Of a stretch of DNA of 64,000 nucleotides, positions 1 to 64,000 are shown in pieces (position 1 is the stretch's first letter; each line of letters opens with the position of its first letter). A program made the position numbers and the translations under genes. Origin of the DNA: a virus; the IMG/VR virus record IMGVR_UViG_3300012582_000194, positions 1 through 64,000 of that record. The stretch is one strand, 5' to 3'. The notes beneath the pieces were generated by a model, which saw nothing but the letters and a program-made list of their open reading frames with translations, did not search any database and was not told where the DNA came from.

Positions 1-462
1 CTACTTATTATTTTTAAACCACATTGTACCACCTTCATGCTCAGATATTTTTTTAATATCCATTTTAATAAATTCTCTAATTCTAGCAGACATGTTTAAT
101 GTAAATTCTTCACATATATTTTTGTAATCTTCTAAAACATCCACTTCAATTTTAATATTGAAATTTTTAGATTTTTTATTATCAAACTCTATATCAGTTT
201 CTTTTTTATATTCATTACTTTTACTTTCTTTCTTATCATAAGTTTTATGATAGATAGAATCATCGAAATCCAATGTAGTATAGAAACCTACATGATAATT
301 TTGAATAGTTTCTAAAACTATTTCTCTAGAATATCCACCCGTTAAAGATTCTATGTATTCTATTATTTCATTTTGTAAATTCATATCGAGTGTAATAAAT
401 TTCTCTCGTTCTTTATCGTTTAGGAAAAGATCTATGCAACTAATTCTTTTATTTTCTTTCAT
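1..462 (-). CDS. Ribbon-helix-helix DNA-binding protein (putative)
   Basis: Complete 153-aa reading frame ending in TAG at the window edge. The C-terminal third resembles a ribbon-helix-helix (CopG/MetJ-type) fold: a short strand NIKIEVD (about residues 102-108), a helix, then a second helix beginning NMSARIREF (about 123-138). The N-terminal 100 residues are charged and not recognised. Such proteins usually bind operators as dimers, so a phage transcription regulator is a reasonable inference. The upstream leader is AT-rich with an ATATATA run 18-20 bases before ATG, like other phage genes here. The DNA-binding call rests on the C-terminal pattern only. Confidence 0.55.
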   Translation of the reverse strand: MKENKRISCIDLFLNDKEREKFITLDMNLQNEIIEYIESLTGGYSREIVLETIQNYHVGFYTTLDFDDSIYHKTYDKKESKSNEYKKETDIEFDNKKSKNFNIKIEVDVLEDYKNICEEFTLNMSARIREFIKMDIKKISEHEGGTMWFKNNK

Positions 463-596
463 ATATTTATTACTTTTAAATATATATGATTAATTGTATG
501 CTCTCTTATTACTTTTAATTCATTTATTATATTATTTCTTTATATTATAAAACTTTTTTGATTTTTATGATATATTTAAAAAAAGAATTATTTTTC

Positions 597-1118
597 ATGA
601 TAGAAGTCATAGAATACAAAGGAGAACAATATCCACTATTTCAAACAACTGGTTTTGCTTCACGTTTTGCATTCCCTTATGCGCAAGAGTTGTGTATTGG
701 TAATGGCTTAGATGTTGGTTGTATGAAAAAAGAATGGGCATTTCCTGGTAGCATACCTATTGATATATCACTAAATGAATATGATGAAAATGGTAAAATA
801 ATAGAAGCTTATAATTTACCAAATGGGCAATTTGATTATATTTTTAGTTCTAATATGTTAGAACATGTTCGTGATTGGGTGGAATGTCTAGATTATTGGT
901 TTACAAAAATAAAAGATGGTGGTGTTTTATATTTATATTTACCACACTATGATCAAAAATACTGGAGAAGTTGGAACAATAGAAAACATATTCATAACTT
1001 ATCGTCTAAACTTTTGAGAAATTATCTTGAAGATAGGGGATGGGATAAAATTTTTATTAGTGGGAAAGATTTAAATTATTGTTTTCACGTGGTAGCACAA
1101 AAACCTATTAAAGAATGA
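597..1118 (+). CDS. SAM-dependent methyltransferase (class I-like)
   Basis: An upstream in-frame ATG at 558 exists, but the start at 597 (MIEVIEYKG) fits better because the first 13 codons are low-complexity. Motif I is GLDVGC (about residues 37-42), the acidic strand-2 end is PIDIS (about 54-58), and FDYIFSSNMLEHV (about 79-91) is the typical Methyltransf_11 post-IV block. The target is unknown; small phage enzymes of this type may act on sugars, lipids or nucleic acids. The stop overlaps the next ATG (ATGA), so the two genes are translationally coupled. Confidence 0.7.
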   Translation: MIEVIEYKGEQYPLFQTTGFASRFAFPYAQELCIGNGLDVGCMKKEWAFPGSIPIDISLNEYDENGKIIEAYNLPNGQFDYIFSSNMLEHVRDWVECLDYWFTKIKDGGVLYLYLPHYDQKYWRSWNNRKHIHNLSSKLLRNYLEDRGWDKIFISGKDLNYCFHVVAQKPIKE

Positions 1119-1831
1119 TTAAACAAATATGGAGAACTATAATAACAGCAAAAACATATTTGGTGATATTTTTTATAATATCATCTATATTATCATTGCT
1201 TATAAGTTTTTCCGAAATTCCTAATTTTAATTACAATACACCATTGGGTATGATAGTATTTAGATTGTGTATGTCATATATTTCATCATTTATCTTTTAT
1301 TTCATTGTAGTACATATACCTAAACAAAAAGATAGAGATTATATTTATCAATATATTAAAAATGATGTTTGTAATGTAGTTGATTATGGTAAAAATTTAT
1401 CTAAACATTTAAAAGAAGAAAGTAAAATTTCTTTTGAAAAATATCCAGATAAGAATAATATTTTAAATATATGTAAATCTGTTAAAAGTGATTCTACTAT
1501 AAAAAATGAAAAATTATTAGCATTAATGTTACAATATAAATTAAGGACTTTTGCTGATATTGATGACATTTATTCTAAGATACCTTTTATTGATGGTGAG
1601 TTAATATACTTGATTGATAATATAAAAGATTGTTTATATTTTGATAGAATTGATAGTTACAATAAAGAAATTCATGGTGATGATTTAGCATACTTTCATA
1701 TACCTATGATAATGTATTTTGAAAGTATTAAAGAATTAGATGATTATGTAGATGATAAATTTAAATATTACAAAAGAAGAAAGCCTCTTCCTAAAGAACT
1801 AAAAAAATTAATTAAAAAAGGAAATTACTAA
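1115..1831 (+). CDS. Unknown membrane protein with two N-terminal TM helices
   Basis: 238 aa. Two hydrophobic segments, about residues 14-30 and 44-66, are followed by a hydrophilic, Lys/Asp-rich domain of about 170 residues that should be cytoplasmic. No enzyme motif was seen. The start overlaps the methyltransferase stop, and the stop shares one base with the start of the exonuclease gene, so the three genes form a tight operon. Function is not recognised. Confidence 0.6.
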   Translation: MIKQIWRTIITAKTYLVIFFIISSILSLLISFSEIPNFNYNTPLGMIVFRLCMSYISSFIFYFIVVHIPKQKDRDYIYQYIKNDVCNVVDYGKNLSKHLKEESKISFEKYPDKNNILNICKSVKSDSTIKNEKLLALMLQYKLRTFADIDDIYSKIPFIDGELIYLIDNIKDCLYFDRIDSYNKEIHGDDLAYFHIPMIMYFESIKELDDYVDDKFKYYKRRKPLPKELKKLIKKGNY

Positions 1832-2658
1832 TGAAAAACTTTGACTTAAAAAACTTTGACATCGAATTATTACCAAATCTTAAAAAGATGGTATTCGAAA
1901 GACCTTTAATTGCATTTGATACTGAGACAACGGGTATTAATGTTAATGATGCTGAAATTATAGAAATAAAAGCTATAAAAATATTTCCTGATGGTAGTGT
2001 CGATGAATATTATTCATTATTCAATCCAAAAAATGATATACCATTGGAGGCTAGCAATGTACATGGTTATACAAAAGACAAACTTATTGGTCAACCTGTA
2101 ATAAAAGATAAAATTGACGAGTTATATAATTTTTTTATAGATTGTGATTTATTTGCATTCAATGGGTATAAATTTGATGTACAATTATTAGTGGAAGAAT
2201 TTCTCAGATGTGGTAAACCATACAACCCAATGAAATATAATATTATTGATCCGTATAATATAATGTATAAGAAAGAGCCTCGAAATTTAAGTGGAGTCTA
2301 TAAAAAATTATTTGGAGAAGAATTAGAAGATGCTCATACAGCAACTTCTGATATTTTAGCAGCTCTTAGAATATTTGATAAACAAATAGTTATCTATGAT
2401 TTACCCATATCAATTAAAGAAGTATCAGAATTTGTTAAACATGATATGAATGGTTTCTTAATTTTAGATTTTGATAGCATATTTAAATATGATAGTAATA
2501 CAAAAGAAATATATTTTAATAAAGGTAAACATATAAATAAAAATGTTAAAGAACATAAAGATTATGTTGAATGGGTAATGAATAAATCATTTTATGGAAA
2601 ACAGACGAAATTTATTGCCAGTAAAATAAAAAATAAAATTGAATTAGAAAAAGTATAA
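1831..2658 (+). CDS. DEDDh 3'-5' exonuclease (DnaQ/epsilon-like)
   Basis: 275 aa. The exonuclease core has FDTETTG (catalytic D30 and E32), a second-motif aspartate in FNGYKFD (D116) and the third motif DAHTATSD (H169 and D174), a complete DEDDh set for two-metal 3'-5' hydrolysis as in DNA polymerase III epsilon and RNase T. The last 80 residues are unassigned. Likely roles are proofreading or nucleic-acid turnover. It is the last gene of a three-gene coupled operon and is followed by the tRNA-like cluster on the other strand. Confidence 0.85.
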   Translation: MKNFDLKNFDIELLPNLKKMVFERPLIAFDTETTGINVNDAEIIEIKAIKIFPDGSVDEYYSLFNPKNDIPLEASNVHGYTKDKLIGQPVIKDKIDELYNFFIDCDLFAFNGYKFDVQLLVEEFLRCGKPYNPMKYNIIDPYNIMYKKEPRNLSGVYKKLFGEELEDAHTATSDILAALRIFDKQIVIYDLPISIKEVSEFVKHDMNGFLILDFDSIFKYDSNTKEIYFNKGKHINKNVKEHKDYVEWVMNKSFYGKQTKFIASKIKNKIELEKV

Positions 2659-2720
2659 TATAAAGAAATCCCTATACAATCTAATCGTATAGGGATTCTT
2701 ATTCAAACACAAAAATGTGG

Positions 2721-2794
2721 TAGCCCATGCAGGATTCGAACCTACGTTTACAATCTGAATAGAAAGTCGTCCTAAGCCACTAGACGAATGGGCC
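2721..2794 (-). tRNA. tRNA(Glu)-like gene, atypical anticodon arm
   Basis: Read on the minus strand, a 7-bp acceptor pairs GGCCCAT with ATGGGCT (first pair G-U), the D arm is GTCT/GGAC, the T arm is GTAGG-TTCGAAT-CCTGC, and discriminator A is followed by an encoded CCA (2718-2720). D arm and acceptor resemble Bacteroidetes tRNA-Glu. The anticodon arm is abnormal: ACTTT/ATTGT with two U-U mismatches around an 8-base loop CTATTCAG, in which the Glu anticodon TTC is displaced one base from U33. The identity is therefore uncertain, and it could be a degenerate gene. Tandem host-type promoters lie upstream. Confidence 0.6.
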
Positions 2795-2865
2795 AAATGG
2801 AAGGTCAGGGAGTCGGATGCGTACATCCTTAGACATGAAATATAATATATAAACTCCCCTCCTTG

Positions 2866-2940
2866 TAGCGTGTGCGGGATTCGAACCACACGTTTTTTAC
2901 CTGAATAGATAATCGTCCTGAGCCTCTAGACGAACACGCC
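2866..2940 (-). tRNA. Second tRNA(Glu)-like gene, atypical anticodon arm
   Basis: The minus-strand acceptor pairs GGCGTGT with ACACGCT, the D arm GTCT/GGAC is as in its neighbour, and the T loop is TTCGAAT. The T stem pairs only if one base bulges. The anticodon arm again carries CTATTCAG, closed by TTAT/GTAA (one U-G), giving an 8-base loop or a 6-base loop plus a C-G pair. No CCA is encoded. Two copies sharing the same odd loop argue against random decay. It lies about 70 bases upstream of the first copy on the same probable transcript. Confidence 0.5.
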
Positions 2941-3020
2941 ATTTAATTTATTTGAAGTTTTCAGATTCAGGGGGTTCAGCTACTTAGTTTCACTTCCTTA
3001 CCTAACTTTAAACTTCCTTA

Positions 3021-3051
3021 CAAAGTTAATACTTTTTTTTCAATTTATCAA
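3021..3051 (-). promoter_or_regulatory. Host-type promoter, proximal, for tRNA-like genes
   Basis: On the minus strand: TTG (3051-3049), a 20-base spacer, then TAACTTTG (3028-3021). This fits the Bacteroidetes housekeeping promoter (TTTG-N19/20-TAnnTTTG). It sits about 80 bases before the first tRNA-like gene. The rest of 2941-3188 is AT-rich, with no credible reading frame. Confidence 0.6.
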
Positions 3052-3112
3052 GTTTTTTTGAAGATTTATTTTCAACTTTTTATTCTTTTATATTTCCGTC
3101 TGAAATACAATA

Positions 3113-3142
3113 CAAAGTTAAGAAATTTACTTGAAATAACAA
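3113..3142 (-). promoter_or_regulatory. Host-type promoter, distal, for tRNA-like genes
   Basis: On the minus strand: TTG (3142-3140), a 19-base spacer and TAACTTTG (3120-3113), the same -7 box as the proximal promoter. Tandem promoters suggest strong, host-polymerase-driven expression of the tRNA-like genes. Confidence 0.55.
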
Positions 3143-3188
3143 AACATTTCATAAAAAAAAACTACAAATAAAAACACATTCTATAACT

Positions 3189-3923
3189 ATGTCTATTTTA
3201 ATAGTAGTCCCTGTTTTTAACAGAAAGAAAATCACCGAGTTAAGTTTATATCAAACTAATAGATATAAAGGTGATGGAAATAAACTTGTAGTATATAATG
3301 ATCACTCTACTGAATATGATAATGAATTTCTATCGGAATATTGCGATGAAGTAATAACAATGCCTAAAAAAATGGGTGTTCAACATTTAAGATGGCATCA
3401 TTTAAGAAGCTTTTTAAATCAAGATGAATACCAATACTTATATTTAACTGATAGTGATGTTATACATGACCCTCAATACATAACAAAACTAAAAGAGTAC
3501 TATGGTAAATATATGTTAAATGATGGTAAGAAAATGCCTGTATGTTTATATAATACTATATATCATATGAATCAAGGGAACACATTAAGTGAGAATGGCA
3601 TTATCCTATTAAGAAAAACTGCGCCTGGTGTGTCGATGTTCTTTAATAAAGAAATGGTTAAGCAAATTGTTAATAGTTTAGACAATTTAGGTAAAGATCC
3701 AGATTATGGTTGGGATTATTTTCCAAATCAATTTTTAAAAATTCCTTATATAACAAGCAATACATCATATTTAGAACACTTCGGGGCAAATGGCTTACAT
3801 TCATATGAAGGAAGAGCTGGTATGGATAAAGATAGAGCAATTAATCCAACGGAGTATTTACAAGCAATAAGAGAGACAGTCATAAATTATATATTATTTA
3901 ATGGTGAAAAGCCTATTTTATGA
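3189..3923 (+). CDS. Glycosyltransferase family 2-like protein
   Basis: 244 aa. The N-terminus ILIVVPVFNR and the YNDHS segment (about 36-40) match the nucleotide-sugar-binding strand pattern of GT-A enzymes, and LTDSDV (D88, D90) is the DxD-like metal site. The C-terminal half has the acceptor-side residues GWDYFP and a conserved-looking EHFGANGLHS stretch. Such phage enzymes may glycosylate modified bases, virion proteins or host surface sugars; the acceptor cannot be told. The stop overlaps the next ATG. Confidence 0.75.
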   Translation: MSILIVVPVFNRKKITELSLYQTNRYKGDGNKLVVYNDHSTEYDNEFLSEYCDEVITMPKKMGVQHLRWHHLRSFLNQDEYQYLYLTDSDVIHDPQYITKLKEYYGKYMLNDGKKMPVCLYNTIYHMNQGNTLSENGIILLRKTAPGVSMFFNKEMVKQIVNSLDNLGKDPDYGWDYFPNQFLKIPYITSNTSYLEHFGANGLHSYEGRAGMDKDRAINPTEYLQAIRETVINYILFNGEKPIL

Positions 3924-4210
3924 ACAATAATGAATTAATATGTTATGCTAAATTTTTTATTCTACAATTAGAATATAAGAAAAGTATGTCAAATAATGAA
4001 ACAAAAGTTAAGATTGACACTATAATAGGGGATATGAATAATGATGTTATTCCTGATATATCTAGAATAAAATCAAAGAGATACATTATTGAATATGGTG
4101 AAATTATACAAGATTTTGCTACAGAATATGGAATAAATATTCCATCATTTGTAAACATGGAATGGAAACCAATCTATAGAAACATGATTATAAATGATAT
4201 ACTAAATTAA
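3920..4210 (+). CDS. Hypothetical protein, 96 aa
   Basis: A short helical, soluble protein coupled to the glycosyltransferase gene by a 4-base ATGA overlap. No motif is recognised. The coupling and base use support a real gene. Confidence 0.5.
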   Translation: MNNNELICYAKFFILQLEYKKSMSNNETKVKIDTIIGDMNNDVIPDISRIKSKRYIIEYGEIIQDFATEYGINIPSFVNMEWKPIYRNMIINDILN

Positions 4211-4233
4211 AAGTGTATAAAAAATGAATTTTT

Positions 4234-4677
4234 ATGATTAAAACATATAGATTAAAAAAAGAATATCCAGGACATAATATAGGAGATATGTTATATAAAC
4301 CATCGGATGATTCGACATATTATGATTGGGATGTAGAACCATTTACAAAAGTTCCAATTGAAATTGTAGAAAATCACTCAGAATTCTTTGAAGAAGTAAT
4401 TAATAATTGGAAAATGGGAGATAAGATTTATTTTCTATCTGTGTCTGGTGAGATAATAGATGAAAATTTTGATTCAACTAGGCATATACCGTTAATTTAT
4501 TGGGGAAATGCTTTCAGAGATGAAAATGAAGCCAAATGGTATCAAATACAATTTGCTAAATTAATAGATGGGGAGGATAGTATAGTGATAAATAAAAAAG
4601 ATATTCTTCCAATTTTTTTAGCTTTACAAGATAACGATATAGAAAAAGCTAAATCATTAATTAAAAATTATTTATAA
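4234..4677 (+). CDS. Hypothetical protein, 147 aa
   Basis: It begins with a Y-R-L-K-K-E-Y-P-G-x-x-I-G-D pattern and a following VPIEIVENHSEFFEEV. From memory, this 'EYPG...G...V-E-N...F-F/W-E' module recurs in large phages of Bacteroidetes with no assigned role. The C-terminal 60 residues are helical. It is in a run of small co-directional genes leading to nusG. Confidence 0.5.
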   Translation: MIKTYRLKKEYPGHNIGDMLYKPSDDSTYYDWDVEPFTKVPIEIVENHSEFFEEVINNWKMGDKIYFLSVSGEIIDENFDSTRHIPLIYWGNAFRDENEAKWYQIQFAKLIDGEDSIVINKKDILPIFLALQDNDIEKAKSLIKNYL

Positions 4678-4678
4678 A

Positions 4679-4864
4679 ATGGGAACAAAAACAGAATTTA
4701 CGAAATTAGAAGCTATTGAATATTTGTGTGATAATGGATCCAACTCAAACGAATGGTCGGAGGCTGGTATGTATCATATGATAAGTGAAATAGTAAAGAG
4801 TGAAACCGAAGTTTTCACTAAAGATTATCTTGACAGTAGAATTAAAATTGCTGACGAGTTTTAA
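4679..4864 (+). CDS. Small hypothetical protein, 61 aa
   Basis: A 61-aa acidic protein starting one base after the preceding stop and 16 bases before nusG. No domain is recognised. Tight spacing in the same direction supports a real gene in this operon. Confidence 0.45.
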   Translation: MGTKTEFTKLEAIEYLCDNGSNSNEWSEAGMYHMISEIVKSETEVFTKDYLDSRIKIADEF

Positions 4865-4880
4865 AAAATAATAATACTAA

Positions 4881-5441
4881 ATGGAAAAGGTTAAAACAAC
4901 AAAGTGGTATGCATTAAAAGTTACTGCAAACCAAGAAAGAAAAGTAAAAGAATATTTAGATAAAGAAATTAAAATTTACAATCTGTCTGATTGGATAATA
5001 CAAGTAGTTGTGCCAACAGAAAAAATATTAACTCTTAATAAACAAACTGGTAAAAAGATAGTTAGAGAAAAACTTGTTATGCCAGGATATTTATTTGTTA
5101 ATGCTGATTTAAATAATGGTGAGATAGGACCAATTTTAGAAAATGTACCAGGTGTGTATGGTTTCTTATCAATGAAAGAAGGCAAATTATCTAAAATACC
5201 ACAGCCTATTAAAGATAGAGAAGTTGAAAGATTCTTAGATATTAAAGAAGATATTGATGTTGTATGGGATAAATTTCAAGTTGGTGAAAAAGTTAAAATT
5301 CTAGAAGGTCCTTTTAGTTCATTTCAAGGAGTTATTGAAAATATAGATTCTGCTAAAAATAAACTTAATATTATGGTAGCTATCTTCCAAAGACAAACAC
5401 CAGTTGAAGTATTATTTTCACAAGTAGAAAAAGTAATATAA
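4881..5441 (+). CDS. nusG: Phage-encoded NusG transcription elongation factor
   Basis: 186 aa, full NusG length. The NGN domain has WYALKVTANQERKVKEYL near the start (W9), the interface segment and LVMPGYLFV (about 66-73), with NVPGVYGFL after it. A KOW domain follows, with FQVGEKVKILEGPFSSFQG (about 132-150) and a closing VEVLFSQVEKVI. NusG binds the RNA polymerase clamp and NusE/Rho or a coupled ribosome. A phage copy could alter host polymerase pausing or termination during infection. It differs from RfaH-like paralogs in keeping a standard KOW. Assignment is confident; the role in infection is inference. Confidence 0.88.
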   Translation: MEKVKTTKWYALKVTANQERKVKEYLDKEIKIYNLSDWIIQVVVPTEKILTLNKQTGKKIVREKLVMPGYLFVNADLNNGEIGPILENVPGVYGFLSMKEGKLSKIPQPIKDREVERFLDIKEDIDVVWDKFQVGEKVKILEGPFSSFQGVIENIDSAKNKLNIMVAIFQRQTPVEVLFSQVEKVI

Positions 5442-5461
5442 TTTATTTTAATAATATTTTT

Positions 5462-5758
5462 ATGGAAGAAAAAGCAATGGTTAGTACGGAATTTAACGAT
5501 GATAAAATACCACTAAAAAATAAATACGCAACAATTCTTGAAGATTACAAAGCTGTGTTAGAAATGTATAATAAAATTCTTTCTACTAAAGAAGAATTAG
5601 AATGTATTCATACATCCGATGGTGCTAAAATTCATCCATTAAATAGAAAAGAAGATATTCTTATATTTAATCATAATGATAAAACGATATATTTTGAAAA
5701 TATGTCAGATAGAAACATTTTTAAGTTTAAATCATATTTTATTATGAAATTACAATAA
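5462..5758 (+). CDS. Hypothetical protein, 98 aa
   Basis: An acidic 98-aa protein starting 20 bases after nusG. The N-terminal 50 residues are helical; the end (INFKFKSYF-like aromatic strand) looks globular. No family is recognised. It is the last gene before a symmetric terminator. Confidence 0.5.
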   Translation: MEEKAMVSTEFNDDKIPLKNKYATILEDYKAVLEMYNKILSTKEELECIHTSDGAKIHPLNRKEDILIFNHNDKTIYFENMSDRNIFKFKSYFIMKLQ

Positions 5759-5799
5759 AATATAAAAAAAGCCTCTCAATTGAGGCTTTTTTTATATTT
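5758..5799. terminator. Bidirectional intrinsic terminator
   Basis: Perfect 18-bp arms (5758-5775 and 5782-5799) with GCCTC/GAGGC at the top of the stem, a 6-base loop TCAATT, and A- and T-tracts on both sides. It serves the convergent genes ending at 5758 and 5792. Confidence 0.85.
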
Positions 5800-6076
5800 C
5801 TATTTCTAAAAATCTTCTTAAAAAATATCTTCGTATAAATTTTAATTTTAATTTTTTAAGCATCCATTGCTTTTTATTTTTAGAAGTTAATTTCCAATTT
5901 GGGTATCTTATATCACCCTCGTATGTTTCACCATACCATTTAGTATCATTATTTTCACCACAATGATAACAACAATGACTACAAGAAATTTCTTTTATAT
6001 GCTCTAAATTCTTTTTATAGAGTTTATTAAAAACATATGAATTTATAGTTTCTTTTAATTCTTGGTATATTCTCAT
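5792..6076 (-). CDS. Small Cys-rich protein, 94 aa
   Basis: The centre carries CSHCCYHCGE (C32, C35, C36, C39), a cysteine knuckle that could hold one zinc half-site or an iron-sulphur site; only one such cluster is visible. The C-terminus is very basic (KKLKLKFIRRYFLRRF), which suggests nucleic-acid or membrane contact. Not a recognised family. It converges on the terminator at 5758-5799. Confidence 0.45.
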   Translation of the reverse strand: MRIYQELKETINSYVFNKLYKKNLEHIKEISCSHCCYHCGENNDTKWYGETYEGDIRYPNWKLTSKNKKQWMLKKLKLKFIRRYFLRRFLEIEI

Positions 6077-6155
6077 AATCTTTAAGTAATCTTAAAGATA
6101 CTATTTATAAATTATCATTATAAATTTTTAAGTATTAAATGTTTTATTTTTAATA

Positions 6156-6184
6156 AAAAATATTTACACATTTTTTAAAACAAA
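6156..6184 (+). promoter_or_regulatory. Conserved 29-base upstream element (copy 1)
   Basis: The segment AAAAATATTTACAC followed by TTTTTTAAAACAAA lies 41 bases before the GIY-YIG gene. A near-identical copy (28882-28909) lies 38 bases before the VOC gene. Similar position and high identity suggest a promoter or operator of an early or middle class; no function is proven. Confidence 0.35.
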
Positions 6185-6225
6185 AAATATCTAAAGAGAG
6201 AGATATTTATAGTATAGATACTTTT

Positions 6226-6558
6226 ATGAAAACTATTTATCTTATAAAATCGGAATCACCATCAGGTGATATATCATTCAAAATTGGTATTACTGGTAGA
6301 AATCCACAAAAAAGACTTTCCGAATTACAGATAGGTACTCCAGATAATTTACATATTATATGTACATTCGAATCTAAATATGGTAATCTTTTAGAATCTA
6401 CTTTACACAATCGATTTAACATGGGAAATATTCATGGTGAATGGTTTTCCTTAACTGATGATGAATTGAAAAATTTTCTGAATACCTGTTATAAAATAGA
6501 GAGTAATTTAAAAATAATGCATGAAGAAAATACATATTTTCAATCCAAAAAACGTTAA
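6226..6558 (+). CDS. GIY-YIG nuclease, T5orf172/MUG113 type
   Basis: 110 aa. The GIY-YIG-like core reads IYLIK (4-8) then FKIGITGRNPQKRLSEL (about 18-34), with the conserved R30, a glutamate in LESTLH (E57), and the closing GEWF (71-74). This matches the short T5orf172/MUG113 subgroup found in phages, which may cleave DNA. No extra DNA-binding domain is present, so a classical homing role is less likely. It stands alone, preceded by the conserved element at 6156-6184. Confidence 0.75.
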   Translation: MKTIYLIKSESPSGDISFKIGITGRNPQKRLSELQIGTPDNLHIICTFESKYGNLLESTLHNRFNMGNIHGEWFSLTDDELKNFLNTCYKIESNLKIMHEENTYFQSKKR

Positions 6559-6657
6559 TTTCGTCATTTTAAGACTATTTTTTAAAATAATTAAGCAAAA
6601 GTAAAACTTTAGACATTTTTATTAGTATATGTTGTAAAAATTTAGTATTTTTGTATC

Positions 6658-7164
6658 ATGAGTGGTATAGTTAGGTTATGTATTTTTGATTTTGATGGTA
6701 CATTAATATCGAGTCCAGAACCAACTGAAGAAAATAAAAAATTATGGGAAACCGTACACGAAAGGAAATGGCCACATAAAGGTAATGGTTGGTGGACAAA
6801 AGAAGAATCATTATGTTTAAAAACATTCGATATTAAAACAATAGAACATGTTAAATATGATGCTTTAGATAGAATAAATGATGTAAATGCATATACAGTT
6901 CTTTTAACTGGTAGGATGCCAAAATTTCAGAAAATGATAAAAGAAATTTTAAGAAAAAATGGCATACCATACTTTAATGCATATTATTTTAATGATTCTC
7001 ATAGAACATTAGATTTTAAATTAAAAGTAATAGAACAATTAAAAAATGAATTCCCATCTGTCATAGAATTTGAAATGTGGGAAGATAGAGTAGAGCATAT
7101 TCCATCATTCGTAGAATGGGGAGAAATAAATTATGGTAAAAACTTTAAAATAAATATCATATGA
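6658..7164 (+). CDS. HAD-superfamily hydrolase (HAD_SAK-like)
   Basis: 168 aa. Motif I is FDFDGTL (nucleophile D11, D13), motif II LLTGR (T84), a lysine-bearing TLDFKLKVIEQL (about 117-128), and WEDR (about 141-144) as motif IV. The spacing, a WW pair before motif II and a TGR resemble HAD domains of 'Swiss-army-knife' RNA-repair proteins (from memory). A phosphatase acting on nucleotides or RNA ends is a fair inference. A TATTTTTG box (6646-6653) just before ATG could be a host-type -7 box, but no -33 match is seen. The stop overlaps the next start. Confidence 0.75.
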   Translation: MSGIVRLCIFDFDGTLISSPEPTEENKKLWETVHERKWPHKGNGWWTKEESLCLKTFDIKTIEHVKYDALDRINDVNAYTVLLTGRMPKFQKMIKEILRKNGIPYFNAYYFNDSHRTLDFKLKVIEQLKNEFPSVIEFEMWEDRVEHIPSFVEWGEINYGKNFKINII

Positions 7165-7454
7165 AAATTTTCTCAGTATTTAAGAATTTCTTCGGAAACA
7201 TAAAAGAAGAATTTGATGAAATCGAAAATTTATTCATCAAAGAAGAAATAACTTGTATTAACAAGTTTAAAGAGATGGTTTCTTCTATAACGTTGATAGA
7301 GTCCTTTGAAGTTATTGATGATGTTTTAAATCTTACAATTATAACAGAAGATGAAGATGATGAAGAAGAAGTAATTCAATTCAGTGCAAGTCTTAAAGAA
7401 GTTGAGCTTAAAGATTATTATAATAAAATAGTTAAAGAAATAATAAACGCATGA
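7161..7454 (+). CDS. Acidic hypothetical protein, 97 aa
   Basis: A short acidic protein with an EDEDDEEEV run near residue 70 and amphipathic helices elsewhere. It overlaps both neighbours by 4 bases (ATGA), between the HAD and rhomboid genes. No known domain; it could partner the rhomboid protein but nothing shows this. Confidence 0.5.
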   Translation: MKIFSVFKNFFGNIKEEFDEIENLFIKEEITCINKFKEMVSSITLIESFEVIDDVLNLTIITEDEDDEEEVIQFSASLKEVELKDYYNKIVKEIINA

Positions 7455-8299
7455 GATTTTTAAAAAACTTATTCAAAAGAAATCCAAATAGATTTAAGAA
7501 AACTAAATGGGATGATTTAATTGCTGATAATCCATTCTCTAAAAAGAATAAAAATAGTGCAAATTCTTATTCAAATAGCATACCTAAATCAGTGCTTCAA
7601 ATTATAGGAATAAACGTAGCAGTATTTTTACTATTATGGATTTGTGAAATTGCTTTACCTATGACATGGTATCAAATGATTGTTAAAATGCTTGCTGTTC
7701 CTACAGATATAGAAATATTATATAAACCTTGGACTGTAATAACATCAGCATTTACGCATTTATCTTTTGGTCATATATTAGGAAATATGTTAGCTATATT
7801 TTTCATAGCACCTTATTTCAAAATGGCATTCATAGATAAACAAATATGGAATTTATATTTATTGGGACATTTTGTAGGGATATTCTTTTCAATAGGAATT
7901 AATATTCTTATATTTGATGATCACGGGATGGCTTTAGGTGCATCGTGTGGTGTGTCAGCATTAGTAGCTGGTGTATGTTTTAAATTTCCACAAATGCCAG
8001 TGAATATATTTTTTATTAACACAACACTTAAATGGTTAATTGCTATTTATGTAATACAATCAATATTCATGTTATTCTCACCTAATATGGTTGGTGGTAT
8101 TGGACATTTATTTGGAATGTTATTAGGTGTATTGTATGTTCATTTATTAACAAAAAATATAGAAATAGGAAAAATATTTGATTCAATTACTAAATTAAAA
8201 ATTAAAAAAACAGGTAAAGGTATTAAATACGTTTCAATGTATAGTGAAAAATCAGAAAATTCAATTAAAAATATAATTAACAAAAACTTCAAAAAATAA
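7451..8299 (+). CDS. Rhomboid-family intramembrane serine protease
   Basis: 282 aa with about six TM segments from residue 53. The family hallmarks are all present: HLSFGHILGNM (H103, H108, N112), GASCGVSAL with the catalytic serine S165, and GGIGHLFGMLLG with the partner histidine H219. The residue after the serine is Cys where Gly is usual (GxSG), a mild departure. A 50-residue basic cytosolic N-terminus precedes the core. Rhomboids cut TM segments of membrane proteins; a phage copy might process host or phage envelope proteins. It overlaps a zinc peptidase gene downstream. Confidence 0.88.
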   Translation: MRFLKNLFKRNPNRFKKTKWDDLIADNPFSKKNKNSANSYSNSIPKSVLQIIGINVAVFLLLWICEIALPMTWYQMIVKMLAVPTDIEILYKPWTVITSAFTHLSFGHILGNMLAIFFIAPYFKMAFIDKQIWNLYLLGHFVGIFFSIGINILIFDDHGMALGASCGVSALVAGVCFKFPQMPVNIFFINTTLKWLIAIYVIQSIFMLFSPNMVGGIGHLFGMLLGVLYVHLLTKNIEIGKIFDSITKLKIKKTGKGIKYVSMYSEKSENSIKNIINKNFKK

Positions 8300-9366
8300 T
8301 GAGCGAGATTAAAGAATTGTTTTTAAAACTTACGGAATATACTATACCATTCGGAAAAGAAGAATCATTAGAGCCTATTTTACCAACTGGATTTAAAAGA
8401 GATAAAATAGGAAACTATTATTATGAAATAGGCGAATCTGAAACTCTTTTTACAACACATTTAGATACTTATTCAGATAAGTATGAAAAAGTTGTTCATA
8501 AATTTTATAAAAAGGATGGTACACCTTGCGAAAAAGACGAAGCTGATATTATTGCCACTGATGGAAAAACTATTTTAGGTGGCGATAATAAAGCGGGTTG
8601 TACTATTTTAATCAATATGATTAATAATAAAATTCCAGGCGTTTACTATTTTTTTTTAGGAGAAGAACCGATTTTATCGGGGGGCGTTTGGGGAAGTACA
8701 CAAGCATTAAAAGCAAATCCAGAATACTTTAAAAGATTTAAAAGAGCTATTGCATTTGATAGAAGAGAAATGGGATCAGTTATTACTCGTCAAATGGCTA
8801 GAAACTGTTGTTCTACAGAATTTACAGATGCAATTATAAAAGAATTAGCTGGACAAGGATTGTCATTTAAAAAGGATCCAACGGGATATTATACTGACAG
8901 TGGTGTTTTTATGGATGTAATACCAGAAGTAACAAATCTATCAGCAGGTGTGTGGAATGAACACTCACCCAAAGAATTTTGCTCTATAAAATATCTCGAA
9001 AAAGTAGCCGAGGCGGCTTTACATGTTAATTGGGAATCATTACCTGTTGTTAGAAAAGCATTTAAAAATGTACCAATTAAAAAAGGAAACTTTGTAACAA
9101 AATTTGTAGATGTTAAAAAAACAAAGAAAACATTCAACATTATAAATAATTTTCTTGAAATGTATGGATATTTATGTATTAATGTAGAAGATTATGAACC
9201 TGAACACGAAATGGTTTTCTCACAATGGCATAATGAATCTGAAATTATAATAAAATTTAAAGACGATTCTGTTATTTACGAAGATCAAGAAATACCAGTA
9301 AAAGATTTTATTTTGATGTTAGATCCAGAAGCAGACTTAGAAGAAATATTTAATCCTGAAAAATAG
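8299..9366 (+). CDS. M20/M28/M42-type zinc aminopeptidase-like protein
   Basis: 355 aa. A full co-catalytic zinc set is visible: THLDT (H54, general-acid-site D56), GGDNKAG (bridging D96), LGEEP (E122/E123), FDRR (D154) and WNEHSPKE (H222). The family hydrolyses N-terminal residues or small peptides in the cytosol. The C-terminal 100 residues are an extra acidic domain. Start overlaps the rhomboid stop by one base, so the two proteases are co-translated; together they could degrade peptides released in infection (inference). No signal peptide. Confidence 0.8.
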   Translation: MSEIKELFLKLTEYTIPFGKEESLEPILPTGFKRDKIGNYYYEIGESETLFTTHLDTYSDKYEKVVHKFYKKDGTPCEKDEADIIATDGKTILGGDNKAGCTILINMINNKIPGVYYFFLGEEPILSGGVWGSTQALKANPEYFKRFKRAIAFDRREMGSVITRQMARNCCSTEFTDAIIKELAGQGLSFKKDPTGYYTDSGVFMDVIPEVTNLSAGVWNEHSPKEFCSIKYLEKVAEAALHVNWESLPVVRKAFKNVPIKKGNFVTKFVDVKKTKKTFNIINNFLEMYGYLCINVEDYEPEHEMVFSQWHNESEIIIKFKDDSVIYEDQEIPVKDFILMLDPEADLEEIFNPEK

Positions 9367-9385
9367 TATGAAAATTTTAAAAGAA

Positions 9386-9617
9386 AAAGAATCTTCTGCT
9401 GGTATTAATCCAAATGAATTAGAATAAAAAAAAGGGCTTAAAGCCCTTTTTTTTATTCATCAAAATCTCTTGCCCTACTCAATACACCATCAATAGACTT
9501 TGCTAAATCTACGGGTATTTGATGTCCTCTACAGCGTTCTAATAAATGTCTCATATCAGAAGCAACACCTAGTAATTCTATTAATTCATTTGGATTAATA
9601 CCAGCAGAAGATTCTTT
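9386..9617. repeat. 36-bp perfect inverted repeat with 160-bp spacer
   Basis: 9386-9421 is the exact reverse complement of 9582-9617. The right copy is coding, inside the minus-strand gene 9453-9680 (residues SSAGINPNEL). The left copy lies between the peptidase stop and the terminator, creating a 19-codon frame at 9368-9427 that encodes the same peptide. It looks like a fold-back copying event. Confidence 0.9.
9422..9458. terminator. Bidirectional intrinsic terminator
   Basis: Near-perfect palindrome with GGGCTT/AAGCCC flanked by A8 and T8 tracts. It lies between convergent genes ending at 9366 and 9453 and includes the minus gene's stop codon. Confidence 0.85.
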
Positions 9618-9680
9618 AAGTTCTTTATGAAGTCTTGCATTTTCTAACTTTAAATATTCTAACTCATAATTTTTATCCAT
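9453..9680 (-). CDS. Small coiled-coil protein, 75 aa
   Basis: The N-terminal half (YELEYLKLENARLHKELK) is a leucine-heptad coiled coil; the second half is helical with a single Cys. No known family. Its residues 24-33 (SSAGINPNEL) are duplicated in inverted orientation just past its terminator. It sits downstream of the possible spanin pair in the same direction. Confidence 0.5.
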   Translation of the reverse strand: MDKNYELEYLKLENARLHKELKESSAGINPNELIELLGVASDMRHLLERCRGHQIPVDLAKSIDGVLSRARDFDE

Positions 9681-9698
9681 GTGTGTTTAATAAATTTT

Positions 9699-10250
9699 TT
9701 ACAATAATATAAAAAAAAGTACTATGGCTAATGTAACAACATTAGTACCAATTAGAGTTTTTACTGTACCATTTTTTCTTTTTATCTTTCCTTCTTGTTT
9801 TTGAATAATTTCATCTTTTTTTGTACTTATTTCTTCGTATTTAGCAATAGTTTTTTTATCATTTGATAAAATCTGTTCATCATTCTTTATAATTTCATTA
9901 GCTTTAGCATTTTCTAATATTAAAGAATCGGTAATATTTTTACATTGTTTATCTTTTTCTTCCATTATTATAATTTTTGTGCTAAGTGCATCAACTTTTT
10001 CCGCATCAATCAAACCTTTTTCAAGACATTTTGCTATTTCTTTAGCTTTACCAGTTTCCCAAATCCAATAAGTTTTACCTGTTATAGAATCTTTAACTAC
10101 TTTATCTGGTGTAATATCTTCAACGATTGGTGTTTGTGTGTCTTGGACAATATTATTTGTTGTGTTTTCTACGCTGTTCGTAGTCTGCGAAAAACTGATG
10201 TAGCTGCTTGTCATTAAAATTAGTAATATTATCAATTTTTTCATATTCAT
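9699..10250 (-). CDS. Exported coiled-coil protein with C-terminal TM (possible spanin partner)
   Basis: 183 aa. A signal peptide (LIILLILMTSSYISFSQ) is followed by a Thr/Asn-rich stretch, a conserved-looking TGKTYWIWE-TGKAKEIAKCLEKG segment, a long coiled coil (about 90-160) and a final hydrophobic helix (about 168-183). There is no lipobox cysteine. Its start lies 98 bases inside the preceding gene in another frame. The arrangement recalls overlapping Rz/Rz1 spanin genes of phages, but the lack of a lipobox makes this tentative. An ATG two codons inside (10244) is an alternative start. Confidence 0.55.
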   Translation of the reverse strand: MNMKKLIILLILMTSSYISFSQTTNSVENTTNNIVQDTQTPIVEDITPDKVVKDSITGKTYWIWETGKAKEIAKCLEKGLIDAEKVDALSTKIIIMEEKDKQCKNITDSLILENAKANEIIKNDEQILSNDKKTIAKYEEISTKKDEIIQKQEGKIKRKNGTVKTLIGTNVVTLAIVLFFILL

Positions 10251-10563
10251 TATTTATTTTTTCTAAAATATCATTTTGCTTTTTAATTTCTTCATTGAGA
10301 CTATCCATTTTTTGTTGCATTATTGGAATTCTTTTTTCTATAGCTTCTTTATCTCTTTTAAGGATTTGATTTTGTCCTTCAAATTTATTATTAGCATCTT
10401 TTAATACTTGAATTTCAGTTTCTTTTTTATTAATATACTTATATCCCTTTTTAAGAAAACCATTAATTGGTAATGATGGAACTAAACATGTTAGAAACAC
10501 ACCAAAAAAGAAACATACCATATATTTCCAATACTTCTTTATAAAATTTGTTAAAAATAACAT
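10153..10563 (-). CDS. i-spanin-like membrane coiled-coil protein
   Basis: 136 aa. One N-terminal TM helix (about residues 13-33) anchors a long periplasmic-type coiled coil (about 45-120), ending in NDKQLHQFFADYEQRR. That layout, with an overlapping exported partner, is typical of Rz-like inner-membrane spanins that help disrupt the outer membrane at lysis. The closing 'L-x-x-F-F-x-x-Y' signature is, from memory, common in such proteins of Bacteroidetes phages. Function is inferred from architecture. Confidence 0.55.
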   Translation of the reverse strand: MLFLTNFIKKYWKYMVCFFFGVFLTCLVPSLPINGFLKKGYKYINKKETEIQVLKDANNKFEGQNQILKRDKEAIEKRIPIMQQKMDSLNEEIKKQNDILEKINNEYEKIDNITNFNDKQLHQFFADYEQRRKHNK

Positions 10564-10564
10564 A

Positions 10565-10864
10565 TTATTTCTTTAAATTTTCCTTTATATAGTTAACTTC
10601 ATCATCTACCCAAGAATTATTTCCTGAATATAAAGTGGATTTAAGTTTATCTAATAAAGTAAGCTTTTCTTTTAAATATGTTTCTAACATAAGATTTTTG
10701 ATGCTATTTACAAATTCAACATTAGATTTAATAATAATATTTTTGCTTGCGGCTTGTGGATCATTATCAACTATAATATCCAATGATTCTATCAATTTAT
10801 CTATTTTCTCTTCAAATGATAGAGAATCGTGTGTTGATTCATTAATTTGACTAAATTTTTTCAT
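10565..10864 (-). CDS. Hypothetical helical protein with capsid-targeting-like N-terminus
   Basis: 99 aa. The N-terminus MKKFSQINES resembles the short capsid-targeting peptides of T4 internal proteins, where the prohead protease cuts after (I/L)-x-E; here I-N-E would be the site. The rest is helical and acidic. A TATATATA box lies exactly 21 bases before ATG, as for other late genes. It could be an internal head protein; this is inference. Confidence 0.5.
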   Translation of the reverse strand: MKKFSQINESTHDSLSFEEKIDKLIESLDIIVDNDPQAASKNIIIKSNVEFVNSIKNLMLETYLKEKLTLLDKLKSTLYSGNNSWVDDEVNYIKENLKK

Positions 10865-10885
10865 TTTAAGGTTATTTATTTTAGT

Positions 10886-10893
10886 TATATATA
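10886..10893 (-). promoter_or_regulatory. Late-type TATATATA box
   Basis: TATATATA on the minus strand, 21 bases before the ATG at 10864. It is one of a set of boxes at a fixed distance from start codons. Confidence 0.5.
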
Positions 10894-10922
10894 TTTTTAT
10901 AAATTTCCTTAAAAATCAATTA

Positions 10923-11336
10923 TTAGTTCATATAAGGAAAGAAGAATTTACTCTCGATACTAGCATTTTCATCAGAATCAGATCCGTGTACAGCATTAGC
11001 TTCCATACTTTTTGCAAATAGATTTCTAATAGTACCTGGTTCAGCATTAGCTGGATTTGTTGCACCAACTAATTTACGATAATCAGCGACAGCATTTTCT
11101 TTTTCGAGTACAAATACTACAATATTTCCACTTGACATATAATTAGTTAAATCATTGTAAAATGGTCTTTCTTTGTGAACTTCGTAGAATTTACCAGCAT
11201 CTTCAATAGTAAGATTTGTCATTTTCAAATCTACTATTTTAAAACCTTCATTCTCTATCATTTTTAGTATTGCATCAACGTGTCCATCTTTTACTGCATC
11301 TGGCTTAATCATTGAAAATGTTCTATTTGTCTCCAT
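10923..11336 (-). CDS. ndk: Nucleoside diphosphate kinase
   Basis: 137 aa, normal bacterial length. FSMIKPDAV (K11) begins the fold, GTIRNLF carries the phosphate-contacting arginine (about 104), and [12 protein letters not shown] holds the catalytic histidine H117 that forms phosphohistidine. It moves gamma-phosphate from ATP to NDPs/dNDPs in the cytosol and would supply dNTPs for phage replication. It reads like a recently acquired bacterial gene and lies next to an ALDH gene in the same direction. Confidence 0.95.
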
Positions 11337-11393
11337 ATTTTTTATTTTTGTATCGTCTATAAGCTATAATACAGCTTATTATTATAAGTGTTA

Positions 11394-12908
11394 TCATATA
11401 TCAAATTTTATTCCTTGAGATAATGGTAATTCTTTACTGTAATTTATAGTATTTGTTTGTCTTCTCATATATACTCTCCAAGCATCCGAACCAGATTCAA
11501 ATCCACCACCAGTTTCCTTATGTCCACCAAATGCGCCACCAATTTCTGCACCAGATGTTCCAATATTAATATTTGCTATACCACAATCAGAACCCCAAGC
11601 AGATAGAAACATTTCAGATTCTCTAATATCTGTTGTAAATAATGATGATGATAATCCTTGTTTTACATCATTTTGAATTTCAATAGCATTAGTAATATCA
11701 CCTTTATATTTCATTAAATATAGTATTGGCACAAATGTTTCTTTTTGTACAATATCATAACGATTTTCTGCTTCAACTATTGCTGGATAAACATAATTCT
11801 CATAAAGATGTCTTCCACCAACAATTAATCTACCACCTTCGTGTTCAACTTTAAATATAGCATCTTTAAAAGAATTGACAGCATCCATATCAATTAATGG
11901 TCCTACTAATGTATCTTCTTTTAGAGGATTACCAATTCTTATATTTTTATATACTTCTACTAACTTCGATTTAACTTCTGAATACACATCTTCGTGTACA
12001 ATCAACCTTCTTGTTGTTGTGCATCTTTGCCCAGCAGTGCCAACTGCGCTAAAAGCCACCGCTCTAATTGCTAAATCTAAATCAGCTTTATTAGAGATAA
12101 TAATAGCATTATTACCACCCAATTCTAAAATTGTTTTACCAAATCTATCAGCAACAGCTTTACTAACAATTCCACCCATTCTCGTAGAACCTGTAGCAGA
12201 CACTAACGCAATTCTTCTATCATTAGCAATTAAAGAACCTATTGTAGCATCACCATTAACTAATGAAAATATACCTTCTGGTAATTTATTTTTTACCAAT
12301 ACTTGTTTTATAATATTTTGACAAGCAATGGCGGTTAAAGGAGTTTTTTCACTTGGCTTCCATACACATACATTACCACAAACGGCAGCTATCATAGCAT
12401 TCCAAGCCCATACAGCAACAGGGAAATTAAATGCTGAAATAATACCAACTATACCAAGTGGATGCCACTGTTCATATATTCTATGCTCAGGACGTTCGGA
12501 ATGCATAGTCAATCCATATAATTGTCTAGATAAACCGACAGCAAAATCACATAAGTCAATCATCTCTTGTACTTCACCTAAACCCTCTTGAAGAATTTTG
12601 CCCATTTCTAAAGAAACTAACATACCCAAAGCTTCCTTATTCTTCCTTAATTCATCACCAATTTGGCGAACAATTTCACCTCTCTTAGGTGCTGGTATAG
12701 TTCTCCATATTTTGAATGCTTTCTCAGCTTCTTGTATAACTCTTTCGTAATGACTTTCATTTGCCATACATACAGATGCTATAACTTCATTATTAATGGG
12801 AGATTTAATAACTTTTTCGTTATCCGAATACTCATGTATTAAACCTGTACTTGAACATGGATTTACTTTAGCTATTTCTAATTGATTTAAAACTTCTTTT
12901 ATTACCAT
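11394..12908 (-). CDS. ALDH7-type aldehyde dehydrogenase
   Basis: 504 aa, full length. NAD-binding and catalytic residues are intact: AFNFPV (N161), WKPSEKTP (K184), SATGSTRMG (about 238-245), LELGGNNAII (E262) and GTAGQRCTTTRRL (C296). The GGNNAII and QRCTTTRRL signatures point to the ALDH7 group (antiquitin/alpha-aminoadipic semialdehyde or piperideine-6-carboxylate dehydrogenase). It oxidises an aldehyde to an acid with NAD(P)+. This is very unusual phage cargo; possible roles are aldehyde detoxification or lysine-breakdown metabolism. All motifs are intact, so it looks functional. Confidence 0.93.
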   Translation of the reverse strand: MVIKEVLNQLEIAKVNPCSSTGLIHEYSDNEKVIKSPINNEVIASVCMANESHYERVIQEAEKAFKIWRTIPAPKRGEIVRQIGDELRKNKEALGMLVSLEMGKILQEGLGEVQEMIDLCDFAVGLSRQLYGLTMHSERPEHRIYEQWHPLGIVGIISAFNFPVAVWAWNAMIAAVCGNVCVWKPSEKTPLTAIACQNIIKQVLVKNKLPEGIFSLVNGDATIGSLIANDRRIALVSATGSTRMGGIVSKAVADRFGKTILELGGNNAIIISNKADLDLAIRAVAFSAVGTAGQRCTTTRRLIVHEDVYSEVKSKLVEVYKNIRIGNPLKEDTLVGPLIDMDAVNSFKDAIFKVEHEGGRLIVGGRHLYENYVYPAIVEAENRYDIVQKETFVPILYLMKYKGDITNAIEIQNDVKQGLSSSLFTTDIRESEMFLSAWGSDCGIANINIGTSGAEIGGAFGGHKETGGGFESGSDAWRVYMRRQTNTINYSKELPLSQGIKFDI

Positions 12909-13018
12909 ATACCGTAAGATTTTTAATTATAGATAAATTGATTATTAAAGTTTGATATTTTTAAAACTTTTATCATTTTTTTCCTAATAATTAAAAACCA
13001 ATATAAATCACTATTGTT

Positions 13019-13405
13019 ATGAAACTGTACATATTATTAATACTATTGTTAACATCTATTACATGCTTTGGTCAAAAATATTGGGATCAAAATCATTTTT
13101 ATCACACAAAAGGTGGTGAAATGAAGCATTGTGATTCCGTTTCAGTTGAATTAATTCCACTAAAAAATTGTAACTGTGAGCACGAACAAAACGCCAATAA
13201 TAAAGATCCATTTGCACCAATTCAACCGTTTATAGAACATACTTGTGTTGAAAAACGTTACACTAAACATTGTAAAAAAGCTGTATGGGTTAGTAAATCT
13301 GGTGAAAAAGATGTTCATATTTGGAATGGTAAATATTGGATTTTAATGAGTTCCAAAGGAATTTATTGGTATTATTACTGGGAGAAATATACAGAAATTC
13401 TTTAA
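13019..13405 (+). CDS. Small exported Cys-containing protein, 128 aa
   Basis: A clear signal peptide (LYILLILLLTSITCFGQ) is probably cleaved after Gly-18/19 in the Bacteroidetes 'CFGQ' manner. The mature part has at least seven cysteines (including NCNCEH and a HTCVEKRYTKHC stretch) and a C-terminal aromatic run WYYYWEKY. It should act in the periplasm or outside the cell. Family not recognised. It is divergent from the ALDH gene. Confidence 0.55.
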   Translation: MKLYILLILLLTSITCFGQKYWDQNHFYHTKGGEMKHCDSVSVELIPLKNCNCEHEQNANNKDPFAPIQPFIEHTCVEKRYTKHCKKAVWVSKSGEKDVHIWNGKYWILMSSKGIYWYYYWEKYTEIL

Positions 13406-13407
13406 AG

Positions 13408-13439
13408 TTTGCAAAATTGAGCATTTTTTTGTATATTTA
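13408..13439 (+). promoter_or_regulatory. Host-type promoter of the 2H phosphoesterase operon
   Basis: TTTG (13408-13411), a 20-base spacer and TATATTTA (13432-13439), one base short of the Bacteroidetes TAnnTTTG box. It is about 18 bases upstream of the ATG at 13457. Confidence 0.45.
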
Positions 13440-13456
13440 TACAAAATTAATATTTA

Positions 13457-13903
13457 ATGAAAAAGAGAATCGAAATATTGTATGATACATTAAAAAATCC
13501 TTATATAGGTGTTAAATATTATCCGTATGAGCTTGGTGCATATTTAACATTATTTAAAAAATTTCTTAATGATGATAAAATACACGATTTTTATTCTTTA
13601 AATAGAATAAATAGAGATGGTGAAAATTTTCATATAACTTTATTTATTGTTCCTGAATATAATTTTAAGAAAGAAGTATTAGATGATTATATAAATATTG
13701 AAGTTGATATTAATATAATTGGAATAGGGCGTGTCGAAGAAGATGATAATGAAGCATTCTATTTAATTGTTGATTCTTTTGATTTAAATAATATTAGAAT
13801 TGAAAATGATTTCGAATATAAAGATTTACATATTACTTTAGGATTCAAAGAAAAAGATATATTCATACCAAAAGGATTGGATACAGTGGTACTTAAATTA
13901 TGA
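13457..13903 (+). CDS. 2H phosphoesterase (possible Acb1-like anti-CBASS enzyme)
   Basis: 148 aa with two HxT motifs, FHITLFI (H59, T61) and LHITLGF (H125, T127), 66 residues apart and each at the end of a predicted strand. This is the hallmark of the 2H/LigT fold, which opens cyclic or 2',3'-cyclic phosphodiesters. Length and spacing resemble phage Acb1 (T4 57B), which cleaves CBASS cyclic nucleotides, though RNA-repair 2H enzymes are also possible. It leads a coupled three-gene operon with its own host-type promoter, which would suit early defence. The 2H call is strong; the anti-CBASS role is inference. Confidence 0.7.
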   Translation: MKKRIEILYDTLKNPYIGVKYYPYELGAYLTLFKKFLNDDKIHDFYSLNRINRDGENFHITLFIVPEYNFKKEVLDDYINIEVDINIIGIGRVEEDDNEAFYLIVDSFDLNNIRIENDFEYKDLHITLGFKEKDIFIPKGLDTVVLKL

Positions 13904-14262
13904 GAAAACTATATGATAGATTAAAAATACTAAAGGATAATCAAGAATTTATTTCCGATTTTGTTATTTATTTAAATGAACAAGAAAATTGGAAATCATC
14001 ACTCGAAAACTATGAAATAAATGATAAAATCATAGTTAAAGAGTGTAATTTTACTATAGTAAATGAAAATCATAGAGAATCTCTAACAGCTATCATTGAA
14101 GTATTTAAAATAGGAGATAATAAAAAATCCAATTATACTTATTGTTTATTTAATATAGATGTAAATGGTGAATTAAGTTCTAATATAGTTGAAAACTTAG
14201 AAATATTTTTCATTGATATGACATCAATCATTAGAAAGCATAGAATAACATACTTCATATGA
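13900..14262 (+). CDS. Hypothetical protein, 120 aa
   Basis: A soluble alpha/beta protein with alternating charged strands (KIIVKECNFTIVNE). No motif is recognised. It overlaps the 2H phosphoesterase stop and the next start by 4 bases each, so it is co-translated with both. Confidence 0.5.
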   Translation: MRKLYDRLKILKDNQEFISDFVIYLNEQENWKSSLENYEINDKIIVKECNFTIVNENHRESLTAIIEVFKIGDNKKSNYTYCLFNIDVNGELSSNIVENLEIFFIDMTSIIRKHRITYFI

Positions 14263-14795
14263 TGAGATTAAATAATAAAAACTTTAGAGAGATTTTTTTC
14301 AAAATTGATGCTGATAATATTAATGATTTAAAAAATGAAATATTGAATATATTTAAAATAAATAATATATCATCATCTTACTATTTTAGAACATGGTTTA
14401 ATTTACCTATTAATAAACATAGAAATATTAGCGGATATGTAAAAAATCCATTTGAAGCACCATCTATTAATCAATTAACAGGTATTGTTCAATTTTTGCA
14501 TTTTTCTAAAATTGATGGATTGCCTCTATTTTTTGCATATCAAACACCCGTAGATTTTTCGGGAATACAACCTAATATGGATGTGAATAATAATACTTTA
14601 GGGCTAACAGAAAATATTATAATTGGTTTTAGTTCAAAATTAGAGTCTAATAAAATTATAGACAGTAATTATCAAATAGGAAATTTAAACAACGTTAAAG
14701 TATTACTTGCTAGTTTACTTGAATCTGATTATCCTAATGATACTTTTAATCTAAAAAATAGAAGTGATAGAATAGAAAATTTATTAGAAGATTGA
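14259..14795 (+). CDS. Hypothetical protein, 178 aa
   Basis: Third gene of the 2H operon. A globular protein with a central segment around LTGIVQFLHFSKIDGLPLFFAYQTPVDF. It begins with two consecutive ATGs (14259, 14262). No known family. It ends one base before a convergent gene without an obvious terminator. Confidence 0.5.
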   Translation: MMRLNNKNFREIFFKIDADNINDLKNEILNIFKINNISSSYYFRTWFNLPINKHRNISGYVKNPFEAPSINQLTGIVQFLHFSKIDGLPLFFAYQTPVDFSGIQPNMDVNNNTLGLTENIIIGFSSKLESNKIIDSNYQIGNLNNVKVLLASLLESDYPNDTFNLKNRSDRIENLLED

Positions 14796-15440
14796 TTATT
14801 TCTCTACATTTCTTTCGATGTAAAGTCCTATAGTTTTCACTAAACTACTTAAATCGTCTAATTCCACAGTAGTTGGTTTATCTAAATATTTAAATGTTAA
14901 TTTAAATTTTTCATCATTTTCTTTTCTCAAATCAAGTATAATATCACTTTTGTTATTAACATTGAATTTAAAATCCATGCTTAACTTTTGACAAGGTATT
15001 ACAACGAATTCTGGATGATAATCAAATTCATACACTGAGTATCCTTCTATTTTATTTTCGAAAAAATAATTATTAATAGTTTGTTCTGGTGATACCATAA
15101 GTTCACTTAATGCTAATATATTTTCTCCAAATTTATTCTCAGAAAAAATTCTGTTTATTTTGGATTCAAGTTCATCTAAATTTGCAAATTTTAATAATCT
15201 ATATTTACAATTTAAATCATAAAGATATAAGAATTCAAGCGAACGTAAATTTTCTTTATTTTCATCAAGCTTAAAAATAAAGCGAGTGTGTATAATAAGA
15301 GTAGTATCATTAGTTAGCTTATGAAAATTCAAAATCCAGTTCCAACCATTTTTATCCTTTTCGATAACGGCTTTAAATCTATAAAGATGTGTATCTTCAA
15401 AAATTATTTTTATTCTCTCTTGTAATTCTACCCAAGTCAT
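14796..15440 (-). CDS. Hypothetical protein, 214 aa
   Basis: A soluble, beta-rich protein that may contain two similar halves (strand-rich segments near 25-70 and 145-195), which I cannot assign. Its start overlaps the bS21 stop by one base, so it is translated with it. A role linked to translation is possible from this coupling only. Confidence 0.5.
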   Translation of the reverse strand: MTWVELQERIKIIFEDTHLYRFKAVIEKDKNGWNWILNFHKLTNDTTLIIHTRFIFKLDENKENLRSLEFLYLYDLNCKYRLLKFANLDELESKINRIFSENKFGENILALSELMVSPEQTINNYFFENKIEGYSVYEFDYHPEFVVIPCQKLSMDFKFNVNNKSDIILDLRKENDEKFKLTFKYLDKPTTVELDDLSSLVKTIGLYIERNVEK

Positions 15441-15628
15441 TAATCGTTGTCTTTAAATTTTTGTTGAACATAAATAGCTTTAAGCTTCTTAGTTCTTTTT
15501 TTAACAGATGATTTTTCAAAAGCCTGTCTTGCTCTTAATTCTTTTATAACTCCAACTTTTTCAAATTTTCTTTTGAATTTTTTAAGAGCTTTATCTATAT
15601 TACCATCTTTTATTTCTATAATTAGCAT
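15440..15628 (-). CDS. rpsU: Ribosomal protein bS21
   Basis: 62 aa, normal length. The features are the N-terminal strand IIEIKDGNIDKALKKFKR, the helix KFEKVGVIKELRARQAFEK and the basic end SVKKRTKKLKAIYVQQK. bS21 binds the 30S platform near the anti-Shine-Dalgarno end of 16S rRNA. In Flavobacteriia the anti-SD is reported to be sequestered with help from bS21, so a phage copy may tune which mRNAs are initiated. Phage-encoded bS21 is known from other large phages. It lies upstream of an unknown gene in the same direction. Confidence 0.93.
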   Translation of the reverse strand: MLIIEIKDGNIDKALKKFKRKFEKVGVIKELRARQAFEKSSVKKRTKKLKAIYVQQKFKDND

Positions 15629-15648
15629 GATTGTATTTATTTTTTATA

Positions 15649-18369
15649 TTAAAATCTTTCTGTTTTAAAATGTTCTATTTCTATCAAATATTTTTCGCTT
15701 ATTGTTGTAGATACTCTATCAATATTAGTAATAGTAATAGTATATCCCGTATTTATTCTAAATGACATTGGTTGAGTGAAATATGAACCATCTAATTGAT
15801 ATTCATTACTAATACCAGCTTGATCATCATTTACCAATCTGAATATTTCTGCAAAATCTGGTAATGTTGAATCTGATGTTATTTGTAAATTGAATGTATT
15901 GTTTACAATTTCTCCAACTATAGGATATTGTCCAGAAATATCAACTTTTGTTGTTTTATAAATTATATTAAAATTTTCGAGTGTAATAACATCACCAACT
16001 TTAAATGCATTTGTTTGAAGAGGTTTTATTCCAATCGAAATAAAATAATTATCTGTTATTTTTTTAATTGATATCACTTCTGGTGTAAATGTTGATGGTA
16101 TAGAATTCCATCTTTTCGAAATACCATCCGTTATTATATTGGCATTTAAATTTTTATCAATTGGTAAATCAATAGTTTTTGTTAATTTATAACCAGCTAT
16201 ATTATCAACGTTATCAACTAATTTAGTAAGCATACTTATATTAAGCTGTTTATTAAATTGAGCATCTTTTGGATAAATTTTAAATACCGCAGATTGTCTA
16301 TAATCTAAATCTCTATCTAAAACTATATTAAGAGGCTTACCTAAATTTACATCCGATGTATCATCATTTATAATATTAATCATAAAATCTTTTCCTGATG
16401 GGACTATTAACTTGTAATTAATAATTGTATTATTTTGATTATTATAAAGCGTACTCACTGGTAATTGTTGAATTAAGCCAAATCTCGAATCCTTACTATC
16501 TAATATAAGTAATGGTGGATTTACCGTTTCATCGACAGTAACTTTGATAGTTTCAGAATCTTTTATTTGATGTCTTTTATATAAATTTAGTAAAGTGTAT
16601 AGTGAATCAATTCTGAAATTAATATCTCTAACATCAGTTTGGGTATAAAGAAGAGATTTTAAATTAGCTAATTCTTCCTGAAATGTAGATAAATTAACTG
16701 CTAAGGATAAGAAAATATCATTTGTTTTAGCAATCCTTAACATTACTTCATTAAATAAGTCAAAACCAAAAATTGAATATACTTTTTGTGGATCGAATGC
16801 TTCAATTATATTATCATTATTGATATTAAAGTTTAAGTTAATATTAAATTGATATGATAAACCATCTTGTTTACCATTAGATACCAATTTTTTATAAGTT
16901 TCTATTTTATTATCTACTGCTGGATTAACAAATGTGAGTCCGTATAAATTAATTCCAAAATTAGTGCCATTAGATTTAGTTTTATCTTCTACTTGATAAT
17001 ACCATAATATAACGTTGAATTCGAAATCTTTAGGTGGTAAATTATTAAAACTTTGGGCGTTTAATTCGTCAAAATTTTTAGAAACTTTACCTGGTAAGTT
17101 CATTTTGATATAATGTGAATAATCAAAATCAACGCCCAAACCATCTATATTAGAACCATCAAACTCTGGATATACAAAAGGAGCTTCAGCAACTCTTGTT
17201 TTTTTTCTATTGGTTTCAGTAATACCAAAATAGTCTCCTCTTTTTCTATCAGCTGCGCCAGCAGAATTTATATACTTCTGATCAACATCGAAATATGCGT
17301 ATTGATCACCTGGAAATAATTCTGGATTTAATACAATTGGAGATTCTGATAATTCACCACCTATAATTTCAGGTTGATCTTGACTCGGAAGAATTGGATA
17401 TTGATTACCTGGTCCATAATTTTTATCAGAACTAATTCTGAATAGAATATCAGGTGTCTGACCATTTTGATCGGGTATATAAGCAACCACTTCAGTATAT
17501 GATCGATTTGCCATTTGAACATTGTTTACAGAGCTAATTTCACCAATGTATTGAACTACTTGTTGATATTTTAATTGTAATGATACAACAGCGAAATTAT
17601 TCCAAAATATAGGTTCAGTTTGACTAACTACTATTCTAATAACATCATTTTTATTATTTTCATTTGCTGAAGTATCTACTGTATTAACTAAGAATTCTCT
17701 TGAAATACCACCATCGAATATTTGAAATGTTCCTTCACTTGTTAAAATAATAGTATCCGATGGTTTTATAGTAGTACTTGAAGCAATCGTAATTTCATAT
17801 ACCTTTAAGAAATTTCCTAATGTTTCTGGATCTGGTACTAAATCACCAGTATCTACAATATTAGATACATTATATTTAATAACACTTCTTTCTTTCCATA
17901 AATATTCTTTAAAATAATCATCTGGTGCATTATCATTTATTGCAAATTCTGTAGAATCAACATATTCATCATTTGGTATAGCAGGTTCAAATTGCATAGC
18001 ACCAGTTTTTCTTAACCATTTCCAAAAAATCTTTTCTGATGTAGTTTGTATTTCATTAGGATCATAAAAATAAGTATTATTATTTATTTTAGATTCACGT
18101 ATTACTGATTCTTGATTAGCAACATAATTTCTCAATGAATTTACTAATAAATCACCCATATCTGTAATAACATTAAAAGACTCTGTATTGAACTGTTCAG
18201 GATTTGTAAAATCCATTTTTGATAAATCTAAATTTAATAACATAAATTTAGAAAAATTCATGTGATAATTCTCATTTTGATGAGATGCTGAAATGTCTTC
18301 TGATGCACCTGGAACAACATAAGTAGTATACCCCTGATTTTTAAGAAATTTGTAAAGAGGAGTTGCCAT
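15649..18369 (-). CDS. Virion structural protein, baseplate/tail type (906 aa)
   Basis: A large beta-rich protein whose N-terminus (MATPLYKFLKN, with TYVVPGASEDISAS following) and NYVANQESVIRESKINN segment (about 100-120) match, from memory, conserved structural proteins of large Bacteroidetes myoviruses. The middle has repeated NSNN/strand elements and the end is Ig-like. It lacks a signal peptide or enzyme motif. A TATATATA box 20 bases upstream of ATG marks it as late. The exact baseplate position is unknown. Confidence 0.65.
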   Translation of the reverse strand: MATPLYKFLKNQGYTTYVVPGASEDISASHQNENYHMNFSKFMLLNLDLSKMDFTNPEQFNTESFNVITDMGDLLVNSLRNYVANQESVIRESKINNNTYFYDPNEIQTTSEKIFWKWLRKTGAMQFEPAIPNDEYVDSTEFAINDNAPDDYFKEYLWKERSVIKYNVSNIVDTGDLVPDPETLGNFLKVYEITIASSTTIKPSDTIILTSEGTFQIFDGGISREFLVNTVDTSANENNKNDVIRIVVSQTEPIFWNNFAVVSLQLKYQQVVQYIGEISSVNNVQMANRSYTEVVAYIPDQNGQTPDILFRISSDKNYGPGNQYPILPSQDQPEIIGGELSESPIVLNPELFPGDQYAYFDVDQKYINSAGAADRKRGDYFGITETNRKKTRVAEAPFVYPEFDGSNIDGLGVDFDYSHYIKMNLPGKVSKNFDELNAQSFNNLPPKDFEFNVILWYYQVEDKTKSNGTNFGINLYGLTFVNPAVDNKIETYKKLVSNGKQDGLSYQFNINLNFNINNDNIIEAFDPQKVYSIFGFDLFNEVMLRIAKTNDIFLSLAVNLSTFQEELANLKSLLYTQTDVRDINFRIDSLYTLLNLYKRHQIKDSETIKVTVDETVNPPLLILDSKDSRFGLIQQLPVSTLYNNQNNTIINYKLIVPSGKDFMINIINDDTSDVNLGKPLNIVLDRDLDYRQSAVFKIYPKDAQFNKQLNISMLTKLVDNVDNIAGYKLTKTIDLPIDKNLNANIITDGISKRWNSIPSTFTPEVISIKKITDNYFISIGIKPLQTNAFKVGDVITLENFNIIYKTTKVDISGQYPIVGEIVNNTFNLQITSDSTLPDFAEIFRLVNDDQAGISNEYQLDGSYFTQPMSFRINTGYTITITNIDRVSTTISEKYLIEIEHFKTERF

Positions 18370-18389
18370 ATTTTATATATTATTTATAG

Positions 18390-18397
18390 TATATATA
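18390..18397 (-). promoter_or_regulatory. Late-type TATATATA box
   Basis: TATATATA on the minus strand, 20 bases before the ATG at 18369. A TATAAATA (T4 late consensus) also falls at 18381-18388, 11 bases from ATG, so either could be the functional box. Confidence 0.5.
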
Positions 18398-18415
18398 AAA
18401 TCCAATACATTTCAA

Positions 18416-19465
18416 ATGAATATTAAAAACAAAGAATTTATAGAAAAAGCTAATAAAATACATAATAACAAATATGATTATTCATTAATTAATTATGTTA
18501 ATAACAGAACAAATATTAAAATAATTTGCTCTATACACGGAGAATTTGAACAAATTCCAGATAAACACACAAACAGAAAACAAGGATGTCCTAATTGTAG
18601 CCCAACAAAAAAAATAACACATGAGTACTTTTTATCAGAAACTAAAAAAAAATATGATAATTTATTTAAATATACTAATTTAAATTTTAAACATTCGCAT
18701 GATTACATTAAAATAATTTGTTCTAAACATGGTGAATTTAAAGAAAAACCTTATATTCATTTAAAAAGAAATACTTGCATAGGTTGTAAAAAAATAATTG
18801 TTCTTAATAGATACATCGAAGAATGTCAAGAAATACACAACAACAAATACGATTACTCTTTAGTAAAATATACTAATTGTTATAATAAAGTTGATATTAT
18901 ATGCTCAGAACATGGTATTTTTAAACAAGCATTACATTCTCATAAACAAGGACATGGATGTACTAAATGTGGAATTAGTATCAAATATGAAGGTTACAAC
19001 TTTATAGAAAAGGCTATTAAAATACACAATAATATATATGATTATTCATTGGTTGAGTATAAAAATAATACAATTAAAGTTAAAATTATATGTACAAAAC
19101 ATGGTATTTTTGATCAACAACCAGTATCCCATTTAATGGGACACGGTTGTCCAAAATGTAAATCTTCTAAAGGAGAAAAACAAATACAAAAATTTTTAGA
19201 TGATAATGAAATAGAATATAATTATCAATATATAATAAATTTCAATAATAAAAAATATTTATATGATTTCCATTTACCTGAGCATAATTTATATATTGAA
19301 TATGATGGCGAACAACATTTTAAACCAGTTAAATATTTTGGCGGATTAAATAAATTTTTACAAAGAATTAATAACGATTTTCAAAAAGATAAGTATTGTA
19401 TATTAAATGATGTAAATTTATTAAGGATACCATATTGGGAAATTATTAATATAGAAAAAACATAA
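18416..19465 (+). CDS. Free-standing homing endonuclease with four zinc-knuckle repeats
   Basis: 349 aa. Four tandem units of about 57 residues (about 5-61, 68-124, 131-187, 193-249), each with an IHNNKYDYS-like helix, IICSxHGxF and a GCxxC pair, look like DUF723-type treble-clef DNA readers. The C-terminal domain (about 255-349) is a PD-(D/E)xK/Vsr-like nuclease: GEKQIQKFL, YDFHLP and IEYDGEQHF. This layout is typical of phage free-standing homing endonucleases. It is inserted against the transcription direction between virion genes, and its 3' end forms a 34-bp inverted repeat with the next gene. Confidence 0.82.
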   Translation: MNIKNKEFIEKANKIHNNKYDYSLINYVNNRTNIKIICSIHGEFEQIPDKHTNRKQGCPNCSPTKKITHEYFLSETKKKYDNLFKYTNLNFKHSHDYIKIICSKHGEFKEKPYIHLKRNTCIGCKKIIVLNRYIEECQEIHNNKYDYSLVKYTNCYNKVDIICSEHGIFKQALHSHKQGHGCTKCGISIKYEGYNFIEKAIKIHNNIYDYSLVEYKNNTIKVKIICTKHGIFDQQPVSHLMGHGCPKCKSSKGEKQIQKFLDDNEIEYNYQYIINFNNKKYLYDFHLPEHNLYIEYDGEQHFKPVKYFGGLNKFLQRINNDFQKDKYCILNDVNLLRIPYWEIINIEKT

Positions 19466-19527
19466 GAAATTATTATATTTTATTCTGTTTTATAATAAAA
19501 TATAATAATTTCTTATGTTTTTTCTAT
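19451..19527. repeat. 34-bp perfect inverted repeat spanning two convergent gene ends
   Basis: Arms 19451-19484 and 19494-19527 are perfectly complementary with a 9-base loop. They include the stop codons and last residues of both genes, so the endonuclease and the PIN protein both end in IEKT. The stem is AT-rich, unlike the GC-capped terminators elsewhere, though it could still end transcripts. Confidence 0.9.
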
Positions 19528-19884
19528 TCTATAACACTTTCTACCATGTTGATTTATGTATTTAATTACACCATCATATCCTTTATCTTTAGATAAAACA
19601 TAGAAAATTGTATCTTTGTCTGTAATTTTATTAAATTCTCCAAGAAGATAACACAAATGGAAGTCTAAGTTATTTCTACCTTCTGATGCTATTTTTATCC
19701 ACGTTAGATTAGTTCCTAGTTCTTGTGTTCTTTTAACTAGTTCAAAAGGTATTCTATTTTGAAAACTTCCTACCAACATGAATATTTTAACATTGTCCAG
19801 TTTAATTTTATCTACATTTAGTTGATGTATATTTTCTAAATCAACAAATAAATATTTTGGCTTACATTCCTTTACTCTTATCAT
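19513..19884 (-). CDS. PIN-like domain protein (putative ribonuclease)
   Basis: 123 aa. LFVDLENIH (D15, E17) opens the fold, SEGRNNLDFHLCYLLGEF (about 67-84) gives the middle acidic site, and FYVLSKDKGYDGVIKYIN (about 92-110) gives the last. This matches PIN/NYN-type metal-dependent nucleases, close to bacterial 'PIN-like' proteins of about 120 aa. It may cut RNA. It is the last gene of a minus-strand operon from 20747. Confidence 0.72.
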   Translation of the reverse strand: MIRVKECKPKYLFVDLENIHQLNVDKIKLDNVKIFMLVGSFQNRIPFELVKRTQELGTNLTWIKIASEGRNNLDFHLCYLLGEFNKITDKDTIFYVLSKDKGYDGVIKYINQHGRKCYRIEKT

Positions 19885-19945
19885 ACCCTTCTTAGTTTCT
19901 TACTTATTAATATAAAAAAGTATTTTGTTTTAAAAAATGAAACAG

Positions 19946-20122
19946 TTATTTAAGTAATAATATCAACAATTCATTGAGAAAATATAATACACAGAAAAAT
20001 ATTACACCTACTATAATACCAAACATGAAATTTCCTATGCCTCCACAAAAGGCAACACCGAACAACGCAAATAATATTGAAGAAATTAGCATTAACACAA
20101 AAAACTCTTTAATTTTTTCCAT
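19946..20122 (-). CDS. Small two-TM membrane protein, 58 aa
   Basis: A short frame starting MEKIKEFFVLML and ending ELLILLLK. Nearly all of it is hydrophobic, with a Gly-rich hinge (CGGIGNF, about 26-32) between two TM helices. It begins 11 bases after the upstream gene's stop and precedes the PIN gene. Size and layout would suit a holin or a small membrane effector, but no family is recognised. It fills what would otherwise be a 250-base gap. Confidence 0.6.
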   Translation of the reverse strand: MEKIKEFFVLMLISSILFALFGVAFCGGIGNFMFGIIVGVIFFCVLYFLNELLILLLK

Positions 20123-20133
20123 TATTTTATAAT

Positions 20134-20553
20134 TTAAGATTTTAACATTCCTAGTATTTTTACAGAAGTAATAAATAATAAATTCTGAACGGACATTTCA
20201 CCAACTTCGGAATATCTATTATCACTTATCCATTCTTTAACTGCTTTTTTGTGATAAGTTTCTGCTAAAACCACAGCTAATTCAAGAGATTCTAATTTAT
20301 TGATTTCTATCTGAATAGCAGATAGATTCTTATTCTTATTTAAAATATCGTATGCCACTTCTGCATAAAAAGATACTAAATTTTCATTAGATGCTGTAAG
20401 CTCTATGAGTTCTTCCATAGAAACATTATTCTTCCCAATAAAACTTACAACATCGTCAATATATTCATTTTTCATGAAGCCAACTCCTTCTGAATCATTA
20501 TGTTCAGATATAAGATAATTAATAAATTTTTGCAATTTTTTTTCAAAACTCAT
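20134..20553 (-). CDS. Hypothetical helical protein, 139 aa
   Basis: A soluble, fully helical protein with no motif known to me. It starts 2 bases after the stop of the 63-aa gene upstream and lies in the operon driven from the promoter at 20776-20807. Confidence 0.5.
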   Translation of the reverse strand: MSFEKKLQKFINYLISEHNDSEGVGFMKNEYIDDVVSFIGKNNVSMEELIELTASNENLVSFYAEVAYDILNKNKNLSAIQIEINKLESLELAVVLAETYHKKAVKEWISDNRYSEVGEMSVQNLLFITSVKILGMLKS

Positions 20554-20555
20554 AT

Positions 20556-20747
20556 TTAATCAATGTTTTGTGCGTTTAAAAAGTCTTCCTGATTTTTGAA
20601 TTCAAATGTTGATATAATTATAATTGGTTGTTGCATTTCTTCTACTAAACTTTTAAGTGATGGGAATTTTTCGGATGCTTTGAAATATGTTCCAAAACCA
20701 CCACCTAAAGCATTTTTATATGCGTAAGAAAACATAAAATATCTCAT
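20556..20747 (-). CDS. Small hypothetical protein, 63 aa
   Basis: 63 aa starting MRYFMFSYAYKNALGGGFG; the first strand and Gly-rich turn followed by a helix look like a small alpha/beta fold. Function is unknown. It is the first gene of the minus-strand operon behind a near-perfect host-type promoter. Confidence 0.45.
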   Translation of the reverse strand: MRYFMFSYAYKNALGGGFGTYFKASEKFPSLKSLVEEMQQPIIIISTFEFKNQEDFLNAQNID

Positions 20748-20775
20748 ACTATATCTTTAAATTCTTAAACATGTA

Positions 20776-20807
20776 CAAATATAAGATATTTTATATAATT
20801 TTCCAAA
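20776..20807 (-). promoter_or_regulatory. Host-type promoter for the 20747-19513 operon
   Basis: On the minus strand: TTTG (20807-20804), a 20-base spacer and TATATTTG (20783-20776). This is a full match to the Bacteroidetes housekeeping consensus, 28 bases before ATG. Confidence 0.65.
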
Positions 20808-20851
20808 CTTTTAAAAGAAAAAACATTTTAATTTTGTAAGACAAAAAATAT

Positions 20852-20859
20852 AATATATA
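20852..20859 (+). promoter_or_regulatory. Late-type AATATATA box
   Basis: AATATATA, 20 bases before the ATG at 20880 of the gp6-like wedge gene. It is followed by ACTAAAAT, as is the box before 10864. Confidence 0.5.
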
Positions 20860-20879
20860 ACTAAAATCTTTGCGATTAA

Positions 20880-22625
20880 ATGAATCTTAAATTTATTGAG
20901 GTTAAATTTCAAACATTAAAGACTGAAATTAATGACTTTATCAAGAAAACATACAATAAATCCGATGTTTTATTATCAGCAAGCGATCCTTACGGACATA
21001 TTTTAGGTGCAATTGAGATGATTTTTAGTTCATCTTTACTTTATTTAAAGAATGTAACTGCTCAATTTGATATTAACAACCCAAAGAATACTAATGGTAA
21101 AATGATAAAAGCCTTAGCGAGAGTTGGTGGGTATAATCCTGGGAGAGCTATAAGTGCTACTGGTACTCTCACATTACAATTAAAACCTGGCATAGATATT
21201 TTAGAAGAAATTCCTGGTGGTGAAATCACTATTTTACATGGATCTAAAATAACTAACAAAAGTAATAATTTAGATTATTATATTGATTTAGGTATAGAAA
21301 AAGCGTCTTACTTATTGAGTCATAATACTAAATATTTTTTACCTGTGGTTCAAGGTAAAGTAGAGACATTTCCATTTACTGGAACTGGTGAACAACTACA
21401 GTCATTTTCGGTAGATTTGCCTAATGGGCAATCACCTGAACAATTTAGAATAACTGTTAAGGTTGATGGACAAATATGGAGTATAAAAGACCATTTATAT
21501 GATATACTTACAGATGAAGAAGCTTGTGTTGTACGAACTGGTATTAATGGTGGATTAGATATTTATTTTGGAACAGGGTTTTTTGGAAAAATACCAGGTA
21601 TAAGTGATGAAATAGAAGTTAGATATGTTGTGTCAGATGGTTCATTAGGTAATATTCCACATAAATTAGTTAATGATTGGACATTTACTGACGAACTTTT
21701 TGATAAATTTGGAACACCTGTTGATATTGAAAAAAACTTTAATGTATTTATAGAAAATGAAGTGAGTATGGGTGGCGATTCAGAAAATCCATTATTTACA
21801 AAAGCTATATTACCACATGTTTCAAGAAACTTTGTTTTAGCAAGACCTGAACAATATATTTTCCATTTAAAGAGATTAAATGTATTTTCTCAAATTGATG
21901 CTTATACAACAGAAAAAGGAACTGATAATGATGATGGGAATGATAAAGATGATTCTGTAGTATATTTATTTTTAATTCCTGATATTGCATTATTTCTACA
22001 AGGTGGTACATCATATTTTGATTTAGATTTAAATGCTTTTATTTTAGAACAATTTGAAAAAGATAAAGTTGAGAGATATTTAAGAACACAAGGTACTATA
22101 GGTTTAGGTAATGCTGTTAAAATTATTGATCCTATAATTAGGAAATATATTATTAATATTCATTTAAGAATTTTTGAAGATGCTAATGAAGATAATATTA
22201 GAAGTGAAATTAGTAGTAACCTTAGCTCATACTTTGGAACTTTAGTAAGGAGAGGTATTATTCCTAAATCAGACATTATTAGAATTATAGAAGAGATTGA
22301 TGGTGTTGACTCAATAGATTGTAGTTTTATATCGGAATCAAATGAATCATATCATTTAAGCTTTGAAAAATATAAACAAAGTATAATGAGAAACAATCCA
22401 AAAGCTAATCCATTAACTATCAAAATGACTGGTTATGATCCAAATAGAGTAATTGGATTAGATCCTAAACTTGGTGATATTCTTTATAATAAGAATGAAT
22501 TACCTATCATAAGAGGTGGATTTAGAACTAGAAATGATATTTATTATAATGAAACACCAAACAGTAAAGGACTAAGCTCAATTAACATAGAAATACTTGG
22601 CATTAGTAAAAGAACGATGTTTTAA
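20880..22625 (+). CDS. Baseplate wedge protein, gp6/baseplate J-like
   Basis: 581 aa. The region about 60-400 has the baseplate-J pattern: an early helix with a DPYGHILGAI turn, ALARVGGYNPGRAISATGTL (about 77-96), a beta domain (FRITVKVDG, YFGTGFFGKIPGISDEIEVRYVVSDGSLGNIP), then the C-terminal part IVNIHLRIFED and IRIIEEIDGVDSID. This fits T4 gp6 and P2 gpJ wedges that build the baseplate arms. A late box precedes it, and the next gene starts 3 bases after its stop. The position within the wedge is inference. Confidence 0.75.
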   Translation: MNLKFIEVKFQTLKTEINDFIKKTYNKSDVLLSASDPYGHILGAIEMIFSSSLLYLKNVTAQFDINNPKNTNGKMIKALARVGGYNPGRAISATGTLTLQLKPGIDILEEIPGGEITILHGSKITNKSNNLDYYIDLGIEKASYLLSHNTKYFLPVVQGKVETFPFTGTGEQLQSFSVDLPNGQSPEQFRITVKVDGQIWSIKDHLYDILTDEEACVVRTGINGGLDIYFGTGFFGKIPGISDEIEVRYVVSDGSLGNIPHKLVNDWTFTDELFDKFGTPVDIEKNFNVFIENEVSMGGDSENPLFTKAILPHVSRNFVLARPEQYIFHLKRLNVFSQIDAYTTEKGTDNDDGNDKDDSVVYLFLIPDIALFLQGGTSYFDLDLNAFILEQFEKDKVERYLRTQGTIGLGNAVKIIDPIIRKYIINIHLRIFEDANEDNIRSEISSNLSSYFGTLVRRGIIPKSDIIRIIEEIDGVDSIDCSFISESNESYHLSFEKYKQSIMRNNPKANPLTIKMTGYDPNRVIGLDPKLGDILYNKNELPIIRGGFRTRNDIYYNETPNSKGLSSINIEILGISKRTMF

Positions 22626-22627
22626 CG

Positions 22628-24499
22628 ATGAAGTATATTAAGAATTTTAGTGATAAACTTTTTGAGAATCTTATTTTAGAAAAAGAACTTATCATAAGTG
22701 ATAAATTAAAAGATATTCTTAAGAAAATGAGGCATCCATTTGCATCATTAATATTATCTAAGCTTGGTGAAGATTTAGTTGATAGTTCATATATAGATAT
22801 TGACAAAGAACCTGGTATGATTAATTATATTCCTTATAATAAAGAAATTGACTTCCATACTAAGAAAGAGTTAACTGAGCCTGATAAGTGGATTAAAAGT
22901 AGAACTAAACAGCCTATAGCTAGAGTTATTAAACCAATATTATCAAAGTTGAATATAATATTCAACGAATCAGATATTGAAAAATTTGTAAATGAATATA
23001 AGTCATTACAGAAACCATCTAAATTTATTTTAGCCGAAGGTAAAGATATAATTAAATATTATTCAGAAAGAAACTATTCACATGATAATGAAGAAAGTTC
23101 GAGTTTAACACATAGTTGTATGAGATATGATGATGCTGGAAAATATCTTTCAGTATACGTAAATAATCCAAATGTAAAATTAGTTGTAATGCTTGATGAA
23201 TATAATAAAGTTTCTGGTAGAGCAGTATTGTGGTTAAATGCAACAGCAAATGACAAACCGTGTATTTTTATGGATAGAATCTATACCGCTAAACAAGCAT
23301 ATGAAGAATCATTTAAAAATTATGCTATAAGTAATAATTGGTGGTTTAAAGTTTATCAAAGAGCATCTGATGATGATATAACTAATGGTAAAGATTCGAT
23401 AATTAATGCAAAAATTAGAGTTGTTATACCAAATGATGATTGGAATCATATTAAAAAACCATATATGGACACACTTCCATATTTAAAAGAGGAGTTTGTA
23501 AATAATAAATTTGCATATACATTAAGTAATTTTGCAGGAAATACTGATTGGAAAGAAATGTGGACAAATCAAGACGGTGCTTGTACAAAAAGTACTAATT
23601 ATGAAAGTTCTGAAATGGAAATGAATCTAATTTCATCTGAATTAGAATTAGATATTTCTAAATTAGTGCCACAAAAATCAAAAGGTGTGTATCAATACGG
23701 AAATGCTAAATATTGGATAACTCCTTTAGAAAATGCTAAGAAAAGATGTGTAACTAAATTAATGAAAGATGATAATTGGAAAAGATTTGCTACTGTTAAA
23801 ACTTTATCAAAAAGATATGACTATTTAATAAGAAATCAAGTTAGTGAAAAAGTTAAGGATGATATAAAAGAGTCACCAGAAAAATATATTAAATTATTAT
23901 ATGATACTTTAACTCCTTTTTATTGGGTGAGTAGTTTAACATCAAATATTGTAGATGGTGATAAAAAGGAATTCCTTTCTATTATATTAGAAGGTTTATT
24001 AGTAAATAAAACTATTTATAATAAATTTATAAATTTAATGCATTCTGAATTATATACATTTTATAATTTTGGTGAAATCATTGATAATTTAAAAGAATTT
24101 TCAAAAGAAAATGTAACTAAAATTGTAGACTTATATAATGGACATGATACAAAAAGATTGAGACAATTTATAATTGATAAATTTGAGAACAAAAATAAGC
24201 CAGATAATAAATTTAATAAATTTGTTGTTGAAACTTTACCGAGAGAGCAATTAATAGCTGAATTAGATGATACTCTTTTCATTGAATATAATTATATTCA
24301 AATTGCTAAAATAAATTCTGAATTTTTTGATGAAGAGAAATTTATGCAAGATGTTTATAAAGATGTTAAAAATTCTAAATATAGTTTAAAATGGACATGT
24401 GAACTTTTAGCAAGATTTGAAGAAATTAGAGCAAATGTTATATCTACTGATGGTGTTGAGATTATTATTTCAGGAAAATGTATTTACAGAATAAAATAA
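22628..24499 (+). CDS. Unknown phage protein family, paralog 1 (SCMR/MDRIY family)
   Basis: 623 aa, one of three paralogs within 6 kb. Shared core: HSCMRYDD (C164), a strand pair around YLSVYVNN-PNVKLVVML, GRAVLW (about 197-202), FMDRIYT (about 214-220), NWWFKV (about 237-242) and DITNG. The invariant Cys, Arg and Asp suggest an enzyme or binding pocket, but no known fold is recognised. The N-terminus MKYIKNFSDKLFENLILE resembles T4 capsid-targeting peptides (I-L-E as a possible cut site). It directly follows the gp6-like gene. Possibly an injected or virion protein (inference). Confidence 0.7.
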   Translation: MKYIKNFSDKLFENLILEKELIISDKLKDILKKMRHPFASLILSKLGEDLVDSSYIDIDKEPGMINYIPYNKEIDFHTKKELTEPDKWIKSRTKQPIARVIKPILSKLNIIFNESDIEKFVNEYKSLQKPSKFILAEGKDIIKYYSERNYSHDNEESSSLTHSCMRYDDAGKYLSVYVNNPNVKLVVMLDEYNKVSGRAVLWLNATANDKPCIFMDRIYTAKQAYEESFKNYAISNNWWFKVYQRASDDDITNGKDSIINAKIRVVIPNDDWNHIKKPYMDTLPYLKEEFVNNKFAYTLSNFAGNTDWKEMWTNQDGACTKSTNYESSEMEMNLISSELELDISKLVPQKSKGVYQYGNAKYWITPLENAKKRCVTKLMKDDNWKRFATVKTLSKRYDYLIRNQVSEKVKDDIKESPEKYIKLLYDTLTPFYWVSSLTSNIVDGDKKEFLSIILEGLLVNKTIYNKFINLMHSELYTFYNFGEIIDNLKEFSKENVTKIVDLYNGHDTKRLRQFIIDKFENKNKPDNKFNKFVVETLPREQLIAELDDTLFIEYNYIQIAKINSEFFDEEKFMQDVYKDVKNSKYSLKWTCELLARFEEIRANVISTDGVEIIISGKCIYRIK

Positions 24500-24501
24500 C
24501 T

Positions 24502-24509
24502 AATATATA
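24502..24509 (+). promoter_or_regulatory. Late-type AATATATA box
   Basis: AATATATAG, 21 bases before the ATG at 24531, in the 31-base gap between paralogs 1 and 2. Confidence 0.5.
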
Positions 24510-24530
24510 GTGAGTAAAACTTAAAAGATT

Positions 24531-26564
24531 ATGAACGAATTAATTCAATTAATTAACATTTTAAATGGACTTGTAGAAGAAAAAGAAATCGTTCTTGGTC
24601 CAACTCTTATCAAAAAATTAAAGGCTATGGATAGCCCTATTGCAAAATTCATTTTAGATTGTGCTGTTGAAAAACTTGACTTAGACGTCGATTATTCATT
24701 TGTTGAATTTGATGAACAAGATGCAATGGTATCTCTTCTTAAAAATAGATGGGAGGATGAAGTCGGCAAAGATATATTCACTTCAAAAAGAAGAGAAAAG
24801 ATGAAAATAAGCCGTTTAATTATGGCTTTAACTGTTAAGAAAGGTATTAAATTTCCAGAAAAAGAAATTGAAGAATTTGTTAATCAATATAAATCTTCAC
24901 AAAAGAAATTTGAATTTAGAGAAATAGAAGGTAGAGAAATAAAAGAATGGTATAATGAAAGAAATTATACTAATGATAGGGATGGGAATCCGTCTCTACA
25001 CAATTCTTGTATGAGATTAGCAGAGACACAAAGCTACTTTACTGTTTATATGGAAAGCCCCAATGTTAGATTATTAGCATTGATTGATAATGACACAAAT
25101 AAATTAATGGGTAGAGCTATTGTATGGAAAAATGCACATATGGATGGTGTTGGTGAAGTAACTTATATGGATAGAGTTTATACCGCTAAACAAGCATATG
25201 AAAATTTATTTAAAGATTATGCTAAATCTAAAGGTTGGTGGTTTAGAGTAGTTCAAACAAATCAAGATATGACAATTACAAATGGTACTGAAAAAAAATC
25301 AAACTGGATAATTGATTGTCAAATTGCGGATTTAGATTGGTCGCGTTATAATAAACCTTATATGGATTCATTAAAATATATGACATATATGAGAAAGAAT
25401 GGAAGATATGTTCCTGTAATGACAAATAATTCAAATAACTATAAAGAATTGTGGCAATCAACATCAGGTTCGGGTACAACAAATAATAATTATGTCAGTG
25501 AGCACGAAAGACTACTATCAGTAGCTAGAGCTTTAGGTATTGATCAAGCATCATTAAAAGTATCCGATAATGATGAAAAAATAATAGTGCGTGATGATGG
25601 TGTTGATTTTGCATCATATTCTATGCAAGAATTGCAATTAGTTGGTGCTATAAAATTTATAGAAAAAGATAAAATAAGAGACATCGATCCTGCCAATTAT
25701 ATAAACATTATTCCTAATCGTGAAATTTGGGAAAAACTTAGTGAAATGTCGGTTGATGTTATAGTAGATAAATTAGTAGAATTTGAAAAATATATTAATA
25801 AACAAAATGGTGTTAATTTATTAATTGATATTAGTACAGATGAAGAAATTCTTAGACAATTCAAATATTATTTAAATAAAAGATATGATGATGTACTTCA
25901 TTATTTAATGAAAAATGCTAAACCAAATTTAGAAAGATTTGTAGAATCTGCATCGAAATCAAAAGTAAATAAGAAAAAAATAGTTAAAGAAAGTATAGAT
26001 GATGATAACGATGAAGATGATGTTAAAAATGATACTAAAGGTGTGATACAAAAAGGTGATATAAATGAGCCAGTATCATTAGATAACTTATTAAAACAAA
26101 CAGAAGTTAATATTCAACATATGGTGGACTTTTATGAAAAAAGTAAAGCTAACAAAGATGTATGTATATCATTTTTAAAACATAAAATTGCTCGTTTAAA
26201 AATAAGATTTTTCTTGAAGAAATTTGGTAAAGATGATGATAAAAGAAAACGTTTGGTTATAGAACAAGTTATACCAGCATTATCAAACAGTATGCAACCA
26301 TTAGAGTTTGTAAAAAATTATCTTAAAATTTCTAATAAAGAATTCTTCAAAATAATTAGTGAAAATTTAAATAGAAATATTATTGAAAGAGTTGCAATGA
26401 ACACTCTTCAAAATAATCCTGACGTTAGAAAAGAACTATTATCTATCGATAATAGAGAATTGAGAAGTGGTAATTACTATATCTATAAAGTTAAAGATGA
26501 TGATAAAAAGGAAGGTGATGTGGAAATTAAGAAACGAGGACCAGGCAGACCCAGAAAAAAATAA
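24531..26564 (+). CDS. Unknown phage protein family, paralog 2 with C-terminal AT-hook
   Basis: 677 aa. It carries the same core as its neighbours: LHNSCMRLAE (C160), GRAIVW, YMDRVYTAKQAYE, GWWFRV and ITNG. It is longer at the end: after the shared NYYIYKVK it adds an acidic linker and KKRGPGRPRKK (about 667-677), a textbook AT-hook with the GRP core that inserts in the minor groove of AT-rich DNA. An acidic, Lys-rich insert (about 480-520) is also unique. Binding to the AT-rich phage genome is a reasonable inference. It ends inside a 60-bp palindrome. Confidence 0.7.
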   Translation: MNELIQLINILNGLVEEKEIVLGPTLIKKLKAMDSPIAKFILDCAVEKLDLDVDYSFVEFDEQDAMVSLLKNRWEDEVGKDIFTSKRREKMKISRLIMALTVKKGIKFPEKEIEEFVNQYKSSQKKFEFREIEGREIKEWYNERNYTNDRDGNPSLHNSCMRLAETQSYFTVYMESPNVRLLALIDNDTNKLMGRAIVWKNAHMDGVGEVTYMDRVYTAKQAYENLFKDYAKSKGWWFRVVQTNQDMTITNGTEKKSNWIIDCQIADLDWSRYNKPYMDSLKYMTYMRKNGRYVPVMTNNSNNYKELWQSTSGSGTTNNNYVSEHERLLSVARALGIDQASLKVSDNDEKIIVRDDGVDFASYSMQELQLVGAIKFIEKDKIRDIDPANYINIIPNREIWEKLSEMSVDVIVDKLVEFEKYINKQNGVNLLIDISTDEEILRQFKYYLNKRYDDVLHYLMKNAKPNLERFVESASKSKVNKKKIVKESIDDDNDEDDVKNDTKGVIQKGDINEPVSLDNLLKQTEVNIQHMVDFYEKSKANKDVCISFLKHKIARLKIRFFLKKFGKDDDKRKRLVIEQVIPALSNSMQPLEFVKNYLKISNKEFFKIISENLNRNIIERVAMNTLQNNPDVRKELLSIDNRELRSGNYYIYKVKDDDKKEGDVEIKKRGPGRPRKK

Positions 26565-26617
26565 AGTAATAAAAAAGCCCTTTAAAATTTTAAAGGGCTT
26601 TTTTATTACTTTATTTT
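26558..26617. repeat. 60-bp perfect palindrome with bidirectional terminator
   Basis: Every base from 26558 pairs with its mirror to 26617 (30-bp arms). The core has GCCCTTTAAAA/TTTTAAAGGGC with A6 and T6 tracts, a strong two-way terminator. It covers the stop codons of paralogs 2 and 3, which converge here. The extra 10 bp beyond the tracts are not needed for termination and suggest copying. Confidence 0.93.
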
Positions 26618-28426
26618 GTATATGTAATGTCTGAGAATATTGTGTTCTCGCTCATCAATTGATAGTAATTTTTTTCTTTGCACATCTTTAATTTGATTTT
26701 CAATCAAATCTACTAAATTAATATATCTCTCTATTTTTTTATATTTATCTGTTGTAAATGATTTTTCAATAAAATCTAATACATCAATACATAATGATGA
26801 ATTTACCAACATATCAATAATATTAGAATCAGTATAATCATCTAAAGATATTTCACTAAAAAATCTTTGTTTTATTTCGGTAGTACCATATTCTTCTAAA
26901 AACATTCCAACTACTTCATATAAAGCTTTTCTTGAATTAGTATTATCATTATCATAACCATATTCAATAATTTTACAATTTAATTCATTAAACTCATTAA
27001 GCTGAGTCCAACTACTAAATAGGTATGGTGCAGATGTTACAACTTGTGAAAAACCAAATTGTGAATGTTGAAATTTATCAGTAAGTCTTCTATAATAATC
27101 TCTATTTGTTATAAATGGTCTGACTAAATTTAAAAATTCTTCTCTGCTTAATTTTGTGAAAATTCTTACGTAGTTATTTTTATCTTTCTTTAAAGTTGAC
27201 CAAAATTTATCCTTATTTTCACGAACATATTTAATTAATTCATTTTTATAATTTCTGTAAAAGTCACTACTTAAATTTGGAAACTTTAACTGAAATTTTA
27301 CAATATTTTCAAATGGATTTTTTAAAAATATACTTTTTACAGAATAATTTAATTCATCACCGCTATTAAAAATTTGGTATGATTCTTCACCAATTGAATA
27401 TGTATTATTATCAATTTTTATAAAATCATTAATATTTTTGTTAAGTACTTGTGCAAGAGAAAATGGTTTATCCAATGGATGTGAATAACTATGATTAATA
27501 ACAACATTACTTTGGTGATCACCAAAGCTTTGTCTATGTGCAAGAGTATCGTTATTATTTGTTAAAAATAATCCATATGTACCATCACTCTTAGGTAAAA
27601 ATTTCATTAGTCTTAGTGAATCAACATAAGGACTTTTAACATTATAATTATAGTTAACATCTGTTCTAATTTCGGCTATTAAAAGTGGTTTTAATTGTTG
27701 TGTTATACCATTGGTTATTTCTGGATTTTCATTACCTTGTCTTATTTTAAACCACCATCCTCTTGCTGTAGCATACTGTTTGAATTTTTCAACAATTGAA
27801 TCATTGATAGAATAAATTCTATCCATATAAGTTCCAACAGCACCATTAATTAGAATGCCATTCCAAATTAACGCTCTTCCTTCAACTTTTCCATCATCAT
27901 TTAATAATGCAAGAACACCAACAACTTGTGAATTTTCCGTATATAAAGTGAACCATTCTTGACATTTATCAAATCTCATACAAGAATTCAATAGAGAACA
28001 CCCAGATGATGAATATGATGAGTTTTTATTATATGTACTTTCATTGTAATATTTACCAAAGTCTTTACCGTGAGATAATATAAAATTACCATTATCTCTA
28101 GCACATCTATATTTATTTACAAATATTTCAATTTCGGCATCTGTAAATTCAATATTTTTACTTTGTAATATTGATCTTACGACTCTACCGATTTTAACAC
28201 TTGTTCTAACTTTAACTTTCCATTTTTCTTCCTCTGATAATCCATCTTCTTTATTTATGGGAAGATAGCTGAATATTGTAGTATCTGTTTCGGAATCAAT
28301 GTAGCTAAATTTTAAATCCAATACATCTTCTTTGGAATTCAAATCCAATAAAATAATAGAAATTTTATCATTAATACGTCTCAAAGTAGAAATTAATGAA
28401 TTTCCTAAAATAATTTTCTTACTCAT
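26606..28426 (-). CDS. Unknown phage protein family, paralog 3
   Basis: 606 aa from the ATG at 28426 (MSKKIILG). A TTG at 28489 would add 21 residues (IYEIFYQILIQ...) that roughly parallel the N-termini of the other paralogs, so that start cannot be excluded. The core is LLNSCMRFDK (C149), GRALIW, YMDRIYSIND, GWWFKI and ITNG, then a helical C-terminal half ending RHYIYKIK like its sisters. It is the only copy on the minus strand and the only one with a host-type promoter (28561-28591). Confidence 0.7.
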   Translation of the reverse strand: MSKKIILGNSLISTLRRINDKISIILLDLNSKEDVLDLKFSYIDSETDTTIFSYLPINKEDGLSEEEKWKVKVRTSVKIGRVVRSILQSKNIEFTDAEIEIFVNKYRCARDNGNFILSHGKDFGKYYNESTYNKNSSYSSSGCSLLNSCMRFDKCQEWFTLYTENSQVVGVLALLNDDGKVEGRALIWNGILINGAVGTYMDRIYSINDSIVEKFKQYATARGWWFKIRQGNENPEITNGITQQLKPLLIAEIRTDVNYNYNVKSPYVDSLRLMKFLPKSDGTYGLFLTNNNDTLAHRQSFGDHQSNVVINHSYSHPLDKPFSLAQVLNKNINDFIKIDNNTYSIGEESYQIFNSGDELNYSVKSIFLKNPFENIVKFQLKFPNLSSDFYRNYKNELIKYVRENKDKFWSTLKKDKNNYVRIFTKLSREEFLNLVRPFITNRDYYRRLTDKFQHSQFGFSQVVTSAPYLFSSWTQLNEFNELNCKIIEYGYDNDNTNSRKALYEVVGMFLEEYGTTEIKQRFFSEISLDDYTDSNIIDMLVNSSLCIDVLDFIEKSFTTDKYKKIERYINLVDLIENQIKDVQRKKLLSIDEREHNILRHYIYKIK

Positions 28427-28560
28427 GTTTGATTTAAATTGAATTAATATTTGATAGAATATTTCATATATACTATTGAATATCAACAATATATATTATT
28501 GACAATATTAAATGAGCCTTTTTGATAATTTAAAATACCCATTAATACCTTTAATTTTAA

Positions 28561-28591
28561 CAAAGATAGTTAATATGTTTATATAAAACAA
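28561..28591 (-). promoter_or_regulatory. Host-type promoter for paralog 3
   Basis: On the minus strand: TTG (28591-28589), a 20-base spacer and TATCTTTG (28568-28561). It lies 72 bases before the TTG start and 135 before the ATG. Confidence 0.45.
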
Positions 28592-28622
28592 GAAATGTAT
28601 AAAAAAATTTATATATAGTTTT

Positions 28623-28883
28623 ATGGGATTACATAAAGATAAAGAATTACAAGAGCTATACTTTTTAAAGCATAGAAAAGATAATCCTCTTCATAGACAC
28701 TTTCCTTGGGAAGATAGTCTTTTAAAGAATACTACCTCAACTTATATATGGAAAAATCCTATAATGAATACATTTTTAACAAAAATTGAGAAGATATTAG
28801 TATTAATGGTTGAAAAAATGAATGTTGCGAGAAACTTTTTTAACTATACCGTAGATAAATATTATAATGACCATTGGGGTTAA
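28623..28883 (+). CDS. Hypothetical protein, 86 aa
   Basis: A basic, aromatic-rich 86-aa protein (HRHFPWED, WKNP, YYNDHWG) with one helical stretch. No motif is recognised. A TATATATA run ends only 5 bases before ATG, closer than in the other late genes. It is a stand-alone gene between paralog 3 and the VOC gene. Confidence 0.45.
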   Translation: MGLHKDKELQELYFLKHRKDNPLHRHFPWEDSLLKNTTSTYIWKNPIMNTFLTKIEKILVLMVEKMNVARNFFNYTVDKYYNDHWG

Positions 28884-28909
28884 AAATATTTACACTCTTT
28901 TAAAACAAA
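28882..28909 (+). promoter_or_regulatory. Conserved 28-base upstream element (copy 2)
   Basis: AAAAATATTTACAC followed by TCTTTTAAAACAAA, 38 bases before the VOC gene. It differs from copy 1 (6156-6184) by one indel and one or two bases. Confidence 0.35.
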
Positions 28910-28947
28910 TTCTATAGAATTTACTATAATTAAAAAAGAATTATAAT

Positions 28948-29514
28948 ATGAGAGTTGATCACATGGCTTTTAGGGTAGCAGATAAAGAAAAAACTGCTAA
29001 ATTTTTCATAGAATGTTTTGGCTATAGATTAGCCGAAGATTTACCAGATGGATTTGATATTACATTTGAAGATAATACTACAGCTAAATGTTTAGTATTA
29101 TTACCACCAGAAAAAGCTATAGGTGGTGCTAATTTACCATGGTTAACATATATGACAGATTTTGATAAGAAGTTAGGACAAGAATATCATTTAGCTCCTG
29201 AAATATTTATATCGCAAGGTTCGCCTGGTTCTGTAGTTGATGAATGGGTTAAAAAAAGACAAGTGTATGGTGGAGCACTTTTACACCATATCGCATATCA
29301 AGTTGATTCGGTTGAACTAAAAATGAAAGAATGGCAAGAAAAAGGATATGCTGAATTTACTACAGAAAAACCTTTAACATGCCCAGGTCTTACTCAAGTA
29401 TTTACTAAACCATCCGAACTTACAGGTATTATATATGAATTTATTGAAAGAGAGTCGCACGGTTTCTGTAAAGAGAATGTAAAAGACTTGATGAATTCTA
29501 CTAAAGGACTATAA
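28948..29514 (+). CDS. VOC (glyoxalase/dioxygenase-like) metalloprotein
   Basis: 188 aa with paired beta-alpha-beta units. The metal ligands are VDHMAFRV (H5), LHHIAYQV (H114) and IIYEFIER (E164), the H-H-E pattern of 4-hydroxyphenylpyruvate dioxygenase-like and methylmalonyl-CoA epimerase-like VOC proteins. It is too short for a full two-domain dioxygenase, so substrate and reaction are open; antibiotic or aldehyde detoxification are possible. It reads like a bacterial metabolic gene in the phage, carried as a single gene with its own terminator. Confidence 0.75.
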   Translation: MRVDHMAFRVADKEKTAKFFIECFGYRLAEDLPDGFDITFEDNTTAKCLVLLPPEKAIGGANLPWLTYMTDFDKKLGQEYHLAPEIFISQGSPGSVVDEWVKKRQVYGGALLHHIAYQVDSVELKMKEWQEKGYAEFTTEKPLTCPGLTQVFTKPSELTGIIYEFIERESHGFCKENVKDLMNSTKGL

Positions 29515-29522
29515 ATGACTTT

Positions 29523-29550
29523 GGGGACTTTTGTGTCCCCTTTGTTTTTT
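29523..29550 (+). terminator. Intrinsic terminator after the VOC gene
   Basis: GGGGAC (29523-29528) pairs with GTCCCC (29535-29540) across a 6-base loop, followed by TTTGTTTTTT. Confidence 0.85.
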
Positions 29551-29639
29551 ATTTATATCAAGTTGAGATTTTATACATCAATTTTAATCCCGAACTATCA
29601 ATATTTTTATCAACATTATAAAACAAAGAATTATTTTTT

Positions 29640-29647
29640 TATATATA
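29640..29647 (+). promoter_or_regulatory. Late-type TATATATA box
   Basis: TATATATAG, exactly 21 bases before the ATG at 29669. Confidence 0.5.
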
Positions 29648-29668
29648 GTAAAAGTCTTTTTATATTAA

Positions 29669-30061
29669 ATGTCAGAAAAAAGTGTTGCTAAAAAATTTGG
29701 ACGTGTAGTTAAACTACCTAAAAATTACGATGCTGTAAAATTCATGGAAAATGTTAAAATTCCAAGAAATAAATTATGGTATGTTCTTGTAGAAAAACAG
29801 CAAGCATCAGATCCAACAGAAGAATTACACATGATTAAATATAACCAAGATGGTGTCAATCTTAATCAATTTGTTGCAGAATTAAAATCATATTATTTGA
29901 CTAAATTCAAAGATGATAAAAAAATGACGGCTGTGATAGAAAAAATTACAGTTAAAGGTAATGAAAAATTTTCCATTATTCAAAATATTCCAACACTTGA
30001 AATTGATGGTGAAAAATTAATAAGTAAAATAACTAAAGACTTAATTAAATTATTAAAATAA
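29669..30061 (+). CDS. Hypothetical late protein, 130 aa
   Basis: A basic alpha/beta protein (pattern KLWYVLVEK ... ELHMIKYN ... IIQNIPTL) with no assigned family. The late box upstream and its own terminator suggest an abundant single-gene transcript, perhaps a small virion or DNA-associated protein; this is inference. Confidence 0.5.
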   Translation: MSEKSVAKKFGRVVKLPKNYDAVKFMENVKIPRNKLWYVLVEKQQASDPTEELHMIKYNQDGVNLNQFVAELKSYYLTKFKDDKKMTAVIEKITVKGNEKFSIIQNIPTLEIDGEKLISKITKDLIKLLK

Positions 30062-30086
30062 AAAAAAGCCCATCTAGGGCTTTTTT
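30061..30086. terminator. Bidirectional intrinsic terminator
   Basis: GCCC (30068-30071) and GGGC (30077-30080) flank the loop ATCTA, with A-tract and T-tract on either side, between convergent genes ending at 30061 and 30088. Confidence 0.85.
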
Positions 30087-30087
30087 A

Positions 30088-30339
30088 TTAACTTTCAACT
30101 ATTATAAAAATATTGATATCATCAATAAAATGTATTGAATCTGCACACATAGTTCTTGATAGAGCCTCTAAATATTCATATGCTTTCTTCATTTTTTGAC
30201 TATAAATCTTAATTTCAGTTAAAATAAACTCTTGTTTAAATAGATTTTCTTCATTTCTCAGAATAACATCTTTTGAGTAGATTGAATTTTCAAGTTTTGT
30301 TATAATAGCATATAATTCTTCTTTATACGATTTAGCCAT
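30088..30339 (-). CDS. Small helical hypothetical protein, 83 aa
   Basis: A coiled-coil-like helical protein (YAIITKLENSIYSKDVILRNEE) with a hydrophobic last strand. No family. An ACATATA run lies about 20 bases before ATG. It is downstream of the baseplate genes in the same direction. Confidence 0.45.
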   Translation of the reverse strand: MAKSYKEELYAIITKLENSIYSKDVILRNEENLFKQEFILTEIKIYSQKMKKAYEYLEALSRTMCADSIHFIDDINIFIIVES

Positions 30340-30402
30340 AATTTTCTCATTTCTTTAAATATATGTAAAAATAATAAATAATACAAATAAAAGTATAAAA
30401 AA

Positions 30403-30708
30403 TTATTTCTCCATTTTTTCTATTAAATCGCGACATTCTATACATTTTTCATAATCTTCAACTTCTATGAATTTATTTAGGCATTTTTTTAAAGGTGATA
30501 TTAACTTAGTTCTACTTACTTTAACATTATAAAGAATACCTTCCAAGTGAACATAAAAAAGTGTCAGAGTCTCCATATCAGTTTCTATATGATTTTTTAT
30601 TTTATTATAAACATAATTATTAATTGTTGAAACATCATCAGTTAAAGCTTTATTAATGTCCTCAACTGAGTCAAAAACATAGGTATCTAATTTTTTTGAA
30701 TAGTACAT
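30403..30708 (-). CDS. Hypothetical protein with UVR-like C-terminus, 101 aa
   Basis: 101 aa. The C-terminal helix pair LKKCLNKFIEVEDYEKCIECRDLIEKMEK resembles the UVR (UvrB/UvrC) motif, in which 'A/I-x-x-E-D-Y-E-x-A-x-x-x-R-D' is typical; such helices mediate protein-protein contact. The N-terminal part is not recognised. It is 44 bases downstream of the gp5-like gene's stop. Confidence 0.55.
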   Translation of the reverse strand: MYYSKKLDTYVFDSVEDINKALTDDVSTINNYVYNKIKNHIETDMETLTLFYVHLEGILYNVKVSRTKLISPLKKCLNKFIEVEDYEKCIECRDLIEKMEK

Positions 30709-30752
30709 ATAATTCCTTTTATTTATGTATTTATTATTTTTATAATCTGTTT

Positions 30753-32234
30753 TTAAATTGCAACAGGTGCAGTAACTATTATAGTAGCATCATAAATCCA
30801 GTGTGAAAATTGTTGATTTCCATCACCATCTCTACCTGCTAATCTCCATTTATATGTTCTACCATTTTTAACAAGCCAATCTAAAATTTGAACATTAACA
30901 TTATCAAGTAATTTATTACCATTTAAATAATTTATTAATGGTTCTGTTGCAGAATTTTTAATTAAATCAACGCCCCAATATAATTCTATTTGATTTGCAA
31001 AACCAAATGGATCTTTACCTGGTTCTGGTGAGCGAGGCCCAAACTGTTCTCTAATATTTTGTTGTCTTTCAAAATTTTGATAGCCTTTACTAACAGTAAT
31101 ATTACTCCATGTTGATTGTTTAGTCGAATGATAGGCATCTAACCATTTATCGAGTGATGTAGCAACTTCATCAATTAAATATTTCTGTTCACCATCAGGA
31201 AAAGCTTTCTGTCCATATTTACTTATAGTTAATTTATTAACATCCAATCTACCATTTTCATTACCATCAAATGGTTTTACAACTTTTTGTAGTTCTTCAT
31301 TTGTAGGATTTGGTGGTAAATTGGAATTTGCTAAATTTTTAGATATGTTTGTACCTGGTACACCTTTACCTGTTTCAGCAGATGGTGGTCTTTCTTCTGC
31401 TGTATATCCTCTTGATTCTGGTGTTTTTTTATTTTCTTGATATCTAGAATTCCAAGTATCTCCTAATTGAGCTTTATCAAATTGTCTTGTTTGAGCTTTT
31501 ACTTGTTTATCATCCACTACATATACATGATCTGATAAAAAAGTATCTTTTAATTTTCTATGTGTTAAGTATTCATTTAAACATTGCAATAAACCTGGAT
31601 TAGGTATTACTGGAGCACCCAAATTGCCGAGATATGGACCACCTTTACTACCCATTAAATTCTCAACTAATGAATCAAACCATTTAAGCCATTTTTCACC
31701 AAGCATAATTCTTTCATATGCTTCATCTGTCCCTAAATATAATTTAGCATTATTATCTCTTAAATTTAGAGCCATATTTCCATCTGGATCAATATTAATG
31801 TTTGATTTTACATAATCAAACATTACACCCATTTCTATATCATGAAAATATTGATGTTTATCATCATATGTAACAGCATAGAAGTTTTTATAAGAATCAT
31901 CACTCAATGAATTTAATTTTTCTTGTAAATTAAAATTATAGTGTTCTGTACTATCATAAATAGGTTTATAATAATCACCCTCTAAAAATGTAATTCTAAC
32001 TACTTTTTCTAAAGCAGGTGTAAAAAATGTATTTCCTCTACCATCTAAAGTTGGACTTGCCCACGGAATATCCTGTGTCGATATACTATTTGGTTCACCA
32101 TTTTTACCATGAAATCTTTCAATTCTGGCTTTAATTCTACCCTTTTTTTTACCAGTAATACCGCTTCCATTAATATCAATAGCTTCTACTATTGCTAAAA
32201 AACTTTTACTTAGTAGATCATCCTTATTTATCAT
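30753..32234 (-). CDS. Baseplate hub/spike protein, gp5-like (OB fold plus M15-like domain)
   Basis: 493 aa. The N-terminal 130 residues look like the gp5/VgrG OB fold (FLAIVEAIDINGSGITGKKKGRIKARI ..., here split by text limits), with IPWASPTL and VVRITFLEGDYYKPIY following. The middle is a linker. The C-terminus (about 345-493) has SKGYQNFERQQ and a later GVDLI and SHWIYD, which resemble a VanY/M15 peptidase but lack the canonical zinc SxHxxGxAxD. It may be a degenerate cell-wall-binding or lytic domain. It follows the repeat-tailed protein by 3 bases. Hub role is inferred from OB fold and context. Confidence 0.55.
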   Translation of the reverse strand: MINKDDLLSKSFLAIVEAIDINGSGITGKKKGRIKARIERFHGKNGEPNSISTQDIPWASPTLDGRGNTFFTPALEKVVRITFLEGDYYKPIYDSTEHYNFNLQEKLNSLSDDSYKNFYAVTYDDKHQYFHDIEMGVMFDYVKSNINIDPDGNMALNLRDNNAKLYLGTDEAYERIMLGEKWLKWFDSLVENLMGSKGGPYLGNLGAPVIPNPGLLQCLNEYLTHRKLKDTFLSDHVYVVDDKQVKAQTRQFDKAQLGDTWNSRYQENKKTPESRGYTAEERPPSAETGKGVPGTNISKNLANSNLPPNPTNEELQKVVKPFDGNENGRLDVNKLTISKYGQKAFPDGEQKYLIDEVATSLDKWLDAYHSTKQSTWSNITVSKGYQNFERQQNIREQFGPRSPEPGKDPFGFANQIELYWGVDLIKNSATEPLINYLNGNKLLDNVNVQILDWLVKNGRTYKWRLAGRDGDGNQQFSHWIYDATIIVTAPVAI

Positions 32235-32237
32235 ATA

Positions 32238-34871
32238 CTATATATTATCACCACCCTTATTCTTCTTCAAATAATCTTTAAAAGATTTCAAATCTGAAAA
32301 TTTATCTGGTTGAATATATTTATGATCAACCGTTGGATTTACATCTTCATTAGGATATGTTATTGATTTTTTTGTATTAGAATTTATATCTTCGTTAGGA
32401 TCATTAATTTTAGTATTTATGGATTGGTTAACATTTTCAGACGGCTTTTTTATTTCGCCTTTACCTTCCATTAAATCTTCTTTCGGTGATTTAATATCAT
32501 GTTTTACAACACCATTTAAATCTTCTTTTGGTGCGATAAACTTATGATTTATTTTATCATTCAAATCAACTACTTTACCATTATTATCAGGATTAGTAAT
32601 TACATCTCCTTTTGGATTTTGTAAATTTTCGTTTGGTGATTTAATATCATGTATAATATCAAGGTTTACATCTTCATTAGGATTTACATATTTAAAGTTT
32701 TTAACTGGATTTACATCTTCATTAGGATTTACATATTTAAAGTTTTTAACTGGATTTACATCTTCATTAGGATTTACATATTTAAAGTTTTTAACTGGAT
32801 TTACATCTTCTACAGGAGTTGTAATATTATGTCCAGTAGAAGGTTGTAAATTTTCATTAGGATTTACAAATTTATAATTTTTATCTGGGTGTAAGTCTTC
32901 ATTTGGTTGAACTGATGTATATTTATATTTCGTATTTGTATAAGCATCTGTTGTACCACTTACTAATACTTTGCCTTCATCATTGTTTTTATTAACAAAT
33001 AAAGGATTATTAATATCTAAAATTATAGATGATTTAGGATTCTTATTTGAATTATAAATGTATGTTGCACTACTTGGTATGCCTGCTACATTGGCTATAA
33101 TACCGCTATCATTAACATTATAACTAAATTCTGGAGTATCAGTTAGAGGTGTTTGAATACTCATATTAGTTTTAACTTCTCTCACATTCTTAGGTTTATT
33201 ATTTACATATCCTAAGTCAATTGTTTTTTTAAAAACTTTATTTTGTAAAAAACTCCTTACTGATCCACCAATGTTAGTATTTATTTGATTCTTTAGAGAT
33301 TGAACACCATCACTAACCACTTGAGCACCAGCTTTAACAGCATTATTTCCTATTGTCTTGGCAAATCTGCCCAAAGCTGTATCATTATTATCATTTATAA
33401 GTAACCCTCTATTTTTAAGAACATCTAATTTTTCACCCAAACCAGGTTCTTTTCCTATATTATTAGTTGAATATTCTCTTTTTTGTGTGTTTTTGCCGCC
33501 ATATCTAGTTTTACTTAAAAACACTTCATTATTAGTTAAATTTGGTGAGAAGTATTTATCGCCTAATATAAATTTATTATAATTTGAATCATATAATGCG
33601 GAATAAAAAATTCTATTTACCTTTCTATATTTTATCTTCATTTGTAATGAAGAATAATCAGTATTTATTCCATTAAATCCACCAATTGTTAAGCTTGATG
33701 GATTTAAACTTTGTGGGAAAAAGAATTCACAGTCTTTCAATTCATAAATTACTCTTGAATAATTATTTCTGATAGCATCTCTTAAATTATCATCGACACT
33801 TGTATGTCTTGTAAAATTTCTAATATCTGAAATTTTAATATACAAATTAAATCTTAATAAATTTTCTGGTATTAACTTTTTACCCATATTATAAGAATAT
33901 GTTAAATTTCTATAAAGAAATGCCATTCTATTTGAATACATTCTTACATCTTCATTTAAAGTGAATGTTAATGATTCTTGTTCAGTACCAAACATTCTAT
34001 CTTCGCTTGATTTATAATCAACAAATAAATTATCAAGTTTATCTAACCCATCAACTTTAAAAACATAATGGTTTTTAAATATTCTTGTTTTATATTCATT
34101 ACCATCAAGTGTTTCTGGACTTTCAAAAATGTTAGTAATTGAGTTTTTAAATTCATTGTAATAATCCAAAGCATACGACAATTCTCTATGTATTGGTTTA
34201 TAATTAGTTATAAAGTCTGTTAGATTTGATGGTGCTGTAACTGTTTGACTATTGTCTGGTGATTCACCAGCCTTCCTACCACTACTTGTCTCCACATCAC
34301 CTATAAATAATGGTGATGTCATATCCAATCTAAAGCTAACACTTAGTATAGTAGGATCTTCTATAGTATCTAAAATTGATAATAATTTAGTAGTCCCCTC
34401 TACATCAGAACTTAAATCATTATCCAAATAATACCAATATTTAAATGAATATGCGTTTTTATCTACTAACTGATCTAGATTTATTTTCCATTTAGTACCA
34501 ACGTTATATAAATTAATAGCACTAATACCAGCATCCCATAGATTACCATTATATGTGTCTTGTAAAATTCTTGATATGGAATCTTTATTTATATTGTCTA
34601 TACTTACATCTGTTGTAAGAAACTCTGAGTTGTTGTACTTATTTCTTTCAGATTTAGGTTTTAATTTATCTGCTATTGATTGAATAGCACCATTTGCAAA
34701 ATTGACACCGCTATTAAAAATATTATTAGCAGCATCAGCCAATCCACCAAACGTTTTACTACCTTGGCCAAATAAATTTTTCTCATTATTTTTCCCAATA
34801 TCCTTTTTTAGTGGTAAACTGTTTTCGTCTTGGGTGTATAAATTTTTTTTAGGTGTATCGTTAGTGGCCAT
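32238..34871 (-). CDS. Baseplate-type structural protein with C-terminal 15-residue repeats
   Basis: 877 aa. The N-terminal 600 residues are a large structural domain (WYYLDNDLSS, LFVDYKSSEDRMFG, LRFNLYIKISDIRNF) without enzyme motifs. The last 250 residues are about a dozen imperfect 15-residue repeats built on (P/N)-N-E-D/N-(V/L)-N-P-x-K-x-F/I-K, three of them identical. They probably form an extended arm or adaptor. The divergent late promoter palindrome at 34894-34905 drives it, and the gp5-like gene follows. Confidence 0.6.
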   Translation of the reverse strand: MATNDTPKKNLYTQDENSLPLKKDIGKNNEKNLFGQGSKTFGGLADAANNIFNSGVNFANGAIQSIADKLKPKSERNKYNNSEFLTTDVSIDNINKDSISRILQDTYNGNLWDAGISAINLYNVGTKWKINLDQLVDKNAYSFKYWYYLDNDLSSDVEGTTKLLSILDTIEDPTILSVSFRLDMTSPLFIGDVETSSGRKAGESPDNSQTVTAPSNLTDFITNYKPIHRELSYALDYYNEFKNSITNIFESPETLDGNEYKTRIFKNHYVFKVDGLDKLDNLFVDYKSSEDRMFGTEQESLTFTLNEDVRMYSNRMAFLYRNLTYSYNMGKKLIPENLLRFNLYIKISDIRNFTRHTSVDDNLRDAIRNNYSRVIYELKDCEFFFPQSLNPSSLTIGGFNGINTDYSSLQMKIKYRKVNRIFYSALYDSNYNKFILGDKYFSPNLTNNEVFLSKTRYGGKNTQKREYSTNNIGKEPGLGEKLDVLKNRGLLINDNNDTALGRFAKTIGNNAVKAGAQVVSDGVQSLKNQINTNIGGSVRSFLQNKVFKKTIDLGYVNNKPKNVREVKTNMSIQTPLTDTPEFSYNVNDSGIIANVAGIPSSATYIYNSNKNPKSSIILDINNPLFVNKNNDEGKVLVSGTTDAYTNTKYKYTSVQPNEDLHPDKNYKFVNPNENLQPSTGHNITTPVEDVNPVKNFKYVNPNEDVNPVKNFKYVNPNEDVNPVKNFKYVNPNEDVNLDIIHDIKSPNENLQNPKGDVITNPDNNGKVVDLNDKINHKFIAPKEDLNGVVKHDIKSPKEDLMEGKGEIKKPSENVNQSINTKINDPNEDINSNTKKSITYPNEDVNPTVDHKYIQPDKFSDLKSFKDYLKKNKGGDNI
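32680..32810. repeat. 45-bp tandem repeat, about 2.9 exact copies
   Basis: Units 32680-32724, 32725-32769 and 32770-32810 are identical in sequence (the last is cut short) and code for NPNEDVNPVKNFKYV. The exact identity means recent duplication, so copy number probably varies between relatives. Confidence 0.9.
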
Positions 34872-34893
34872 TAAGTTTTAACCTTAATATTTT

Positions 34894-34905
34894 AATATAT
34901 ATATT
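34894..34905. promoter_or_regulatory. Divergent late-type promoter palindrome
   Basis: AATATATATATT, embedded in a longer symmetric AT block, sits between divergent genes. Reading right, TATATATA ends 20 bases before ATG at 34924; reading left, it is 24 bases from ATG at 34871. It probably fires both ways. Confidence 0.5.
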
Positions 34906-34923
34906 AAAATGTTTCAACTTTAA

Positions 34924-36432
34924 ATGATGGAATACTTCTTTAATTATGACTATTTTAGAATAAATGAAGCTGATGATAATAAAGGGCTTAAAGCAAGTCT
35001 TAATAATAATATTGGAAATAATGTATCTAATGTAGATAATACAAAAATAGCTGATGCGCCAATAAATACTGCTGGTACAGATGGTACATCGGGTACTAAT
35101 ATAATTGAAAGTACTGATGAGACATCTTTAAATAATAAAATTCAAGAATGGAATACATTATATTCACAAGCATTTAAATTCCAAAACGATATGCCCAAAG
35201 ACGTTAACTCTAAAGTTGATTTAACTAATATAGGACAAAAGAACCCTAATAATGACACTCAAATAACAGATTATAATAATAGTTTATTAGCTAAAGTAAG
35301 GGATGGTATAATTAAAATAGCAGAATTACTTACAAGTAAAAATGGTGACAGCTTTATGTTTAAAGGTAGGACAATAAATATAGTTGGACACACAAGTTCA
35401 CCAGCTAAACCAGAATATAATATAATTTTGGCAAAAAGAAGATCTGATTTTGTTATTAATGCTATAAAAAGTGCAATGAATACGATATTAAAAAATTCAG
35501 CGAAACCAGAAGATATTGTATCATTTGTTTCTGCACCTAAAGGAGAAACAGAATTAATTATCAGAAATGATACACAAAGTGGTGATGCTATATTAAATAC
35601 TAATAATAAAGAGATTGAGGGTAGCATTGATGTTAAACAATACCAAACACCAGAACAAAAGCAGGGATTGAATAGAAGGGTTGTAATAGGCTTAGATAAG
35701 TTTCCTATTAGGTATAATCAACCAGAGAAAGAAATTATTTCTAGCAGTACTGATATACCTATTATAAATCCTACGGATGTTAAATTTAATACCGATAGTT
35801 ATATCTTAACATCAAAAAGCGATTCTATTTTAACTAATTTTGCGAATGAAATTTTAGAAGCTATTAAAAATAATAGTAATTTAACTGACATATATATTTG
35901 TTCGCATTCACATAAAGCTAAAGAAGAAGATCCTAATGATATAATAGATCAAGAAAATAAAATATTCTACATAAGTTTAAATAGAGCGGTATCGGTTAAA
36001 AACTTTTTACAAAACAGGGGAATAAAAATCAAATATCACTTAATTCCATGTTCATATTTAATACCTAAAGGAAATAGCGCAGACGAAAATAAAAGAGTTG
36101 AAATATATTTCAACGAAAATAATGATGTTAAAAAAGCTAAAAATGCATTTAATCAATTATCTAAAAAATATGGTATTGAAAATAATAATGGTGAATATGA
36201 TGCTGATAGAATACTTACCAATAAAGTTTTAAGAAAAGATATCATCACTAATATAATTGCTTGTATGAAAGAAGGTGTAAAAGAAAAATGGATACCTTTA
36301 GAATTATGGTATGATGAATATGGTACTAATGAAGATAATTTAAAGGCATATAAGAAAGAGTTGGAAAATACTGTATCTAAATATGGTAAAAATAAATACT
36401 CGGTAGAAGATTTTGTCTACATAAAGAGATAA
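34924..36432 (+). CDS. Protein with two OmpA-like domains and capsid-targeting-like N-terminus
   Basis: 502 aa. Domain 1 (about 115-265) has INIVGHTSS and a later GLNRRVVIGL; domain 2 (about 275-405) has VKFNTDSYILT, DIYICSHSHKA, NRAVSVKNFLQNRGI and ADENKRVEIYF, the OmpA/MotB peptidoglycan-binding pattern. The classic D...R pair is kept in the second copy. The N-terminus MMEYFFNYDYFRINEADD offers an I-N-E cleavage site like T4 capsid-targeting peptides. It lacks a signal peptide, so virion delivery rather than export may place it near the cell wall (inference). Confidence 0.7.
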   Translation: MMEYFFNYDYFRINEADDNKGLKASLNNNIGNNVSNVDNTKIADAPINTAGTDGTSGTNIIESTDETSLNNKIQEWNTLYSQAFKFQNDMPKDVNSKVDLTNIGQKNPNNDTQITDYNNSLLAKVRDGIIKIAELLTSKNGDSFMFKGRTINIVGHTSSPAKPEYNIILAKRRSDFVINAIKSAMNTILKNSAKPEDIVSFVSAPKGETELIIRNDTQSGDAILNTNNKEIEGSIDVKQYQTPEQKQGLNRRVVIGLDKFPIRYNQPEKEIISSSTDIPIINPTDVKFNTDSYILTSKSDSILTNFANEILEAIKNNSNLTDIYICSHSHKAKEEDPNDIIDQENKIFYISLNRAVSVKNFLQNRGIKIKYHLIPCSYLIPKGNSADENKRVEIYFNENNDVKKAKNAFNQLSKKYGIENNNGEYDADRILTNKVLRKDIITNIIACMKEGVKEKWIPLELWYDEYGTNEDNLKAYKKELENTVSKYGKNKYSVEDFVYIKR

Positions 36433-36434
36433 TT

Positions 36435-36932
36435 TTAATTTGCCATTAATATAACATTATAAACATCTTTTCCATCATAAATAGTAAAATATCCAAAATT
36501 TTCTATATTTTCTCTAAGCATTGCGAGATTATGACTATTTGAACTTTTGTAAGATTCTAATATATTTTTTTCAATAGAATTTAATCTATGATTTGCAACA
36601 TTTAAATATACTACACAATTTTCTTTACATACGTAATTGGGATAAGCATTATTCGGTATATACCCTACTTTATATACTCTATTATATGGTGTTGTATAAT
36701 TAGGATTGGAATTATTATGCCCCCCTTCATTGTGTTGTAAATAATTGTAATCGCATTGTAGTTTAGCAGCTTTTTCTAATGTTTCATCATATTTCAATTG
36801 ATTTAACCCTTTAGATGATCTATAATCATTCAAAAGTCTTAAAAATTCATATTTATCCCCATAATTAGAAGTCTGAGAAAAACTTACTAAAAAACAGGAG
36901 GTTAAAATTAATATTAATAGACTCATTTTCAT
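36435..36932 (-). CDS. Secreted CAP/SCP-domain protein
   Basis: 165 aa. A signal peptide (LLILILTSCFLVSFSQ) precedes a CAP fold: LLNDYRSSKGLNQLKYDETLEKAAKLQCDY (about 30-59, quoted in part), a histidine in LQHNEGGHNN, a central RVYKVGY and a second SHNLAMLRENIENFGY site. CAP proteins act outside the cell and their chemistry is mostly unknown. A perfect host-type promoter (36937-36968) lies directly upstream. It looks like bacterial cargo. Confidence 0.7.
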   Translation of the reverse strand: MKMSLLILILTSCFLVSFSQTSNYGDKYEFLRLLNDYRSSKGLNQLKYDETLEKAAKLQCDYNYLQHNEGGHNNSNPNYTTPYNRVYKVGYIPNNAYPNYVCKENCVVYLNVANHRLNSIEKNILESYKSSNSHNLAMLRENIENFGYFTIYDGKDVYNVILMAN

Positions 36933-36936
36933 AATA

Positions 36937-36968
36937 CAAAGATATAAAGAATTGTATCATTATGCAAA
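36937..36968 (-). promoter_or_regulatory. Host-type promoter for the CAP-domain gene
   Basis: On the minus strand: TTTG (36968-36965), a 20-base spacer and TATCTTTG (36944-36937), a full consensus match. The leader is only a few bases. Confidence 0.65.
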
Positions 36969-36970
36969 TT

Positions 36971-37672
36971 TTATTTGTCTTTTTTATATGTTCTACTTTT
37001 ATCAAGTGTGTAATGCCTCATTTTCAATAAATCAGAATCTTTTCTATGTTCTTTTTTAGGCTCTTCTGTATCAATTTTAATTCCTGATGGTTCTAATTTT
37101 CTATCAATTGCATCAAATGCTGTAATATTAAAATTTGGTAATTTAGTTTCAATGTATTCACCTTTCATCATTCTAAATAATACTTTTGTAGAATCCGAAA
37201 AAGGAACTACTTTAAATTCTAATTTTTCTGGAATTCTAATGCTTGAAAGATTTTCTAACTTACATTTGATTATTATTTTATCAAATTTTTCTATTTCAAA
37301 AAGAACTTTACACAAAGCTTTTACAGCTTCGGTTGCATACCCTTTCCCAGCATATCTAGTATCAATCCAATAACCAATCTCTTTTCCCTTACTCTTTCCA
37401 GCATTCCAATGATGCACTCCAATATTACCAATAAAATTATTATCTTTATCAAAAATAGCATATTTATTATCTGAATCCAAATCAAAATTACCTCTGAATC
37501 GTCTCACAACTTCTATATTCCCATCAATATCCGTAGGGTGACTTTTAACCCATAGCATCCAAGGTTCAAATTCATTTATACTATGTTTGACTGCATCCAT
37601 ATACTTAGAAACGTCCATTAAATCATAGCACCTAATTACGAGTCTTTCGGTAATAATTTTATATGTTTTCAT
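36971..37672 (-). CDS. GNAT acetyltransferase, RimJ/RimL-like
   Basis: 233 aa. The RimL-type core runs to about residue 170: ITERLVIRCYDLMD, FIGNIGVHHW, and the acetyl-CoA loop EIGYWIDTRYAGKGYATEAV (about 98-117). It is followed by an unrelated basic tail with an FNITAFDAIDRKLEP segment. Such enzymes acetylate N-termini of ribosomal proteins or small toxic amines; the target here is unknown. It is the middle gene of the XRE-GNAT-CAP minus-strand cassette. Confidence 0.8.
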   Translation of the reverse strand: MKTYKIITERLVIRCYDLMDVSKYMDAVKHSINEFEPWMLWVKSHPTDIDGNIEVVRRFRGNFDLDSDNKYAIFDKDNNFIGNIGVHHWNAGKSKGKEIGYWIDTRYAGKGYATEAVKALCKVLFEIEKFDKIIIKCKLENLSSIRIPEKLEFKVVPFSDSTKVLFRMMKGEYIETKLPNFNITAFDAIDRKLEPSGIKIDTEEPKKEHRKDSDLLKMRHYTLDKSRTYKKDK

Positions 37673-37679
37673 TTAACTA

Positions 37680-37916
37680 TCAGATTTTAATACAAACTTC
37701 TTTGTATCCAAACACTTTTAAATATGACATAATTGTTGGCAATGTAGGTTGGTAGCTTGGATTGTTTCTTTCAATTCTACTTAAATGTGGAGCATCAGTA
37801 CCCATTATTTTAGCTAATGAAACCAATGTCATACCATTCTTTTTTCGAATATTTCTCAATTGTGTACCAACAGGCTCGGTTTTTTCTACATCGAAAATCA
37901 TTTTTCCTTCGTTCAT
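37680..37916 (-). CDS. XRE-family helix-turn-helix regulator
   Basis: 78 aa. QLRNIRKKNGMTLVSLAKIMGTDAPHLSRIER (about 19-50, in part quoted) is a canonical Cro/C1-type HTH, and the rest is a short C-terminal helix. It probably represses or activates the small cassette it heads. A host-type promoter (37999-38029) lies upstream with a leader of about 75 bases. It overlaps nothing and ends 8 bases before the GNAT gene. Confidence 0.8.
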   Translation of the reverse strand: MNEGKMIFDVEKTEPVGTQLRNIRKKNGMTLVSLAKIMGTDAPHLSRIERNNPSYQPTLPTIMSYLKVFGYKEVCIKI

Positions 37917-37998
37917 GTGATTTTATTTAATTGGTAGTAATTCAATAAAATATGCAATCAATCTAATATTTAGAAAATAGTATTTTTGAATTATAATA

Positions 37999-38029
37999 CA
38001 AATATAACCAAAAAATATTAAAAAACAAA
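37999..38029 (-). promoter_or_regulatory. Host-type promoter for the XRE-GNAT cassette
   Basis: On the minus strand: TTTG (38029-38026), a 19-base spacer and TATATTTG (38006-37999), a full consensus match. Confidence 0.65.
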
Positions 38030-38038
38030 AAATATTTA

Positions 38039-39382
38039 TTAAACTTCAAAATTATTAACTGATAATTCCCTTTTAACCATTTTAATTTCTTGTTTTAATC
38101 CTATTTCTGGCGAATACCTGAAATTTATAGCTGTGATAAGCCAACCACCAGATAATCTATTATTTAATGATTCCTGTCCAACAGTGTTTTCGAAAATAGA
38201 CACTATTATCTTTTGAAATTTAATAAAATTAAAATTGGGATATTTCATAGTAATTGTCATTGAAACTTTACCCAATTCTTCTAAATTGGATTTATTTAAT
38301 AATGAAGCATAATTATAATGTACATGTGTATTATCAATATCTAAAGGTGGTAAATATTCTTTTTTTATATTAGTTTGAAAAAATCCATCAGTTTTATTAT
38401 CTTTGGGAAAACTCTTTAATATTATTCCTTTTCCATCGGTGTTTGTTTCTAATGTAAATTTTAAATCCGTACCAGCCTTTTCGCCCCAGTTTCCAGTTTT
38501 ATCATAATAGAATAATTCTGTTCTATAGCCATTCTTTAAACTTATTTTTGTAGATTTATTAGATACTTTATAATCTTCAAATACTATATTCCAATCACTT
38601 TTAGCAAATGAATCATTAACTAAATATAAATCATCAACTCTTTGCATATTTTCTTCATTACTAGATATCATTGATGTTAAAATACCTTTTAATTCCTTAG
38701 CATTTTCTTTAAGCTCAGTCTCAACTTCTATAAAATTCAAATTATAATAATAATCTATAAATGTTGTAAAAAATGAAGATTCATCTTTAAAAGATTTTTC
38801 AGTAACATCTTGTATGAATTTATAATTTTCTATACCTGGATTGATCCAATTCATTACATCATCAGTAGAAGATATATTAGTATTAAATCCTAGTTTAATT
38901 TTAGATGATAACTCTTTCAAAGTATTAAAACTACTTTTTCTACTAAATGATTGTACATTTTGTAAATATAAACCATCAACATTAGGAAGTCCTTGTATAT
39001 AAAATAATTTTTCTGCTTCTAAAAAAGAGAAATCAACAATTTTAAAATCCATTCTGATAGGTCTTAATGCTGGTGATGAATTACTATCTTTTGTTCTTGA
39101 ATCTAAATATATTGATATTATAGTATTATCCATTGCGAATGCATCTTTATACATAATATTAAATGTATCTTTAAAATATATTCTAAGACGAGGAAAAAAT
39201 CCATCAGTATCTAAGTAAAAACTATTTATAAGTTTTGGATTTATTAAAATACCATTATACCACACTAAAGGTACTTTACCAAGACTAATTAAATCCCCTT
39301 GTAAAAGTTCTTGTGAACCATTTGCAGCATCTATTTCAATAGTATATACTCCAATATTAGGACTTGCTGTATTTTTAATCAC
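38039..39382 (-). CDS. Baseplate hub protein, gp27/late-control-D-like
   Basis: 447 aa. The N-terminal beta domain has PLVWYNGILINPKLINSFYL, then a FLEAEKLFYIQG strand and a central SFNTLKELSSKIKLGFNTNI (about 170-190), DDVMNWINPG, and SFFTTFIDYYYNLNFIEVE (about 228-246). This hub-like order resembles gp27/gpD subunits that cap the tail tube above the spike. The C-terminus (NNRLSGGWLITAI) is the usual closing barrel of such hubs. Assignment is by pattern, not search. It is the last gene of the 41552-38039 operon. Confidence 0.55.
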   Translation of the reverse strand: MIKNTASPNIGVYTIEIDAANGSQELLQGDLISLGKVPLVWYNGILINPKLINSFYLDTDGFFPRLRIYFKDTFNIMYKDAFAMDNTIISIYLDSRTKDSNSSPALRPIRMDFKIVDFSFLEAEKLFYIQGLPNVDGLYLQNVQSFSRKSSFNTLKELSSKIKLGFNTNISSTDDVMNWINPGIENYKFIQDVTEKSFKDESSFFTTFIDYYYNLNFIEVETELKENAKELKGILTSMISSNEENMQRVDDLYLVNDSFAKSDWNIVFEDYKVSNKSTKISLKNGYRTELFYYDKTGNWGEKAGTDLKFTLETNTDGKGIILKSFPKDNKTDGFFQTNIKKEYLPPLDIDNTHVHYNYASLLNKSNLEELGKVSMTITMKYPNFNFIKFQKIIVSIFENTVGQESLNNRLSGGWLITAINFRYSPEIGLKQEIKMVKRELSVNNFEV

Positions 39383-39384
39383 TT

Positions 39385-39999
39385 TTATTGATTAATTTTC
39401 TTTATATATCTGTTAACTAAAACTCTTTCAATAGTATCTGGTTGTATATCTGTTAATGGTCCTGGTAATGCTATAGGTGTCTCAGGTGCAATATTTGGAT
39501 TTTTAAATAAATTTGGTGCTATCTTTATTTTATTATTATCAATAACTATTTGAGGTGAATTTGATGGTAAAACAGAAGGTGGTAAAGCATCAGTTCTATT
39601 AACAATTCCCCTAGCATTGGGGTCTTTCTTTCTCTTCTTTAAAACATTTAATAAATCAGATTTAACTTTACTTAATAGTTCTTCTATTCCGCTTTGTCTT
39701 ATAACTTCAGAAACTTTTAATAATCCTTCCGCATCAGAATCAGTACAGAAAAATAATACATCACCTTCTCTTATAGAAAATGGATTCATAATATTATTCA
39801 ATTGGCATAATGTACCAACAAATTTTGTAGTATTATAAATATCATTAGATACTAAGTCTAATCTCATATTATGTTTTCTATCACAAACAAAAACACTTAA
39901 ATTTACTTGATTGCCATTATAAGTTGTAATAAATAAATTATATAAACCTGTTGTAGTATCTAATTCTAATTCTGCTAAATATTCATAACCTATGGTCAT
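39385..39999 (-). CDS. LysM/gp53-like baseplate protein
   Basis: 204 aa. The centre INPFSIREGDVLFFCTD (about 72-88; the start INP is read as MNP) is the LysM-type segment found in T4 gp53-like wedge and tail-assembly proteins. A Pro-rich flexible C-terminal part follows. It lies between the tube-type and hub-type genes, with 8 and 2 bases of spacing, which supports a baseplate role. Confidence 0.5.
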   Translation of the reverse strand: MTIGYEYLAELELDTTTGLYNLFITTYNGNQVNLSVFVCDRKHNMRLDLVSNDIYNTTKFVGTLCQLNNIMNPFSIREGDVLFFCTDSDAEGLLKVSEVIRQSGIEELLSKVKSDLLNVLKKRKKDPNARGIVNRTDALPPSVLPSNSPQIVIDNNKIKIAPNLFKNPNIAPETPIALPGPLTDIQPDTIERVLVNRYIKKINQ

Positions 40000-40007
40000 T
40001 TTTAAAA

Positions 40008-41552
40008 TTACTTTTTTGGTATTGTGGGTGTTGGTGATGATGGTGTATTAGTATCAGAAATATACTGATCATAATCAGGATTCATTCGCCAATCTTCATA
40101 AATATAGACGCGGCCTCTACCCGCATTAAATATTCTTTCTAATTCGTTCCTACCTCTATGTCTTGCAGATTTGAGCGTGTATGTACAAGTAAATGTATTT
40201 GGAAAATCATTATATCCCAATTCTTTTCCCAATTCAAGTTTAGATGACTCTACAATTAAATCACCACATGATACAATAGGGTTTTTTGGATTACCTATAG
40301 TAACATGCCATGTACCAGAAGGCATACCAGTATCATATGCTAATGCACCTTTTAACGATTCTCTATATGTACTTATAAATTGTTTTATTGCTTTATCAGT
40401 AACTTTAGATAAAGTACCCGATGGATTTTTTGCTATATTAGAAACATTAGCTATAATTTCATTTGATGTTTTTGTATAAGTATCTTTTACCTTACTAAAA
40501 AATTCCTTCATAGCTTTTTCAAAATTTTCAAAATTTATTTGAAATTCACCATTAATTAAATTTGTAATTAATTCGTTATTAGTTAAAAATTTAATAGGGT
40601 ATTTAAACTCTGACACAGATGTGCCCATTCTTAAAGAATTTGAAATTAAATCTATTATAGCAATACCTGGATCAACATTATTGATATATCTCATTTCATA
40701 TTCAAAGCTTAAACTTGGAAAAGATATGCTACTTACAATATTAGCTTTACCTGGACCAGTACTTCTTTTTTTAGAACCTGTAACTAAATTTGGATTACCT
40801 TCTATTGATCTTCCTAAAAATTCAACACCATCTATTCTAACAAAATCACCACCCAATGTATCTAATAATGCACCTAAAATAGAACTGTCGAAGTTATTAC
40901 TGCCAGTTTTTATAGAATTTCCACCTTTTACATCTTTTTCAATTTGAGAGAATGCATCTGATATTGGACCACTATCTTCCCATCCTTCATTAAATGTTAA
41001 TGATAACGGTGTTTCATCTGGTTTTAACCATGTTATCATTGTAGCTAAAGGTTGAGTATATAAATAAGCATTTGAATTTGTATTACTATTCTTAACTTGA
41101 AAATCAAATAAATTATCTGGTACACCATTTTTAAATCTTCTTAGTATAATTAATCTATTATTAGGAAAATAGCCTATATTTCTACAATACACAAAATCTT
41201 GATACCTTAATTGAAGTGATGGATATTTTTCACTCCATTTTACTAAATGTTGAATAGACAACCCATCAGTTTCATCAATTTCCGTATCACCTTCTACTGG
41301 TACATTTAATTGTGTTATCTTATTAGGTATAAATTTACCACTAGCATCTCTTTTAAAATCTTCCCATGGTTCATTTCTTACATATCTCGCATAATCTATA
41401 ATAGCATTTCTTTGGAATAATGATTTATTACCACTTAAATTTATAGTGCCTGATGATGAATTACCATTTCTAGATAAATTCTTTTTAATTTGGTCACCAC
41501 TTAAATTATCATTAAAGTCAAATTTGCCTAAATCAGATAAACTATCAGCCAT
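40008..41552 (-). CDS. Tail/baseplate structural protein (514 aa)
   Basis: A large protein with repeated strand motifs (SLQLRYQDFVYCRNIGYFPNN, SLSFEYEMRYINNVDPGIAIIDLI, PSGTWHVTIGNPKNPIVSCGD, here described, not quoted in full). The C-terminal PSGTWHV...LELGKELGYNDFP pattern is, from memory, conserved in baseplate or tube-cap proteins of large phages. There are no catalytic signatures. It heads the operon after an AATATATA box 19 bases upstream. Role inferred. Confidence 0.5.
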   Translation of the reverse strand: MADSLSDLGKFDFNDNLSGDQIKKNLSRNGNSSSGTINLSGNKSLFQRNAIIDYARYVRNEPWEDFKRDASGKFIPNKITQLNVPVEGDTEIDETDGLSIQHLVKWSEKYPSLQLRYQDFVYCRNIGYFPNNRLIILRRFKNGVPDNLFDFQVKNSNTNSNAYLYTQPLATMITWLKPDETPLSLTFNEGWEDSGPISDAFSQIEKDVKGGNSIKTGSNNFDSSILGALLDTLGGDFVRIDGVEFLGRSIEGNPNLVTGSKKRSTGPGKANIVSSISFPSLSFEYEMRYINNVDPGIAIIDLISNSLRMGTSVSEFKYPIKFLTNNELITNLINGEFQINFENFEKAMKEFFSKVKDTYTKTSNEIIANVSNIAKNPSGTLSKVTDKAIKQFISTYRESLKGALAYDTGMPSGTWHVTIGNPKNPIVSCGDLIVESSKLELGKELGYNDFPNTFTCTYTLKSARHRGRNELERIFNAGRGRVYIYEDWRMNPDYDQYISDTNTPSSPTPTIPKK

Positions 41553-41571
41553 TTGTTTAAATACTTTTTTT

Positions 41572-41579
41572 TATATATT
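41572..41579 (-). promoter_or_regulatory. Late-type AATATATA box
   Basis: AATATATA on the minus strand, 19 bases before the ATG at 41552 at the head of the hub operon. Confidence 0.45.
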
Positions 41580-41631
41580 AAATAAAACATTGATGTTAAT
41601 TTTAGCTATAATAACAGAAAAATAGAATATC

Positions 41632-41889
41632 ATGAAAACATACGATGAAATGAACTCCTATATAGGGGAATTATGTGAATATAGTAAATCTCTATCGGAT
41701 TTAACTATAGATGAATTAAATGAGTTCATTAACAACTTTACAATCTTAGAAAAAGGTGAGAAAATGCTTTTACTTGAAATGATTATAGATAACATATCAG
41801 AAACAGAATTAAAAAATAAAACTTATTATACATTCCTTCAAAATGAAGAGATTGTGTCATTATTGAGAGAAATGTTGGATGAGTTGTAA
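41632..41889 (+). CDS. Small acidic hypothetical protein, 85 aa
   Basis: A helical, acidic 85-aa protein (YDEMNSYIGELCEYSK, LTIDELNEFINNFTILEKG) divergent from the hub operon. No family known. It is a lone gene flanked by minus-strand genes. Confidence 0.45.
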   Translation: MKTYDEMNSYIGELCEYSKSLSDLTIDELNEFINNFTILEKGEKMLLLEMIIDNISETELKNKTYYTFLQNEEIVSLLREMLDEL

Positions 41890-41906
41890 TGGTAAAATAA
41901 AAAAAA

Positions 41907-42308
41907 TCAATAATTCTTTATAATTTGAGAGTGAGAAAAAGAATCCAATTCTTCTAATACCGTATTTAACCAATTGGTCCCTACAAATTCTTCAAAAAAT
42001 AAAAGTAAATTAAAATTTTGTTCTTCTGACAAAACATTCTTTAACTCTAAAAGTTTTATAACATCTAATTGAGGGTTATAAAAATTTGGAATATAATAAA
42101 CATCTTTCTTTTTTTCTTTGGCGAGTTGAATTTTCTTCCATATTAAAACTTTAAAAAAAGCAATCGCGTCAGAATCATCAACATTAATTTTTTCTTCTTC
42201 TAAAATTTTCTTAATGTCAATAACATACTTATTTCTTATTTTATTTACTTTAAAATACTTATCAATTTTCTTCCTTGTTTTAACAAAGCATAAATAAAAA
42301 GACGACAT
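41907..42308 (-). CDS. Hypothetical protein, 133 aa
   Basis: A mostly helical protein rich in Lys and Phe (FFKVLIWKKIQLAKEKKKD). No motif is recognised. It starts 3 bases after the stop of the 52-aa frame upstream, so the two are probably one transcript. Confidence 0.45.
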   Translation of the reverse strand: MSSFYLCFVKTRKKIDKYFKVNKIRNKYVIDIKKILEEEKINVDDSDAIAFFKVLIWKKIQLAKEKKKDVYYIPNFYNPQLDVIKLLELKNVLSEEQNFNLLLFFEEFVGTNWLNTVLEELDSFSHSQIIKNY

Positions 42309-42311
42309 ATA

Positions 42312-42470
42312 TTACTTTGTAATTATTTTTTTAAATACAGAAGTAATATCAATATTATAATTAATTTTCATACCGTATTTATCTTTAATTCTGTCCTTCG
42401 TAGCTATTTCTCCAAGATTTTTTTTATAACCAAATTGGAAAGATAGTACACAATTTTGTAATTTTAACAT
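42312..42470 (-). CDS. Small hypothetical protein, 52 aa
   Basis: Reads MLKLQNCVLSFQFGYKKN and ends KKIITK with TAA. It is a basic 52-aa frame that fills a gap between the tail gene above and the 133-aa gene below, with 3 bases between its stop and the next ATG. A ribosome start is plausible though weak. Function unknown. Confidence 0.45.
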   Translation of the reverse strand: MLKLQNCVLSFQFGYKKNLGEIATKDRIKDKYGMKINYNIDITSVFKKIITK

Positions 42471-42502
42471 ATGTTATATATCCGCAATTATTGCGTCTCT
42501 GA

Positions 42503-43441
42503 CTATTTTATTAAAAATGTAAATGTGTTTTTTACTGGTATTGCATTAGATACTTTTTCTATTTCTATTGTTCTGTATCCCTCTTCAAAACCTAAATCTA
42601 AAGGCAATTCTGTTTTACCAGCTTCTAAAGTAAATATTTTATTCTGCCCTTTTATACGTATTTCGATATTCTTTAATGATGGACTTCCTATCTTAACCCG
42701 TAATGGATCAGGTAATAAAATTAACTCTGGTGCATAATTAGCTCTAGTTAAAGATTGTGTAAATAAAATATGCCCTTCAACACAAACATTGAAAGTTTTA
42801 GTATTTTCCCAAATATAAGGCAATTCTGTTTGTCCCTTTGATATTAAAAAATCATTGCTATTTACGGATATAACCAAATCATAATTACATGGTTTATTAA
42901 GTCTCACACCATATGTCATTTTAGTCAATCTATTAGGGAATTTTTCATAATCAATAACCATATTAGAATATAAAACGCCATTTATTCTAAAATTAATAAC
43001 TTTATAATCATTAATTAAATAATGAAAAATATGAGATGATACTGAACGGTTTACTTCTACAACTTTATTAATATCACCGTCTATAACAATTTTATGTGTA
43101 GATTTAATATTGTTTATATTTAATTGTAATGTTATTACACCCTTTAAATAAGACAATATCGGGTATATTTCTACAAATTCTTTTTGTTTTAATTCTGTTG
43201 TTAACGATAGATTAAATATAATAGATTCATTTTTTTCTTTAACAAATATTTTATAATCTGTATTATCATCTATCACATTAATATCAAATTCTATTTGCTG
43301 ATTTAATCTTACAAAAGATATCTCAGTCTTAGAATTATTAATTATCAAAAAGATTTTAATATTTTCTAATAAGGGGCTGTCCTTTAACAAACATATATGA
43401 TTTACACCATAATAAATATTAGAATTTTCTATACTCCACAT
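42503..43441 (-). CDS. Beta-rich structural protein with duplicated Ig-like module
   Basis: 312 aa. An all-beta protein. The segments SKGQTELPYIWENT and EAGKTELPLDLGFEEG, about 75 residues apart, are repeats of one module and suggest tandem Ig-like or carbohydrate-binding folds. It carries a late box 20 bases upstream and follows the giant fibre gene, so it may decorate or cap a fibre. Not a known family. Confidence 0.5.
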   Translation of the reverse strand: MWSIENSNIYYGVNHICLLKDSPLLENIKIFLIINNSKTEISFVRLNQQIEFDINVIDDNTDYKIFVKEKNESIIFNLSLTTELKQKEFVEIYPILSYLKGVITLQLNINNIKSTHKIVIDGDINKVVEVNRSVSSHIFHYLINDYKVINFRINGVLYSNMVIDYEKFPNRLTKMTYGVRLNKPCNYDLVISVNSNDFLISKGQTELPYIWENTKTFNVCVEGHILFTQSLTRANYAPELILLPDPLRVKIGSPSLKNIEIRIKGQNKIFTLEAGKTELPLDLGFEEGYRTIEIEKVSNAIPVKNTFTFLIK

Positions 43442-43461
43442 TTAAAATTTGTTATTTAGAG

Positions 43462-43469
43462 TATATATT
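43462..43469 (-). promoter_or_regulatory. Late-type AATATATA box
   Basis: AATATATA on the minus strand, 20 bases before the ATG at 43441. Confidence 0.45.
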
Positions 43470-43517
43470 AAAAAAATAATTATTAATAGAAAAAAATGTC
43501 TTATATCATCTATTCTC

Positions 43518-44725
43518 TTATTCACCATAGATACCATTATCTACAACACCATTTAAGAATATACCACCTTTCCATAATCCATTTGAAAATAATCCCATAT
43601 CAAATATACCACCCAACCATGTTCCATTTGACCAATGTGAAACCACAAATGGGCCTTCTACATAACCTAAGTTAGTTAATGCTATTGATTCTTTAGTAAA
43701 CGAAATTTCATTTACTAATGTATAATCATAACAAGAAGGAAGAGGTGTTGGTGATGGTGGTGAAACCGATGGCACTAAATTTGTTGTGATTAGAATTGTA
43801 TAATCATCAATTATATCTATAACTTCATGTTTTACTGGTTTAGTATTATACCCCAAATCTTCTGCTTTAGAATCAACAACATCTGTAATAATTGGATTAC
43901 CTATTATCGTAAAACTATTCTTTAATCCATTTATTGTTTTAAAGTAGTGTGGTTTCTTGAATTTTATTTCAATTGTTCCACCATATACTAAATAGAAAGA
44001 TTCTATTTCCATATCAGATAACCAATAACCATTATACCATACGCCATTATTAAAACGTCCCATTTTCCAAATACCACCATAGAAATCACCTTTATCCCAC
44101 ACACCGTTATACCATGTAGAATTTGCATAATTAATGGATGCTATAGTTTTACCATTTACATCAATAGTTAATCCTGAATGGAATTCACCACCTTTCCACC
44201 AACCATATTCCCATATTGCTTTATGTAATAAAGATGCTTTAGTACCAAATCTTGATTTAACTCTAACTGTTTGATCCCAAATACCATTTTCCCAAACACC
44301 ATTTTCAAAATCTCCACCAAGCCATGTTCCATAATGCCATATAGACGGGAACATTGATTCTGAGAAAGTTCCTGATAACCATGTTCCTCCAAAAAATTCA
44401 CCCCCCATAAATGTACCATTGTACCATGTACCATCAAGAAATTGACCATTGTACCATAATCCATCATATCTATTTCCTTTATTAAATGTACCATTGTACC
44501 ACGTGCCATTATAAAAATTACCTGAACCAAATAATCCTTTATACCAAATTGAATTTGATGCATCATCACCTGGTATAACTTCAATTAAGTTAAAATTATT
44601 AATTGTTCTATATGAATAAAAATCACCTTTTATCCATTCAATATTAAATGCTCTACCTGAATACCATGTACCATCTTCCCAAATTCCACATAACCAATCA
44701 CCTTGATACCAAACAAGTCCTTTAT
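43518..44725 (-). repeat. W-x-x-G repeat solenoid in the giant fibre protein
   Basis: Codons near the 3' end encode over 20 imperfect copies of W-Y-N-G-x-F-x-x-G-x-(W/F) and W-x-x-G-x-F units, with breaks. The spacing of about 10 residues suggests a stacked beta structure exposing Trp and Gly. Confidence 0.75.
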
Positions 44726-47700
44726 CATTTTCTCCAATAATAGCATTGCGCATATCAGCATTTAATATCCAGTAATATTTCTTCTCTAGTTGTTGTAATG
44801 TTAAACCATCGACTAAACGATAATTATACTTTTCAATGTCAATATTTTTTAATATTAATCTATTCGAATCAACACCTAAATTTTTAGGCTCTACTGATAT
44901 TGCTTTCTTAAATATTTTATCAATACCTAATTCGTGTAAATCAACTGGGCGATAATATAAATTAGGATCAGTTTTCCAATCTATAATATTTATATTCCAA
45001 TCGCTATCATTATCTAAATACACAACAGCAGATATATTATTTCTAATGTTAACATCATTTAAAATATATGGTGCGTATGCTGTAGCAGTCTTAGTTTGAT
45101 TAAAATATGAATTATTAAAGAATTCTACACCATTTGTTCCACCATTTGGTAATGGGAACATTAAATCATCTGTAAATTCTAAGTCTTGACTTATTTCTTT
45201 TAGTGTATTTCTAGTTCTTAAAGAAACTGTCGTAGATGAATCATGTAATTTATTTTCTAATTCATAATTAAAATGTAATACATATCTCTTTTTATCAGGA
45301 TACTTAGAATAAGATATTATTTCTATTTTAGATAAATATGTTCTTCTAACTGATTTAGCACCTCTTACAATATCAATGAATGTACCTGGTACAAAATTTA
45401 ATGCATCTATTAAATCATTACCTATATAAATTTTATTACCTACAATAGTAAATTCTTTGAATTCATTTAGATTATTTCTTAATAAATTATTATATGTGAA
45501 ATTATGTGATGGCAAATTAAACGAGTAATTTTCATCGAATATTGGATTAATATTATTCAAGAATGATATTAAATCATACTTAGGACCATACACGACATCT
45601 TCACTATAAGCTATAGGATAGATAGTTTCTGAACCATTAATACCAACTTTTAAATAAGATTCTAAATTGTAATATTTAGTTAAATCATTTACAAATCCTT
45701 CGACATAAATATTATCAGATTTATTAACATCGAGTATATATGACTGTGCTAACAAATGTTCAGAAAATACTTCTTCTAAATGAAGTAAATTACCATTAAA
45801 ATAATTTAAGTTTTTTAATAATAATTTAGAGCCATAACGAGCATCTTCTATAATATCTTGTTCAAATAATGTCCATAAAGTTATCGTTTGATTAACTACA
45901 TTGTAATCTCTAACAATAAAATTATCACTCAATATTAATATACCACATTCAACTTGTATATCATTTAATGTTGATGTTGGTAATACATTTTCAGCTTCGT
46001 AATTATTAATAGTTAACAAAACAACATTCTTAATATAATCTATAAGTGTTAAAACATTTCTTGTTGATAAGCTATTTGTATTAATATTTAAATATCCTAC
46101 TTTTAAGAATCCAATATCATTTATCTTAACGTGACTATCCATATTAAATTCATTATATGGTGTATTTATGTTTAATTGTATATCATAACCATTTTGAATT
46201 GATAAAGATTTATCACTTTTTGTTAATGTTAGTTTAATAACATCCCCTTGTGTTGTAGCAAATGTAAATGAATCAAGTTGAATTTTAGTTGAATAACTTC
46301 TTTCGTGTAAGGCAGAACCATTATAAGAACCTGAAACAAATGTTTCACCACTTGTACTATTAACTAAATCATTTACAATTCTAAAGAAATTAGTTCCATT
46401 AATAGTATTAGTTAAGAAGTTAGTTCCACTAGTACTTTCAGTAAATAATCCTTCATTAAATTCACCATTCCATAAATAATTATCTAAGTATCCTGATGTT
46501 GAAGCTGCTGAAATTCTCTTGTTATATTTTATCCAAGGTTCTATTTTAGCGAATTTATCTAATCCACCGTCCAATACCCTACGATTCAAATAGAAGTAAT
46601 CTTGAAATGCTAAGAAGTTATTTTGATTATTGACTGTACCATAATCAGTAAATTCAATATAATCATCAGGTAAGAAATAATAACATGCAAGCAAACTCTT
46701 AGGAAAATATGTTTTAGGTACTTCAAAACCACCTTCTTCTAAATGAAGATTGATCTTTCTTCCTAAATAATAATCAAGGAATAATAACTTTGGTTGGAAT
46801 ATTTTATTTAAATTTTGTTCTTCAAATGCAGAATTATCTTCAACATAATATAATAAATCGCCATATCCAGATGTACTACTATCTACTTTGAATAAACTTT
46901 TTCTTATTGCATTTACTCTATCACCAACCGTAAATAAATAATTATTATTAATATCAATTTTATTTAAAGGTGAGTCATTTGTAAAGAATAAATCAATTTC
47001 TATATCATGTATATTACTATTAGTATCAACAACAATCCTATCATATTCAAAAGAATATATATTTTTATTACTTAAAATAAATGCTCGCTTCTCATTTGTT
47101 TCAAAATTTATATATGGTTTTATTTCTCTCCAATCTGTTAAATTGTTTGTTTTAAAGAAATTTAATGTAGGTTCTTTGTAATTTAATTTAGTAACCAATT
47201 CTAACTGTAATAACAAATCTCTATCGCCGCAAATTAAGAATTTATTATCCCCTAAATATTTAACATCATTTAATGTTTGTTGATATTGATCAGCATCCAT
47301 TGATGTTTTCATATCTAAATGAATAGAATTATTCAAATCGGAATCGAGTATTTGTTTATCTATTGTATTTAACTCCAATTTATTTAAAATTTTATCAACA
47401 CTCCAAATAAAATCTTTCCTTGTTAAATGTACCAAAGTTCCACCATTACCTAATAGTATAGCACTATTAGATGAATATATTAATACTTTTTGCCAATCTC
47501 TATTTTTTATTTCTTCTGGTAAAACAATTGATTCGAATGATTCACCGCCTGTAAAAGTAGCAAGAATAACACCACTATCACCTGATAGTAATCCATTTTT
47601 ATTTCCAAAAAATGATATAGAATTTAAATTTTGACTTACACCAGTTTCTTGAACTGCCCATGAAATACCATTATCAATACTTTTTATTAAAATACCATTC

Positions 47701-50700
47701 TTTCCAATCATCCATATAACACCTGACCAAGATGGAACTACATAGCCTTTATCTCTTAGTGAGTCTTCTATAAAAACTTCAATATCAGAAAAATCATTTT
47801 TATATAATAAATTTTGTAATTCTATTGACCAAGAAGTTGAACTATTATCTTTAAATAGTATTCCAGAATCTCCAATAATTAATCCATCAGTATCTTGTTC
47901 ATATGTCAAACAATCTTCCCATAAATTGTAATCGTCTGATGTATTTTTCATAGATGATAAATATAATTTATTACTTCCACTTTGTGAAAGAATACTAATT
48001 TTAGTATTTGCATCTGATCCTGTAAATGAATCTATCGCTATAGGAGTTTTATTACTCGTCCATTTTTTAGTCCACGGTAAACAAGTCCAAGAAAATTTAT
48101 TATCTCTTTGTAATTTAAACCATGTTATTGATTTATTTAATGGGTTTAATATTGTGATAAACTCTTCATTATTAACAGTATGGTATGTTAAATCAACATT
48201 ATATGCTAACTTAAGCATAGTTGCATTACCTTTATTATCAATAAATCTTTTACTTGCTCCTGTAGTATTATTATATTGCCATAATTGAATTTCATCGTAA
48301 ATAGTAGAAACTAATATTAAAACTTTATTCTGTCTATTATAAATTCCGTGTATAGTTTTTAAATTTTTTGTCCATAAACTATTATTTAAATCTAAATTTA
48401 AGTTATCTCTGTAAATATTTAATCCATCTATAATAAAGCTATTTGTACCATTAACTAAGTATTTATTACTTTTTAATGGATAAGTACCTATGTAATCAAG
48501 AGTTTGTAATCCCGATGTAGTATTTAAATATTCATCTGATAATAAATGTATATTACCATTAATATCCAATAAGTAAATATTTAGTAAATAATTTGAAATA
48601 TCGGAAATTGTTCCTTGACTTTTACCGTAAATAGTTTTTATTTGTGCTATATTGTTATTAAATAATGACGATGTTGAATTACTACCATTATTGTAAATAT
48701 TATCATCACTATTATATAAATATGGAAGACTATTAACTACAGTAAAATCTTCTATAGTGCCAGTTCCATTATGGAAAATATTTGTTGATGAATATGTAGT
48801 ATTAAATTTAAATATTTTATTGTTTTCTAGAAAATATAAATCATAATTCTCTAAATAAATTGATTTTATATTATTAGATGTGCTATAAATTTTATAAATT
48901 TTTTCATCATTTAAATCAATTCTATAAATAACATCTTTTATACCATTAGTACCACTAGCAGAATCATTTTCTAATACAAATAAATTATTAGAAAATTCTT
49001 GTATTTGTGATACGCTTTGTATAGTAGGTAATATGGCATCCCTATTTAAACCACCAAAAAAAATATTGTTTGTGGTAGTATTAGATATTGTTTCAAGATG
49101 ATATGAATTTTTATCATCTAATTTCCAATATCCCTTTAAATTAGAATAAATAACATCCGTTGGATTTATAGTTTTACCCATTCTCGAATTTAACTGTGAT
49201 GGATTTAATTCTTTATCCCATATTCTAAATTGAGATATATCACCTCTATAATTAGGGAATTTAAAATCAGATTTGCCTATAAGACAAGTATCAAGTATTA
49301 AATTTTTAATTGATAATGGTGTTTTAAATGAATTTTTTTGATCTACTATAGTACCAACTAAAACTGGTGAAATTTCATTTTCTTCTTTAAAATATAATTT
49401 ACCTGTTGCTTTATTGGCTGTATATTGCCAAGTAAATGCAACACTTAATGATACATTTTCTCTAATTACTCTATTCGCTTTTAATTTAATAAAATTAGTA
49501 TAATTTTCAGACATTACTAAATATGGAAATCCATCACCATCTTTTAAAATAAATGACATATAACTTAGTACTGGTAATTGAAAAGAAAAACTAAATCCAA
49601 AAAACGAATATGTGAATGTTTTTGATTTTTCACCAAAATAAAATACAGGCATTTGATTTCTTATACCATTTGGTTTAATCTTAAATTCTACGGTAAATGA
49701 ACCATTTCCGTTTATAATAGTAGACATAGGAACTTTTGACATATCGGAATAATCATTAATACCATCATATGTTCTATAATCACCATTTGAAATTTTAGGG
49801 ACTAATAAATTAAAATTTGATCCACTTATACCATCAAGTAAATTAGTTATACGAGAATTTTTCAAATATAAATTGGTGCTATTTCTGTATATGTTAACTT
49901 CAAAATCATCGTACCATGTATTTGGAGAACTTGGTGGATTCCATGCATAAGTATTAACATAAATATCACTCATATCAGCAGGTGTACCATCTTCATTATA
50001 AAGAATATTAGGTACTGTAACAGTTACAGTTAGTTTTTGGTAATTAAATCCTGTTCCTGTATATTGTGCAGGAAACCACGTTTGCGTACCACCAGCGATA
50101 CCAGTAGTGCTGGCATAATGAAAATTCCCGTTAACATTAGTTAATGAATTAACTAAAAGTCCAGCAGCAGTATTGCTACTTGCCCATATGGTTGATTGAA
50201 TCACATCACCACTTTTAACATGACGATTAACACCTGGTCCATATTGATCACTACCCAATTTAATAGCATTTGAAGAATTAGGATTTATTGAATAATTTAC
50301 ATGTGTATTATCTATTTTTGATGAATAATTATCATTATGAAATAATTCATAATCACCACCATCAAAACTAGTTTTTATGCTTGTAATTAGAGTTGTAATT
50401 GGATCTTTTATTTCCCAATCATTTATTTTTTCTTTACTGAAGAAATTTAATTCATAATCTTTATCTTTTTGCCAACCCAATAAATTAATTAAATTAGTTT
50501 CATCTATACAAAATTCTTCTGGTTTACCATTTACTAAATATGAAATATGTATAGTAGAACCGTCAATATCTACTCTTAATTTTTTAATATTACCTATAAC
50601 ATTTTTAATTGTATAAGTACTTCCATTATAAAACAAATTAACTGATGTGGAATTTATAAAGAAATAGTATTCATTTCCATTATTTAAATATTCAAATTCT

Positions 50701-52253
50701 ATAGCACCATTTAAAGTAATTGGTGTCATAAATGATGTGGAATTAAAAATAATACCTTGTATTATAGCATGTGTATAAGAACCAACAATATCATTAGTAA
50801 GGAAAATTCCAGATGAACCGCTTAATAATTTAAAATCAACTACATTTGATGGTAATGTACTAGCAATATTAAAATAATTATATACTAAACTAGTTCCTTC
50901 TGTACCTGCTATTGTAGGTGTTTCAATATTATCTTTAAATAAAAAGAAATTGTTATCTTTTTTACCTACCAAATAAATATCACTACCGATATTTTCAATT
51001 TTAGAAATAAATTGTGTATTATCATAATAATTTTTATATTGAACAAAATTAGTACCATTACTATAGTCTAATGTTCTATAATTAGCATTAACTGAATAGA
51101 AATCTGTACCATTTGTACCATAAATATTTTCAGTAAAATCAAAATTAGTTAATGGTTCATTTTTAGTAAAATAAACCAAATCAGAAAAACTATGATTTTG
51201 AAGTAATCTATAACTTAATCTATTTCTTACGATATAATTAGTAGACTCTATAAATATTTTAGGTTCGTCAAGAGATGGATATTCGCCATTTTGTTCTCTA
51301 TCTAAAAAGAACTGTTTTTCTCTATTGAAAATTCCTTCTTTAACATATACCGAATATAAATAATAATCTTCTATTGTATCGAAAGATATATCTAATGTCA
51401 ATTTTTGATTTAAATATTCATAAACACCATTTTCTGTTGTATTTATCTGGTTTTTAAGCAATATTTTATGTTTAGATACTGCTAATGTACCATCAACATT
51501 CAAAATTGGATAAATTTTATTAATATCGATATTTTCAGTCGTAGCTAAATCAATTAAAGTGAAATTCTTCAATAATTTAGTTAAAATCTTTTCTGAAGTA
51601 AACAAATTTCTTTGGGAATATCCCCACTCACCTTCAACCCACGAATCTTGGTAATAATTTTTCCATGAACTTAGTGTATAAGAACTATTAATTAGAATAT
51701 GATTGAAACTTGTCCCATAAGTACCAAAATCCCATGTAACAACAGTTGTAATCGTATTGTCAATGAAGTTAGTGCCTTGTATTAACCCTCCCGAAGATGA
51801 TGTATTCAATACGGGAGCATTAGTACCATTAGTACCATAATAAGTTGTTATAATAGGCTGATAGACGGTAAAAAAGGTATCTGCACCATCTTCTTCAAAC
51901 AACAAAGAATTAGCAGCTTTGATATATCCGCTATCCATGTAATTTTTCAAATCTTGTGAATTCAAGATTGTATCATCTGATAAATCTTTAGATAAATTAT
52001 AATAGAATCCCTTCTTTAATTCTAAACCTTCTAAAAGGATGATTTCTGGTGCAACATTTGTTAAAGATACCCAAAATGCGTGCTGATATTTCAAAACATT
52101 ATATACGTCTTCTAATGTATTAGTAACTGAATATCCAGAAGCATTAATACATTTAGAGTAAGTTTTAAGTTTATCTAAAATATTTACAAAAAAGTCGGTA
52201 TCACGCAGATTATCCTTTTTAGAATAAGTATAGTTCTCTTTATTCCAAAGCAT
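43518..52253 (-). CDS. Giant tail-fibre/adhesin-like protein (2,911 aa)
   Basis: ATG at 52253 is chosen over an upstream TTG. Order of parts: an N-terminal region (about 1-560) with GTNGT-type elements; a LamG domain (about 840-1040: NGSFTVEFKIKPNG ... DISQFRIWDKELN); beta-propeller or Ycf48/BNR-like repeats (about 1480-1640: MIGKNGILIKSIDNGISW, FFGNKNGLLSGDSGVI); a middle of unknown folds; and a C-terminus (about 2510-2911) of many W-x-x-G-x-(F/W) repeats. There is no enzyme motif. It probably binds host surface glycans at the tail or baseplate. A late box lies 20 bases upstream. Confidence 0.7.
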   Translation of the reverse strand: MLWNKENYTYSKKDNLRDTDFFVNILDKLKTYSKCINASGYSVTNTLEDVYNVLKYQHAFWVSLTNVAPEIILLEGLELKKGFYYNLSKDLSDDTILNSQDLKNYMDSGYIKAANSLLFEEDGADTFFTVYQPIITTYYGTNGTNAPVLNTSSSGGLIQGTNFIDNTITTVVTWDFGTYGTSFNHILINSSYTLSSWKNYYQDSWVEGEWGYSQRNLFTSEKILTKLLKNFTLIDLATTENIDINKIYPILNVDGTLAVSKHKILLKNQINTTENGVYEYLNQKLTLDISFDTIEDYYLYSVYVKEGIFNREKQFFLDREQNGEYPSLDEPKIFIESTNYIVRNRLSYRLLQNHSFSDLVYFTKNEPLTNFDFTENIYGTNGTDFYSVNANYRTLDYSNGTNFVQYKNYYDNTQFISKIENIGSDIYLVGKKDNNFFLFKDNIETPTIAGTEGTSLVYNYFNIASTLPSNVVDFKLLSGSSGIFLTNDIVGSYTHAIIQGIIFNSTSFMTPITLNGAIEFEYLNNGNEYYFFINSTSVNLFYNGSTYTIKNVIGNIKKLRVDIDGSTIHISYLVNGKPEEFCIDETNLINLLGWQKDKDYELNFFSKEKINDWEIKDPITTLITSIKTSFDGGDYELFHNDNYSSKIDNTHVNYSINPNSSNAIKLGSDQYGPGVNRHVKSGDVIQSTIWASSNTAAGLLVNSLTNVNGNFHYASTTGIAGGTQTWFPAQYTGTGFNYQKLTVTVTVPNILYNEDGTPADMSDIYVNTYAWNPPSSPNTWYDDFEVNIYRNSTNLYLKNSRITNLLDGISGSNFNLLVPKISNGDYRTYDGINDYSDMSKVPMSTIINGNGSFTVEFKIKPNGIRNQMPVFYFGEKSKTFTYSFFGFSFSFQLPVLSYMSFILKDGDGFPYLVMSENYTNFIKLKANRVIRENVSLSVAFTWQYTANKATGKLYFKEENEISPVLVGTIVDQKNSFKTPLSIKNLILDTCLIGKSDFKFPNYRGDISQFRIWDKELNPSQLNSRMGKTINPTDVIYSNLKGYWKLDDKNSYHLETISNTTTNNIFFGGLNRDAILPTIQSVSQIQEFSNNLFVLENDSASGTNGIKDVIYRIDLNDEKIYKIYSTSNNIKSIYLENYDLYFLENNKIFKFNTTYSSTNIFHNGTGTIEDFTVVNSLPYLYNSDDNIYNNGSNSTSSLFNNNIAQIKTIYGKSQGTISDISNYLLNIYLLDINGNIHLLSDEYLNTTSGLQTLDYIGTYPLKSNKYLVNGTNSFIIDGLNIYRDNLNLDLNNSLWTKNLKTIHGIYNRQNKVLILVSTIYDEIQLWQYNNTTGASKRFIDNKGNATMLKLAYNVDLTYHTVNNEEFITILNPLNKSITWFKLQRDNKFSWTCLPWTKKWTSNKTPIAIDSFTGSDANTKISILSQSGSNKLYLSSMKNTSDDYNLWEDCLTYEQDTDGLIIGDSGILFKDNSSTSWSIELQNLLYKNDFSDIEVFIEDSLRDKGYVVPSWSGVIWMIGKNGILIKSIDNGISWAVQETGVSQNLNSISFFGNKNGLLSGDSGVILATFTGGESFESIVLPEEIKNRDWQKVLIYSSNSAILLGNGGTLVHLTRKDFIWSVDKILNKLELNTIDKQILDSDLNNSIHLDMKTSMDADQYQQTLNDVKYLGDNKFLICGDRDLLLQLELVTKLNYKEPTLNFFKTNNLTDWREIKPYINFETNEKRAFILSNKNIYSFEYDRIVVDTNSNIHDIEIDLFFTNDSPLNKIDINNNYLFTVGDRVNAIRKSLFKVDSSTSGYGDLLYYVEDNSAFEEQNLNKIFQPKLLFLDYYLGRKINLHLEEGGFEVPKTYFPKSLLACYYFLPDDYIEFTDYGTVNNQNNFLAFQDYFYLNRRVLDGGLDKFAKIEPWIKYNKRISAASTSGYLDNYLWNGEFNEGLFTESTSGTNFLTNTINGTNFFRIVNDLVNSTSGETFVSGSYNGSALHERSYSTKIQLDSFTFATTQGDVIKLTLTKSDKSLSIQNGYDIQLNINTPYNEFNMDSHVKINDIGFLKVGYLNINTNSLSTRNVLTLIDYIKNVVLLTINNYEAENVLPTSTLNDIQVECGILILSDNFIVRDYNVVNQTITLWTLFEQDIIEDARYGSKLLLKNLNYFNGNLLHLEEVFSEHLLAQSYILDVNKSDNIYVEGFVNDLTKYYNLESYLKVGINGSETIYPIAYSEDVVYGPKYDLISFLNNINPIFDENYSFNLPSHNFTYNNLLRNNLNEFKEFTIVGNKIYIGNDLIDALNFVPGTFIDIVRGAKSVRRTYLSKIEIISYSKYPDKKRYVLHFNYELENKLHDSSTTVSLRTRNTLKEISQDLEFTDDLMFPLPNGGTNGVEFFNNSYFNQTKTATAYAPYILNDVNIRNNISAVVYLDNDSDWNINIIDWKTDPNLYYRPVDLHELGIDKIFKKAISVEPKNLGVDSNRLILKNIDIEKYNYRLVDGLTLQQLEKKYYWILNADMRNAIIGENDKGLVWYQGDWLCGIWEDGTWYSGRAFNIEWIKGDFYSYRTINNFNLIEVIPGDDASNSIWYKGLFGSGNFYNGTWYNGTFNKGNRYDGLWYNGQFLDGTWYNGTFMGGEFFGGTWLSGTFSESMFPSIWHYGTWLGGDFENGVWENGIWDQTVRVKSRFGTKASLLHKAIWEYGWWKGGEFHSGLTIDVNGKTIASINYANSTWYNGVWDKGDFYGGIWKMGRFNNGVWYNGYWLSDMEIESFYLVYGGTIEIKFKKPHYFKTINGLKNSFTIIGNPIITDVVDSKAEDLGYNTKPVKHEVIDIIDDYTILITTNLVPSVSPPSPTPLPSCYDYTLVNEISFTKESIALTNLGYVEGPFVVSHWSNGTWLGGIFDMGLFSNGLWKGGIFLNGVVDNGIYGE

Positions 52254-52273
52254 CAAAATTTGATATTTTGAAA

Positions 52274-52281
52274 TATATATA
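52274..52281 (-). promoter_or_regulatory. Late-type TATATATA box
   Basis: TATATATA on the minus strand, 20 bases before the ATG at 52253. Confidence 0.5.
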
Positions 52282-52347
52282 AAGAATAGTTATCCCTGAC
52301 TAAAAGATTTAATAAGAATTTTGTTTTAAAAATTATCTATAATTATT

Positions 52348-53412
52348 TTATTTTTTCTCAAAATGTAATATTATAAATTTCATATTTTTATCAGAATATC
52401 CATCCATAATTCTTTTACTTTTAAACTCATAACCATCAATGTTTTGCATTATTTTAATAGCATTATGGAGTTTAAACTCAATTTCTGGATCATTACTCGT
52501 AAATTCTACAACAATCTCATATTCATTAACTGTAGCTCTACCAAAACCAAATTCATTAAATTTTACAGGTTCTAAATTAATATCACAATTCTTTAAAATT
52601 TCACTTATTTTACCACAAATTTCTTTTTTATATTCTTCTTCTTTCTTGTCCGATGGTTCATGTAATTCTTTTCTTCTTTTTTTCCAAAATACATCATACT
52701 CGGATTCAGTCATATTAGAAAGCATTTTTCTAATTTCTTGTTCATTATCACCTAATCTTAAATCAAATGTTAGTAATCTACCATCTTTACCTTTAACTTC
52801 GATATGTTTAATTATAGGCTTAATACCTTTTTCTATATTTTTTATACTCATAGAATTCTTATATTTAGATGATTTTAAATCAGGATATTGAATATTAAAT
52901 TCTTCTATAAAATAATCAAATAATTGATTTGCTATATCTGATGAAATATTATATTTATCTACTTTTTCGTTAAATCGTTGTTTTTGTGTACCATCCAAAT
53001 TTTCAAAATTCTTTATATCATTAACTGTAACATTTGTTAATTTAATTCTTGATGTATTAAAAGCCTTTTCTAACTCATTTTTTTTAAGAACAATAAAAAA
53101 TGGAATATTATCTATTATAACTCTTCTATCACCATGTTCAATATTACTTGAAAATACATCTCTTTTAATTGGGTGATACTTTCCAAAAACGTAATTTATT
53201 GTATAATTTTTACCGATAGTGAGATTATTCAATGATATATTAGTCCCGCCCCTATCAACAATTTTGATTTTTTTTAAGTCACTACCATACTTTTCAAAGT
53301 CATTTGAAATATCATGAAAAAGTTGCACAGCTTTTTCATCATTTTCTTTTCTTTCAGGACTTAATCTAGCTAAATTTCCCCAAAATCCTTCATATGTTTT
53401 TAAATATTTCAT
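52348..53412 (-). CDS. Unknown protein with capsid-targeting-like N-terminus (354 aa)
   Basis: The start at 53412 (MKYLKTYEGFWGN) is favoured over a longer frame from 53439 that would overlap the upstream gene, because this N-terminus matches the 'MKxxxxF' form of phage internal proteins. The body is charged, mixed alpha/beta, with KKRRKELHEPSDKKEEEYKK as a strongly helical stretch. No known domain. It lies 2 bases after the upstream gene's stop. Confidence 0.5.
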   Translation of the reverse strand: MKYLKTYEGFWGNLARLSPERKENDEKAVQLFHDISNDFEKYGSDLKKIKIVDRGGTNISLNNLTIGKNYTINYVFGKYHPIKRDVFSSNIEHGDRRVIIDNIPFFIVLKKNELEKAFNTSRIKLTNVTVNDIKNFENLDGTQKQRFNEKVDKYNISSDIANQLFDYFIEEFNIQYPDLKSSKYKNSMSIKNIEKGIKPIIKHIEVKGKDGRLLTFDLRLGDNEQEIRKMLSNMTESEYDVFWKKRRKELHEPSDKKEEEYKKEICGKISEILKNCDINLEPVKFNEFGFGRATVNEYEIVVEFTSNDPEIEFKLHNAIKIMQNIDGYEFKSKRIMDGYSDKNMKFIILHFEKK

Positions 53413-53414
53413 AA

Positions 53415-53642
53415 TTATCGTTTTATTTTTAATATCCAAGACTTTTTCTCTTTAGTAAGAACATATATTTGCTCTTTAATTTTAATTCCAGAATCTAATA
53501 AGTTAGAAAGGATCTTATTTGTAAAATCTTCTAAAAGGTAAATTTCCTCCATATATTCCATTAACTTAATTTCATACTCCTCTTCGTTAAGAAATATCAA
53601 ATCATATAATAATTTCTGTTCCTTGGTTAATTCATTACTCAT
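53415..53642 (-). CDS. Small acidic helical protein, 75 aa
   Basis: 75 aa, acidic N-terminal two thirds (LIFLNEEEYEIKLMEYMEEIY), basic end. It starts opposite the PhoH gene and is coupled to the downstream gene. No family recognised. Confidence 0.45.
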   Translation of the reverse strand: MSNELTKEQKLLYDLIFLNEEEYEIKLMEYMEEIYLLEDFTNKILSNLLDSGIKIKEQIYVLTKEKKSWILKIKR

Positions 53643-53744
53643 TTTAATAAAAGATTTTTATCAACTTTATACAAGATCATGATATATATTAATAATATTA
53701 TATGTTTTATTATTATTATTATTTTGTGGAATAGTATATTTATA

Positions 53745-53752
53745 GATATATA
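53745..53752 (+). promoter_or_regulatory. Late-type GATATATA box
   Basis: GATATATA, 21 bases before the PhoH ATG at 53774. Confidence 0.45.
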
Positions 53753-53773
53753 ATTAAAAAAAGTAATTGATAT

Positions 53774-54577
53774 ATGTCAAAGAAAGCTTCTACAAAAAGA
53801 ACTACTAGAACATCATCTAGAAAAACTAATAAAATGGAAATGGAAATGGAAATGATGGAAGATATTAGAATTAATACTAATAAAAAATCACAAGACTTGA
53901 CTTATAATCTAAATACAAAATTTAAAAATGTTAAACAAAAAGAATTATACAATGCTATATTAGATAATAGAATTATTTTTGTAAAAGGTAGTGCTGGAAC
54001 AGGTAAAACTTTTGTTGCTTTGTTTGCAGCATTAAACTGTTTAAAAACTAAATCTTTTAATATAAAGAAGATTATATTAACAAAACCATATTTACAAGTT
54101 GGTAATAATAATAATAGTACTGGTTATTTGAAAGGTACTCTGGAGGAAAAGATTCAACCATATTTTACTTCATTTTATAGTAATTTAAATAAATTAATTG
54201 GTGGCACGTGGACAAATAGTTTAAAAGAAGCTGGATTTATAGAAGATAAACTTTTAAATTTTGTTAGAGGTGAAACTTTTGGTGAGCACGATTCTAATGG
54301 TAATCCATTAGGTTGTGTAGCTATATTAGATGAAGGTCAAAATACCACAGTTAGTGAAATGAAGACGTATATTTCAAGAATGGGAGAAGATACTAAACTT
54401 ATAATTTTGGGTGATTCTGACCAAATTGATATTAAGCTTGGTAGAAATGAAATTAGTGGCTTAGATGATGCATTTGAAAGATTTAAAGATATAGATGGTA
54501 TAGCATTTATAGAATTTAATGAAGAAGATATTGTAAGAGATAAATTTTTAATTGAAATAATGAAAAGATATAAATAA
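53774..54577 (+). CDS. phoH: PhoH-like ATPase
   Basis: 267 aa. After a basic 20-residue tail, the PhoH P-loop domain has VKGSAGTGKTF (Walker A, about 70-80), an ILTKPYLQVG segment, GYLKGTLEEKIQPY, CVAILDEGQNT (Walker B) and KLIILGDSDQID. PhoH proteins are RNA-linked helicase/nuclease-like ATPases common in large phages, of unsettled role in infection. The order of motifs is complete. It starts a two-gene operon with an unknown gene 2 bases downstream. Confidence 0.92.
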   Translation: MSKKASTKRTTRTSSRKTNKMEMEMEMMEDIRINTNKKSQDLTYNLNTKFKNVKQKELYNAILDNRIIFVKGSAGTGKTFVALFAALNCLKTKSFNIKKIILTKPYLQVGNNNNSTGYLKGTLEEKIQPYFTSFYSNLNKLIGGTWTNSLKEAGFIEDKLLNFVRGETFGEHDSNGNPLGCVAILDEGQNTTVSEMKTYISRMGEDTKLIILGDSDQIDIKLGRNEISGLDDAFERFKDIDGIAFIEFNEEDIVRDKFLIEIMKRYK

Positions 54578-54579
54578 TT

Positions 54580-55041
54580 ATGAGACCAGTAAGAATTAAT
54601 TTAACAGAAATAACAGAAGATAAATTTTTATATATGATGTTAAAATATTTTCCATCAGTAGAAGAATCACACGTTGATTGGATAAAACAGTTTTATATGG
54701 AAATGTCTGAAAGATATTTCCAAGTAATATTAGATTTGGATTCTGGTGAAGTAATTCAAGCTTTTTTACCAGATGGAACATGGGCTTTGTCTAAGTTTTA
54801 TATTGATTTAGTACCAACACCAGATAAACTTGACGAGAATGGTTTTGAAAAAATAGATGATATGAAATATCTTGATAAAGAATTTAATAATATAAATAAA
54901 TTGAATAAACCTAAGAAAAAAGAAATTGTTATTGATGAAAAGAAAATTGATAAAATATTAGATAAAATTTCTAAAAATGGTAGAGAATCTTTATCTATAC
55001 AAGAAGAACAAATATTAAAATTGTATGCTAAAAAAAAATAA
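54580..55041 (+). CDS. Hypothetical protein with DUF6576-like C-terminus, 153 aa
   Basis: The first 95 residues are an unassigned alpha/beta domain (VQVILDLDSGEVIQAFLPDGTW-like strands). The end, IDKILDKISKNGRESLSIQEEQILK (about 121-145), matches from memory the short C-terminal 'LDKISKxGxxSLSxEE' tail of Bacteroidetes rhomboid and related proteins. This is a host-lineage marker; its function is unknown. It is coupled to PhoH. Confidence 0.6.
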   Translation: MRPVRINLTEITEDKFLYMMLKYFPSVEESHVDWIKQFYMEMSERYFQVILDLDSGEVIQAFLPDGTWALSKFYIDLVPTPDKLDENGFEKIDDMKYLDKEFNNINKLNKPKKKEIVIDEKKIDKILDKISKNGRESLSIQEEQILKLYAKKK

Positions 55042-55042
55042 T

Positions 55043-55072
55043 AAAAAAGGAGTTTAAAAACTCCTTTTTTAT
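55043..55072. terminator. Bidirectional intrinsic terminator
   Basis: GGAGTTT (55049-55055) pairs with AAACTCC (55058-55064), A6 before and T6 after, between convergent genes ending at 55041 and 55089. Confidence 0.85.
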
Positions 55073-55088
55073 TTAACATAGAATGTAT

Positions 55089-56660
55089 TTAATTTAAATT
55101 TATTTTTAATTCTTCATATGGATAATTTCTTTCTCCATAAAATCTTTTCCTTTCAATATAATGTTTATATAAAATATTGGAAGGTGTTTTATCGAATGTG
55201 TCAACTATATCAAAAACATTCGCACATTCTTTATCATCGTGTAACCTTAAAATTCTACCCACACTTTGAATTATTATCTGTTCTGATTTATAAGATTCTA
55301 AAAATATTACATTAGATAATGATTTTATTGATATACCAACTGCCAATATACCAAACGATGCAACTAATATCTTTGGATTACCTGTGGTAATTTCCATCTC
55401 AGTTTTAATATACTTTCTATTTTCTGATTTAACATCACCATCAATATAATGAACATCTATATTTTCTAATTTTTCTCTACATGTATGATAAAATGATGTT
55501 CCATAATCTTTAATATTAAAGAGAACTAGTGTATTTTTAGTTATCTTAGATAAAAGTTTTTCGATAATAAAATTTGTTCTTTTAGCAGACGCTTGTACAT
55601 ATTTTCGTTCAAGTTCAAAACATGCTTTACCATTACCACCTCTTCTAATCAAACTAATATTATCATTGAATTCAGAATCTTGATGATTTAAAATTAATGC
55701 TTTTATTTTTACTGGTGTAATAACACCTTTTTTCATTAATTCATCTGCTCTAACTTCTGATATTTTAGGGCCCATCAAAGATTGAATAGTAAGGTGATCT
55801 ATAGTTTCCTTATTTGGAAATGTGCCACTCATACCAAATCTTATATGCGCAGAGCCGAAAGTATTACCTAAAACTTTAGCAACCATTTTAATATCAGTAG
55901 AATTCCCTGAACCTGATTTATGTGCTTCGTCTCCTGCTATGCCATAAAATTGATTAAACCATTCTTTATCTCTTTTTTCCAAGCTTTGGTATGTTCCTAT
56001 AACAATATTAGCTTCGCCCTCGCTACGTCTTGGTTTATCCGACATTATTTCATCCATTTTAATAATAAGTGGTTCAGTATTTGTATTATCGAAACCGAAG
56101 TTATAATCCAATATATCATCATAGAATTGAGTTACTAAGCTTATATTTGGTACTATTAATAAAAATTTAGCATTTGGATTAATATATTTTATTGTATAAA
56201 AAGCAATTATAGCAAATATTAATGATTTTCCACCACCTGTAGCTACTTCGGTTATACAATATCTATTTTTTAGAATTTTATATGCTGTTTGTATTTGATG
56301 TTCATATGGAGTAAATATTTCACCCTTTCTTGTAATATGATTTTTAAAAAAGTCTTTACAAAAATCTTCAACATTTTCTAATGTGATATTTTTATTAATT
56401 GGGAAATCTTCTTTGTTTTCGATTTCAAATTTCCAACTATTCATTTTACATAAATCAAAACATTCTCTCCAAAGACCTAAATTTATTTGACCATTATTAA
56501 AATGTGATATAGTACCATCCCACACACCTAAACGAAATCGAGGTTGATATTTATAATTTTTTACATGTCTAGTCAAATGTAATTTTAACTGATGATATTC
56601 GGTCCTAGTAGAATCTACAATTATAAGCTTTTCTTTTTCTAAGTCTAATCTAAATTTCAT
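55089..56660 (-). CDS. uvsW: UvsW-like superfamily 2 helicase
   Basis: 523 aa from ATG 56660 (an upstream TTG at 56663 is rejected). The N-terminal UvsW-type accessory domain has FRLGVWDGTISHF, then TPYEHQIQTAYKI (Q-like), TEVATGGGKSLIF (Walker A), IVPNISLVTQF, GDEAHKSG (DEAH box), FGMSGTFP (motif III), LVLFNIKDYGTSF (IV), LVASFGILAVGISIKSL (V) and IIQSVGRILRL (VI). UvsW resolves branched DNA and R-loops in T4, shifting origin-dependent to recombination-dependent replication. All motifs are present. A late-like TATATATT box lies 18 bases upstream. Confidence 0.9.
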   Translation of the reverse strand: MKFRLDLEKEKLIIVDSTRTEYHQLKLHLTRHVKNYKYQPRFRLGVWDGTISHFNNGQINLGLWRECFDLCKMNSWKFEIENKEDFPINKNITLENVEDFCKDFFKNHITRKGEIFTPYEHQIQTAYKILKNRYCITEVATGGGKSLIFAIIAFYTIKYINPNAKFLLIVPNISLVTQFYDDILDYNFGFDNTNTEPLIIKMDEIMSDKPRRSEGEANIVIGTYQSLEKRDKEWFNQFYGIAGDEAHKSGSGNSTDIKMVAKVLGNTFGSAHIRFGMSGTFPNKETIDHLTIQSLMGPKISEVRADELMKKGVITPVKIKALILNHQDSEFNDNISLIRRGGNGKACFELERKYVQASAKRTNFIIEKLLSKITKNTLVLFNIKDYGTSFYHTCREKLENIDVHYIDGDVKSENRKYIKTEMEITTGNPKILVASFGILAVGISIKSLSNVIFLESYKSEQIIIQSVGRILRLHDDKECANVFDIVDTFDKTPSNILYKHYIERKRFYGERNYPYEELKINLN

Positions 56661-56678
56661 CAATTGTCCTATTTTAGG

Positions 56679-56686
56679 TATATATT
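56679..56686 (-). promoter_or_regulatory. Late-type AATATATA box
   Basis: AATATATA on the minus strand, 18 bases before the UvsW ATG at 56660; its spacing is shorter than in the other cases. Confidence 0.35.
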
Positions 56687-56795
56687 ATATACCAAATCAT
56701 TGTTCGGTTTTATAAATTTTGTAGTTATTTCAGTATTTTTATAATATTATTATATTATTTTTAAACTTTTTATAAATGTTAATGTATAATACACA

Positions 56796-57374
56796 ATGAA
56801 AAATATTGTTTTATTCGGATCACCAGGTAGTGGTAAAGGTACACAAAGCCAAATATTAACTAATACTTATGGTTTGGTACATTTTAATATGGGTGAGATT
56901 TTAAGAAAAGAGTATGAAGATGGTACAGAATTAGGAATAGTGGCAGCATCCTATTGGTTAAAAGGAAACTTATCGCCTAATGATATTGTAATAAATATTT
57001 TCGATGCAAACTTAAAAAAATATGATGATAATTGTACAGGATTTATATTTGATGGATTTCCAAGAACAATAGAACAAGCAATATCATTAGATAATCTATT
57101 AGATAAATTTAATACTAAAATACATCATATGATTTTATTAGATGTTAATAATGAATTATTAACAGAGAGATTAATAGAAAGAGGAAAAACATCAAATAGA
57201 CATGATGATAAAGATACTGTTATAATTGAAAAAAGATTACAAGTTTATAGTAAAAATACTTTACCTGTTGCTGAATTTTATAAAGCGCAAAACAAACTCA
57301 ACGTGATAAATGGAGTTGGAACTATCCAAGAAATTGCGGATAGAATATTTACCGTTATCCACCAAACAATTTAA
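56796..57374 (+). CDS. adk: Adenylate kinase
   Basis: 192 aa, the short form without the extended LID domain. The P-loop is LFGSPGSGKGTQ (about 6-17), followed by HFNMGEILRKE, FIFDGFPRTIEQA (about 84-96) and a short LID-like ERLIERGKTSNRHDDKD. It interconverts ATP + AMP and 2 ADP in the cytosol. Together with ndk it supports nucleotide supply during replication. It lies upstream of an FKBP gene, 16 bases apart. Confidence 0.93.
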   Translation: MKNIVLFGSPGSGKGTQSQILTNTYGLVHFNMGEILRKEYEDGTELGIVAASYWLKGNLSPNDIVINIFDANLKKYDDNCTGFIFDGFPRTIEQAISLDNLLDKFNTKIHHMILLDVNNELLTERLIERGKTSNRHDDKDTVIIEKRLQVYSKNTLPVAEFYKAQNKLNVINGVGTIQEIADRIFTVIHQTI

Positions 57375-57390
57375 AAAATAAAATATTAAT

Positions 57391-57990
57391 ATGAGTGAAA
57401 AAATTGAAAATGTAAGCTACAGTTTAGGTGTAAATGTAGGAACTAATCTAAAGAAAGAAGGATTTGGTGAATTAAATATTGAAAAATTTGCTAAGGCAAT
57501 TGAAGATGTTTTTGCTGCAAGAGATTTGGAAATTCCTGTAGAAAAAACGGATGAAATTATCAATACATTCTTTGCAACTTTACAAAAAGAAAAATTTGAA
57601 AACAATGCTAAAGATGGTGTAGATTTTTTAGCTACTAATGCTACAAGAGATGGTGTAACAGTACTTCCAAGTGGATTGCAATACGAAGTTATTACAGAAG
57701 GTAATGGTGCTATTCCAACTGCTGATAATACAGTAACAACACATTATCATGGTACATTGATTGATGGTACAGTATTTGATTCGTCTGTTAATAGAAATGA
57801 ACCTGCAACATTTGCGGTCAATCAGGTTATTAAAGGATGGGTTGAAGTATTACAATTAATGCCTGTTGGTTCTAAATGGAGAATTTTCATTCCATCAGAA
57901 TTAGCTTATGGTGAAAGAGGTGCAGGTAAAGCTATTGCACCACATTCAACATTAATTTTCGAAATTGAATTATTAGAAATTGCTGAGTAA
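57391..57990 (+). CDS. FKBP-type peptidyl-prolyl isomerase, FkpA/Mip-like
   Basis: 199 aa. The N-terminal helical dimer arm (about 5-85, SYSLGVNVGTNLKK-like FKBP_N) is followed by an FKBP domain (about 95-199): VTTHYHGTLIDGTVFDSS, FAVNQVIKGWVEVLQLM, SKWRIFIPSELAYGERGAG and STLIFEIELLEI. No signal peptide, so it should act in the cytoplasm, unlike most FkpA/Mip proteins. It catalyses prolyl cis-trans isomerisation and may chaperone virion proteins. This is bacterial-type cargo in a phage. Confidence 0.92.
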   Translation: MSEKIENVSYSLGVNVGTNLKKEGFGELNIEKFAKAIEDVFAARDLEIPVEKTDEIINTFFATLQKEKFENNAKDGVDFLATNATRDGVTVLPSGLQYEVITEGNGAIPTADNTVTTHYHGTLIDGTVFDSSVNRNEPATFAVNQVIKGWVEVLQLMPVGSKWRIFIPSELAYGERGAGKAIAPHSTLIFEIELLEIAE

Positions 57991-58414
57991 TATAAAAACA
58001 TATTTTAAGTGGCTATGGTTATACTTCTTATTGTGGAAACACTTTAGGAAGTATACTATTTTTTCTATTAAATTTAGAATAGAAAATTATACTGCTAATT
58101 TTACATTTAGATTTAATTTAAAAGATTCTCCGATATTATCTTTTTGGATTCCAAAAGAAGAAGATGCTGTAATATTTTTTCATATAGCATCCTTATTAAA
58201 ATATTCTAATAAAGGATATTATTCTGAAATATACACATTTGGTGATAATTTTACTCCATATGAAGCATTAGAATATCTTGTTAAATTTATACCATTATTT
58301 ATTGAAAATTATAATTCTATACAATCTGATAATCGAGATCAGATGGAAACTAATATAGTTAATTTAGTAAAAAGTATGAATAGGAAAAATATAATAGATT
58401 CTATAATAGAATAG
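57980..58414 (+). CDS. Hypothetical protein, 144 aa, TTG start
   Basis: The start is TTG at 57980, inside the FKBP stop region; no ATG is available until near the end, so translational coupling is likely. The N-terminus has an aromatic, hydrophobic stretch (YFKWLWLYFLLWKHF) that may sit at a membrane; the rest is soluble. No family known. Confidence 0.45.
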   Translation: MLSNIKTYFKWLWLYFLLWKHFRKYTIFSIKFRIENYTANFTFRFNLKDSPILSFWIPKEEDAVIFFHIASLLKYSNKGYYSEIYTFGDNFTPYEALEYLVKFIPLFIENYNSIQSDNRDQMETNIVNLVKSMNRKNIIDSIIE

Positions 58415-58900
58415 TTATTGCAAGTATGTCATAAATCCAAGTTTGTTCTTAACTGCATAGCCTATATTATCACATGCTACACGAGTTTCTCTTAAAAATT
58501 CAACATGTAGTTCGAGCATTTCCATACTTCTTTGTGTTTGTGCTAAATCACGATTTATCATTTCCCTTTGTTGTCTATCAGTAGTTTTCATACCAAACCC
58601 ATGCATATAATATTCAGTTCTATCTGCAAGACATTTATTTAATTTAGTTTTATCTTTAGAAATTTTACTTAAATAATTAGTTATTTCTTCTGTTAATTTT
58701 TGTCTTAGTGACAATGAATTTGCTTGTATATCAAGAAACATTTTAGCATCACTTGATCTTAATGCATCAAATAAAGGGTGTATTTCATTTGACCATTTTT
58801 GTCTTTGTTGATCTAAAAAATCTTGTATTTTATCGTTTGCTCCTAAAACTTTATCGTTCTGTTGATCTACTGAGGGTCTATCTGCTTTTGAATAATCCAT
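58415..58900 (-). CDS. Helical structural-type protein, 161 aa
   Basis: A fully helical, coiled-coil-rich protein (DKIQDFLDQQRQKWSNEIH, RQQREMINRDLAQTQRSMEMLEL). No signal peptide or motif. Its position after the tail genes suits a tail assembly or baseplate assembly factor (inference). Converges on the 57980-58414 gene without a terminator. Confidence 0.5.
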   Translation of the reverse strand: MDYSKADRPSVDQQNDKVLGANDKIQDFLDQQRQKWSNEIHPLFDALRSSDAKMFLDIQANSLSLRQKLTEEITNYLSKISKDKTKLNKCLADRTEYYMHGFGMKTTDRQQREMINRDLAQTQRSMEMLELHVEFLRETRVACDNIGYAVKNKLGFMTYLQ

Positions 58901-58941
58901 ATGATATTATATCTTTTTTTCTTATAAAGTTTAATATACAA

Positions 58942-59697
58942 TTAAGCCTTTTTATATACTATGTTGAAATAATAATCAAATTTAGAATTTAATGACGACT
59001 CAGTAGCTTTATATAATACTGTAGCAGTAGTTTGTGAAGAATTTGTAGTCATTTGAAAGCTAGTTGCCTTAATTTGTTTTTTAAATGCTATAACTCTATT
59101 TTGATACTGCGTAGTATTTTCACCAGCAAGCGGTATAGGTGTTATTAAATCTTCTCTAAATTTATTTTGATATTGTAATGCTATTTCACCATTTTCTTGT
59201 TTAGTTCCTATTTTATAATATCTTACAAATAATTCAATTGTATCAAATTTTATTCTTGGTATAACATTATAGTCTATGTAGTCATAAATACTTCTATCAA
59301 TATCATTAAATCTTGTTTTATCATTTGATATACCTGAAAATGTTTTATTCTTTTTTAGTTGTGCGAATAAATATTGTCTAATACAATTACTTAAATCAAA
59401 TGTAAATTCCCATCGAGTAAATTCAACTTTGTCTTGATCACTTTGATTAGGATAAATTCTAAGGCTATGTGATTCAGATTTTAAATTGAATGTATCTAAT
59501 ATTCTATTTTCACTATCAACACCAAGTCCTTGTGTTTTGTCTATAGATTCGTTCCATATAATATCATTTTCATCAACAGATATAACATCTTCTAATTCAA
59601 GAATTTTAGAAGTAAAAAAAGTTCTTACTTCTTTCATATTATGTGTTCCAGCGACAAGCTCAACAGAAAATTCTTTTGATATAAAATTCTTTTTCAT
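58942..59697 (-). CDS. Tail-type structural protein, 251 aa
   Basis: A mixed protein with FTRWEFTFDLSNCIRQYLFAQLKKN and IPRIKFDTIELFVRYYKIG strands and helices. It is 3 bases downstream of the giant LamG gene, in the same direction, so probably co-expressed with it. From its sequence I cannot place it in the tail. Confidence 0.45.
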   Translation of the reverse strand: MKKNFISKEFSVELVAGTHNMKEVRTFFTSKILELEDVISVDENDIIWNESIDKTQGLGVDSENRILDTFNLKSESHSLRIYPNQSDQDKVEFTRWEFTFDLSNCIRQYLFAQLKKNKTFSGISNDKTRFNDIDRSIYDYIDYNVIPRIKFDTIELFVRYYKIGTKQENGEIALQYQNKFREDLITPIPLAGENTTQYQNRVIAFKKQIKATSFQMTTNSSQTTATVLYKATESSLNSKFDYYFNIVYKKA

Positions 59698-59700
59698 AAA

Positions 59701-62700
59701 TTATTTCCTCCTTTTATTGAATAATGATTTAATTACATCTGCAAATTTAGATGGTGCTTTAGCAATTGTTTGTATAATTTTAGTTGGTTCTACTATTTTA
59801 ACATTTCCTATATATTGAACTGCACTAAATGCTGATGTTTTTCCTTGTTCTATAACTTTTTGAAGCCATGTTTGACTATGATATTGTGCTGTGGGTAATT
59901 TCGTATTAAGTACTAATGTTTGAAGATTAGTAACTGGTTTACTTTTTTTAGCAAGCATAAATTCATTCTTCTTAAATGTAGGCTTCTGTTCAATTACAAT
60001 AGATTCTTTTGTGCTTGGTGGTGGTGGTGTCGATACATAACGCTCATCACTAAATCCTACAATATTGGCATCCGAAACTATCCAATTTAAACTATCTACA
60101 TTCACTTGTATATCAGAAGCAGGGAAGTATGCTGATTCGAAATGGAAGTATGCAACTTCATCTTTTTCATTTTCTTTAAATCCGTCATTTGAAAAAGATG
60201 TTTTTATTCTTGCCCATCTTGACATATCAGCAATCATTTTACCACCCATTAAATCTTTTAAAGTACTTGAACCTTTTCCTTCATCAAATCTATAATATGC
60301 AACAAGTGATTTAAGTGGGTCTAAATATGATTCTGGTCTCAAAATAAATGTATAGTTAGTATTTATTTGTTCACCACTTCTTACATAATTCCAATATCTT
60401 AATTCATCTAAACCACCTTTAAATGTTCTTCTGCCTAATGCTATTGTACTATCTGTTCCAATGAGTAATGACCAACTATTATTAATATCAACATTTAAAT
60501 AATAATCCAATGATGTAAAATTATCTTGAAATTCTCTATAAGCATCGTCTATAGTAATGCCTAATTCTTTTTCTTGTAATTGTTTATCCCAATAATCAAG
60601 TTCTCTATAACCTCTTATAGAATCAAGCCAGTATAACGTTTTATTATCTTGTAAATCGTTTCTTATTTTAGAAGCTAATGTTTGAAAATCAGGGAATTTT
60701 GAAATATTTTCTGATTTAGGGTAGAATCTTTTTCTATTTTCAATAAATAAAGCTACTAATTCTTTTTCTGATGGTTTTGTATAACTTTCGGATAAGAAAT
60801 CATTAATTTTAGCATCTAAAGAACCATCGATGTAAATACTTTTTAATGATGTGAATGTATCCACTACACACGCTACATGATGCCATGCACCATCACTAAT
60901 ATCTGTTGTAGATATTAAATTATGTTTTTCATATTGACCATTTAATTTTCTATGACATGTTCTAAATGCTAATTTATCATCTTTTCCATTTTTACCAATA
61001 ATAAAAGTGAAATTATTAAATGTATTATTAGTCCATGGATCATCGGATGTATCCTCACCTTTATATAAAATAGTTTCGTAATCTTTTGTCCAACCATCAA
61101 TTCTAACCCAAAATTCAATTGTAATGTCAGCCATATATCCAGTTGTTCTTATATCAGCGTTTTTAAGTGAAGTTTTATTATGTTTTTCACTTATAGTACT
61201 TTCGATATTAGCTATAACAGGAATTCCAACTGTTGATAAATGGCTACTTTTAATTTCAATTATGAAGTTATAATATGATCCTGGATTTCTTGATATAATT
61301 TTAAATGATTTAAAGTTTCCTTTAAAAATATTTCCAAATATAGGAGAAGATGTATCAACTTCTATAGCTTCATAATTAGGTGTAATTACATTATTAATTA
61401 ATCCTATAATCTGTGTCATATCTAATGCACTATTATCATCGGGGTGTCTCGAATTTACAATAACTGAAATTTTATCACCATTGTCTGGAACAATATTAAA
61501 TTCTATTGTTTCATTTATAGATTTACTATTAATTAAACTTTCGTGTATATTTGAAATAAGTTGTTGAGGTGATGGAATAGGTATTGGTTGGAAATTTAAA
61601 CCAGGTACAAATAATACTTTACCTAATGGTTGTATATGGGTAGGATTAGTTAACAACTTATTCTTAGCATTTTCTGCTGCTATTTTAGCTTCTAAATCAG
61701 TTAATGCTTTTATATCACTAGGTCTCTTAAAGAACGGATCTCTTCTTAGTTGTTCTTTTAATTGTCTTTCCTTTTCTAATAACTGTAGAATATTACTTTG
61801 TGGTGGTATAAATGGTTTTGGTTCAAAGAAATATTTCTGTTTAATTTTTGTATTAATAACACCTGGTATGAAAGGTAATTTAACTCTTTGTGATATATTT
61901 TTAAATAATCCATTTTTTCTTCTATTAATTTCAGGTTCGAAAGCATGTAATTTTATAGTATTTATATAAGTTTTAGGACTTTTAATATTAGTAAACCACT
62001 TCAATGTCCATTCAGGATTTAAATTAGAATCTCCTAAATTTATTGTTTGTCCAACATATACAATAGAATTCCCATCTAAAATATTTGTCCATCTTTCTGG
62101 TTCAAATGAGAATGGTTCAGTGTGTGAAATTCTTAAATAAGGACCAGTTTTATTTGTTAAATAAGTTCCATTACTACCAGCATCAACAATAAAACCTCTT
62201 GATAATAAATCAGAAGTTGTTTTAGTAATACCACCTATTATAGCCGAAGAAGATTTTATATTACTAACTAATGTTGGGAATGTTGAATATTTTTCTCTTC
62301 CTATCAGACGGAATGGGAATGTATGTACATCACCAACTTCAGTATCTTTTTTAATATAACCACCCCATGTTCCGATTAAATCATTTTCATAAATTATTCC
62401 ACCAGTACCATTTGTTGCACCCACATTAATGTCTAAGAAATTATCAACAACAGAACTCAATTGTAATTTCATAGGATAAATATCTATAGTCCCTGTACCA
62501 TTTACTAATTTGAAATTTATTTTAGCATTTATTATATTACCATATACATAATAATTTTCTAAATTCGAGCCTGATGACCCATTATATGATAATAAATTAT
62601 TACCACTATATGTAAGTGTTGGTGTATATTTATATGTTTTAAATGAATTTGTAGTTGATGTACCATTAGGTGTAATTGTTTGATAATTAGCAGCCAAAAT

Positions 62701-64000
62701 ATATTTAGTACTAGATTGATTAACATCTTGTGGATCATTTATTAATTCAATCCATACATTCAGTGCTGTTGCTGAACCAACTTTATTAAAGAAATCTAAT
62801 GTTAATGTATAATCTTGATTAGCTAATAATTTAACATTAATTGATTTAATATCAGATGATGGAACACCGATTATAGTTTGTCTAAAAAAGCTTCTTTCAC
62901 CTTCTGGTTCATTTAAAATGAAATTTTCATAATTTAGATTATCTGTGTAATGTCTTTCTAAATTAAATTTAGGCGCATCTTGAATTCTTAAATAATCTTT
63001 TATACCATCATAAAGAACTGTATAGCCAGCAATACCAGGATATACATTAGATTCAACTTCAACTTTTCTTGATTGGTAATAGAAGCCTGGTTCCCAGTTA
63101 GAAGAAAATAAATATCTTGAGTCAAATTCATAACCATATTCATCAACCATCGGATAAATACTTTTTCCGTTACCGCTATCTATTTTAAGAATATTACTTT
63201 CAGTATTACATTTAGAAAAAATCAATTCATTAATAGAACCAAAATTAACTACATTTGGAGATTCTGTTGAACTTGATGGATCATAGAATTTCCAATTACC
63301 ACTTTCTTTAATACTTGGTACACCATTAGTTAATTTCGTTAATTCGATATAACCCATCGGTCTAAATAATGGAACTGTTCTAAATATAGGAACATAAGGA
63401 CCTGAATATCTAAATACTGATGGATCTAAATCATTATCCAATTCCCATGTTTGTCTATTATCTTTACCATCCACAATTTCTTTAGCAATAGGATAATAGT
63501 TATATGAGTTTACATCCAATAAACTTCCCACTCTGAATCCATCGGATGTAAAATTCACATTATTAGTAGGACTATCGGTATCGTCGTCTAATACAATTCT
63601 ATTTTTAAATGTATTATTTATATCTATGTCAACATTAATGGGATTTACACTAAATGCATTTTGCTTTATAATTGTTTCTTCTGGTAATTTATACTTAATT
63701 ATAACATCTGTTGTTTCGTATGTCATTGGATTTGAAATTGTGCCATCGTTATAAATATGAATATATTTTGTATCGTCTTTACCTTCTGGTGGATTATAGT
63801 TAAAATTATTTAAATTAAATAAAAATGTTTGTAGCATAAAATCACGAGGTCTTGATACAACAGAACTATTTACCTTAAATCCAGTATTATCCCATTTAAT
63901 AGGACTTACTTCTTCTCTTTCTATGTTATCATTATACCAAACATCTATTTCACATGTTTCAGCGTTTATAGCAGTACCGCTCGTTCCATCAGTTAATTGA
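59701..64000 (-). CDS. Giant LamG-domain tail/fibre protein, partial (at least 1,432 aa)
   Basis: The first ATG in view is at 63837, but the frame stays open to the window edge, with sensible residues (…DGTSGTAINAETCEIDVWYND before it), so the start lies outside. A LamG domain is near the C-terminal third (about 60330-61160: DITIEFWVRIDGW, GAWHHVACVVDTF, KSIYIDGSLDA, FKGGLDELRYW) with an insert in one loop. The rest is beta-rich with GTNGT-type elements. It ends in a basic tail (SLFNKRRK). A host-surface binding or baseplate-linked role is likely; no enzyme motif. Confidence 0.65.
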   Translation of the reverse strand, partial: QLTDGTSGTAINAETCEIDVWYNDNIEREEVSPIKWDNTGFKVNSSVVSRPRDFMLQTFLFNLNNFNYNPPEGKDDTKYIHIYNDGTISNPMTYETTDVIIKYKLPEETIIKQNAFSVNPINVDIDINNTFKNRIVLDDDTDSPTNNVNFTSDGFRVGSLLDVNSYNYYPIAKEIVDGKDNRQTWELDNDLDPSVFRYSGPYVPIFRTVPLFRPMGYIELTKLTNGVPSIKESGNWKFYDPSSSTESPNVVNFGSINELIFSKCNTESNILKIDSGNGKSIYPMVDEYGYEFDSRYLFSSNWEPGFYYQSRKVEVESNVYPGIAGYTVLYDGIKDYLRIQDAPKFNLERHYTDNLNYENFILNEPEGERSFFRQTIIGVPSSDIKSINVKLLANQDYTLTLDFFNKVGSATALNVWIELINDPQDVNQSSTKYILAANYQTITPNGTSTTNSFKTYKYTPTLTYSGNNLLSYNGSSGSNLENYYVYGNIINAKINFKLVNGTGTIDIYPMKLQLSSVVDNFLDINVGATNGTGGIIYENDLIGTWGGYIKKDTEVGDVHTFPFRLIGREKYSTFPTLVSNIKSSSAIIGGITKTTSDLLSRGFIVDAGSNGTYLTNKTGPYLRISHTEPFSFEPERWTNILDGNSIVYVGQTINLGDSNLNPEWTLKWFTNIKSPKTYINTIKLHAFEPEINRRKNGLFKNISQRVKLPFIPGVINTKIKQKYFFEPKPFIPPQSNILQLLEKERQLKEQLRRDPFFKRPSDIKALTDLEAKIAAENAKNKLLTNPTHIQPLGKVLFVPGLNFQPIPIPSPQQLISNIHESLINSKSINETIEFNIVPDNGDKISVIVNSRHPDDNSALDMTQIIGLINNVITPNYEAIEVDTSSPIFGNIFKGNFKSFKIISRNPGSYYNFIIEIKSSHLSTVGIPVIANIESTISEKHNKTSLKNADIRTTGYMADITIEFWVRIDGWTKDYETILYKGEDTSDDPWTNNTFNNFTFIIGKNGKDDKLAFRTCHRKLNGQYEKHNLISTTDISDGAWHHVACVVDTFTSLKSIYIDGSLDAKINDFLSESYTKPSEKELVALFIENRKRFYPKSENISKFPDFQTLASKIRNDLQDNKTLYWLDSIRGYRELDYWDKQLQEKELGITIDDAYREFQDNFTSLDYYLNVDINNSWSLLIGTDSTIALGRRTFKGGLDELRYWNYVRSGEQINTNYTFILRPESYLDPLKSLVAYYRFDEGKGSSTLKDLMGGKMIADMSRWARIKTSFSNDGFKENEKDEVAYFHFESAYFPASDIQVNVDSLNWIVSDANIVGFSDERYVSTPPPPSTKESIVIEQKPTFKKNEFMLAKKSKPVTNLQTLVLNTKLPTAQYHSQTWLQKVIEQGKTSAFSAVQYIGNVKIVEPTKIIQTIAKAPSKFADVIKSLFNKRRK

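Follow-up and report, generated by a model that had tools for sequence, protein, structure and literature searches.

Organisation of the locus

The window is a stretch of 64,000 nt (positions 1 to 64,000 of the IMG/VR virus record IMGVR_UViG_3300012582_000194), in which three large paralogous genes and the following features were located:

8299 to 9366, + strand: MH-clan metallopeptidase, of the family of the partner gene described below (phrog_4191 'peptidase', E-value 3.8e-51)
20880 to 22625, + strand: gp6-like baseplate wedge gene (phrog_219, E-value 2.4e-16)
22628 to 24499, + strand: paralog copy 1, 623 aa (ORF and alignment)
22628 to 22681, + strand: leader of copy 1 resembling a capsid-targeting sequence, MKYIKNFSDKLFENLILE, with a possible L-x-E prohead-protease site at its end
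22889 to 23485, + strand: conserved core of copy 1, spanning roughly residues 88-286, predicted to be GNAT-like (HMM match, invariant positions, and fold)
24531 to 26564, + strand: paralog copy 2, 677 aa (ORF and alignment)
24783 to 25382, + strand: conserved core of copy 2 (HMM match)
26564 to 26611: 20-bp bidirectional terminator-like hairpin between the convergent copies 2 and 3
26606 to 28426, − strand: paralog copy 3, leaderless (ORF, alignment, and AlphaFold model)
27608 to 28213, − strand: conserved core of copy 3 (HMM match)

Over 12 kb around the trio, the sequence was 100% identical to LR756504.1, an uncultured phage of 636,363 bp that is among the four largest curated Mahaphage genomes, all of which have predicted Bacteroidetes hosts (PMC7162821).

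The first-pass annotation had described three large paralogs, one of them on the opposite strand, with motifs at matching spacings across about 600 residues. All three ORFs were found and are full-length paralogs, with copy 3 on the opposite strand, and the motifs NSCMR/HSCMR, GRA..W, MDR.Y, WWF(K/R), and TNG stood in register in the alignment. The start of copy 3 was placed at the ATG at 28426, the same frame being open up to a TTG at 28489. With a profile built on their common region, all three copies were recovered at E-values of 1e-65 to 1e-70, plus relatives in more than 100 contigs, which excludes chance similarity. The copies could be aligned over their whole length (copy 1 being 32% and 25% identical to the other two), but strong conservation was limited to the N-terminal ~300 residues. 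An N-terminal helical domain and a core of about 200 aa are common to the three; the C-terminal halves scarcely aligned, except for one short C-terminal motif.

The wedge gene, for which the phrog_219 match bore out the earlier assignment, ends 2 nt before the start of copy 1, and the two genes are likely to be on the same transcript. Copy 2 is separated from its upstream gene by 31 nt. Copies 1 and 2 form one run with the wedge gene, closed by the hairpin, and copy 3 is convergent. The terminator scan returned 12 terminator-like sites vs. 1.8 expected, and the promoter scan (71 found vs. 77 expected) was uninformative.

The translation of the metallopeptidase gene showed an HxD, D, EE, D, H metal-ligand pattern, and a rhomboid-family intramembrane protease (7451-8299, + strand; PF01694, E-value 8.9e-20) is encoded directly 5' of it. 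Further genes in the window encode an OmpA-domain protein (34924-36432, + strand; PF00691) with the leader-like N-terminus MMEYFFNYDYFRINEADD, a RimJ/L-like canonical GNAT acetyltransferase separate from the trio (36971-37672, − strand; PF13302, E-value 1.6e-21), and a 2,912-aa ORF with a TTG start and repeated WYNGxW/GTWYNG motifs (43518-52256, − strand), which is probably a tail or adhesion protein.

Distribution and conservation of the SCMR family

Sequence searches against Pfam, PHROG, NCBIfam, PADLOC (defence profiles), and the PDB gave no match for the window copies, in line with the earlier statement that no named family fits them. To judge from these searches, the family, here called SCMR, is a phage family so far undescribed. 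Two bacterial-genome scans, each with one short pattern, returned no bacterial relatives. Profile searches of IMG/VR loci yielded 161 and later 194 distinct cores; a 36-sequence alignment was too diverse to serve for the locus scan. Members were found in many viral contigs of 100-500 kb (more than 100 large-phage contigs), with tandem arrays of at least three genes in the IMG/VR loci L098, L109, L117, and L158. The crAss-like Cellulophaga phages phi38:1, phi40:1, and Calle carry one copy each, and Thermus phage TSP4 also has a member (hhalign probability 99.5).

Eight columns (Y, S, C, R, W, Y, P, D) were invariant wherever filled (191-194 cores). The key residues of the copy 1 core are C164, R198, W202, D216, R217, Y219, P278, and D281, with D216 and R217 conserved in 193/194 and 191/194 cores, respectively. 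As the invariance of the eight positions holds across 194 distinct cores at only ~25-30% identity, these positions are likely to mark an active site or a ligand site, and the proposal that the Cys, Arg, and Asp serve catalysis or a ligand pocket is upheld at that level.

The tails of family members range from 63 to 480 aa, and most bear little resemblance to one another. One recurrent C-terminal type consists of DnaJ-like CxxCxGxG zinc-knuckle arrays with many units (L061, L070, L087, L022, and L206), which also end one megaphage peptidase (L271:1479-3602). A second consists of VWSEYHSENFYKDDAVYSE-like repeats (L133, L023, L031, L093, and L136; L038, i.e., phi40:1 gp37; and L244, i.e., KpV48_08) and is common to megaphage relatives, crAss-like proteins, and KP34-like proteins.

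Predicted fold of the core

The first-pass annotation had suggested structure prediction followed by a structure search. In the AlphaFold2 model of copy 1, residues 20-320 mostly had a pLDDT above 90, and the first 320 residues of copy 3 were modelled with a pLDDT of 88.5 and a pTM of 0.80. Foldseek searches of the PDB with both models gave GNAT-type hits: the best 50 were all GNAT N-acetyltransferases or GNAT-like N-myristoyltransferases. The best E-values for the two models were 1.3e-3 and 8e-3; since no hit fell below 1e-3 and TM-scores stayed below 0.5, the similarity to GNAT is only partial. The order of secondary-structure elements (strand, helices, three strands, helix, strands) fits GNAT. 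The CoA pyrophosphate loop R/Q-x-x-G-x-G/A was absent from the SCMR alignment, the junction of strand 4 and helix 3 of the core reading DRIYTxxDSDxxxFK instead. GNAT profiles of Pfam and NCBIfam gave no match to SCMR, whereas the canonical GNAT of the window was matched. The models thus point to a distant GNAT-like transferase that may bind its donor non-canonically, and the invariant Cys together with the missing CoA loop would be compatible with aminoacyl-tRNA or acyl-carrier donors.

In a Foldseek search of the viral structure library BFVD, an SCMR model gave a fold match to the KP34-like group (E-value 1.4e-4, probability 1.00), with hits to proteins of Klebsiella phage KpV48 and Caulobacter phage Lullwater at 10-12% identity. 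KpV48_08, which has homologues in 336 phage records, contains SCM, ARA, R-x-Y, and PYLD in the same order as the SCMR family. Profile similarity between the two was marginal (hhalign probability 17), and kinship was retained because fold and gene neighbour agree. The phrog_6980/phrog_4191 pair of KP34-like phages thus resembles SCMR in the SCM / RA / R-x-Y / PY-x-D order, the peptidase neighbour, and the fold match, but differs in that its sequence similarity is marginal. The family probably reaches the KP34-like autographiviruses.

A recurrent metallopeptidase partner

The MH-clan peptidase (phrog_4191), which gave weak matches to Pfam M28/M20/M42, directly adjoins the SCMR gene in crAss-like phages as well as in KP34-like, Vibrio, and Pectobacterium phages; in TSP4, it sits between two SCMR genes. 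The same adjacency was found in megaphages and several IMG/VR contigs, often with leaderless members. By tblastn, the tallies of both genes matched in Klebsiella (231/231), Vibrio (42/42), and Escherichia (10/10) phages, the records being closely related. The pairing is not universal: no obvious SCMR-type neighbour accompanies the peptidase of Brevibacillus phage Jenst. In LR756504, both genes are amplified (8 peptidases vs. 14 SCMR copies); none of the 8 adjoins the trio of the window, and the nearest was found 13 kb off.

Flanking domains are shared as well. Six peptidases bear the SCMR N-terminal domain (hhalign probability 95, E-value 3.6e-8), and single peptidases of LR756502 and LR745206 carry it with weak similarity (E-value 1.5e-3). 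One LR756504 peptidase has a CxxCxGxG zinc-knuckle tail like that of two SCMR members, at an E-value of 5e-13 that cysteine-rich composition may inflate. Adjacency in unrelated phages together with shared flanking domains is good evidence that the SCMR gene and the peptidase act in one pathway, as far as sequence and gene order can indicate. M20/M28/M42 peptidases are unmentioned in the jumbo-phage survey. The first-pass annotation had mentioned neither this partner nor the GNAT-like fold or the occurrence in further groups of phages.

Copy number in megaphages

LR756504 contains 14 family copies, and 7, 18, and 8 were counted in LR756502, LR756501, and LR745206, respectively. A tree of 107 cores placed the 14 LR756504 copies (membership taken from locus ids) in one clade (ultrafast bootstrap 98, SH-aLRT 89), which indicates a lineage-specific expansion; the copies of the other megaphages were scattered over the tree. 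The earlier claim that the gene is amplified in this phage is supported, and more strongly than by the three copies first counted.

Such an expansion with divergent tails would also be expected of a non-enzymatic anti-defence protein or decoy, in which a degenerate GNAT-like fold binds a host ligand (e.g., CoA, aminoacyl-tRNA, or a defence signal) and has been diversified in an arms race. The missing canonical CoA loop agrees with this, and a precedent is T4 IPI, which is packaged and inhibits a restriction enzyme (PMC9026906). However, about ten near-invariant positions are kept in every copy, no decayed paralog was present among the cores, and the peptidase partner points to chemistry, so that we regard a decoy as fairly unlikely.

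N-terminal leader and probable packaging

SCMR members of large phages mostly start M(I/L)KKYxDFLxES...LLLES. In the T4 capsid-targeting sequence (CTS), targeting depends on residues 4 and 7 and processing on residues 8 and 10 (PMC9026906). A pattern with T4 spacing, Y/F-x-x-F-I/L-x-E, was present in 55% of 164 distinct SCMR N-termini (which are related to one another, making the p-value nominal), whereas the rate was 4.6% in other ORFs, 1.5% in shuffles, and 0.3% in an internal segment. A second site, L-x-E-(S/A/G/N/K), followed within at most 16 residues in 66/99, vs. 0/99 in the control segment. An S77 prohead protease was matched in LR756504 (PF03420, E-value 4e-6; weak, below the curated cut-off), and the match was likewise weak in the other three megaphages.

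Copy 1 has a divergent version of the leader, which fits the class MKYxKxFxx.LFE / MKYLKKYxxFLNE. Throughout LR756504, leaders of the forms MKYLKKYxxFLNE, MKHLKRFxxFINES, and MKYFKNFDLFEKR occur on many unrelated genes; those with MKYLKKYxxFLNE (pieces L252-L264) make up a possible list of packaged proteins of the 636-kb phage. Copy 2 has a short, weak possible leader (MNELIQLINILNGLVEE / MNELIQLINILNGLVEEKE), and copy 3 begins MSKKIILG (xIILGxxL) where leadered copies would have their mature N-terminus. Packaging had been proposed earlier from the closeness of copies 1 and 2 to the wedge gene. For the family, packaging is supported by the T4-type leader rather than by that closeness. Copy 1 is plausibly packaged, copy 2 doubtfully so, and for copy 3, which has no leader, packaging is unlikely.

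Given the leader and the late-gene neighbourhood of copies 1 and 2, the proteins could instead be structural or scaffold components of the head core, directed to the prohead to fill or shape a very large head, with the invariant site as a non-catalytic pocket that is structural or stabilised by metal; T4 has abundant internal proteins, most of which are not enzymes (PMC9026906). We consider this unlikely, as leaderless members of small crAss-like, Thermus, and KP34-like phages lie outside the structural module, beside peptidase or DNA-metabolism genes, and the polar invariant residues have an enzymatic look. That the leader, found on so many unrelated LR756504 genes, serves another phage-wide purpose (a phage compartment or translation control), with the family active only in the infected cell, is quite improbable in view of the matched T4 CTS spacing, the L-x-E sites that follow, and the S77-like protease, weak as its match is.

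Proposed role

We infer that SCMR proteins may be injected or early-expressed host-takeover enzymes resembling acyl- or aminoacyl-transferases, which would act with the peptidase/deacylase; to this reading we give about equal chances of being right or wrong. The N-terminal helical domain would be an adaptor, the GNAT-like core would hold the Cys/Arg/Trp/Asp/Arg/Tyr/Pro/Asp site, and the highly variable tail probably picks the target. The T4-type leader would dock the protein in the prohead core and be removed by the S77 prohead protease, after which the mature protein would enter the host along with the DNA. Once inside, it may move an acyl or aminoacyl group onto a macromolecule of the host, either protein or tRNA, and the phage-encoded MH-clan aminopeptidase/deacylase may work on that substrate or on the product. 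Members without a leader, copy 3 included, would be produced after infection.

More tentatively, and with clearly less assurance than for host takeover as such, the two genes may constitute a two-enzyme system in which a transferase-like family lacking the CoA loop writes, and the MH-clan peptidase trims, a modification on host macromolecules, sometimes through common N- and C-terminal targeting modules. Megaphages would then deploy many tailored, injected copies, and small phages a single early-expressed pair.

Among known systems, T4 Alt enters the host by injection and modifies its RNA polymerase (PMC9026906; PMC5512222). Alt and IPI-III resemble SCMR in their short N-terminal aromatic-x-x-aromatic-aliphatic-x-Glu leader with a protease site, and a host-takeover role is proposed here for SCMR; they differ from SCMR in the ADP-ribosyltransferase activity of Alt and the small size of the IPs, and homology between the mature proteins would not be expected. 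Rac (LUZ19 gp28) is a phage GNAT through whose action the alpha subunit of the host RNAP is cleaved (PMC7552054). It has the fold to which SCMR is partially similar but is a 157-aa canonical GNAT with an acetyl-CoA pocket and no leader; homology to SCMR was rejected (hhalign probability 1.3). Polyvalent proteins contain GNAT domains for which packaging and injection by phages are predicted (PMC5512222); these domains are RimI-like, whereas SCMR matched no Pfam or NCBIfam GNAT profile.

In the largest phages, the majority of genes have no assigned function. The SCMR family accounts for 14 genes of one 636-kb genome and also occurs in culturable crAss-like and, probably, Klebsiella phages. With the recurrent peptidase partner and the packaging signal, a 'hypothetical protein' becomes a set of testable claims, i.e., that it is packaged, cleaved, Cys/Arg/Asp-dependent, and peptidase-coupled. 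If these are true, the family would add new chemistry beside the few known injected host-takeover enzymes (T4 Alt, polyvalent proteins) and would represent an unrecognised host-takeover toolkit in megaphages.
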